Shown piece after piece: positions 1-33,054 of a stretch of DNA of 33,054 nucleotides (its first letter is position 1; each line of letters opens with the position of its first letter). The notes under the pieces are model-generated. The model was not told the origin of the DNA. It searched no databases and was given only the letters and a program-made list of their open reading frames with translations. Location: the IMG/VR virus record IMGVR_UViG_3300027985_000584, positions 1 through 33,054 of that record; one strand, written 5' to 3'. This DNA comes from a virus. The position numbers and the translations under genes were made by a program.

Positions 1-1
1 C

Positions 2-538
2 TTGGGAGCCTTACAGGACTACGCAACACGCAAAGGCACCGAAAACGCAGATCAGATGATAGCATACGCCAATGTTGAGGCGGCGGCGGGGAAAATCCGC
101 AACGGGAGCTATGTCGGCCTGCTGGTCGGTATAATGGCTTCACCCGGCGGATTCAAGCCGCGAAAACGCGCCAACAATTTCCACTCAGAATGCAATTCTA
201 CTGGCATAGGAGCTCCGTCACGCGACGATCAGGCAAATGGCAATGGCCCTGTAAGGATAGGCGATATATTGTGCCGCCAGCAGGACGAGATTGAGCGTAA
301 GCGTAAAGCAGAGGTAGAAAGTTCAAATTTAGAGATGGAGGCGGCGGCTGAAAAGTTCAAGGCCCTGCCAGAATGCGAAAAAGAGGAGATTATCCGCGGG
401 TATGAGTCGTCGCCTTCGGCTTATACTCCGATGCGGTACAGGCGGGCAACGCTGGACGGAAAGGCCGATATGATGGGGGTTAGGAGTTATTTGATTGGGG
501 TTTTTAATAACAACAACAAACAGGAGGCGGTGAGATGA
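2..538 (+). CDS. 3' part of a phage gene, possibly a replication or regulatory protein (5' end cut by window)
   Basis: The reading frame is open from the first complete codon (a TTG at position 2) and probably continues upstream of the window, so the visible 178 residues are likely a C-terminal part. They are hydrophilic. A small helical stretch near residues 20-50 contains KIRNGSYVGLLVG, followed by a basic segment (KPRKRANN) and a coiled-coil-prone acidic region (residues 95-130). The helix followed by a basic stretch loosely resembles the C-terminal part of phage replication initiator proteins, but this is a weak resemblance. The stop overlaps the next gene's ATG as ATGA, so the two are probably translationally coupled. 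Function is unassigned. Confidence 0.6.
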   Translation: MGALQDYATRKGTENADQMIAYANVEAAAGKIRNGSYVGLLVGIMASPGGFKPRKRANNFHSECNSTGIGAPSRDDQANGNGPVRIGDILCRQQDEIERKRKAEVESSNLEMEAAAEKFKALPECEKEEIIRGYESSPSAYTPMRYRRATLDGKADMMGVRSYLIGVFNNNNKQEAVR

Positions 539-966
539 AAACAATTAAAAAAAACGTATACCACTGCGAGCACTGCAAAAAGCGCGGCCTTAGCGCATCG
601 CACATCAGTAGACACGAGAGAATTTGCACGAATAACCCGGATAGAGAGTGTGGGATGTGTAAATATGCGTATGATTGTGACGAAGAGCATGTTACCCACA
701 AAGAAATTATGGAAGAGATAAAGACGGCTAAGATTGTGTTTTCGCTTGAGCATGATTGGTTTATCACGAAAGACGGAGAGCCTGTAAGTGAGTTTTTCGA
801 GAATAAAATATTTACAATGTCCAGGTGTCCTGCGTGTATCTTTGCGGCGCTAAGGCAGACCAATACAATCCTTGAGAGCGAGTTCAATTTCAAGGATGCT
901 GTTAGTCAGTTCAATTGGGATGGCGAGGGTTGGGTTTTTAAGAAAGGAGAGGTGTCGCAATGCTAA
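535..966 (+). CDS. Cys/His-rich zinc-finger-like hypothetical protein
   Basis: This 143-residue protein starts with ATG inside the ATGA overlap with the upstream gene, behind the purine-rich AGGAGG at the end of that gene. Residues 11-31 hold a C2HC/C2H2-like pattern (C11, C14, H23, H27, C31). Further pairs at C39/C42 with C48, and at C98/C101, suggest one or two zinc-binding knuckles. It may bind nucleic acid or protein, but no family is recognised. The end overlaps the next gene by 7 bases, and that neighbour is also CxxC-rich, so the two may act together or be distant paralogues. Confidence 0.75.
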   Translation: MKTIKKNVYHCEHCKKRGLSASHISRHERICTNNPDRECGMCKYAYDCDEEHVTHKEIMEEIKTAKIVFSLEHDWFITKDGEPVSEFFENKIFTMSRCPACIFAALRQTNTILESEFNFKDAVSQFNWDGEGWVFKKGEVSQC

Positions 967-1364
967 AATACACAATAGACGATGTACGCAAAGACAAGAT
1001 GGCGGCGCTTTGCCTATCGGCGGCGAAGTGGGGGATGTTTGCGAACTGCAACAAGATCATGAGGTTTAAATCAGAGTGGCACGTTGTTTCATCTCTCGGT
1101 CTTGAAAAATACCTTTCGCACTGCCCTATGTGTTCCTATGGGACTGCTGTCGATTGTCATCGGTGCAACGATGTCATGGATGGGCATATCAGGATTAACA
1201 GTGGTAAATTTGGATATTCGTGCATGTCCGGAATGTATGATTTTTATATCGAAGCTTCGTCTGCGGAGTCTAAATACAAAAAAGCAAAGGCACTACAACG
1301 CCTATTTATCCGAGTATGGAAGCACCACCGGAAAAATTTTTATGGGAGGAAACATGTATCTTGA
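960..1364 (+). CDS. Small CxxC-containing hypothetical protein
   Basis: A 134-residue ORF starts with ATG at 960, behind an AGGAGAGG Shine-Dalgarno inside the preceding gene. It contains C55-x2-C58 and C66-x2-C69, a plausible four-cysteine zinc ribbon, plus C88. The C-terminus is strongly basic (residues 108-133, rich in Lys, Arg and His), as in small nucleic-acid-binding proteins. It overlaps the following gene by 11 bases. The zinc site and nucleic-acid role are inferences from the cysteine spacing and charge. No specific family was recognised. Confidence 0.7.
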   Translation: MLKYTIDDVRKDKMAALCLSAAKWGMFANCNKIMRFKSEWHVVSSLGLEKYLSHCPMCSYGTAVDCHRCNDVMDGHIRINSGKFGYSCMSGMYDFYIEASSAESKYKKAKALQRLFIRVWKHHRKNFYGRKHVS

Positions 1365-1638
1365 CGGACTCAACATATACGTAAGTGGATTAAAAGAAGA
1401 TGCAAAAGATGAAAATTACGTAAAAATGAAAAAAATCCTGACTGCGTGCAGGAACGCCGATGTGAGTATTCCAAAAGAAGTTATCGAGTATTTTTCAACG
1501 CGCGATGTAGCCGGAAAAGGATCACATGCTGATATAGATTACGCTATCGCAAGGCTAAACCGGATTCCGGTGTCTTATAGCATTGATATATCTATAATTC
1601 CAAATGGCGTTAAATATATCGTTATTGAGGAGGGATAA
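1354..1638 (+). CDS. Small hypothetical protein
   Basis: The frame is open further upstream, but that part lies wholly inside the previous gene. The ATG at 1354 is preceded by GGGAGGA with 3 to 5 bases of spacing and gives a 94-residue protein. It is mixed charged, with a Lys-rich N-terminal helix (residues 13-35) and an Ile-rich C-terminal strand region (SIDISIIPNGVKYIVI). No domain is recognised. The stop TAA abuts the next gene's ATG directly (1638/1639), so it belongs to the same transcript. Confidence 0.65.
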   Translation: MYLDGLNIYVSGLKEDAKDENYVKMKKILTACRNADVSIPKEVIEYFSTRDVAGKGSHADIDYAIARLNRIPVSYSIDISIIPNGVKYIVIEEG

Positions 1639-2040
1639 ATGAAAACCATCATCACAATAACAGCATGCCTACTCTGCCTATCCTGCGCAAACTACAGCTC
1701 TACAGCGCACCGAAAAATAACAGACCGATATGGTTTTGTTGGGTCGCCGGTTGAATGGATGATTGAGCAGCTCGGAGTCCACGACGAGATAAGAGACCTA
1801 GACGGTAAAAAGCAGGAGGCAATGCCGGATTTTAGGGACGGATCTTCAGGTTATAATGCAGGGGCAGATGGGCCTGAGGGAAAGTTTGGTCAGGTCAAGC
1901 TTAATTACGACCGGGGAGAGAAGGCCTACGTATGGTACGTTGACGGAGTTAGGATTAAAGCTGTGTGTGGTTACAACCTGAGCGGGCGGTATTATTATGT
2001 GCGGTATATTGAGACGAGCAGTGCGAGTAGGGCGTATTAA
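1639..2040 (+). CDS. Putative phage lipoprotein
   Basis: This 133-residue protein has a short basic start (MKT), a hydrophobic stretch (residues 4-14) and then CLSC at 13-16, compatible with a lipoprotein signal peptide with C16 as the lipidated residue. The -3 position is Cys rather than the usual Leu, so the lipobox is imperfect. The mature part has a Gly/Asp-rich region (residues 65-85) and Tyr-rich beta-like strands (AYVWYVDGVR, RYYYVRYIE). The SD is GAGGAGGG immediately upstream. Phage lipoproteins of this size are sometimes superinfection-exclusion or spanin-type proteins. No evidence here decides between them. A hairpin terminator follows it. Confidence 0.7.
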   Translation: MKTIITITACLLCLSCANYSSTAHRKITDRYGFVGSPVEWMIEQLGVHDEIRDLDGKKQEAMPDFRDGSSGYNAGADGPEGKFGQVKLNYDRGEKAYVWYVDGVRIKAVCGYNLSGRYYYVRYIETSSASRAY

Positions 2041-2077
2041 AATGTCCTCAGTAATTGTTATTTTAGCGTCAATACAA

Positions 2078-2110
2078 GAAGGCCCTGGCTGCAAAATAGT
2101 CAGGGCCTTC
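2078..2110. terminator. Bidirectional intrinsic terminator between convergent genes
   Basis: A perfect 10-bp stem (GAAGGCCCTG, 2078-2087, with CAGGGCCTTC, 2101-2110) encloses a 13-base loop. A short T-rich stretch follows on the + strand and a TTGTATT stretch follows on the - strand. It separates the rightward lipoprotein gene from the leftward HTH gene, exactly where a shared terminator would be expected. Confidence 0.8.
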
Positions 2111-2123
2111 GACTTTTCAGTGC

Positions 2124-2405
2124 CTATCTGTTTACGCTCTCACGAAGTATCTGCTCTATCCTACACCGTTGGCTGTCGTTAAGCTCGCTCAGCCGGAAAA
2201 CATCCCGTACCCTGCCTCTCGTTTCTTTACGGCTATCAAGAGCGGCCTTAGCTTTTGTCGGGTGATATCTCCACTCACCCACCTTTACTGCTACTCCTTC
2301 CGAGCTTAATAGGCTGTTGTTTGAGTAAATAGTCCTTACTGTTAACCCGGTTTGCTCTGATAGCTGCTTGCTCGTGATCCAGTTTTTTATGTCGTCTATT
2401 TTCAT
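2124..2405 (-). CDS. Small HTH DNA-binding protein (excisionase/MerR-like fold)
   Basis: A leftward 93-residue protein preceded by GGAG 6-7 bases before ATG. Residues 9-35 (WITSKQLSEQTGLTVRTIY and on) form a clear helix-turn-helix of the winged excisionase/MerR type, followed by a short wing-like strand (VKVGEWRYHP). The C-terminal half is a charged helix that could dimerise. Such proteins serve as phage excisionases or small regulators. With no integrase in view, the specific role is open. It lies downstream of the gene ending at 2477, and both are probably transcribed from the leftward promoter near 2815-2842. Confidence 0.75.
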   Translation of the reverse strand: MKIDDIKNWITSKQLSEQTGLTVRTIYSNNSLLSSEGVAVKVGEWRYHPTKAKAALDSRKETRGRVRDVFRLSELNDSQRCRIEQILRESVNR

Positions 2406-2476
2406 TTGTATCTCCAGTTTAAAAATATTATGGCGTCGTGGTGACCGCCAGTGATTTGTTATTCCTTAAATATCCT

Positions 2477-2764
2477 CTATATTTCGTATTTTTTAAGAAT
2501 CTCATCCAACATCAAATCTTCACCGTCCCATTCTGCCCCGGCCAGAATTTCCGCGATCTCACTTTCATCATTTGCAAACCGGTACCTGTCGGTGCCGGTG
2601 TTACTCCAATCGTTGACGACCAGCTTATTTTTTGCTGTTGCCAACAATATTCTACCGTAAACATATGGAGTTCCGTTTTTAATCGCGGCTATTTCGGTGG
2701 CCGCATCGTGATCGAACCATCCTTGAAAATTTTTTTCATCGTCGTAGATATTGATTCTTTTCAT
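2477..2764 (-). CDS. Small acidic hypothetical protein, first gene of the leftward unit
   Basis: A leftward 95-residue protein with a good SD (GGAGAG) just before its ATG. It starts MKRINIYDDEKNFQGWFD and has a pattern of a short strand, a WFD motif, an alanine-rich helix and a second strand containing LVVNDWSNTG. This resembles small hypothetical proteins, often found in phages or next to toxin-antitoxin loci, that share a GWF and a W-L-x-N-W-S type motif. That resemblance is from memory only. The C-terminus is an acidic helix. Function unknown. It is directly downstream of a strong leftward promoter with repeated motifs in its spacer. Confidence 0.75.
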   Translation of the reverse strand: MKRINIYDDEKNFQGWFDHDAATEIAAIKNGTPYVYGRILLATAKNKLVVNDWSNTGTDRYRFANDESEIAEILAGAEWDGEDLMLDEILKKYEI

Positions 2765-2814
2765 TTTTCTCTCCTTGTGGTTTGTTGTTTAGGTTTACCT
2801 CAATTGTTAATCTC

Positions 2815-2842
2815 AATATACCACATGAAATTTTAATGTCAA
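2815..2842 (-). promoter_or_regulatory. Leftward sigma70-type promoter
   Basis: On the - strand TTGACA (2837-2842, perfect -35) is followed after 16 bases by TATATT (2815-2820, 5 of 6 matches to the -10). It lies about 50 bases upstream of the leftward gene that starts at 2764. The spacer contains one copy of the TGAAATTTTA motif described separately, so a regulator could block it. Confidence 0.7.
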
Positions 2843-2890
2843 CTAAAAATTTCACAAAGAATGAACTTTTTTCAAACAAATAAAATTTCA
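2826..2890. repeat. Repeated TGAAATTTTA / TAAAATTTCA motifs, candidate operator
   Basis: TGAAATTTTA occurs at 2826-2835 inside the leftward promoter spacer. The same motif in opposite orientation occurs at 2844-2854 (TAAAAATTTCA, one extra A) and at 2881-2890 (TAAAATTTCA). A partial copy, TAAAAATTTG, follows near 2904. All lie between the two divergent promoters. Multiple short sites in such a position are typical of operators for a phage switch. The region is AT-rich, so chance copies are possible. Confidence 0.5.
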
Positions 2891-2915
2891 TTTCCGCTCA
2901 CGATAAAAATTTGTA

Positions 2916-2943
2916 TTGAAATCGGATTGATAAATTGTATGAT
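2916..2943 (+). promoter_or_regulatory. Rightward sigma70-type promoter
   Basis: TTGAAA (2916-2921) and TATGAT (2938-2943) are separated by 16 bases. Each matches the consensus at 5 of 6 positions. It lies about 35 bases upstream of the ATG at 2979 and faces away from the leftward promoter, giving a divergent control region. Confidence 0.6.
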
Positions 2944-2978
2944 TGAAATAAAACAATAACAGCGAAGGTGGTGAATGT

Positions 2979-3431
2979 ATGAGTGAAGAAATGAGCAACG
3001 AGGTTTTTGCTGTATCTATAAACATTTTGATAAATAAGATTAACTATCTCCAAAACGATATTATAGTGCTTAGGCATGAGCTTGAGTATGCGTACAAAAA
3101 GTTGCGCGAATACGAAAAAGAGAAATACGCAGGCCTAACGAGTATATTTGACCGGTCTGATTATGCTCTCGAAACAACAGCGTTTGAAAAATTAACATTG
3201 CACTTGGTTTATAAAATACCTGAGTTTATTGACTTTGTTTCTAAATTTGAAAATTACAATAAAGAAGATGTTATAAGACGGGTCGAGGCACACTTTTCCG
3301 AAGTTGTCAACCATGCAAACAGTCTCGCGGTTAGGCGGTTTACTGATTATTTTATGACTTGGTTTGATAAATGTTCGCATATTATTAATTGGGATCATCC
3401 AGATGAAACTCCTAACGCAAAACGAAGTTGA
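2979..3431 (+). CDS. Hypothetical protein with N-terminal coiled coil
   Basis: A 150-residue protein with start ATG at 2979 behind AAGGTGGTG. Residues 15-50 form a strong amphipathic coiled coil (repeated Leu/Ile with Lys/Glu, ending in REYEKEKY). The remainder is a helical, aromatic-rich domain (residues 60-140) without cysteine clusters or a recognisable catalytic motif. It is the first gene after the rightward divergent promoter, so it may be an early regulator or accessory gene. No family was recognised. Confidence 0.7.
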   Translation: MSEEMSNEVFAVSINILINKINYLQNDIIVLRHELEYAYKKLREYEKEKYAGLTSIFDRSDYALETTAFEKLTLHLVYKIPEFIDFVSKFENYNKEDVIRRVEAHFSEVVNHANSLAVRRFTDYFMTWFDKCSHIINWDHPDETPNAKRS

Positions 3432-3639
3432 TGCATTGCCGGACGGCACAAACATAATAATCAGATGGTACGCCACATACGCATGGATAGATTGCGTTAA
3501 AAAGACGCTCAGGATTGACGAGGACGACATAAACGGGGCTGTTGCGATCTCAAACGGCGGGTGGCTTCTTGGCTCTCTTGACCATGTCGGGGATGGTCCA
3601 AATGATGATCATGTCGCTTTGAAAATCCACTCAGAGTAA
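3403..3639 (+). CDS. Small hypothetical phage protein
   Basis: A 78-residue protein from the ATG at 3403, overlapping the upstream gene's end by 29 bases. An earlier in-frame ATG at 3364 exists, but it would add 13 hydrophobic residues that lie inside the previous gene and has no better SD. The sequence begins MKLLTQNEVDALPDGTNIII, a pattern (LT-x-EV-x-ALP-x-G-T followed by a beta strand) that I associate with small phage-encoded hypothetical proteins. It probably folds as a small beta barrel-like domain. Function unknown. It is the last conventional gene before the non-coding stretch upstream of terminase. Confidence 0.65.
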   Translation: MKLLTQNEVDALPDGTNIIIRWYATYAWIDCVKKTLRIDEDDINGAVAISNGGWLLGSLDHVGDGPNDDHVALKIHSE

Positions 3640-3646
3640 AATTTTA

Positions 3647-3675
3647 TTGCAAATGGAAAAATTAGCGATTATCAT
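3647..3675 (+). promoter_or_regulatory. Candidate promoter upstream of the structured region and terminase operon
   Basis: TTGCAA (3647-3652) and TATCAT (3670-3675) are separated by 17 bases. The -10 matches 5 of 6 positions and the -35 only 4 of 6. Transcription would begin near 3682, right at the first hairpin of the structured segment. It is the only reasonable promoter-like sequence I saw before the packaging genes. Confidence 0.35.
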
Positions 3676-3683
3676 TGGGTTGT

Positions 3684-3809
3684 GACTAAATCTAAACTTA
3701 GTCCCGCAAATCCGACCACCGCCTGAAAGCCAGCTCCGCTCGGTCCCTGGGTTTCCTGACAAACCGAATCAGCAGAGCAAAACAGCACGGGGCGCTACGC
3801 GGGACTTAA
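3684..3809 (+). ncRNA. Candidate structured RNA with alternative helices, upstream of terminase
   Basis: No ORF with a proper start covers this segment. GACTAA (3684-3689) pairs with TTAGTC (3698-3703) as a local hairpin. AGTCCCGC (3700-3707) pairs perfectly with GCGGGACT (3799-3806), closing a 91-base interior. The two helices share bases 3700-3703, so they cannot coexist. Inside, GGTTT (3750-3754) pairs with AAACC (3761-3765), and GCTC (3733-3736) with GAGC (3775-3778). This could be a leader RNA, a switch, or part of a packaging (pac/cos) site. It matches no tRNA or riboswitch I can name. Confidence 0.4.
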
Positions 3810-3838
3810 AAAAATTATATCCGACGGAGACCACTGCA

Positions 3839-3901
3839 ATGGGTTGCGGACGAGGAAAAGGAAAAGGTAAGAGCAGGGGCGGCAAGGGCAAGAGTAAATG
3901 A
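3839..3901 (+). CDS. 20-residue basic Gly/Lys-rich microprotein
   Basis: An ATG at 3839 is preceded by GGAG (3826-3829) with 9 bases of spacing. It opens a 20-codon ORF made almost only of Gly, Lys, Arg and Ser with one Cys (starting MGCGRGKGKGK). The composition is that of a nucleic-acid-binding tail. The stop TGA overlaps the ATG of the next microORF as ATGA, the same coupling used by the larger genes here. Real translation cannot be shown from sequence alone, but SD, start and overlap agree. Possible roles, all inference, are DNA or RNA binding near the packaging site or a leader peptide. Confidence 0.4.
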   Translation: MGCGRGKGKGKSRGGKGKSK

Positions 3902-3966
3902 TAAAAATAAACGAAAAGATTTATATCGCCCTTGCAATAGCGGCTATTATTTATTCTCTTATGTGA
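3898..3966 (+). CDS. 22-residue single-transmembrane microprotein
   Basis: The ORF starts with ATG in the ATGA overlap with the preceding 20-codon ORF. It encodes a Lys/Asn-containing start (MIKINEK) followed by a 13-15-residue hydrophobic helix (IYIALAIAAIIYSLM), then TGA and an immediate in-frame TAG. The double stop and the classic positive-then-hydrophobic layout support a real membrane peptide. It is too short to be a typical holin. Translation probably depends on coupling to the ORF before it, since its own SD would be the AGAG/AAGGGCAAGAG stretch. Confidence 0.4.
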   Translation: MIKINEKIYIALAIAAIIYSLM

Positions 3967-3970
3967 TAGC

Positions 3971-4085
3971 GGCTGGTGTTGTCTCGGAAAGCCGCAGGGC
4001 GCACAGGTGAACAGCCCAGTAACCCACAGTATCCAATAGGCGCGATACGGACCAGCCACCGGCCTCCTGCGGGGTAACCGGTGGC
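3971..4085 (+). other. Structured inverted-repeat segment just before terS (possible pac/cos or leader element)
   Basis: GGCTGGT (3971-3977) pairs perfectly with ACCAGCC (4051-4057) over 73 bases. An adjacent 8-bp hairpin pairs GCCACCGG (4055-4062) with CCGGTGGC (4078-4085), with possible inner pairing of CCTC with GGGG. The two stems overlap at 4055-4057 and are therefore alternatives. No coding frame with a usable start crosses the segment. In many phages the packaging initiation site lies in or near the small terminase gene, so a pac/cos role is plausible. A 5' leader structure of the late mRNA is equally possible. Confidence 0.4.
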
Positions 4086-4109
4086 ACAGCCGCAAGAAAA
4101 ATACTCAGT

Positions 4110-4601
4110 ATGAATAAAAAAACTTCCAAAAACAAAAATTCAAAGATGAAGGAGGCCCGCAATGTAGCTGCGCCTAAAGAGCGCAAAGGAACAATTGGAA
4201 CACATAAAAAACCACACCTGCGAGAAGACCAGATAGCAGAAGCCCTTGTTAATTCAGGTGGGTTTGTATCGCGGGCAGCATCGATGCTTAACGTAACAAG
4301 CAGTGCAATATCGAAGCGCATAATATCAAGCGAATATCTCCAACAGGTTAGGCGAGAAGCTGAAGACGAGTATTTAGACATTGCAGAAATAAACCTGATT
4401 GAGCGAATAAGGGAGAAGGATCTCGGGGCTATATGCTTTTATCTGAAATGCAAGGGAAAGCACCGTGGATACATCGAAAAGCAGCAAACGGAGCTGTCAG
4501 GACCAAACAACAGCGAGGTTAAATTCGCAATAGAGTTCGTCAACCCGTCTGATAAGAGAGATAATGGCGACAGAGAAAACAGAGAAAATACAGATACCTG
4601 A
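4110..4601 (+). CDS. terS: Terminase small subunit (TerS)
   Basis: A 163-residue protein immediately upstream of, and overlapping, the large terminase gene. The first 35 residues are Lys/Asn-rich and disordered. Residues 38-72 form a helix-turn-helix (REDQIAEALVNSGGF, then AASMLNVTSSAISKRI), as in small terminase subunits that recognise packaging sites. A helical oligomerisation segment (residues 75-115) with a Lys-rich CKGKHRGYIEK follows, then a short acidic tail. In the family, an oligomeric ring binds pac/cos DNA and stimulates the large subunit's ATPase. The SD before ATG 4110 is weak. A later in-frame ATG (4146) is possible but would only remove disordered residues. Confidence 0.8.
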   Translation: MNKKTSKNKNSKMKEARNVAAPKERKGTIGTHKKPHLREDQIAEALVNSGGFVSRAASMLNVTSSAISKRIISSEYLQQVRREAEDEYLDIAEINLIERIREKDLGAICFYLKCKGKHRGYIEKQQTELSGPNNSEVKFAIEFVNPSDKRDNGDRENRENTDT

Positions 4602-6003
4602 ACGGCTCAGACCTCTTATTGAGACCAAAAAGAGGTTTAAGGTCGCATATGGAGGCAGGGGCGGTGGAAAGTCCGTTACATTCGCGGCTTGGTTTTCTCT
4701 GATGGCGGCAAACGGTGCAATGATCGGATGTTTCCGCGAATATCAAAACTCTATCTCGGAATCTGTCCACTCCCTCATCGTCTCTCAGATCGAAAAGTAC
4801 AGGATTCCAGGGTTCACAATAGGTAAGACTGAAATCGACCACGAATCAGGCGGCGGTTTCCGTTTTAAAGGGTTGTCCAGGTCGATTGAGAGCGTGAAAT
4901 CAATGCACGGTTTCAATTACTTCTGGTTAGAAGAGGGCCAGTTCATCAGCGCAGAAAGCTTAAAGATACTCTCACCAACACTCCGCGAAGAAGACTCAGA
5001 GCTATGGATATCCGCTAACGCGCTTTCATCGGCCGACCCATTTTCACAACGCTTTATCGTTCCGTACCAGTCCGAGATTGAACGAAACGGTATGTATGAA
5101 GACGACATGCGAGTTGTTGTCAGGATAAACTATTCAGACAACCCGTGGTTTCCGGTTTCACTAGAAAAAGAACGCCAGGACGATAGGGGATCGCTTTCAC
5201 GCGCAATGTACGACCATATCTGGAGGGGCGCATTTAACGACAGTGTCGAGGACTCAATTATCAAGACGGAGTGGTTTGATGCCGCAATAGACGCTCACGT
5301 TGTGCTTGGGATAAAGCCGTCCGGAGCTTCTGTTGTTGCTCATGACCCTTCAGACCTAGGAACAGACGACAAAGGCCTTGTTCACCGCCACGGGATACTT
5401 GTTAAAGAGGCTGTATCAAGGAGTATCGGAGATGTAAACGAAGGTGCTGATTGGGCGCTTGACTTCGCCATTGGCAACAAGGCCGACCTATTTGTTTGGG
5501 ATGTTGACGGTATGGGCGTTGGCCTTAAGAGGCAGGTATCAAGCTCTTTAAAATACAAGAAGATTGATTATAAGCTTTTCTCTGGAGCATCGGAACCGGA
5601 CGACCCTGATCTTGTTTACGAAAATGTTTTCACTCACCAGGAGCAGAAGAAAAACAAGGACGTTTTCAGGAACAGACGGGCACAGTATTACTGGAAGCTA
5701 AGAGATAGATTTTACGCCGCATATCTTGCTGTTGAAAAAAAGCAATACGTTGACCCTGACAAAATCATATCGATATCGTCGAGGATAAGCGACCTGCGCC
5801 TTCTTCGCTCTGAGGTTTGCAGGATACCTCGTAAATACAACTCTCTCGGCAAGATACAGATAATGAGCAAGCAAGAGATGCTTAGGCTTAAGATCAGAAG
5901 CCCGAACTTGGCTGACTCATTAATGATGTCGCTCGTTGTCCCTGATGTTGTTGAGGATATTGACGAGCGCTATCTTGTTCCCGATCTTGAGGAGATGTAT
6001 TGA
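4564..6003 (+). CDS. terL: Terminase large subunit (ATPase-nuclease packaging motor)
   Basis: This 479-residue protein is of the usual length for TerL. The Walker A motif is YGGRGGGKS at residues 29-37. The Walker B is NYFWLEEGQ at 118-126 with the catalytic Glu pair, preceded by an RSIESVKSMHG segment typical of the Terminase_3/PBSX-P22 type. The C-terminal RNase H-like nuclease carries D261 (AHDPSDLG), D313/D315 (VWDVDGMGVG) and D451 (NLADSLMM) as metal ligands. It powers DNA translocation into the prohead through the portal and cuts the concatemer. It overlaps terS by 38 bases and the next gene by one base, so the unit is tightly coupled. Confidence 0.96.
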   Translation: MATEKTEKIQIPERLRPLIETKKRFKVAYGGRGGGKSVTFAAWFSLMAANGAMIGCFREYQNSISESVHSLIVSQIEKYRIPGFTIGKTEIDHESGGGFRFKGLSRSIESVKSMHGFNYFWLEEGQFISAESLKILSPTLREEDSELWISANALSSADPFSQRFIVPYQSEIERNGMYEDDMRVVVRINYSDNPWFPVSLEKERQDDRGSLSRAMYDHIWRGAFNDSVEDSIIKTEWFDAAIDAHVVLGIKPSGASVVAHDPSDLGTDDKGLVHRHGILVKEAVSRSIGDVNEGADWALDFAIGNKADLFVWDVDGMGVGLKRQVSSSLKYKKIDYKLFSGASEPDDPDLVYENVFTHQEQKKNKDVFRNRRAQYYWKLRDRFYAAYLAVEKKQYVDPDKIISISSRISDLRLLRSEVCRIPRKYNSLGKIQIMSKQEMLRLKIRSPNLADSLMMSLVVPDVVEDIDERYLVPDLEEMY

Positions 6004-6299
6004 TGCTTAATGATTGGACAAAGGCTTGGGCGTCAACAGAGCGCTTAAACAGGCTCAACGAGATAGCAGCACGAAACTCTGATGAGTATGTTGCCACTGC
6101 CGGAATACGATCAGAGGAAACATTGCGACGAGAGGAAGAATTAATGGCAAACATTGTTCAACCTCCTATCATCAAAGAGCCTGATGGAGTAGAGGAGCAA
6201 TTAATCATAGATCACAATGAAATACAAAAGCTCCGTGAAGTCATGGATGAAATCAAAGAATCCATTGCCAGGATTGAGAGGAGGCTTGAGTATCTATGA
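6003..6299 (+). CDS. Small coiled-coil hypothetical protein
   Basis: A 98-residue protein. I use the ATG at 6003, which overlaps the terL stop as TGATG and sits behind GAGGAG at 5989-5994. A TTG one codon earlier is also possible. The protein is helical and charged. Residues 70-98 (HNEIQKLREVMDEIKESIARIERRLEYL region) form a clear heptad coiled coil, suggesting oligomerisation. Location between terminase and portal suggests a packaging or head-assembly accessory role. No family was recognised. Confidence 0.75.
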   Translation: MLNDWTKAWASTERLNRLNEIAARNSDEYVATAGIRSEETLRREEELMANIVQPPIIKEPDGVEEQLIIDHNEIQKLREVMDEIKESIARIERRLEYL

Positions 6300-6332
6300 C
6301 CTACTCGCGCATAAATTGTATGGGGGATACTG

Positions 6333-6497
6333 ATGACATATGAAGACCTACCCGAAGGGATAAAACGGGATCTCACACCGGAGCAGTTCGCCAGGACGCC
6401 GGGAAAGGAAAGGTTGATTGAGGGGATGTTAACGCCGAACCTTGAAGATGATGAGTTTGACGTTAATGAGATGGGATATTGGAGCCGCAAACAATGA
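6333..6497 (+). CDS. 54-residue acidic hypothetical protein
   Basis: A short ORF from ATG 6333 to TGA 6495-6497, with GGGGGAT just upstream as SD and an ATGA overlap with the next gene. The sequence (starting MTYEDLPEGIKRDLTPEQFA) is acidic and contains a Pro-rich helix cap pattern LTPEQFARTPGKE, then an acidic segment (LEDDEFDVNEMGYW). It is fully conserved in frame between two overlapping neighbours, which supports it as real. Function unknown. Confidence 0.6.
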   Translation: MTYEDLPEGIKRDLTPEQFARTPGKERLIEGMLTPNLEDDEFDVNEMGYWSRKQ

Positions 6498-6886
6498 GCG
6501 TAATCCTTGAGCGCGCCGACAGCCTGACAAAAGTAGCAGACGGCCTCCAACTCGCAGCAGACATCACAAAGAAGCTCGAAAAATGCTACCCAGGCTACCT
6601 ATGGAGCGTTTTTCTGGACGAGGATGGCGGTATGGTACAGATCGTAAACGAAACGCTTCAGCACCCGATAATGTCGCGCCACAAATATGCCTACGAGCTT
6701 TATCTTGCGCGGATTCATGCCGACCCTGAGCTGAAGTGTATTATGAGAGCTGGTGGAGAGATCCTGGAGCGGGCAAATATGCACCGCGGCAAACCGTTCG
6801 ATGGGATACTTCCAACTCGTATTGATGGGATCTGCGATAACCATCAGCCCATTATTGGGTTGGACGGGCAACCTTTGGTTTTGTAA
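6494..6886 (+). CDS. Hypothetical protein between terminase and portal
   Basis: A 130-residue protein starting at ATG 6494, which overlaps the stop of the previous gene as ATGA. The frame extends 5 codons upstream to a TTG, but that lacks the coupling. N-terminal residues 1-40 are helical. The middle carries a W-S-V-F-x-D-E-D-G-G strand pair. The C-terminus contains a distinctive MHRGKPFDGILPTRIDGI segment that I associate with small proteins beside podovirus portal genes. It is probably structural or an assembly accessory, but without a known activity. Confidence 0.75.
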   Translation: MSVILERADSLTKVADGLQLAADITKKLEKCYPGYLWSVFLDEDGGMVQIVNETLQHPIMSRHKYAYELYLARIHADPELKCIMRAGGEILERANMHRGKPFDGILPTRIDGICDNHQPIIGLDGQPLVL

Positions 6887-6932
6887 TCGATACGGAAGCG
6901 CTGAACTGACCCAAAACGAGACCTGAAACAGA

Positions 6933-9140
6933 ATGGCCAAAGCTGATAACGAAAAATTCCTTCGACTCGCACGCGAAGCTTACAGCGCTTCCACGTCATT
7001 TATTGATTCGAACTACCGCAGGAAGTGGAACGATGCGTTTCGGCATTTTCAAAACAAACATCATTCAGGGTCTAAATACGGAACACAAAAGTATCGATAT
7101 CTTTCCAAAAGTTTTTGGCCGAAATCAAAAAGCGCAACTCAGCAATGTGTTGCATCCGCAATGAGGGCATTTTTTAGCAACCAAGATCTCGTTAGTGTTG
7201 ATGCGGAGGATATAAACAACCCCAAACAGGTGGCTTCGGCACTTATAAACAAGGAGCTGCTTGATTATCGACTGACAAAAACAATCCCGTGGTTTAAAAT
7301 TTGCCTTGCGGGTATTCAAAGCGCACACGTTTCTGGCGCTGTTGTGTCTTATCAGTACTGGTGCACTGAGACGATTGACGAGCTTGCCCCGGTGATTGAT
7401 GATGCGACCGGGTATCCATCTTTGGATGAGCGCGGCGAGCCGGTATTTAAAACTGTAAAAAGGGTTGTCAGGGATGAGCCTGTAATTGATCTTCGACCCA
7501 TTGAAAACATCCGGTTTTCTCCGGCCGCCGACTGGCTTGACCCAATCAACACAAGCCCGTATCTGATTGATATCTTGCCGATGTTCGTGATCGATATCGA
7601 AGCGAAGATGGGTGAGATTAACCAGAAGACAGGCGAGCCAAGGTGGACAAAATACGATAGGGGAGAGCTTGCGGCGGCGAATAAGCACACGTATGACTCA
7701 ACCGAGCAATCCCGTAACGGCGGGAATGAAGACCCGTATAATGCTGATAAGAGCAGCACTCTCGGCGCTTTTGACACGGTTTTCGTGCACCGTAATTTCA
7801 TGCGTCATGGGCGCAACGACTACGTATTTTACACCGTCGGAACTCAGTTGATGTTGACTGACCCGGTGCCGATTGAAGAGGTTTACTGGCACGGTGAGCG
7901 CCCGTACGCCATGGGATCTTTGTTGATTGAGGCGCACAAAACAATTCCAGACAGCCCAACGCACAACATATCGGAGCTACAAAAAGCTGTTAACGACATA
8001 TGTAATCAGAGAAGTGACAACGTTAAATATGTACTTCACAAGCGAAACTTCGTCCGCAGAGGGGCGCAGGTAGATATAAAAAGCATCGTTAGGAATGCAC
8101 CTGGATCTGTAACTCTCGTTAACGATATAGATAGAGATGTGCGGCAGCAGGAATTCAGCGATGTCACCGGTAGCTCATATCAAGAGCACGACCGCATAAA
8201 TATGGCAATTGACGATCTAACAGGAGCTTTTAGCGCTTCTTCGGTTGGAGGGAACCGCAATCTTGGTGAGACCGTCGGTGGTATGTCAATGCTGCGATCA
8301 GCAGGTAATGAGATAGCAGAGTTGATGATCCGCACCATTGCTGAAACATGGATAGAGGTATTGGTTCGGCAACTAATAAAGCTTTTGCAGAAATACGAAT
8401 CAAACGCCGTAATCCTGGCTATTGCAGCTCGGAAGGCTCAGGTGTACGAGCGGTTTGGGATTTCTGACACGATTGACACTCTGCTTGAGCAGGAGCTTAC
8501 AACCACCGTCAATATGGGCATGGATGCTACAGACCCAATAAGAAAGACTGAAAAGCTCCTGTATGCCATCGGTAAAGTAAACGAGATCATGATGAACCCG
8601 ACGCAGGGGTTGAACAAGCCGGAGATAATCAAGGAGATATTCGGTTCGCTCGGGTACAAGGACGGGGAAAGATTTTATAGCGGCCAGGAAGAGCCACCCC
8701 CCGAAGTCCAGCAGATGCAGCAGCAAATGCAAATGATGCAGCAGGCAATGCAGCAGATGCAGGCAGAGCTTCAGAATCGTGAAGCAGACAGGCAGGCCAA
8801 GATGGCGATGTCTGAGGCCGATAGGCAGTTCAGGGCCATGCAGCTACAGGCGCAGATGCAGGATAAAGAGCAAGAGCGTCAACTCAAGGCTGGACAGGGC
8901 GGAGCAGAGAGGGCGGCAGGCGCGGAAGACACCGAGAAAAAGATAGCGGCGGATCTCATCAAGACCAGATATGTCCAAGAAAACGAAAACAGGCGAACCG
9001 GAGCACAGATCCAGAGCGACTTAATCGACAACGCAATCAAGAGGGCACACGAGATTGAGATCCATTCACGACGCGAGAGAGAGCGCGGTGCAAATCCTGG
9101 CGGACGAGGCCAACGCGTTTTTGAGCAGCAATATCGGTAA
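6933..9140 (+). CDS. Portal protein (head-tail connector)
   Basis: A 735-residue protein whose size and position after terminase fit the P22-type portal. The N-terminal 100 residues are basic and aromatic-rich. Residues 100-460 form the mixed alpha/beta clip, stem and wing core, with portal-like segments such as PIENIRFSPAADWLDP and the long stem helices around GGMSMLRSAGNEIAELMIRTIAE. From about residue 585, after EEPPPEVQQ, runs a long Gln/Met-rich helix up to about 655, a likely coiled-coil barrel like that of P22 gp1. A hydrophilic tail follows. It forms the dodecameric ring through which TerL pumps DNA. Its end overlaps the next gene. Confidence 0.9.
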   Translation: MAKADNEKFLRLAREAYSASTSFIDSNYRRKWNDAFRHFQNKHHSGSKYGTQKYRYLSKSFWPKSKSATQQCVASAMRAFFSNQDLVSVDAEDINNPKQVASALINKELLDYRLTKTIPWFKICLAGIQSAHVSGAVVSYQYWCTETIDELAPVIDDATGYPSLDERGEPVFKTVKRVVRDEPVIDLRPIENIRFSPAADWLDPINTSPYLIDILPMFVIDIEAKMGEINQKTGEPRWTKYDRGELAAANKHTYDSTEQSRNGGNEDPYNADKSSTLGAFDTVFVHRNFMRHGRNDYVFYTVGTQLMLTDPVPIEEVYWHGERPYAMGSLLIEAHKTIPDSPTHNISELQKAVNDICNQRSDNVKYVLHKRNFVRRGAQVDIKSIVRNAPGSVTLVNDIDRDVRQQEFSDVTGSSYQEHDRINMAIDDLTGAFSASSVGGNRNLGETVGGMSMLRSAGNEIAELMIRTIAETWIEVLVRQLIKLLQKYESNAVILAIAARKAQVYERFGISDTIDTLLEQELTTTVNMGMDATDPIRKTEKLLYAIGKVNEIMMNPTQGLNKPEIIKEIFGSLGYKDGERFYSGQEEPPPEVQQMQQQMQMMQQAMQQMQAELQNREADRQAKMAMSEADRQFRAMQLQAQMQDKEQERQLKAGQGGAERAAGAEDTEKKIAADLIKTRYVQENENRRTGAQIQSDLIDNAIKRAHEIEIHSRRERERGANPGGRGQRVFEQQYR

Positions 9141-9363
9141 ATACATTGTATTGCGGTCTCAGGGAGAGTGCGAACGCGCAACCGATGATCTAATAGAATG
9201 CGACCCGAACGACGCCGATAAAATCCGCCGGCTACAGAACAAGATCTTGGTTTGCACCGAGGCGATAAATTGGATGCACGAGGCTATCCAGGAGGCTTTT
9301 AACGAGGGTTACGAGCAACATATATATGATGACCCAAGCGAAGGATATGGTGGCGCGGTATGA
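9088..9363 (+). CDS. Small acidic helical hypothetical protein
   Basis: The frame is open from a TTG at 9055, but the GTG at 9088, behind GAGAGAGAG, gives the better start and a 91-residue protein (start MQILADEANAFLSSNIGKY). It overlaps the portal end by 53 bases. It is helical and acidic: an N-terminal helix, a C-E-R-A-x-D-D-L-I-E-C pattern, a basic helix DKIRRLQNKILV and an acidic Tyr-rich end. Proteins of this layout next to phage portals are common but uncharacterised. It ends in an ATGA overlap with the next gene. Confidence 0.65.
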   Translation: MQILADEANAFLSSNIGKYIVLRSQGECERATDDLIECDPNDADKIRRLQNKILVCTEAINWMHEAIQEAFNEGYEQHIYDDPSEGYGGAV

Positions 9364-9575
9364 CACTCGACGAGTGCAAGAAAAAGATTGGCGATAAGAT
9401 AGAATGTTTGAAAGAGACGCGCTCTACCGGTAAGCACATTATAGAAGTCAACATGTCTCAGGGAGGAATAGGAAGCGTCACATTTTACACAGCATTCCCT
9501 GAGATTAATTGCAAGCGCAAGGCTATTTTCGCCGGTATTACTGGCAACCCGATGCTTTTGGAAAAGCAGTTATAA
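9360..9575 (+). CDS. 71-residue hypothetical protein
   Basis: ATG at 9360 overlaps the preceding stop (ATGA). The protein has a charged N-terminal helix (DECKKKIGDKIECLKETR), a central beta hairpin (HIIEVNMSQGGIGSVTFYT) and a short C-terminal tail. Three cysteines are spread without a metal-site pattern. It is the last gene before the strong terminator that splits packaging genes from scaffold and coat. No function was recognised. Confidence 0.65.
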   Translation: MTLDECKKKIGDKIECLKETRSTGKHIIEVNMSQGGIGSVTFYTAFPEINCKRKAIFAGITGNPMLLEKQL

Positions 9576-9620
9576 TATAATTTAAATAGGTTACCAACGA
9601 TCCCTCTCAAGAGGTTAATC

Positions 9621-9662
9621 AAGGCCCTTTAGGACTTAGTAGTCTTAGAGGGCCTTTTTTTA
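9621..9662 (+). terminator. Strong rho-independent terminator before the scaffold gene
   Basis: AAGGCCCT (9621-9628) pairs with AGGGCCTT (9649-9656). The stem continues inward, with minor mismatches, to GACT/AGTC around a TAGT loop. The right arm runs into a stretch of seven T residues. It lies between the small genes after the portal and the scaffold gene, with no convincing promoter after it, so it probably tunes the coat operon by partial termination or antitermination. Confidence 0.85.
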
Positions 9663-9675
9663 TTAGGAGAAACAC

Positions 9676-10824
9676 ATGGAAGGTTCAGCAGCAAACCATG
9701 GCGCTGACGAAATAAAAGGCACGGCAGACATCGAGTTAGCCGGTCCTGATGATGGCAAGGTAAACCACACCATTGACACCGACTCAGTTGTTGACGAGGC
9801 GAGGCTTGGACACCTTGAAGCAATCGCAAAACGCAACATGGAACAGGACGCAAAATATTTTAAAGATTTTGACGGTGAAAAAATCGTTGAATCAGAGACG
9901 CCTTCGGACGGCGATCAAAAAAAAGAAGATACGCCTGAAAAAGAAGAAGGAACCGCTAAGGCGGCAGAAGATCCCGTTGAAGAGTTCGTTACAATAAGGG
10001 TTGACGGGAAAGACCAGCAAGTTCCCTTGTCAAAGATAAAAGAAGCGGGGATACGATCTTACCAGATGGAATCAGCCGCTGATTGGAGGCTTGAAGAGGC
10101 CAAGAAAATACTAAAGGAAGCCAAAGAACACCAAAAGGCTTACTCAAGGCCGGAAGAGCCTGAGAAAGAAAAGCCTACCCTTAGCCCAACTGATGCGGCA
10201 CGGGCGGCATTAGAGGTGCATCGCAAAGCACTTGTAAACGCGCAGATACACGGGACACCAGAAGAGATGGAGATGGCTTTCGGTGCCTACGAGGCATCCC
10301 GTGAAGCCCTCGAAACTGCGCGTTTGAATGAGATTACCGGAGGAGGAAGCGTCAGCGAGGCCGTTGCACGAGAGCTACAGCGGCGTGAGCAAGAATCTGT
10401 AAAGGCGCGTAATAAGATTATCCTTGAAAAATTATCACAACCTGTGGAGTCGGGCGGATATAAAGACCTGCTCGATAACGAAGAGTTGAGGGAGTTTTTC
10501 ATAATCAGGGTGAACAAAGCGTTCGAGAATGGAAAGCCAAACGAGTACGAAACATACGCAGAAATAGGTAGCGGTATCAGAAAAATGCTCGGACTTTCCA
10601 ATGAAGAACAGCCTCCGGCAGAACAAAAGAAAAAAGTACCAATCGACCATGACAAACTTGAGGCCAGAATGGAACGAAAGCAGGCCGAAATTGACAATAT
10701 TAAAGTATCCGGCGGGACGCCCCATGGTAAAACGGGCGATAGTGATAAGCCCAAAGATATAAATGAAGTCCGTGCGAAAGCGATGGACTACATGTTCAAG
10801 TCCAGGGGCCAAGGCCGGTGGTAG
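9676..10824 (+). CDS. Scaffolding protein
   Basis: A 382-residue, very hydrophilic protein directly upstream of the coat gene, preceded by AGGAG. Residues 1-110 are acidic and disordered. Residues 110-125 hold a small strand motif (FVTIRVDGKDQQVPLSKI). The rest is mainly charged helix and coiled coil (130-235 and 260-330). The C-terminus is basic and short-helical (ending in DYMFKSRGQGRW), like coat-binding helix-turn-helix ends of phage scaffolds. Scaffold subunits direct coat assembly into a prohead and then leave. A run of eight A residues near 9917-9924 is a potential slippery site, but no alternative product is suggested. The identification rests on position and composition. Confidence 0.8.
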   Translation: MEGSAANHGADEIKGTADIELAGPDDGKVNHTIDTDSVVDEARLGHLEAIAKRNMEQDAKYFKDFDGEKIVESETPSDGDQKKEDTPEKEEGTAKAAEDPVEEFVTIRVDGKDQQVPLSKIKEAGIRSYQMESAADWRLEEAKKILKEAKEHQKAYSRPEEPEKEKPTLSPTDAARAALEVHRKALVNAQIHGTPEEMEMAFGAYEASREALETARLNEITGGGSVSEAVARELQRREQESVKARNKIILEKLSQPVESGGYKDLLDNEELREFFIIRVNKAFENGKPNEYETYAEIGSGIRKMLGLSNEEQPPAEQKKKVPIDHDKLEARMERKQAEIDNIKVSGGTPHGKTGDSDKPKDINEVRAKAMDYMFKSRGQGRW

Positions 10825-10835
10825 GAGAATAAACC

Positions 10836-11789
10836 ATGGCAGGTCAAGTGTGGGCCACCAATTCTCTTGGTGGCTATCTTCACAGCGAAAACCTTTCCAA
10901 GACTCTGCGCGAAGTTGTCGGGCCGGAGTGTAAATTCCGGCAATTTTGTGACATTAAAGACGCGTCGATGCATGGGCTTAGAAAGGGTAGTATATTTCAC
11001 TGGGATGTCTACGGAAACGTAGTAACACAGGGCGGTTATGTCGGTGAGACAACCCGCGCACCCGAAACAAACTTCAAAATTTATCAGGGAACATTAACGA
11101 TCCAGGAAGCAATCAACAGCGTCCCGTACTCCGGGATGCTCGACAGTGTTTCCATGTTCGAAATTTCCAACATCATCAAAAAAACATTGAAGAATGACGC
11201 GGCTAAATTTTTCGACATCCAGGTCGCGGGCCAGTTCGATGAAACTCCGCTCCGCGTGTATCCGTACAACGCAACCAGCACCACCGCCGTAACGCTTGCT
11301 ACCACCGGAACAGTTGGTGGTACTGCATCAGTGGCGTTTAATGTCGGCCACTGCCAGGCCATTGTTGACCTCATGAATGAGCGCAATATTCCGCCTTACC
11401 AGGGCGGAGACTACTTCGCGATTACATGGCCGTCAACAATCGCCACGTTCCGCAACACTTTGGAGTCGAAATACCAGTACACGCCCGAAGGCTTCAAGAT
11501 GATCAAATCGGGTGAGATCGGTAGATACCGTGAAACACGTTGGATTAAGCACACCCATTCCGGAATTGCAAAGGCCGGTACGACCTACACCGATTGGATC
11601 TACTTCTTTGGCGAGGACACGGTGTGTGAAGCCATCTGCGTTCCAGAGGAGATGCGGGCGAAGATACCCGATGACTATGGTCGTAGCAAGGGTGTGGCGT
11701 GGTACTTCCTTGGTGGCTATGGCTTGGCGCACACAAGCGGCATGGATGTTAATGACTGTCGAATCGTCAAGTGGGAAAGCTTGGCATAA
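10836..11789 (+). CDS. Major capsid protein (HK97-fold coat, N4-gp56/P22-coat-like)
   Basis: A 317-residue protein after the scaffold gene, with AGGAGA 7 bases before ATG. It starts with an N-arm (AGQVWATNSLGGYLHSENLS), then an LREVVGPECKFRQFCD helix and strand. A central region GTLTIQEAINSVPYSGMLDS resembles the spine-helix entry of coat proteins in the N4-gp56 group. The C-terminal domain contains DYGRSKGVAWYFLGGYGLAH and ends in a strand DCRIVKWES, also typical of that group. It forms the icosahedral shell. The following gene lies 15 bases away with the strongest SD in the window. Confidence 0.88.
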   Translation: MAGQVWATNSLGGYLHSENLSKTLREVVGPECKFRQFCDIKDASMHGLRKGSIFHWDVYGNVVTQGGYVGETTRAPETNFKIYQGTLTIQEAINSVPYSGMLDSVSMFEISNIIKKTLKNDAAKFFDIQVAGQFDETPLRVYPYNATSTTAVTLATTGTVGGTASVAFNVGHCQAIVDLMNERNIPPYQGGDYFAITWPSTIATFRNTLESKYQYTPEGFKMIKSGEIGRYRETRWIKHTHSGIAKAGTTYTDWIYFFGEDTVCEAICVPEEMRAKIPDDYGRSKGVAWYFLGGYGLAHTSGMDVNDCRIVKWESLA

Positions 11790-11804
11790 GAAAGGAGGTA
11801 GAAG

Positions 11805-12248
11805 ATGGGCGGTTTTTATTCTGATTCAAGATACGTGACAAGCAAAAATCTAAGCCTCCGGGGCATTGCCGTGCAGACTTCCGTGATTGCATCCGACACT
11901 GTGATTGAGCGCAGGACGCTGATGGAAGCGATAACCGTAAAAGATTGGAATGTTGTCGTTCGAAGCGGTGACGTTCTAACCGGTACCGCAGACTCCGCAA
12001 GCTGGAGGGTCGCAATCGGCAAGAGTGCCGCAGGAACCGGAGCAATCACCGGTATCGGGACAGCTAAACTTTCCGCCCTTTCTATCGGCGGGACATACAG
12101 CAATAACACCGTTGTTGACGGATCACTTACCGAAACAAACTTCTCTGCCGGTGACGATATCGTGTTCTATTACAAGGCCGGCACAGCGTTGCCCGCGGGA
12201 ACTGTCAGGCTCGACGCAGATGTTCTTTATGTTGAGCGTTACACTTAA
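11805..12248 (+). CDS. Candidate capsid decoration or minor head protein
   Basis: A 147-residue beta-rich protein translated from a consensus AAGGAGG (11791-11797), so probably highly expressed. It begins with a Tyr/Ser-rich segment, then alternating short strands with Gly, Ala, Thr and Ser. A C-terminal pattern DIVFYYKAGTALPAGTVRLD is followed by a final strand YVERYT. Position directly after the coat gene, small size and expected abundance fit an outer decoration (cement) or head-stabilising protein. I do not recognise a specific family, so the role is inferred from position and composition. Confidence 0.6.
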   Translation: MGGFYSDSRYVTSKNLSLRGIAVQTSVIASDTVIERRTLMEAITVKDWNVVVRSGDVLTGTADSASWRVAIGKSAAGTGAITGIGTAKLSALSIGGTYSNNTVVDGSLTETNFSAGDDIVFYYKAGTALPAGTVRLDADVLYVERYT

Positions 12249-12261
12249 AATTTAGGCCTTA

Positions 12262-12283
12262 TCCGGGGGAGAGATCCCCCGGA
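12262..12283 (+). promoter_or_regulatory. Perfect hairpin with GNRA (GAGA) loop in the mRNA leader of the glycosyltransferase gene
   Basis: TCCGGGGGA (12262-12270) and TCCCCCGGA (12275-12283) form a perfect 9-bp stem closed by the four-base loop GAGA, a GNRA tetraloop. No T run follows, so it is not a normal terminator. The ATG of the next gene lies 11 bases downstream and the SD (GGATAGAGG) begins right after the stem. The hairpin may protect the 5' end of a processed mRNA, pause RNA polymerase, or limit ribosome access, separating high coat expression from the enzymes downstream. Confidence 0.65.
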
Positions 12284-12293
12284 AGGATAGAGG

Positions 12294-13364
12294 ATGAAAC
12301 GAGCATATCTGGTACGGTGGGGCGCATACGGCGATCATATCCACATGTCAAACGTCATCAGGGCGTTACATGAAGATGGGTATGAGATCACCTTTGAGTA
12401 CAATTATAAAGGCGCTCAGATCCACAGTTACAACCCAAGGATATCGCGCCACATCGTTTTCGAACCTATGGCGGAAGAGAACGGTGGTAAATTAAACTAC
12501 AAGCTAGATGAGTACAAGAGGCTGAAGGACGAGTACGACATTTTTGTTAATTTCTCGTTTTCGCTCGAAGAAGCTCTTATTGAGCCTGAGCACAAGCCCT
12601 CGTATTTCTGGCCTTTGTGGAAGCGCCGGTTAAAGAATACCAACATATGTTTTTATGATCAGTCAATGATTTGGGCTGGCCTTACGGCAAAGAAGTACAT
12701 GGGGTTGACCGGAGATATATTTTTCAAGCGTGAAGAACACGAGCACGTTTTGAATCAGCTCCGGCCGTACGAAGACAAATTTATCGTCCTCCTGGCACTG
12801 CGCGGATCTACATATCAGAAACATCTAAGACATGTCGCCCGTGGAATATGCGACGAGTGGCTAAAAAGACACCCTGATAGTGTAATAATAACAACAGGAG
12901 ACAAAAGCTGCCAGGGTTGGGAATGGCCGTCTGCGCATGGCACCACTATAGCTCCCGAACGTGGACTTGGCGACGGTACGCACTCGCTCGTTCACAAGAG
13001 TGCACGGATGCCATTCAGGCAGGCGTTGAACATCGCAAAATATGCCGACCTTGTTATAACCCCAGAAACAGGACTTGGAATTGGAGCGGGAGCATTCGCA
13101 ACTCCTAAAATCATGCTGTTGACGACCTCAAACATTCTCAATATCGCCGGGAACGACCGCAACGATTACAGCCTACAATCAGAGGCATACTGCTCTCCGT
13201 GTGCCAGGGCAATCTACAATACCGACAACTGCCCGGTTGACGATTCAACGAAGCTCCCAATATGCATCATGTTCGACCGAGAGCGTGTTGTCAGGAGGAT
13301 GGAAGAGGTATTTTATAACAAGCACCAGCGTTATTGGGAGATCAAAGACGAGGGGGTGTATTGA
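12294..13364 (+). CDS. GT9-like glycosyltransferase (ADP-heptosyltransferase-like, GT-B fold)
   Basis: A 356-residue protein. The N-terminus, YLVRWGAYGDHIHMSNVIRAL, matches the first nucleotide-fold motif of ADP-heptose:LPS heptosyltransferases (VR-x-GA-x-GD followed by P-x-L-x-x-L). The C-terminal domain has ADLVITPETGLGIGAGAFATPKIML, corresponding to the donor-binding D-x-G-x-x-H-x-A-A-x-x-x-P-x-V region. Here Glu/Thr-Gly replaces the usual GPMH. Four cysteines near the end (C300, C303, C313, C324) recall the CSPC...C tail of some GT9 enzymes. Substrate is unknown: host lipopolysaccharide, capsule or a virion glycan. The stop overlaps the next start as TTGA, coupling it to the methyltransferase. 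Confidence 0.8.
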   Translation: MKRAYLVRWGAYGDHIHMSNVIRALHEDGYEITFEYNYKGAQIHSYNPRISRHIVFEPMAEENGGKLNYKLDEYKRLKDEYDIFVNFSFSLEEALIEPEHKPSYFWPLWKRRLKNTNICFYDQSMIWAGLTAKKYMGLTGDIFFKREEHEHVLNQLRPYEDKFIVLLALRGSTYQKHLRHVARGICDEWLKRHPDSVIITTGDKSCQGWEWPSAHGTTIAPERGLGDGTHSLVHKSARMPFRQALNIAKYADLVITPETGLGIGAGAFATPKIMLLTTSNILNIAGNDRNDYSLQSEAYCSPCARAIYNTDNCPVDDSTKLPICIMFDRERVVRRMEEVFYNKHQRYWEIKDEGVY

Positions 13365-14224
13365 AGCCACAGTATTTAATAAGCGGAGATGGACTAAACA
13401 CAATGCGAAGGTGTAGGCACGGATATTTCGTGTATAACCGCAATGATGCATTCATAGGTCAGTCTCTCGACTTCTACGGAGAGTACTCAGAGGGTGAGGT
13501 TGATTTATTCAGGCTGATATGCGGACGTGGAGATACGGTTATTGATGTCGGTGCTAACATTGGCGCGCTTACGGTCCCACTGTCTCACATTGTCGGTAAT
13601 TCCGGATATGTTGTAGCGATTGAGGCTCAGCGGGTTATCTTTCAAACTCTATGCGCTAACATCGCAGTGAACAGTATACAAAATACGCGTTGTATCGATA
13701 TCGGTGTTTCTGAAGAATGCGGTAGCGCGATTGTTAAACAGGTTGACTATCTTAAGGGCGGCAACTTCGGAGGTGTTAGCCTGTCTGAGTACAATGGGAC
13801 TGGAGAGATCAATGGGACTGGAGAGATATTAGAACTAGAAAGACTTGATATTATAATGACATGGACTGGATTCAAGCGGGTTGACCTTATCAAGATTGAC
13901 GTAGAGGGAATGGAATATAAAGTAATCTTAGGTGCGTTCGGAATCATAAGAGAGTTTAACCCTGTTCTTTACGTAGAGAACGACCGCATTGATAAATCAA
14001 CCGAACTGATAGAACTGATAAGGTCATTAGGATATCGCCTTTACTGGCACACTCCACCGCTATACAATCCCAACAACTATTACGGAGAGCGCATAAACAT
14101 CTACAAAAACATTGTATCCGTCAACATGCTGTGCCTGCCCGATGGATACGAAAACAAAAGGCTTGAAGGATTTGAAGGACTCACAGAGGTCGGTGATTCT
14201 GATAGCCATCCATTCAAGGAGTAG
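13361..14224 (+). CDS. FkbM-family SAM-dependent methyltransferase
   Basis: A 287-residue protein when started at TTG 13361, which overlaps the previous stop (TTGA) behind GAGGGGGTG. An ATG at 13403 is an alternative. Motif I is DTVIDVGANIGALTVPLS at residues 58-74, with the acidic motif II residue E88 in VVAIEAQ. RVDLIKIDVEGMEYKVILGA at 173-192 is the signature of FkbM-type methyltransferases, which O-methylate sugars, polyketides or glycopeptides. The product and the GT genes probably act on one glycan. Residues 145-156 hold a perfect 6-residue tandem duplication (NGTGEI twice) in a surface loop. The C-terminal 100 residues include an aromatic stretch (LYWHTPPLYNPNNYYGERIN). Confidence 0.85.
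   Translation: MKPQYLISGDGLNTMRRCRHGYFVYNRNDAFIGQSLDFYGEYSEGEVDLFRLICGRGDTVIDVGANIGALTVPLSHIVGNSGYVVAIEAQRVIFQTLCANIAVNSIQNTRCIDIGVSEECGSAIVKQVDYLKGGNFGGVSLSEYNGTGEINGTGEILELERLDIIMTWTGFKRVDLIKIDVEGMEYKVILGAFGIIREFNPVLYVENDRIDKSTELIELIRSLGYRLYWHTPPLYNPNNYYGERINIYKNIVSVNMLCLPDGYENKRLEGFEGLTEVGDSDSHPFKE
13793..13828 (+). repeat. 18-bp tandem duplication in the methyltransferase gene
   Basis: AATGGGACTGGAGAGATC is followed directly by the same sequence with only the last base changed, giving NGTGEI twice in the protein. The copies are identical over 17 of 18 bases, which indicates a recent, in-frame duplication or a unit under length variation. Confidence 0.9.
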
Positions 14225-14226
14225 GT

Positions 14227-14982
14227 TTGGGACACATAAAGAAGCTGCTTTCAGGAAAAACAATACCGAAAAGGTCAATGACTCCATGTAGCATATGGAC
14301 AGACCTTTGCGAAAACATCCATTTGCACTACCGTAATCTCCGCCTGGAGTTCTCGGAAACTGAGTGGGCACACTTCCGGGCGGCGATAAATCACCTAGGA
14401 AAAGCGGTTGAACGTTGCTCTGTTGAGAACGGTTATGAAGAGGGCGACCCTAATTTTCTGATTCAACAGGTCTATAATTTCAGTCTTAAGCCTGACTCTG
14501 ACTATTACAAAAACCGTTCAACGATTGAGCTTCAGCGAGACGACACCGTTCATTTTCATTACAGGGATCTTCGTCTGCACTGGTCGAAACGCGAGTTCGT
14601 TGAAATAGCAAACATGTTCGTCGATGCAGTTGGAAAGTTCAACGCGGTTGAGCCTTTCCGGTATGCTGATGTAAAAGAACGCACGAAAGTCCTCTGCAAT
14701 ATCGAAGACATCCAGCCATACGACGAGGGCCACCGCCCGCTTGCAATAGACGAAGAACATCGGTCAGGGATTGAATTTATAAAGTCGGAGATCAAGAACG
14801 GTGTCAAGATACGCCCTATCCTGGTTAACACAGAGGGCCAACGCCTTGATGGATTCAAAAGGTACATGGCTTTTCTTGAGCTTGGTTTTGAGGAGATCTG
14901 GTGTTTCGTCGATCCGTTTGGAATCATGGGCGGGCAATCAAATCAATCACACATCGCAGACGAGGATAACGATGCTGAATAG
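14227..14982 (+). CDS. ParB-N-like domain protein with duplicated HYRxLRL motif
   Basis: A 251-residue protein starting at TTG 14227 behind a strong AAGGAG (14216-14221), two bases after the methyltransferase stop. Two copies of one motif occupy residues 32-62 and 109-138: H-x-HYR-(N/D)-LRL-x-x-S-x-x-E-(F/W) followed by a helix. This is an internal domain duplication. The C-terminal part (residues 165-228) reads IRPILV, then G-x-RLDGFKRYMAFLELGFEEI, which resembles the ParB/Srx-type fold in which a DGHRR-like segment binds nucleotide. It carries no DNA-binding HTH, so it is not a chromosome-partition ParB. Similar fusions occur near glycosylation genes in my recollection, but the activity is unknown. 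The end overlaps the next gene by 11 bases. Confidence 0.65.
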   Translation: MGHIKKLLSGKTIPKRSMTPCSIWTDLCENIHLHYRNLRLEFSETEWAHFRAAINHLGKAVERCSVENGYEEGDPNFLIQQVYNFSLKPDSDYYKNRSTIELQRDDTVHFHYRDLRLHWSKREFVEIANMFVDAVGKFNAVEPFRYADVKERTKVLCNIEDIQPYDEGHRPLAIDEEHRSGIEFIKSEIKNGVKIRPILVNTEGQRLDGFKRYMAFLELGFEEIWCFVDPFGIMGGQSNQSHIADEDNDAE

Positions 14983-15340
14983 GAGCAAGCCATACGGGAT
15001 CATCAGCGGGATAAATACTGACGGGGCCAGGTATGAGCAGGACGGGAAGAAATTCAGGGGAGATGGTACTCCGCTTGATGAGCAGCAGGAAGAGAATAAA
15101 GAAGTTGACGTAAGGCTATTACGGGGAGACGGTACGCCGCTTGATGAGCCGCTTGATATGCCGGAGATACAAGATGCTCCATTAACAAGGCTATTACGGG
15201 GAGACGTAACTCACATCGACGAGCCGCTTGATATGCCGGAGATACCAGATGCTCCATTAAAATACATCAACCAGCCGGTACATCACCGCAAAAAGCGCAA
15301 GGGGGATCATGGTCTGGAAACCGGAAAACCCAGAAGGTAA
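14972..15340 (+). CDS. Acidic tandem-repeat protein (RGDxTPLDE repeats)
   Basis: A much longer open frame exists upstream, but it lies inside the ParB-like gene. The ATG at 14972 with GAGG before it gives 122 residues. Two and a half repeats are visible: RGDGTPLDEQQEE (partial), then two 25-residue units beginning LLRGD, containing (T/H)-(P/I)-(L)DEPLDMPEI and ending in (Q/P)DAPL. The C-terminus is basic (HHRKKRKGDHG). It looks unstructured and repetitive and could be a surface-exposed or linker protein, perhaps an acceptor for the glycan enzymes beside it. It overlaps the following gene by 32 bases. Function is unknown. Confidence 0.6.
   Translation: MLNRSKPYGIISGINTDGARYEQDGKKFRGDGTPLDEQQEENKEVDVRLLRGDGTPLDEPLDMPEIQDAPLTRLLRGDVTHIDEPLDMPEIPDAPLKYINQPVHHRKKRKGDHGLETGKPRR
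15112..15261 (+). repeat. Two tandem 75-bp coding repeats
   Basis: Units 15112-15186 and 15187-15261 both start AAGGCTATTACGGGGAGAC and share a long identical stretch (GAGCCGCTTGATATGCCGGA) plus GATGCTCCATTAA near the end. They differ around the TCCGCTTGAT/TCACATCGAC region. A partial, older copy precedes them at about 15053-15080. The unit length is a multiple of three, so copy-number change keeps the frame. Confidence 0.9.
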
Positions 15341-16859
15341 CGAGGCCGCCAAGGTCCGCTTCGACATTGCGAGATACACTCGCGGGCGTGTCCTCGATCT
15401 CGGTTGTGGCCCGTGGAAATGTTACCCGCATTTCATCAGCGTTGACAACTATTCAGAGTGGCAGGGCCTTAAGTGGAGGCCGGATATATGCGGTGACGCT
15501 ACCGACCTTGGCATATTCGCCACAAATTCGATTGATGCCGTGTTCTCGTCGCATCTACTGGAGCACATTGACGACTATGTTAAGGCGTTGCATGAGTGGT
15601 GGAGAGTGATCAAGATAGGAGGGTATCTAATCCTCTACCTGCCGCATAAATCGCTTTACCCGAATATCGGGCAACCCGGTTCGAACCCGGATCACAGGCA
15701 CGATTTTGAGCCGAAAGACATAGTTTCTATAATGACGGCCAATGCCGGTGATTGGGATCTGTTGGAGTCAGAGATTAGATCAGCGGGAGACGAGTACAGT
15801 TTTTTTCAGGTTTTTCAAAAACTTGGACGCGGAACCGGACATGTTTATTCGTACTGCGCAGAGAAACCAAAAAAAAAATGCGCTATCGTGCGTTACGGAG
15901 GATATGGCGACATGTTGCAGGCATCTGCGATACTGCCTGAGCTTAAGCGACAGGGCTATTATATCACGCTCTACACTACTCCATACGGAGAGCAGATTGT
16001 TAGACACGACCCGCACATTGACGAGTTTATCATTCAGGACAACGGGCAGGTGCCTAACCAATGGCTTGTTGATTTTTGGGCGGTAGAATCAAAGAAATAC
16101 GACAAGTTTATCAACCTGAGCGAGTCGGTGGAGGGAGTTTGGCTCGCCATGGAAGGGCGGCAGAATCACATGTGGCCAAAGGCTGTCCGCGACAAATACA
16201 TGAACACGAACTACGAAGAATTTGCCTTCGATCTAGCGGGGCTACGCTATACCGGCGACCGGCAGAGATTCTACGCAACCGACAGGGAGAGGCGCATAGC
16301 TTCAAAAAGGCGCAGCGAGATCGACGGAAAAGTCGTTCTCTGGACTCTTGCCGGGTCGTCGGTCCACAAGATCTGGCCTCACCTTGATGCGGTAATCGCG
16401 GAGTTCATGATCAGGACAAAAGACATTCACTTCATGCTTGTCGGTGACGCGTCGTGTAAATTGCTAGAAGCCGGGTGGCAGAAGGAACCCCGCGTTCACC
16501 GCAGGAGCGGGGAGTGGAGTATACGTGAAACTCTCGCGTTTGCTGAGACAGTTGACCTCGTAATTGGGCCTGAAACTGGTGTTCTCAACTCTGTTTCTGG
16601 CCTTGATATTCCGAAGATATGCTTTCTATCACACTCAAGCGTCGAGAACCTGACAAAACACTGGAAAAACTGCGTGTCGATGATGCCTACCGACTGCGAG
16701 TGCTACCCGTGCCACATACTCCACAACGAAACTAATAAGTACTGCACCCGTGACCAGCGCACCGGGACGGCAATGTGTCAAGTAAAAATTGAGCCTCCGG
16801 TTGTGTTGCAGGCCATGGTCGAATTGTTGGGCATAACCAAAAATATAAAAGCAGCATAA
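15309..16859 (+). CDS. Methyltransferase-glycosyltransferase fusion (class I MTase + GT9-like)
   Basis: A 516-residue two-domain protein. Residues 1-185 are a class I SAM-dependent methyltransferase: motif I VLDLGCGP at 28-35, D46 (SVDNY) as the ribose-binding acid, D63 in GDATD, and the post-motif SSHLLEHIDD at 80-89, as in Methyltransf_11. Residues 190-510 are a second GT9-like GT-B domain: CAIVRYGGYGDMLQASAILPEL near 191 and DLVIGPETGVLNSVSGLDIPKICFL near 416. A cysteine cluster follows (C463, C465, C468, C479, C490). The GT half aligns with the 356-residue GT9 gene upstream, so they are paralogues. The two domains join at a lysine run encoded by ten A residues. It probably adds and methylates a sugar of the same glycan. 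Confidence 0.82.
   Translation: MVWKPENPEGNEAAKVRFDIARYTRGRVLDLGCGPWKCYPHFISVDNYSEWQGLKWRPDICGDATDLGIFATNSIDAVFSSHLLEHIDDYVKALHEWWRVIKIGGYLILYLPHKSLYPNIGQPGSNPDHRHDFEPKDIVSIMTANAGDWDLLESEIRSAGDEYSFFQVFQKLGRGTGHVYSYCAEKPKKKCAIVRYGGYGDMLQASAILPELKRQGYYITLYTTPYGEQIVRHDPHIDEFIIQDNGQVPNQWLVDFWAVESKKYDKFINLSESVEGVWLAMEGRQNHMWPKAVRDKYMNTNYEEFAFDLAGLRYTGDRQRFYATDRERRIASKRRSEIDGKVVLWTLAGSSVHKIWPHLDAVIAEFMIRTKDIHFMLVGDASCKLLEAGWQKEPRVHRRSGEWSIRETLAFAETVDLVIGPETGVLNSVSGLDIPKICFLSHSSVENLTKHWKNCVSMMPTDCECYPCHILHNETNKYCTRDQRTGTAMCQVKIEPPVVLQAMVELLGITKNIKAA
15869..15878 (+). other. A10 homopolymer at the methyltransferase-GT domain junction
   Basis: Ten consecutive A residues encode the Lys run PKKK exactly between the two enzyme domains, and the GT9-like part starts right after it. 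Gain of one A gives an ATG-led frame that stops after about 20 codons. Loss of one A leads to a stop near 16086. Either change leaves only the methyltransferase domain. The tract is a candidate slippery site for polymerase or ribosome, a phase-variable tract, or a fusion scar. Confidence 0.6.
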
Positions 16860-16879
16860 GCAGCATAAAAGGAATTAAA

Positions 16880-17053
16880 ATGAAAACTTACATAGGATGC
16901 AAAATAATCAACGCGGAACCACAGGAGAAAAACGGAGAGCAGGGCTACAAGGTTGTTTATCCCGATGGGTATGTTTCGTGGTCCCCAAAGTCCGTGTTCG
17001 AGGGCGCATACCGTGAAATCATTCCCGGTGAGCTGGAGCTTATTGGAAAATAA
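16880..17053 (+). CDS. Small conserved phage protein (57 residues)
   Basis: ATG at 16880 after AAAAGGAA; the stop TAA overlaps the next ATG as TAATG. The sequence (start MKTYIGCKIINAEPQEK, then GYKVVYPDGYVSWSPKSVFEGAYRE) belongs to a short family widespread in tailed phages, recognised by a K-I-x-x-AEP start and a Y-PDGY-x-SWSPK-x-F-E-x-AYR end. Its function is unknown to me. The intervening nine-base duplication GCAGCATAA (16851-16868) just before it includes the stop of the fusion gene. Confidence 0.8.
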   Translation: MKTYIGCKIINAEPQEKNGEQGYKVVYPDGYVSWSPKSVFEGAYREIIPGELELIGK

Positions 17054-17775
17054 TGACGACATCGGGAACATACGCCATCACCATAACGGCAACGCAGATG
17101 TGCGCGGCAATCTACAGGACGCTCGGAATAATTGCTGCCGGCCAGGCTCCCGACGCGCAGCAGACGCAGGACGCTATCCAGGCCATTAATATGTGGATGT
17201 TGCAGCAGAAAGGCCCTGAGAACGCATCCCGTCCCGGACAAATGATGTGGTTGCGCGAAACGGATGAGCTTAGTTTGAATGAGGGGCAATTTCTATACGA
17301 GCTTAAGCCAAGCGGCGGAGACCTTGATATCCAGATCCCTACAGAGATACTTTCCGCCTCCCTGCGCAATGAAGACGACGAAGACACGCTGCTTACGCCG
17401 ATGACGCGGGCGTCATATGAGCTCATATCTGATAAAACCGGATATGGTTCTCCAATACGATACTGCTACGAGAAAATGCTGGACGTCGGAAACTTCTACC
17501 TTGACCAGGCGCCCGACGAAACAGCCGCAGAATACACAATCAGGATCGTGCACCGCCGCCCGATTGAGGTTATCACCGCAGGATCTGAAACGCTTGACGT
17601 AGAGGATTTCTGGTTTCGATCCATGAAATACAACTGCGCAATTGAGCTTGCGCTTGAATACGGCATGGAGCCTTCTAACACGCTCATTGCCCTCGCGGCG
17701 GAATCAAAGGCACTCGTGAGCACATTTTACCCCGAAAATGTTGAAGACATCTTTTTTCAACCGGAGCTTGACTGA
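17053..17775 (+). CDS. Head-tail adaptor (P22 gp4-like tail accessory factor)
   Basis: A 240-residue protein overlapping the previous stop (TAATG) and the next start (TGATG). The N-terminal region (MCAAIYRTLGIIAAGQAPDAQQTQDAIQAIN) is the helix-rich start typical of P22 gp4-like and related podoviral connector proteins, where A-x-R-x-L-G-x-x-x-x-G-x-x-P-x-x-x-x is characteristic. The C-terminal helices (FWFRSMKYNCAIELALEYGM, then ALAAESKALVSTFYPENVED) also fit. In P22, gp4 binds below the portal and seals the packaged head. The position after coat and before the gp10-like gene agrees. Confidence 0.78.
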   Translation: MTTSGTYAITITATQMCAAIYRTLGIIAAGQAPDAQQTQDAIQAINMWMLQQKGPENASRPGQMMWLRETDELSLNEGQFLYELKPSGGDLDIQIPTEILSASLRNEDDEDTLLTPMTRASYELISDKTGYGSPIRYCYEKMLDVGNFYLDQAPDETAAEYTIRIVHRRPIEVITAGSETLDVEDFWFRSMKYNCAIELALEYGMEPSNTLIALAAESKALVSTFYPENVEDIFFQPELD

Positions 17776-18899
17776 TGGGCAGAGCAGTTCAAATTGACGC
17801 GATACTGGCGGGTGTCATTGACCCTAACACGGGTGCCCCCTGCGCGGGCGGGACAATATATTTTTATGAGCCGGGGGGCACGACGGGTAAGAACGTGTGG
17901 ACTGAAGCGGCAAAGAGCAACGACTACACTTCGTACACGCTCGACAACGCCGGTGCCGCGCATCTTTATGCCGATGGGATTTATGATGTTGTTATCAAAA
18001 ACTCTTCTGGCACCATAATAGCTTCGTGGGACGGATTGAAGCTGCGCTATCCAGATTTTGAGGCTACATCGATATCAGCCAGCTACACGCAGGAAACTGA
18101 CGACGACGCCATAGTTCTGTCTCCTGCCGCAACAGCGGCGGTTACGATAACGCTGCTCGATAGCGATGATTGGGAAGATAAACCTCTTGTCGTTGTAAAT
18201 GCAAATGATTCTTATGCCATAACGGTAAACGTTGATGGAGACTCGTCTGATTCAATCGATGGAGGATCATCAATCGTTATTCCAGTAGGCGCGTCCGCTG
18301 TGACTATTTTCAAATCCGGGACTACTTTCTATTCTTCCGGCAACGGAACGTCAAAGGTGCTGTCAACCGGTTCAACCGGTAGGTATCTTACGGTAACCGA
18401 TAACGGTGCCAAGGATGTAAGCGAAGACTTTGCGTCATCGTTCTACATGATGGGCGGGTCTGCATACTCAATGCGGCTAATATGCGCCAGGATAGACATT
18501 TCATACTCAGCGGCGAGCCAGATTAATGTAACAATAAGCTCGTCAACAAGCTACGGGTTCGAACCTCCCGCGACTGCGTCAAGCGGTGCATTGGCGGCGG
18601 GCGGATCTGCCAATGGATTTACTGTTTTTGCCGGCGGAATCTACGTCTCGTTCGCAAACACAATTATGTACCCACATGCAGCAGACACAGCGTATTTTAC
18701 GGGTGTGCTTCCTGTAAGCAATCCGGTGTATGTGATCACGACATCAGGCCCCCCGTCTTTCAGGGCGACGTATTCTAGCACCGCTCTTACTCTATATTAT
18801 TACGAAGATGGAGCTGCTGGAGACATAATAGCGGCACTGGCAACATCTGGAGATACCATCAGTGTAATACTGGCATATCTCATGAGGCCCGTAGCTTAA
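17775..18899 (+). CDS. Tail appendage or fibre-like virion protein
   Basis: A 374-residue beta-rich protein starting with ATG overlapping the previous stop. Residues 10-95 (ILAGVIDPNTGAPCAGGTIYFYEPGGTTGKN and on, through LYADGIYDVVI) match the small Ig-like or collar domain often found at the start of phage tail or baseplate appendage proteins, with the pattern G-x-x-x-D-x-x-G-x-P-x-x-G-G-x-x-x-x-YEPG. The rest is Ser/Thr/Gly/Ala-rich beta structure of the fibre type. It lies between the gp4- and gp10-like genes, a position where P22 has no extra gene. It probably decorates the tail hub. The family is uncertain. Confidence 0.6.
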   Translation: MGRAVQIDAILAGVIDPNTGAPCAGGTIYFYEPGGTTGKNVWTEAAKSNDYTSYTLDNAGAAHLYADGIYDVVIKNSSGTIIASWDGLKLRYPDFEATSISASYTQETDDDAIVLSPAATAAVTITLLDSDDWEDKPLVVVNANDSYAITVNVDGDSSDSIDGGSSIVIPVGASAVTIFKSGTTFYSSGNGTSKVLSTGSTGRYLTVTDNGAKDVSEDFASSFYMMGGSAYSMRLICARIDISYSAASQINVTISSSTSYGFEPPATASSGALAAGGSANGFTVFAGGIYVSFANTIMYPHAADTAYFTGVLPVSNPVYVITTSGPPSFRATYSSTALTLYYYEDGAAGDIIAALATSGDTISVILAYLMRPVA

Positions 18900-20410
18900 T
18901 GACTACACGCCAGATTACATTCGATAACGACGCTCCAGGAGTGCGCCTATTTGGACAGGGACCGCGCATAATCAACGGATTTATTGATAAGTCCGGCGCG
19001 CTTTGTCGTGTCCCTGGATACGCTCTTTTCAAGGATATGGCCCTTATAACAGGGGCTCCGGTAACCGGGGTATTTAGTGTGCAGAACACCTACGAATACC
19101 AGGGCCAGTCTATATTCTCAGATGTCTATTCGGATCGTGCCGAGATTCTGACAATCACCGCAGGTGGGCAGATATACAACGCGTGGTACTACGGTGGGGC
19201 CTTGACAAACGAGAGTTATTACACCTCTCTGTCGGATCAAGACCGATGGGTAAAGCTAAGCAAAAGCAATCCCGTAATATTCGAGTTCGGCAAGTATGAT
19301 ATCTATCCAGCTATTATAATGGCAGACGGCGCAGGTCAGCCGGTGATTTACGATGTGCAGAATAAGAGGCGTGTCGTTGACCCGGAGGCACCAAAACCGT
19401 GTTCTCACGTCGCAATGATAGACACGTATCTTATAGGCAACAATGTAGGTGAGCAGTATTTCGACATCTCTTACCCTGGTGATATCTGGAGGTGGGACGG
19501 CGATTTTGCCCAAGCGGTTTCTTCTTCAGACGACATCATGGCTCTTGCAAAGGTCCGGCGTAAGCTCGTTCTTGCCGGTGCCGACAGTATGGAGATATGG
19601 CGCAACGACGGGTCAACTCCATTCTCTCCTGAATATAATCATATAGAGGCTGGATTATCGGCAAAATACAGCCTGATAAATTGCGATAATACGCTCTATT
19701 GGCTCGATAAGTTCAAGCGAATAGTCGCATGCGATATCGCACAAAGCATTCGCCCTACAGTCATCTCAGACGCCCTCAACTCATCGATTGAGTACGCATC
19801 ACGCCAAAGCTACTCTCAATCTTATGATTGTGTGGGCGGGCACATGCAGACCGATGCGGGAAACTATTATATCGCCAATTTCGATAACCTTGAGATGGTA
19901 TACGCGATTAACACTGCCACCGGAAAGTGGTGTCAGCTCGGCAAGTGGGACGCTCACCGTGGTGAATACAAACGCTTTCCGCTGTGGGTTTTCGGGCAGT
20001 CAAACTCGTTTGGGTCTCTGGCGGGGAGTTGTCTTGACGCAAAGGTCCATAGGGTATCAAGCAAATTCCACACCTTCGACGGAGACGAAATACGCTCAGA
20101 GTTCCGCTCCAACATTATCCGAAGCGCAGGGTCTGGTCGCAACATCGTCAAAAAACTGATGGTCGGAGTAAGCCGCACCGCAGACAAGCCGGACGCAATC
20201 ACAATAGAGCCGTCAATATTGATCAGGTGGCGCGATGACGGTGCTACCGAGTGGAGCATGTGGCGCGAAATCTCAATCTCTCCCACAGGGCGCACGGAAT
20301 GGGACTTCCAGCTCTACCGGTGCGGGTCGTATAGAAACTCGAGGCAATACGAGGTTGTAATGCTCGGAGACTATCCGTACCAAGTTTCGTATATTGCGGA
20401 GGACGTGTGA
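18899..20410 (+). CDS. Tail hub protein (P22 gp10-like packaged-DNA stabilisation protein)
   Basis: A 503-residue beta-propeller-like protein, starting at ATG overlapping the previous stop. Segments such as PGYALFKDMALITGAPVTG, DDIMALAKVRRKLVLAGADSMEIW and SLINCDNTLYWLDKFKRIV are repeated propeller-blade-like strands. The C-terminus ends SRQYEVVMLGDYPYQVSYI, as in P22 gp10-type proteins, which bind below gp4 and keep DNA inside the filled head. Size (P22 gp10 is about 470 residues) and gene order support the assignment. Confidence 0.82.
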   Translation: MTTRQITFDNDAPGVRLFGQGPRIINGFIDKSGALCRVPGYALFKDMALITGAPVTGVFSVQNTYEYQGQSIFSDVYSDRAEILTITAGGQIYNAWYYGGALTNESYYTSLSDQDRWVKLSKSNPVIFEFGKYDIYPAIIMADGAGQPVIYDVQNKRRVVDPEAPKPCSHVAMIDTYLIGNNVGEQYFDISYPGDIWRWDGDFAQAVSSSDDIMALAKVRRKLVLAGADSMEIWRNDGSTPFSPEYNHIEAGLSAKYSLINCDNTLYWLDKFKRIVACDIAQSIRPTVISDALNSSIEYASRQSYSQSYDCVGGHMQTDAGNYYIANFDNLEMVYAINTATGKWCQLGKWDAHRGEYKRFPLWVFGQSNSFGSLAGSCLDAKVHRVSSKFHTFDGDEIRSEFRSNIIRSAGSGRNIVKKLMVGVSRTADKPDAITIEPSILIRWRDDGATEWSMWREISISPTGRTEWDFQLYRCGSYRNSRQYEVVMLGDYPYQVSYIAEDV

Positions 20411-20583
20411 AGAGAATAATTACTCCGCCTGACGAGATCACGCCGGAGAACATGCGGGCGTTCTTTATTGAGGTATGCAACGTGATCAATGAGAGATTCG
20501 GAAACATCCCGGACGACTCTGATGCTGTTGATACTGCCGGGGCAGTTTCGGATCTAAACGATTTGCTGGAGGTGCTGCGGTGA
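20407..20583 (+). CDS. 58-residue hypothetical protein after the tail hub gene
   Basis: GTG at 20407 overlaps the end of the hub gene; the stop is TGA at 20581-20583. It encodes a short acidic protein (begins MKRIITPPDEITPENMRAFF, includes NVINERFGNIPDD). In P22 the tail needle gene 26 occupies this place, but this ORF is far too short and lacks needle heptads, so I do not call it a needle. The next gene begins inside its stop codon (GTGA). Confidence 0.65.
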   Translation: MKRIITPPDEITPENMRAFFIEVCNVINERFGNIPDDSDAVDTAGAVSDLNDLLEVLR

Positions 20584-21098
20584 AGGTTCGTAGACTTTTC
20601 CTCCGTGACTATGCGTTTGTTCGTGATTGCATGCTCCATGCGGATGTTTTCCCGTTCATCCATGACGATGGAACTGGTGATGAAAACGCGTTTGCAAGGA
20701 TGCTTTTGAGCGTTGTTGATAATGACGCGTTTATTTTTCTATCTCCTGGTCCAGGATGCGTGTTTATGCTTTCACCGACATTCTCAGGTGTCTACACCGT
20801 TCACACCGCTGTAAAGCCTGAATACAGGGGTAGAACTGCGATAGAATACGGAAAGGCGGCAATAGGAAAATTCTTTGAAAAACAAGATCATATCAAGCTG
20901 ATTTCATTCGTTCCGGGATGCAACCGGAGGGCAAAGATATTCGCACTGAAGTGCGGATTTAGAACAGAGGGTACATTACGAAAGTCGTGGAAACAGGGCG
21001 GAATTGTATATAACGTTGACATCGTAGGTTTAACGAGACAGGAGTGGGAATTATGCCAGCAGCAGCAGTGCCCATCGCGGTTGGGGTTGGTGGTATAG
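20580..21098 (+). CDS. GNAT-like acetyltransferase domain protein (P22 gp14 position)
   Basis: GTG at 20580 overlaps the previous stop. Of 172 residues, the core is GNAT-like: YTVHTAVKPEYRGRTAIEYGKAAIGKFFE (residues 72-100) is the beta4 strand plus the acyl-CoA pyrophosphate loop (R83-G-R-T-A), followed by LISFVPGCNRRAKIFALKCGFRTEG, the beta5/alpha4/beta6 region of the fold. P22 gp14 and relatives (DUF2824) sit in the same place, before the ejection protein genes, so this is likely the same family. The acceptor is unknown; proteins of the ejectosome are an inference. It overlaps the next gene by 46 bases. Confidence 0.75.
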   Translation: MKVRRLFLRDYAFVRDCMLHADVFPFIHDDGTGDENAFARMLLSVVDNDAFIFLSPGPGCVFMLSPTFSGVYTVHTAVKPEYRGRTAIEYGKAAIGKFFEKQDHIKLISFVPGCNRRAKIFALKCGFRTEGTLRKSWKQGGIVYNVDIVGLTRQEWELCQQQQCPSRLGLVV

Positions 21099-22231
21099 CG
21101 GCGGGTTACTTCGGGAGTAAAGCGCAGGCAGATGCGGCGAAATCTTCTGCCAAAGCTCAAAATGATGCTACAATGGCGGGTATTGACCTTCAGCGCGAGA
21201 TGTATAATCAGGCAAGGTCTGATTACTCTCCGTATAGGCAGGTTGGCCAGAACGCTATACCGCTTTACAATGAGCTTACAAGGGAGCGCGACAAGGGAAC
21301 GCAGAATGCGTTGACTGATTACCAAAATTACCAGGGCCAGAATCTTCCGGGATCGAATCTTAGCGTGAACTTGGCAAACCCGAATCAGTACACGGTTGAC
21401 ACGAATATTGCCAAGGTTAACCCGAACAGTTTCAACGCCATCAACACGAAGTCATACGCGCTTGACCCTTCGCAGTATCAGGCAGATTCGTCTAACGTGA
21501 TCAATTTCCAGATGGACCCTACCGACGCGGTCTACAAGTGGAAGCAAGATCAGGCCCAGAAGGGCGTCGCCCAAAACATGGCGGCGGCTGGTCTATCCGG
21601 CTCAAAGTACGGAATGAGCCTATCGCAAGACGCAAATATGCGCGTTGCCGCCGACGAGGCAGACAGCCAGTTCAACCGAGAGATGCAGAAGTATGGCGTT
21701 TTGAACCAGCAGCAGTCCGACCTTTATGGTCGCACTGCAGATCAGAATAACCTCCAGTATGCGAGAGATTACACAAAAGAAAGCGACCTGTACAACCGCA
21801 CCTCAGAACAGAATGCAATGGATTGGCAACGTCAGTATCAGCAGCAGAGCGACCTATTTAACCGCACTAACCAAAACGCCCTTACCGGCTATCAGGTGCA
21901 GGCTGATAACTATAATAGGGCATACCAGAACGCGACTTACACAGATCAGCTAAAGCTTAACCAGCTCGCCAATGCGTTCAATATGAACAACACTATGGCC
22001 AACCAGGATTATTCAAAGGCCCTTGATGCCGTTAAAATTGGTGCCGGTGCTGCCGGAACAACCGGTGGATGGGCTATGGGTGTCGGGCAAAATGGTGCAC
22101 AGATGATGCAGAATCAGGGGGCTGCAAACGCAAACGCAATTACCGCGCAGGGCAACGCGGCTGCCGGAATGTACGGAGGTATGTACAACACAGGTCTAAA
22201 TGCTCTCGCAATGTACAATATGTATCGATAG
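21053..22231 (+). CDS. DNA ejection/internal virion protein, gp7 position
   Basis: A 392-residue protein starting at ATG 21053 with GGAG 8 bases upstream; a GTG three codons earlier is possible. Residues 3-21 form a Gly/Ala-rich hydrophobic segment (AAAVPIAVGVGGIAAGYFG), as in membrane-active ejection proteins. Then comes a helical, Asn/Gln/Tyr-rich body. Residues 220-272 contain three copies of (Q/E)SDL(Y/F)-x-RT with exactly 22-residue spacing (S222, S244, S266) and a fourth degenerate copy at 284, so a regular helical array. The C-terminus is Gly/Ala/Asn/Met-rich. It is probably carried in the virion and injected with the DNA to form the trans-envelope conduit. Confidence 0.75.
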   Translation: MPAAAVPIAVGVGGIAAGYFGSKAQADAAKSSAKAQNDATMAGIDLQREMYNQARSDYSPYRQVGQNAIPLYNELTRERDKGTQNALTDYQNYQGQNLPGSNLSVNLANPNQYTVDTNIAKVNPNSFNAINTKSYALDPSQYQADSSNVINFQMDPTDAVYKWKQDQAQKGVAQNMAAAGLSGSKYGMSLSQDANMRVAADEADSQFNREMQKYGVLNQQQSDLYGRTADQNNLQYARDYTKESDLYNRTSEQNAMDWQRQYQQQSDLFNRTNQNALTGYQVQADNYNRAYQNATYTDQLKLNQLANAFNMNNTMANQDYSKALDAVKIGAGAAGTTGGWAMGVGQNGAQMMQNQGAANANAITAQGNAAAGMYGGMYNTGLNALAMYNMYR

Positions 22232-22237
22232 GGGTTT

Positions 22238-23527
22238 ATGATGCCATACGACGTTTGGGGTAATATCAATCAGGGGCAAACAAACTTCATGAACGCACTT
22301 GCCATGCGCAAACAGCAGGAGCAGGCCGACGCAAGAAACGCAATCCTTGCACAGCAGACGCAGGCAAGTATGCGCATGAAAGAGGACGAGTTTGCACGGT
22401 CGCGCCAAATGGATCAAATGAAGATCGAAGAGGCTCAGCGGGCGCAGCAGGTTCAGCAGGTAAAGGGAGCCTACAATATCCTCAACTCAATTAACAGTCA
22501 AGCCGATCTTGACCGTGCGCGTGGATACATGCAGCAGAACGCACCGGAGTATCTGACTCAGGTTCCTGAAGTGTATGACGATAAAGGAAAGGCCGCGATT
22601 GACGGGTATAAAAACCTTTACCGGAACGTTGCTGTTGATCAATTCAAAATGACTGAACGGTGGGTAAAAGACGCGAACGGAAACCGGTATCCTGTCCTTC
22701 TCGACCAGAACGAAAACCCTGCCGACATGCAGCTTCCGGAAGGATACCACTGGATCAACAAAGATCTTGAGAAGACAGATATCGAGCAGCAAGGCGCGAT
22801 TGACAAGCAGCGGGCGAGTGATGCGGCGGCAATGGAGCGTGAGCAGGCTGGAAATCAGAGCGCCATGAATATTGCCAAATACAACGCCGGTGCAGATCTT
22901 GAGAAAGAGAAGCTGAAGCTTCAGTCTGAAGAGACGCGGGCGCGGATGCAGCAGCTCGCGGCGTCGGGCGCGAAAACTTTTGAGAATGAGCAGAAGCTTC
23001 GTAAAGAGTTTGATGCCCTACCTGAAGTAAAGACGTTTATCGAAGTTGACCGCAATTACAACATGATGGATCAGGCTGTAAAAGATATCAAGAAGCAAGC
23101 TGGTGACAGCGGAAAGCCTTGGGCATCTTATTCATACGCAGATCAGGCCCTAATAACAACGTTCAACAAGATGCTCGATCCAACGAGCGTTGTCAGAGAA
23201 AGCGAGTATGCGCGAACATCTGAGGACCAAGCCTGGCTTTCTCGTTTAAAGTCAGGGTGGGATGCGATTTATTCTGGAGGAAAGCTTAACGAGCCTGAGC
23301 GCAAGGCAATTTTCAGAATGGCAAAAAATTTCCGGGATGCATCGAAAGAAAAGTACGATGTGCAGGACAAGTTTTATAAGGGACTGTTCAAGGATTATGG
23401 CCTTAATAAAGAGCATATGTCATCAGTTCGTGGTACACCGAATGAAATAGCAGCGGATTACGAAAAGAGCCAGGGTGCACAGAATTATCAATCAATGGCC
23501 GAAGAATTCCTTAATGGGTTGCAATAA
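22238..23527 (+). CDS. DNA ejection/internal virion protein, gp20 position
   Basis: A 429-residue protein with ATG 22238 (a second ATG follows) after GGGG. Gln/Ala-rich helices (residues 25-90) end in a coiled coil. Residues 140-170 form a small domain containing MTERWVKDANGNRYPVLLDQ. The C-terminal third has ALITTFNKMLDPTSVVRESE and AWLSRLKSG, a segment I recognise from virion-associated proteins of podoviruses and other tailed phages (TF-x-KMLDP-x-SVVRE). The gene order of three large helical proteins after gp14-like fits P22 gp7, gp20 and gp16. The stop overlaps the next start (TAATG). Confidence 0.75.
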   Translation: MMPYDVWGNINQGQTNFMNALAMRKQQEQADARNAILAQQTQASMRMKEDEFARSRQMDQMKIEEAQRAQQVQQVKGAYNILNSINSQADLDRARGYMQQNAPEYLTQVPEVYDDKGKAAIDGYKNLYRNVAVDQFKMTERWVKDANGNRYPVLLDQNENPADMQLPEGYHWINKDLEKTDIEQQGAIDKQRASDAAAMEREQAGNQSAMNIAKYNAGADLEKEKLKLQSEETRARMQQLAASGAKTFENEQKLRKEFDALPEVKTFIEVDRNYNMMDQAVKDIKKQAGDSGKPWASYSYADQALITTFNKMLDPTSVVRESEYARTSEDQAWLSRLKSGWDAIYSGGKLNEPERKAIFRMAKNFRDASKEKYDVQDKFYKGLFKDYGLNKEHMSSVRGTPNEIAADYEKSQGAQNYQSMAEEFLNGLQ

Positions 23528-25677
23528 TGCCTACGCTTCAAGATGTATTTTCAAATTCGAAATTCTACGATCTCCCTGAAGATGCGCAGTATCTCGTCAT
23601 TGATAAGATTGATAGCCGGTTCGGAAAGATGCCGAAGGAGGCGCAGGATATCGCCTACGGCCGCATGAAAGAGAAGTGGGGATCATCTTCCGGTCCGCAA
23701 ATGCCCACAGATGATTTGCAAGTCTCCCACGATACATCAAGCTCCCCGCAACCGGTGGAAGAACAGCCGCAAGAAGCACCACAAATACCAGATCAAATGG
23801 CGGCGGCACACGATCCAACACCGCCTGAGAAACGTGGCATCATCGACCGGATAGGCGATACAATAGAGCAAAGAGTACCACTTGAAAATAGGCAGGATAT
23901 CGCAAACACCGTGCGCGGGGTTACGGTTCCGGTTGCTGGCCTGGCAGGTGCCGGTCTTGCATCTCCAACTGTCGCAGGTGTTGCTGCTGGAGGGGCACTT
24001 GGGGCGACTGCTGCTTCAAAGGGTAACGATTGGCTTGATCAAAGAATATTCCGAACTCAGCAACATAGAAGTGCAAAAGAAGAGTTGATCGACACCGGCA
24101 AACAGGTCGCACAAAATGCTTTGATGTACGGCGCTCCAGCAACTTCGGCGGCGGCAGGTGTAGGGGTTGTCAAGAATGCGATCACTGGTGGACTTGGTTA
24201 TGGGGCGTCTGAAGAGGTCGAAAAACTCGACAAAATGCGCCGGGGAGAGTATCGGCCGCAGAGTGCGAAAGAAGAGATAAAGCAGGCCGCAAAAAATATC
24301 GCTGTCGGCACCGTAATGGATTTGACAGGTCAGGCTGTCGCAGGCACTCCCCGTGCTGCCGGTGCGGTTGCGAATGCTGCGCGTAATAAGCTCAACAACT
24401 CGGCGCTTGCGCAGGACGTAGCGGCGGCTGAGTCTCAGGGAATTAAGGTTGCCACGAGTGACGTTAAGCGGCCAAGAACATTTATGGGAAAGGCGGCGCA
24501 ACGGGTGGGCGAAGCTGTCCCGGTTGTCGGTACCGGGCGGATGCGTAGGCAGCAGCAGGAACAGAGGATTAAGGCAGTCAAAGATACCATTTCCGAGTTC
24601 GGCGTTGACGCTGATACTAACAAGGGAGTGTTCGATGATGTGATGAGCGATCTTTCGGCGCGTAGGAAGTCTGACCTTAGCAAGTACGCCAGATGGAAGA
24701 CAGACGTGTTCAACCGGCTTGACAGCGCAGGCAATGTAAATGTTGACCGCACGATAGCGACGATAGACAATGAAATAGCACGACTAAAAGGAATAAGCGA
24801 AACAGAATTTGACCCCGCTATCGCAAAATTTGAGTCCCTTAAGCGAGACATCCAGGGAAAGAGCATATCCAACGTCGATGAGAACCGCAGGGTGTTAGGA
24901 AAGATCTATCAGGCTCCAGACCTGGCCACAATTCGAGACACGACAAAGAAGTCTGTTGACAAAATATACGGTTCACTCGTTGGTGATATGGGTGATTTCA
25001 TCAATTCAAGCGGTGGGAATAAGGATCTGCGGCAGTGGAGGGTTGCCAACAAGCGCTTGTCTGATATGGCAGGGGAGATTGAATCAGGAACCCTTAAGAG
25101 CGTTCTCAAGCGCGGTGACGCAACGCCTGAAGATGTTAAAAAACTACTGTTCTCAAAGAAACCGAGCGAGATTAGATTGCTTGCAAAGAATTTAACCCAA
25201 CGCGGCCGGGAGAACGCCAAGACTGCAATCATGTTTGAGGCTGCAGAGCGAACACTTAAACGCGCACAATCAGAAGGTTTTGATAACATCAGTCCGGAGG
25301 CCTTCTCAACAAACGTTAAAAAATTGGGAGACTCAATAGGCGTATTTTTTAAAGGACAGGATCTACAGAGAATCAAGGGATTACAGCGGGCGCTTGAACT
25401 CACAAAACGGGCGGGAGAGTTTGCGGCGTCTCCACCTACCGGAGTGCAAAACTACCCGTTTATCAGTGGCGCAGCACTCGGAGGTCTTCTCGGAGGGACA
25501 AAGGCGGTTGCTGTTGCCGGAAGCATAGGCGGAATAGCGCGGGTTTATGAATCAAGACCTGTTCGCAACCTGCTCCTACAACTTTCTTACTCTCCCAAGG
25601 GAAGCCCTCGTGAAGCCGCGCTATACCGTAGTCTGATGCTACAGATAAAAAAACAGAACGAGCGAGAACGTAAGTAG
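23527..25677 (+). CDS. Large DNA ejection/internal virion protein, gp16 position
   Basis: A 716-residue protein overlapping the previous stop (TAATG). The N-terminus (TLQDVFSNSKFYDLPEDAQYL) is a short helical motif followed by a Pro/Gln-rich linker (residues 55-100). Three Gly/Ala-rich hydrophobic regions (about 131-164, 196-225, and 640-675) could insert into membrane, as expected for ejection proteins. The middle (230-630) is charged helix with coiled coils. P22 gp16 is of similar size and is required for DNA delivery. No lytic transglycosylase motif is visible. It is the last gene before the terminator at 25771. Confidence 0.75.
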   Translation: MPTLQDVFSNSKFYDLPEDAQYLVIDKIDSRFGKMPKEAQDIAYGRMKEKWGSSSGPQMPTDDLQVSHDTSSSPQPVEEQPQEAPQIPDQMAAAHDPTPPEKRGIIDRIGDTIEQRVPLENRQDIANTVRGVTVPVAGLAGAGLASPTVAGVAAGGALGATAASKGNDWLDQRIFRTQQHRSAKEELIDTGKQVAQNALMYGAPATSAAAGVGVVKNAITGGLGYGASEEVEKLDKMRRGEYRPQSAKEEIKQAAKNIAVGTVMDLTGQAVAGTPRAAGAVANAARNKLNNSALAQDVAAAESQGIKVATSDVKRPRTFMGKAAQRVGEAVPVVGTGRMRRQQQEQRIKAVKDTISEFGVDADTNKGVFDDVMSDLSARRKSDLSKYARWKTDVFNRLDSAGNVNVDRTIATIDNEIARLKGISETEFDPAIAKFESLKRDIQGKSISNVDENRRVLGKIYQAPDLATIRDTTKKSVDKIYGSLVGDMGDFINSSGGNKDLRQWRVANKRLSDMAGEIESGTLKSVLKRGDATPEDVKKLLFSKKPSEIRLLAKNLTQRGRENAKTAIMFEAAERTLKRAQSEGFDNISPEAFSTNVKKLGDSIGVFFKGQDLQRIKGLQRALELTKRAGEFAASPPTGVQNYPFISGAALGGLLGGTKAVAVAGSIGGIARVYESRPVRNLLLQLSYSPKGSPREAALYRSLMLQIKKQNERERK

Positions 25678-25737
25678 TTGCAAGCGAGATTGATAATTAG
25701 TATATTGATCATGATTAAATAACCGGTTACTGACTGG

Positions 25738-25762
25738 CCTTTGCTGCCAGATCTGAGCAAAG
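25738..25762 (+). other. Small inverted repeat in the intergenic stretch before the surface-protein module
   Basis: CTTTGCT (25738-25744) pairs with AGCAAAG (25756-25762), 7 bp with an 11-base loop. It lies in the 140-base gap between the ejection gene and the exported-protein genes, just upstream of the terminator. I saw no convincing promoter in this gap. It may be a processing or antitermination element. Confidence 0.4.
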
Positions 25763-25770
25763 ATACCAAG

Positions 25771-25804
25771 ACGCCCGTTGCGACAATGCAGCGGGCGTTT
25801 TTTA
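25771..25804 (+). terminator. Rho-independent terminator after the ejection genes
   Basis: ACGCCCG (25771-25777) pairs with CGGGCGT (25792-25798), extended inward by TGC/GCA, and is followed by a T-rich run. The SD of the next gene (GGAGG, 25808-25812) follows at once, so read-through must supply part of the downstream expression unless a promoter was missed. Confidence 0.85.
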
Positions 25805-25816
25805 TTTGGAGGACGC

Positions 25817-26275
25817 ATGAAGAGACTATCTATTGTTTTTGTACTGATTCTTGCGCTTTGCGCGAATGCTGGTGCGGCTGGAACAATGACCGGGTGTGCG
25901 GCGAGTGATTGGGTTGACATCGGTAATGAAAATTGGGCCTGCACGTTAAGCTGGACGGACGATACGAACGGGACAACCGGGACGATATATATTCCCGCGA
26001 GTCTTTACGGACTATGGGCGGGTGCGGCAATTACTGACCCTGGGAGCACTGCGCCAACTGACAACTACGATATTGTGATCAGCTCAACGGTATCGAGCCG
26101 GTGGACAGGTTTAGACATATTCGACGGCAATCTGCTTAACCGGGACACGTCCACGACAGAGAAGGCTACTTGGAGCATGGCACCGTTCCCGGTATACGGA
26201 AACTTGACGTTTGCTTTGTCAGGAAATGCGGTCAACAACGCCACCGGAACCATAACTCTAATTCTTGCGAAGTAA
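25817..26275 (+). CDS. Small exported beta-rich protein (Sec signal peptide)
   Basis: A start at ATG 25817 (GGAGG 4 bases upstream) is better than the open frame's earlier start. It gives 152 residues. Residues 1-21 are a textbook Sec signal: MKR, a long hydrophobic core (LSIVFVLILAL), then CANAGAAG with an A-x-A cleavage site. The mature part has C28 and C45 and short beta strands with Asn/Thr/Gly-rich turns (TDDTNGTTGTIYIP; NNATGTITLILAK). It could be a periplasmic or surface-exposed phage protein. It is the first gene of a set that share this type of leader. Function unknown. Confidence 0.75.
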   Translation: MKRLSIVFVLILALCANAGAAGTMTGCAASDWVDIGNENWACTLSWTDDTNGTTGTIYIPASLYGLWAGAAITDPGSTAPTDNYDIVISSTVSSRWTGLDIFDGNLLNRDTSTTEKATWSMAPFPVYGNLTFALSGNAVNNATGTITLILAK

Positions 26276-26278
26276 GCC

Positions 26279-26479
26279 ATGGCAAACACAACAATAAAAG
26301 ACCTCATCATGAAGCTGGACCCGGATTGCAACAAGCCGCAGTACACCTATGAATTTTCAAACGGGCGACGGTTCTATAGCAACGATATGCCATCCGCAAC
26401 AGATCAGTACGACGACGCGATCCTTGACGGCGACGATAATCCCATCTTGGATGGAAACGGAGATTGGTTGACATGGTAA
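26279..26479 (+). CDS. 66-residue acidic protein with ILDG repeats
   Basis: ATG at 26279 directly after the previous stop; it overlaps the next gene by 7 bases. The C-terminal half has AILDGDDNPILDGNGDW, two (I/L)LDG(D/N) units with many Asp, reminiscent of small calcium-binding loops but without a full EF-hand. Unlike its neighbours it lacks a signal peptide. It may be a chaperone or connector for the fibre next to it; that is inference. No family was recognised. Confidence 0.6.
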   Translation: MANTTIKDLIMKLDPDCNKPQYTYEFSNGRRFYSNDMPSATDQYDDAILDGDDNPILDGNGDWLTW

Positions 26480-27651
26480 AGCGCGTTGCAATCGTTGTCG
26501 TCTGCTTGGCCGTTGCATCCGGCGCGATTGCTGCCGGAATCACTTGGTGGGATTATGACAACACGAGTTCATTGGAGGATACCGACGAGTTCATGGTTGG
26601 GTCTTCCGAGCGTTCCGGTGCGGGACTGCGCAATATAACGTGGCCTGATCTAATCACCGCCATATCTGGAGAGGACTTAGGTATCGTCCAGGATGAGACA
26701 CCATCATCAGCTAACTACAACGGCGACACGACACACGCTCTAAGCCAGGACGACTTCTACGATTTATGGTCTCTAATTGACACCGACATGGACGGAGACC
26801 TAACGAATGAGACGTGGTTCGCCCTGGCTGGTGGTGGTGACATAACGGCGATATGGTCAGGGTCTACAGGAGATATCTCCGCCCTTACTGCCGGTGGAGG
26901 TGACTCTCTCGACGCTACAGCGGCGGACTACTCCATCCCATGGGTTCTCGCGACAGACTGCTCGGCGGTGACAACCGTTGGCAGGGCATGTATGGACAGT
27001 GATGACGGACAGCTATACATGGGAGACGGGGCAGACGCTGTTAATGTAGGGCCAGGATCATATAACGACCTCGCTTCTGACGGGATAGTTGTAAACTCTT
27101 CCGGTACTCCATACGCCAGAACTCTTACCGGGTCAGGCCTTGCAGTTGCATCAAATGGAGACGGAACCGCAGGAAATCCAACAATCACCGTCACGGCGGC
27201 TTCTGCAGGCACAATCAATACCGGGACAAGCGATTCAACGGCGGTAACGCCTGATGCTCTCGCCGGATCTATCCTAGGGACACAGATAGCAACCCTTCGA
27301 GTCATTGAGCCTGACGACACGCTCGCAACCGGAGACGGTCAATTCTACTTCACAATTCCTTACGAATTCAACGGAATGAATCTCGTAAACGCCCACGCCG
27401 CAGTTTACACAGCGTCGTCGTCCGGTACTCCGACTGTTCAGATCTACAATTTAACCGATACGGTAGACATGCTCTCTACCGAGATAACGATAGACGCCTC
27501 TGAGACAAACTCTTACACCGCCGCAGCGCAGCCGGTAATTGACACGGACTACGACGATGTGGCGGCTGGTGATATCATCCGGGTTGACGTTGATGTGGCC
27601 GGGACCGGGACCGCAGGGCTTGACGTGATACTCTCTTTTAGGTTGCCATGA
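26473..27651 (+). CDS. Tail-fibre-like protein with N-terminal signal peptide
   Basis: 392 residues from ATG 26473 (GGAG 10 bases upstream). The N-terminus MVKRVAIVVVCLAVASGAIAAG is a Sec-type signal with AIA/AG cleavage. The following ITWWDYDNTSSLEDTDEFMVGSS resembles the start of many phage tail fibre proteins. Residues 230-275 hold T-x-x-S-x-AVTPDALAGS, a motif at the fibre end common in such proteins. The C-terminal domain (EFNGMNLVNAHAAVYTASSSGTPTVQIYN, then LDVILSFRLP) is a beta-sandwich found repeatedly at phage fibre ends and in host recognition modules. A signal peptide on a fibre is unexpected, because fibres normally assemble in the cytoplasm. Confidence 0.75.
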   Translation: MVKRVAIVVVCLAVASGAIAAGITWWDYDNTSSLEDTDEFMVGSSERSGAGLRNITWPDLITAISGEDLGIVQDETPSSANYNGDTTHALSQDDFYDLWSLIDTDMDGDLTNETWFALAGGGDITAIWSGSTGDISALTAGGGDSLDATAADYSIPWVLATDCSAVTTVGRACMDSDDGQLYMGDGADAVNVGPGSYNDLASDGIVVNSSGTPYARTLTGSGLAVASNGDGTAGNPTITVTAASAGTINTGTSDSTAVTPDALAGSILGTQIATLRVIEPDDTLATGDGQFYFTIPYEFNGMNLVNAHAAVYTASSSGTPTVQIYNLTDTVDMLSTEITIDASETNSYTAAAQPVIDTDYDDVAAGDIIRVDVDVAGTGTAGLDVILSFRLP

Positions 27652-28541
27652 TGATGAAGAAGATTGTCGCCATAGCGCTTATACTGATAGCGCAGCAGTG
27701 CTACGCCGCTAAGGTGATTTTCTTCTATAATTCGCGCGATACCGCAAGGCTCGGACACTCAACGAGCAACCCCGCAAGTACGGACACGTACTCAAGCGGA
27801 ACGTATGGATTTTATACGCAAAGAACTGCAACGTCGAACTTCACGGCCCGCAGTCTTTGGGCGTATTTAAAAGGCTCTGGTTGGGAAAATGCATTTTGCC
27901 TAACAGGAGGGGTTTACTCCGACGACGGTGCCGACGCTCCAGACGCAAAGCTTGGCCAGACATCAGAGTATGAGCCGCCAGACGTTATTCAATATCGCTG
28001 CATGCAGCTATCATCTCCACTATTCGTCGCGGCAGGCACTAAATACTGGATCGGCTACAACACGGAGTCTGGCTATGGTGTTCAATACGGATATGACGCA
28101 GGCGCTGTAAATAAATTCAAATCAACATCCACAGCATGTACGACACTACCTGATACTTTTGCTGGTTCGGCTGTATCAGACGGTGATGACGGTGTCTATC
28201 TGAGTTCTGAGGCATGCCCATCCTATCCTGGGATAAGCTCTGCGTCAATAGCTTCTGACGGTGTCACGCTTACGGTAACTTTCTCCGAGTCTGTATCACA
28301 TGGTTCAGGTTGGGGCGCAAGCGACTTTTACACGAACTGTTCATACGCCGGGAATATTGCGCTCACCTACTCATCAGGAGACGGGACGCCGGAACATGTT
28401 TTTACAACAGCGGAGACGGTGGAAAGTTACTATCTGTGCACTTTGTATTTTACCGGTGGCGCAGATTCAGTTGAAGACAATGAGGGAAACGACTTGGAAA
28501 AAATAAACTCTGACCCGATCACAAATAACAGCACTCAATGA
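27648..28541 (+). CDS. Exported protein with C-terminal Ig-like (SwmB-type) domain
   Basis: 297 residues from the first ATG (27648), overlapping the previous stop. The next two codons are also ATG, so the exact start is uncertain. Residues 1-21 (MMMKKIVAIALILIAQQCYAAK) are a signal peptide, CYA/AK cleavage. Residues 22-190 are a carbohydrate-binding-like beta-sandwich with six cysteines. The C-terminal 90 residues contain ISSASIASDGVTLTVTFSES, the sort of Ig-like SwmB domain that follows carbohydrate-active modules in bacterial surface proteins. It probably recognises a glycan. No catalytic residues are evident. Confidence 0.72.
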   Translation: MMMKKIVAIALILIAQQCYAAKVIFFYNSRDTARLGHSTSNPASTDTYSSGTYGFYTQRTATSNFTARSLWAYLKGSGWENAFCLTGGVYSDDGADAPDAKLGQTSEYEPPDVIQYRCMQLSSPLFVAAGTKYWIGYNTESGYGVQYGYDAGAVNKFKSTSTACTTLPDTFAGSAVSDGDDGVYLSSEACPSYPGISSASIASDGVTLTVTFSESVSHGSGWGASDFYTNCSYAGNIALTYSSGDGTPEHVFTTAETVESYYLCTLYFTGGADSVEDNEGNDLEKINSDPITNNSTQ

Positions 28542-29335
28542 TAAAACGAATCTCCATAATTCTCCTTATTCTTCCGGTGTCGGCCTATGCCAGCTACATG
28601 TTTATCAAAGGGCCTACTGGCGGCGGCGGTGGGACACATACGGATTACACCGCAGACGGAAATTGCGTCGCCGCGTATTTTCTAAACGGGACGAACTCGG
28701 AGACTGACCAGAGCGGTAATTCTCAGACGCTAACGATGCAGAATACCGTTGTGCAAGGTACGACGCTACCATCTGGTTACTCCGGTTATAGCCGAACATC
28801 CGATAGTGCTGTGCTCGATAGACTTTACAAAAGCGATGGCGGAACAACAGATATAAACGGAGCTGATCAGGCTATATCAATATGCGCGTGGATACGTCCC
28901 ACAGATGCCGGTGCGGACAGGTATTTTGCGAGTAAGGGAACGCCAGCATCAGACATCAGTTGGCTACTATACGTATCAACTTCCGACCAAAAAATACGCG
29001 GCGTTATCTCGTCGGACGGATCGACAAAAACATATGTAATACCTGCGACAACAGTAGTGGAGGACTCTTGGTATCACGTCTGCATGGTGTACGATGACAC
29101 AGACATCAGAATGTATATCAACGGTTCGCTTGATTCTAATGGGCTGGACAATCCTAAAGCATACACTTCGGGCCTTTATGATAGCACATCGTACTTCACT
29201 CTCTACGGTTCTGGCGGGTCGGGTTACTACGGAGAAATAGACGAGTTTATCATGCTCGACAGGGCGCTTAATTCGGCAGAGGTTACGGAGATTTACACCT
29301 ACGGAATTGACGGCACGAAGGGGGCGAATGACTAG
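28538..29335 (+). CDS. Exported LamG/concanavalin-like jellyroll protein
   Basis: 265 residues; ATG 28538 overlaps the previous stop (ATGA). The signal peptide is MIKRISIILLILPVSAYAS. After a Gly-rich linker (GPTGGGGGTH) comes a LamG-like domain: CVAAYFLNGTNSETDQSGN, then ISICAWIRPTDAGADRYFASKG, then WYHVCMVYDDTDIRMYINGSLDS, and a C-terminal YGEIDEFIMLDRALNSAEVTEIYT. These strand motifs are typical of Laminin_G_3 domains in bacterial and phage surface proteins that bind carbohydrate or protein ligands. It is followed without a gap by the large lyase-like gene. Confidence 0.82.
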   Translation: MIKRISIILLILPVSAYASYMFIKGPTGGGGGTHTDYTADGNCVAAYFLNGTNSETDQSGNSQTLTMQNTVVQGTTLPSGYSGYSRTSDSAVLDRLYKSDGGTTDINGADQAISICAWIRPTDAGADRYFASKGTPASDISWLLYVSTSDQKIRGVISSDGSTKTYVIPATTVVEDSWYHVCMVYDDTDIRMYINGSLDSNGLDNPKAYTSGLYDSTSYFTLYGSGGSGYYGEIDEFIMLDRALNSAEVTEIYTYGIDGTKGAND

Positions 29336-32300
29336 GCGTTTTTATATACTGTTCGCCCTGCTGCTAATTTCTGTCAACGTTGAAGCTGCTACGCTTATCA
29401 GCGAGAACTTCAACGACCAAGCATACACTTCGCCGTTGACTTTATACAACGGCATTGCGGGCGGATACGACACCTCGATCACTTACAGCTCGTCTGTTCG
29501 CCATGGATCTACAGGCTACAGTGTCCACGTTGACCATGCTCAGGGCGACATCATGGCGATACTGTCAGGCGCGCAGAACTATCATTCATCCGGCGTCTAT
29601 TATCGGTATTGGGTCTATTATCCAAGCACTTACCAATGGTGTGTAGAAGCTGGTGGAACGCAAGGCAACGTAAAGCTGTTGAAGATGGCGGGTGACCCTG
29701 GATGGGATCTCGAAGTAATTTATAAAGAGTCTGGGGCAGAGCCGACGCAGATTCAAACGTTCTGGAATACCAGCGGCGGAGGAGTAGTATCTCATTACAA
29801 CAGTATAACGAACGACTATGGAGGGCATAATTATCTAACAAGCTCTATCTGGCACAAGGTAGAGATCTATATGCAGATACCAAATGCAATACATGTAAGT
29901 ATTGATGATCAAACGGTTTACAATAACACCAACGCTGATATTAGGACACCTGCATCTGTCTGGACCGGGACGCAGCAGTTTATATCTATCCGTGCCTTGG
30001 GTGGATGTGTTGACCCTCCGAGCGGGCATGGTGATTGGTATTTTGACGACATCACTGTTGTCTCAGGGGAGGGGGATTTATCAAGTAACGAGCCGAGTGA
30101 GCCGGGAACGAGCGACACTGTTTCACCGGTAGTTTCGGCGTTTACAATACCGAGCACGTCAAGCTCTCTGACTATCCCAATAGCGACTTTCACGGCAACG
30201 GATAATGTCGGCGTTACCGGGTACATGGTCAACGAGTCGTCAACATCCCCGTCGGCGTCGGCGTCCGGATGGTCGTCATCGGCACCTTCGACATACACAA
30301 CAAGCTCCCAAGGAACAAAGACTCTATACGCATGGGCAAAAGACGCCGCAGGTAACGTGAGCGCGGCGGCAAGCGATAGCTGCGTTGTCACCGTGTCTTC
30401 TGGCGGTGAGTGCACTCACTACGTCGCCAAAACCGGTAACGATAGCTACAACGGTACATCTACGTCAACGCCGTGGTTAACAATCGCCCACGCCGCATCT
30501 GTAGCCGATCCTGATGATGTAATTTGTATCAGGTCTGGAACATACGGCGAAGACGTTACCGTATCGCGCAGCGGAACGAGCGGCCACCCGATCACTTTCA
30601 GGAATTATCCTGGTGAGTCTCCGCTTCTCGCATCTGGAAACAACAACACCGGCATGGCGTTCTGGATAAGCGGGTCATATGTCAAACTGTATGGTTTGAC
30701 CTTTCGGAGGCAATATATCTGCGGATCTGTAAATACCTGGAGTGTAGGCCTTTTCGGTGATCACAACGAGGTTGATTCGTGCAGCTTCTTGGGAAAATCA
30801 GGAGACGCAGAGTACGATGCTTATACCCTATGTGGAGGAACATCTCGAACCGGAAGAGAGATCGGTATCGCCCTGCACGGAGGAGACTACTCCTATGTCC
30901 ACGATAGCACGTTTGATGAGCTAAGCTTCGATGGGATAACAGTTTTTGACAATGGTACCAATGCGGCTAAGTACTGGAAGATAGTAAATAATACTTTCAG
31001 CGACTATCTCGGCAACGGTATTGATGCGGCATCTGCAACTTACGAATATATGTTCGGGTTGATCGAGGGCAATACTTTCGAAGGAAGCATGACTAGCGAT
31101 GGAGTTCAGTTTAATCACGGAGCCTACATCTTAAACGCTGCACCGTCAACCTGGGGCGTCCGCATCAGGAATAACGTTTTTAAGTGCTCATCTGAGCAGT
31201 GCACGGCGGAGAACAGCATAGATCTTAAGGGTGCTAGCTACATCGTGATTGAAAATAACCTCATCCAGGGCGGAACCGGAAACAATGATGGTCTGCACGA
31301 TTACGGGAGCACTGGCGTAAACGACACAAGCGGAGGATACGGAGGTGTAGCGACCGGAAGCGGAATGCCGTCAGAGTACATCGTGATTCGTGGTAACACA
31401 TTTGTAGACAACGCTGGCGGGGTGGTGGCGATGTCTGGTTATCGAATCTATAACAACACGATTATCAATAACGATAGGAGCTACTCTGGACCAAATAGTT
31501 CGATAGGCCCTCGCACCGGGGCATCCATGGCATGGTTTAGCGATGTCAAATTTGTAAATAACATGATAGGCGGAAATGCCTACTGTAACGTATCTTTGCG
31601 CACGATCTACAGTAGCAACTACTCTGATTACAATCTGTTTACGACAGACGCCGGGACTCCCTACATGTGCGCGTTTAGCGAGGAAAGCTCCGCACAGATG
31701 GCGCTTGGTACGTTCCAGACGTGGCTATCAGGGCGTAGCATTGGTGGTAAAGAGGCGCATTCGCTTACAGGTGTCCCTGATTTTGACAACGCATCTTCAG
31801 GATCTTACGGGTCCAGCCTTAGTATTGACGACTTTATGATTGGGTCGTCTTCTGCGGCAATCAACAAGGGAGGCAATTTAACCACTGCAACAAATAGCGG
31901 GTCTTCTTCAACGACGCTAACGGTTGGTGACGGAACATTTTTTACAAGTGGTATGTCTGCAGTCGGAGTTGCTGGGGATCGAATCCAGATCGGTGGAGAC
32001 GTTGAAGCTACGATATCCGGCGTGAGCGGGAACACGATCTATCTTTCCTCTGCTGCTTCATGGTCAAGCGGTGACGGAGTTATCTGGTGCAAAAACGGAG
32101 ACTGCCCGTCAGATACGATTGATATCGGCGCGTGGGAGTATGGCGCTTCTTCTACGAGCACTGACACCGGGACAGATACGAGCACGGGCACAGACACCGG
32201 ACCCGCCACGCTTTCAGGCGGATCTCCAAGCGGAGTTTTATCTGAGTACACAACTAGCGCGACGGTTTCGGCAAATACCGACGTTCCCGCTGTTGTCCAT

Positions 32301-32990
32301 TACTCAACATCTCCAGGAGTTGCTTACGACAGCATGTCGGTGATGGACGAAACCAGTGGAACTCTTCATCAATTGGGGGTTACAGGGCTTTCTTCAGGAA
32401 ATACTTACACGTATTACCTAAAGGCCTACTCTGGAGATGAGGATTACGTTGTATCTTTCTCAATAGCGGCATCTTCAGGCGGCGGAGGAGAGACACCGGA
32501 GAGCCTGTTGAACGACCAAACTTATTCTGATGACAGCGGAGACTTTCACGCTCTTTACCCCGTGACCCATCTTTGGGACGAAGATGTCTCTGATAACGGT
32601 ATCTCAGGAGGACTCGCAGGTAGCCTTTGGGTAGAGTTTGATTTAGGCGCACAGTACGATTTGACGAGCGCTAAAATTTACGGAGACAACTATGGAAACT
32701 GGTATTCGTTAAACTGGACGATGGAGTACAAGGTAGAATCTGGAGATTCGTATTCTACGGCGTTCTCAGAGCAAGACTGCTTTGGGCTGCAATGGTTTAC
32801 GGAAGAATTCACGGTAACCGGCAGATACGTTAAATTCACCGTTGTTGGCAATGCCTCATATCCAGGAACTCAAATATACGAAATGCAGCTTTTTGGTGAT
32901 CTTGTAACGCCTGCGGCACCGGGAACTGATCCGATATCATTTTCTTCAACTCAGGTACGCTTTAACGGTTATAAATGGATATTTAACTGA
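29328..32990 (+). CDS. Multidomain beta-helix tailspike-type protein with signal peptide
   Basis: 1220 residues from ATG 29328 behind AAGGGGG. The signal is MTRRFYILFALLLISVNVEAAT. Domains in order, residues approximate: a jellyroll-like lectin or lyase domain (20-260, WYFDDITVVSGEG at its end); an Ig-like domain (265-370, ends AWAKDAAGNVSAAASD); a right-handed beta-helix (375-850) opening HYVAKTGNDSYNGTSTSTPW with repeated N-N-x-F/I-x-x rungs; a Thr/Asp/Gly-rich linker; a fibronectin-like domain (980-1060); and a discoidin (F5/8 type C) domain (1070-1200). Such proteins are depolymerases or glycan-binding spikes. The active site cannot be pinned down from sequence alone. Confidence 0.82.
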   Translation: MTRRFYILFALLLISVNVEAATLISENFNDQAYTSPLTLYNGIAGGYDTSITYSSSVRHGSTGYSVHVDHAQGDIMAILSGAQNYHSSGVYYRYWVYYPSTYQWCVEAGGTQGNVKLLKMAGDPGWDLEVIYKESGAEPTQIQTFWNTSGGGVVSHYNSITNDYGGHNYLTSSIWHKVEIYMQIPNAIHVSIDDQTVYNNTNADIRTPASVWTGTQQFISIRALGGCVDPPSGHGDWYFDDITVVSGEGDLSSNEPSEPGTSDTVSPVVSAFTIPSTSSSLTIPIATFTATDNVGVTGYMVNESSTSPSASASGWSSSAPSTYTTSSQGTKTLYAWAKDAAGNVSAAASDSCVVTVSSGGECTHYVAKTGNDSYNGTSTSTPWLTIAHAASVADPDDVICIRSGTYGEDVTVSRSGTSGHPITFRNYPGESPLLASGNNNTGMAFWISGSYVKLYGLTFRRQYICGSVNTWSVGLFGDHNEVDSCSFLGKSGDAEYDAYTLCGGTSRTGREIGIALHGGDYSYVHDSTFDELSFDGITVFDNGTNAAKYWKIVNNTFSDYLGNGIDAASATYEYMFGLIEGNTFEGSMTSDGVQFNHGAYILNAAPSTWGVRIRNNVFKCSSEQCTAENSIDLKGASYIVIENNLIQGGTGNNDGLHDYGSTGVNDTSGGYGGVATGSGMPSEYIVIRGNTFVDNAGGVVAMSGYRIYNNTIINNDRSYSGPNSSIGPRTGASMAWFSDVKFVNNMIGGNAYCNVSLRTIYSSNYSDYNLFTTDAGTPYMCAFSEESSAQMALGTFQTWLSGRSIGGKEAHSLTGVPDFDNASSGSYGSSLSIDDFMIGSSSAAINKGGNLTTATNSGSSSTTLTVGDGTFFTSGMSAVGVAGDRIQIGGDVEATISGVSGNTIYLSSAASWSSGDGVIWCKNGDCPSDTIDIGAWEYGASSTSTDTGTDTSTGTDTGPATLSGGSPSGVLSEYTTSATVSANTDVPAVVHYSTSPGVAYDSMSVMDETSGTLHQLGVTGLSSGNTYTYYLKAYSGDEDYVVSFSIAASSGGGGETPESLLNDQTYSDDSGDFHALYPVTHLWDEDVSDNGISGGLAGSLWVEFDLGAQYDLTSAKIYGDNYGNWYSLNWTMEYKVESGDSYSTAFSEQDCFGLQWFTEEFTVTGRYVKFTVVGNASYPGTQIYEMQLFGDLVTPAAPGTDPISFSSTQVRFNGYKWIFN

Positions 32991-33054
32991 TGAATAATAC
33001 TGTATTTAAATTGATGTGTGCCCTTGCGCTTGTTTTTATAGCATCTCTATCGGT
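32990..33054 (+). CDS. Start of a further exported protein (3' end outside window)
   Basis: ATG at 32990 overlaps the previous stop (TGATG). The 21 codons in view read MNNTVFKLMCALALVFIASL, a polar start then a hydrophobic core, so a sixth signal-peptide protein in the series. The rest lies past the window end. Confidence 0.6.
   Translation, partial: MNNTVFKLMCALALVFIASLS

Follow-up and report, generated by a model that had tools for sequence, protein, structure and literature searches.

Predicted signal peptides on a cassette of fiber- and adhesin-like genes in a P22-like podovirus, and the distribution of such leaders among related proteins

It is assumed that tailed phages build their appendages in the cytoplasm, and the locus considered here raises the question of why six of seven consecutive genes in a tailed phage should start with Sec-type signal peptides and where their products would go. 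The window, which is the whole stretch of DNA analyzed, is an entire 33,054-base record from a virus collection, and the module of leadered genes runs off its end.

The module and the phage that carries it

Terminase, portal, and capsid genes were recognized by family matches at positions 4564, 6933, and 10836, respectively, and a head closure protein (Hc3) resembling P22 gp10 (18899–20410, plus strand; phrog_578, 2.4e-25) places the phage among the P22-like podoviruses. The DNA ejection genes upstream of the module (21044–25677, plus strand; phrog_598, phrog_13634, and phrog_770) carry no leaders. No close relatives of the window were found in viral contigs through gene 23527 or gene 18899, a search for the host in bacterial genomes gave three weak matches only, and genes 25817, 26473, and 28538 returned no isolate relatives or just a short or archaeal-virus match. 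Between the capsid and tail genes (12294–16859) lie a gene weakly resembling glycosyltransferase 9, an FkbM-type methyltransferase, and a Methyltransf_11 protein, for which sugars or appendage proteins could be the modification targets. The gene between head closure and the ejection genes (20580–21098) has a weak DUF2824 match, and Xanthomonas phage PBR31 and phage Pam1 have annotated acetyltransferases at a similar place.

Signal peptides were scored with a self-written, rule-based grammar for Sec/signal peptidase I substrates (basic n-region, hydrophobic core, and A-x-A site). In an E. coli test region, this scorer gave values of at least 8.8 for five of five exported proteins and at most 7.6 for inner-membrane proteins, and no cytoplasmic protein passed; in Rhodoferax phage P26218 it selected 1 of 44 genes, the same count as the single SignalP-positive gene reported by the authors of that genome (PMC4657236). 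The first-pass annotation, whose coordinates, frames, and N termini proved correct, had counted six of the seven module genes as leadered, and this count stands, with strong signal peptides, predicted to be cleavable, on five complete genes in which all three elements of the grammar are present, and a probable sixth, at the contig end, with n- and h-regions. The structural and ejection genes upstream never score above 4.7. The sole other high score in the window (9.3) belongs to a 133-residue gene far upstream of the structural genes (1639–2040), which has a lipoprotein-like leader (MKTIITITACLLCLSCANYSS) and no family match.

In 11 P22-like phages, 9 of 537 ORFs (∼1.7%) pass the scorer, a base rate at which a run of six in seven has a probability of ∼1.5e-10; even at a rate of 5%, leaders on five of the six complete genes would have a probability of ∼1.8e-6, both values applying to a region that was picked post hoc. 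Given this base rate the run is not a product of chance, and chance hydrophobic N termini are ruled out by the base rate together with the scorer controls.

All seven genes are on the plus strand. Gene 1 (25817–26275) encodes a signal peptide at residues 1–20 (MKRLSIVFVLILALCANAGA/AGTM, score 12.9) and a 132-residue β jelly-roll domain (AlphaFold2 pLDDT 89.6), the predicted fold of which matches the cement chains of Pam1, KHP40, and GP4 with Z values of 7.0–7.5 that are within background. The 66-residue product of gene 2 (26279–26479) is, as originally described, without a signal peptide by the rule-based score, and PHROG and Pfam searches gave no match for it. In gene 3 (26473–27651), residues 1–20 (MVKRVAIVVVCLAVASGAIA/AGIT, score 12.9) precede a tail-fiber-like protein with a C-terminal knob at about residues 258–392 (model pLDDT 88), which in structure most closely matches the C-terminal domain of the tail fiber of Agrobacterium phage 7-7-1 (Z 9.1); no virion-anchor domain was found in it by PHROG or Pfam, and its mature N terminus is short and dissimilar to the long anchors on leaderless fibers. 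Gene 4 (27648–28541) has a leader at residues 1–20 (MMMKKIVAIALILIAQQCYA/AKVI, score 10.7) followed by 277 residues that include six cysteines and have no family match in PHROG or Pfam. The leader of gene 5 (28538–29335; residues 1–18, MIKRISIILLILPVSAYA/SYMF, score 12.6) is followed by a concanavalin/LamG-type lectin domain at residues 108–249 (Pfam PF13385, 3e-21), and that of gene 6 (29328–32990; residues 1–20, MTRRFYILFALLLISVNVEA/ATLI, score 10.75) by a multidomain protein of 1200 residues, toward the C terminus of which lies a weak match to F5/8 type C (PF00754, E 2e-4, below the Pfam cut-off). Gene 7 (32990–33054) begins with a basic start and a hydrophobic core, and the contig ends after 21 codons (MNNTVFKLMCALALVFIASLS), with the cleavage site beyond view. 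Shine-Dalgarno motifs are present at the module starts save at 28538, whose start and the stop codon of the preceding gene overlap. The leader sequences are not copies of one another, and no lipobox (+1 Cys) was found in the module genes, which in this respect are not bacterial lipoproteins of the Llp/Cor/Bor-like kind.

An intrinsic-terminator-like hairpin of 15 pairs (25768–25801, plus strand), by far the strongest in positions 20000–33054, lies directly 5′ of the module. Because it ends 16 nucleotides before the first start codon, there is no room for a promoter between the two; a single weak promoter-like site precedes the hairpin, and the hairpin itself may be an attenuator placed between ejection genes and module. 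So strong a terminator between module and structural operon could also mark a set of secreted proteins that was acquired as a moron or from a host, serves lysogenic conversion, and has no relation to particles, and the weak match in gene 6 is to a kind of domain known from exported proteins. However, at the related locus L022 the hairpin is not conserved and a leadered homologue shares 4 bp with the ejection gene, leaving no gap; the knob marks gene 3 as a phage fiber, relatives of the module genes occur in the virion operons of unrelated phages, and there is no integrase among the family matches of those window genes that were searched. The G+C content of the module equals that of the remaining window, on which ground a foreign insert was rejected by composition. 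A moron origin is therefore considered very unlikely.

Leader state among relatives of the module genes

Profile scans of viral and metagenomic contigs for the gene 1 domain (family 1) gave 80 further loci, to which a leader state was assigned by the same scoring procedure; distinct loci comprise 19 leadered and 47 leaderless members. The leaderless proteins mostly start with MAGTVT or similar, and in leadered proteins the corresponding stretch is ...A/AGTVT. Cutting as predicted would expose exactly residue 2 of the leaderless form as the new N terminus in 11 of the 19, and in 13 the cut is at most one residue off. On the tree of mature domains leader state changes 11 times, at least seven of these changes being forced by well-supported branches. 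The nearest family 1 member to the window, L018, is leaderless, as is its entire neighboring module. As to whether homologues share the leaders, a point on which the first-pass annotation had staked its reading, the outcome is thus mixed, leaders being present on some and absent on many. Leadered members have no excess of cysteines in the mature protein (0.74 per domain versus 1.2 in leaderless ones), so oxidative folding is not an evident reason for export, and disulfide formation was rejected as its explanation. A leaderless relative of the gene 1 domain is also found in the Methanosarcina virus MetMV (L099, 7953–8378), and the family therefore reaches archaeal viruses.

Leaders are coupled across neighboring genes. 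Other leadered genes occur within 6 kb at 15 of the 19 leadered family 1 loci versus 6 of the 47 leaderless ones (Fisher p = 5e-7), and 35 of 157 neighbor genes are leadered around leadered loci versus 6 of 316 around leaderless loci; with phylogenetically independent pairs, 5.0 of 7 were for the coupling and 0.1 against (median p 0.06). The leadered genes occupy positions in virion operons: 3′ of the major capsid gene and 5′ of the neck genes in L016 and L027, between portal or terminase and capsid in L074 and L050, after a tail tip protein like λ J in L126, and after ejection genes in L022 and the window. The phages that host these blocks are unrelated, and leaderless family 1 relatives have the same head/tail operon positions. 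The designation of the module products as tail proteins was initially a guess; the fiber-type knob in gene 3 and these operon positions favor it, and the products may be parts of the virion. In the terminase-capsid interval of L050 there are five leadered genes in a row (9244–14058), and the locus also has a ParA-like gene (∼647). A mixed arrangement is seen in the leaderless loci L039, L059, and L070, where the next gene after the domain is leadered, its mature product starting AVTVTVNG or similar.

The C-terminal knob of gene 3 (family 2) has 28 relatives in viral contigs, and this shared knob identifies the gene product as a fiber. The majority of family 2 are leaderless fibers with ordinary fiber starts, the leadered members being L106, L116, L118, L124/L125, and L126; leadered neighbors accompany all of the leadered members versus about 1 of 19 leaderless ones. 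In the leadered L106, the long N-terminal virion-anchor domain of the leaderless L144–L146 is missing. Two tandem genes of L118 (7473–9145) have near-identical leaders (MKKYILVIISLLLLIFSSSLYC), which points to a leadered gene that duplicated recently. When the profile of family 2 was compared with those of family 1 and of family 3 (the latter described below), the three families proved unrelated.

One option raised at the outset was that the leaders stay on the proteins as membrane anchors; in a variant of it, uncleaved leaders would serve as hydrophobic plugs holding the proteins in the membrane or on the tail. The leader cores are hydrophobic enough for membrane spanning, and in the family 2 leader of L118 (MKYIKILAVLLLVLVVGYN) no clear cleavage site is seen. 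This possibility is nevertheless disfavored, and appears highly improbable, given the A-x-A-type sites at the expected distance, the sharp conservation boundary at the site, and the coincidence of the mature N terminus with that of leaderless relatives. Going by what is established about the Sec pathway, the leaders of the window very probably direct the proteins to the periplasm, where signal peptidase I would cleave them off.

Leadered fibers in cultured phages and comparison with known systems

Tail-region leadered genes are present in cultured P22-like relatives, namely P26218 gp24, two genes of Acetobacter phage phiAX1, and PBR31 orf035. The last adjoins the spike gene and matches gp19 of Burkholderia phage BcepC6B; both proteins are leadered, and they are annotated as "putative structural protein" and "tail fiber protein," respectively. 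In the accessible part of the PBR31 paper, the leader of orf035 passes without remark. Like the module genes of the window, these two encode fiber-type proteins that have a strong cleavable leader and lie beside the main fiber or spike; unlike them, each is a single leadered gene, with a sequence unrelated to that of the window's genes.

Among the best 80 relatives of this group (family 3) in viral contigs, 33 distinct members are leadered and 33 leaderless, in a list biased toward the leadered query. Mean identity is 32% in the leaders and 70% in the first 34 mature residues; the leaders are therefore a property kept while the sequence drifts, in keeping with the earlier proposal that they are independently maintained. 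The best-conserved stretch of the whole protein is directly after the cut (0.86), as would be expected of a docking element, but this motif could be a general shaft motif. The knob of PBR31 orf035 is common to classical anchored fibers of Pectobacterium and Klebsiella phages. Thus gp52 of Pectobacterium phage CB5, a classical podovirus fiber, has the same C-terminal knob as leadered family 3 proteins but is leaderless and has a long N-terminal virion-anchor domain that is missing in BcepC6B gp19. No sequence with a leadered knob was found to encode a leaderless copy of that knob as well, which indicates that the leadered version is no decoy paralogue, and a decoy of the virion's own fiber was rejected on this ground.

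Exported phage proteins and phage coats with signal peptides are already known. Receptor-blocking lipoproteins of the T5 Llp type and λ Lom and Bor are phage proteins that are Sec-exported to the envelope; the module differs from these in having no lipobox and in being a multigene adhesin/fiber cassette in a virion operon. The coat proteins of filamentous phages are virion proteins made with signal peptides, and the particles are extruded through the membrane, whereas the window belongs to a tailed, packaging phage with terminase and portal. The cement or decoration proteins of Pam1, KHP40, and GP4 are jelly-rolls of a size similar to gene 1, and the placement of gene 1 relatives, which often follow the capsid gene, is cement-like; however, the fold match is at background level, no sequence relation is evident, and cement proteins are assembled from the cytoplasm. 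The first-pass annotation knew of no described system of this kind, and our search of the open-access literature likewise found no description of leadered tail fibers as a class.

Possible joining of particles or action at the envelope

The reading that we prefer, tentatively and as something short of probable, is that the module is a late cassette of exported, cleaved adhesins and fibers in a P22-like podovirus, the products of which attach to particles or to the envelope at about the time of lysis. Late in infection, the products would cross SecYEG into the periplasm, where signal peptidase I would remove the leader and leave a mature start equal to that of leaderless relatives after loss of Met; the jelly-roll, lectin, and trimeric fiber domains would then fold outside the cytoplasm. 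Lysis would mix the compartments, and the mature N terminus might bind finished particles as a late decoration, or envelope sugars, so that host binding is extended or tuned. Late decoration is slightly favored over the binding of envelope sugars. Decoration proteins bind finished heads in vitro, which makes late joining at lysis physically plausible.

This proposal rests on computed features, namely the leaders, their exact junction with the mature start, the recurrent changes of leader state, the coupling across the module, and the placement in virion operons; export and cleavage in vivo and the joining of particles at lysis are inferred from them. It is also supported by the predicted folds, which resemble tail-fiber knobs and, at background level for gene 1, capsid cement proteins, and by the leader state, which as judged from sequence switches also in the unrelated fiber families 2 and 3. 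The joining of particles in particular would be consistent with the position in virion operons, the mature start shared with cytoplasmic relatives, the failure to find a leaderless knob copy in the same sequence, and the conserved mature N terminus of family 3. On the other hand, Sec by itself reaches the periplasm only, and with the virion-anchor domain missing from leadered fibers the usual docking route is absent, which counts against particle joining.

The same observation can be read differently, with the leader standing in for the anchor domain in fiber families 2 and 3 of proteins that are secreted and never become parts of the virion. As soluble adhesins or enzymes they would act on the infected cell's envelope, capsule, or matrix; they might, for instance, mask receptors so that progeny escape debris, exclude superinfection, or loosen the matrix. 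Lectin- and carbohydrate-binding-like domains in the module would suit such roles. In BcepC6B, PBR31, and P26218 a leadered gene is located at, or just 5′ of, the lysis genes, and two cultured phages also have leadered enzymes in the vicinity: PBR31 has an esterase near the lysis genes, and phiAX1 has a GH66 (dextranase/glucanotransferase-type) enzyme in the tail operon, just 5′ of its gp10 homologue (L141, 27387–29312). The filling of the same head/tail operon positions by leaderless relatives, the flipping of leader state with the start of the mature protein unchanged, and the failure to find, in the same sequence, a leaderless copy of a binding domain to be masked all argue against purely secreted proteins, a reading that we regard as only slightly less likely than the preferred one.

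The occurrence of leaders on fiber-like proteins of many unrelated tailed phages, cultured ones included, fits poorly with a view of appendage assembly confined to the cytoplasm. A wider generalization, about which we are slightly more doubtful, is that many tailed phages make their appendages partly via the host Sec system: fiber or decoration proteins would be exported, undergo processing and folding in the periplasm, and attach to finished particles at lysis, and lineages would alternate time and again between a cytoplasmic and an exported form of one protein. The cultured carriers BcepC6B, PBR31, P26218, and phiAX1 make these proposals testable now. If the leaders of such a widespread class, evolved many times over, do function in export, there would be a second, periplasmic or lysis-time route of assembly, or else a large unrecognized class of secreted phage adhesins on the infected cell, and either outcome would alter the annotation and prediction of receptor-binding proteins.
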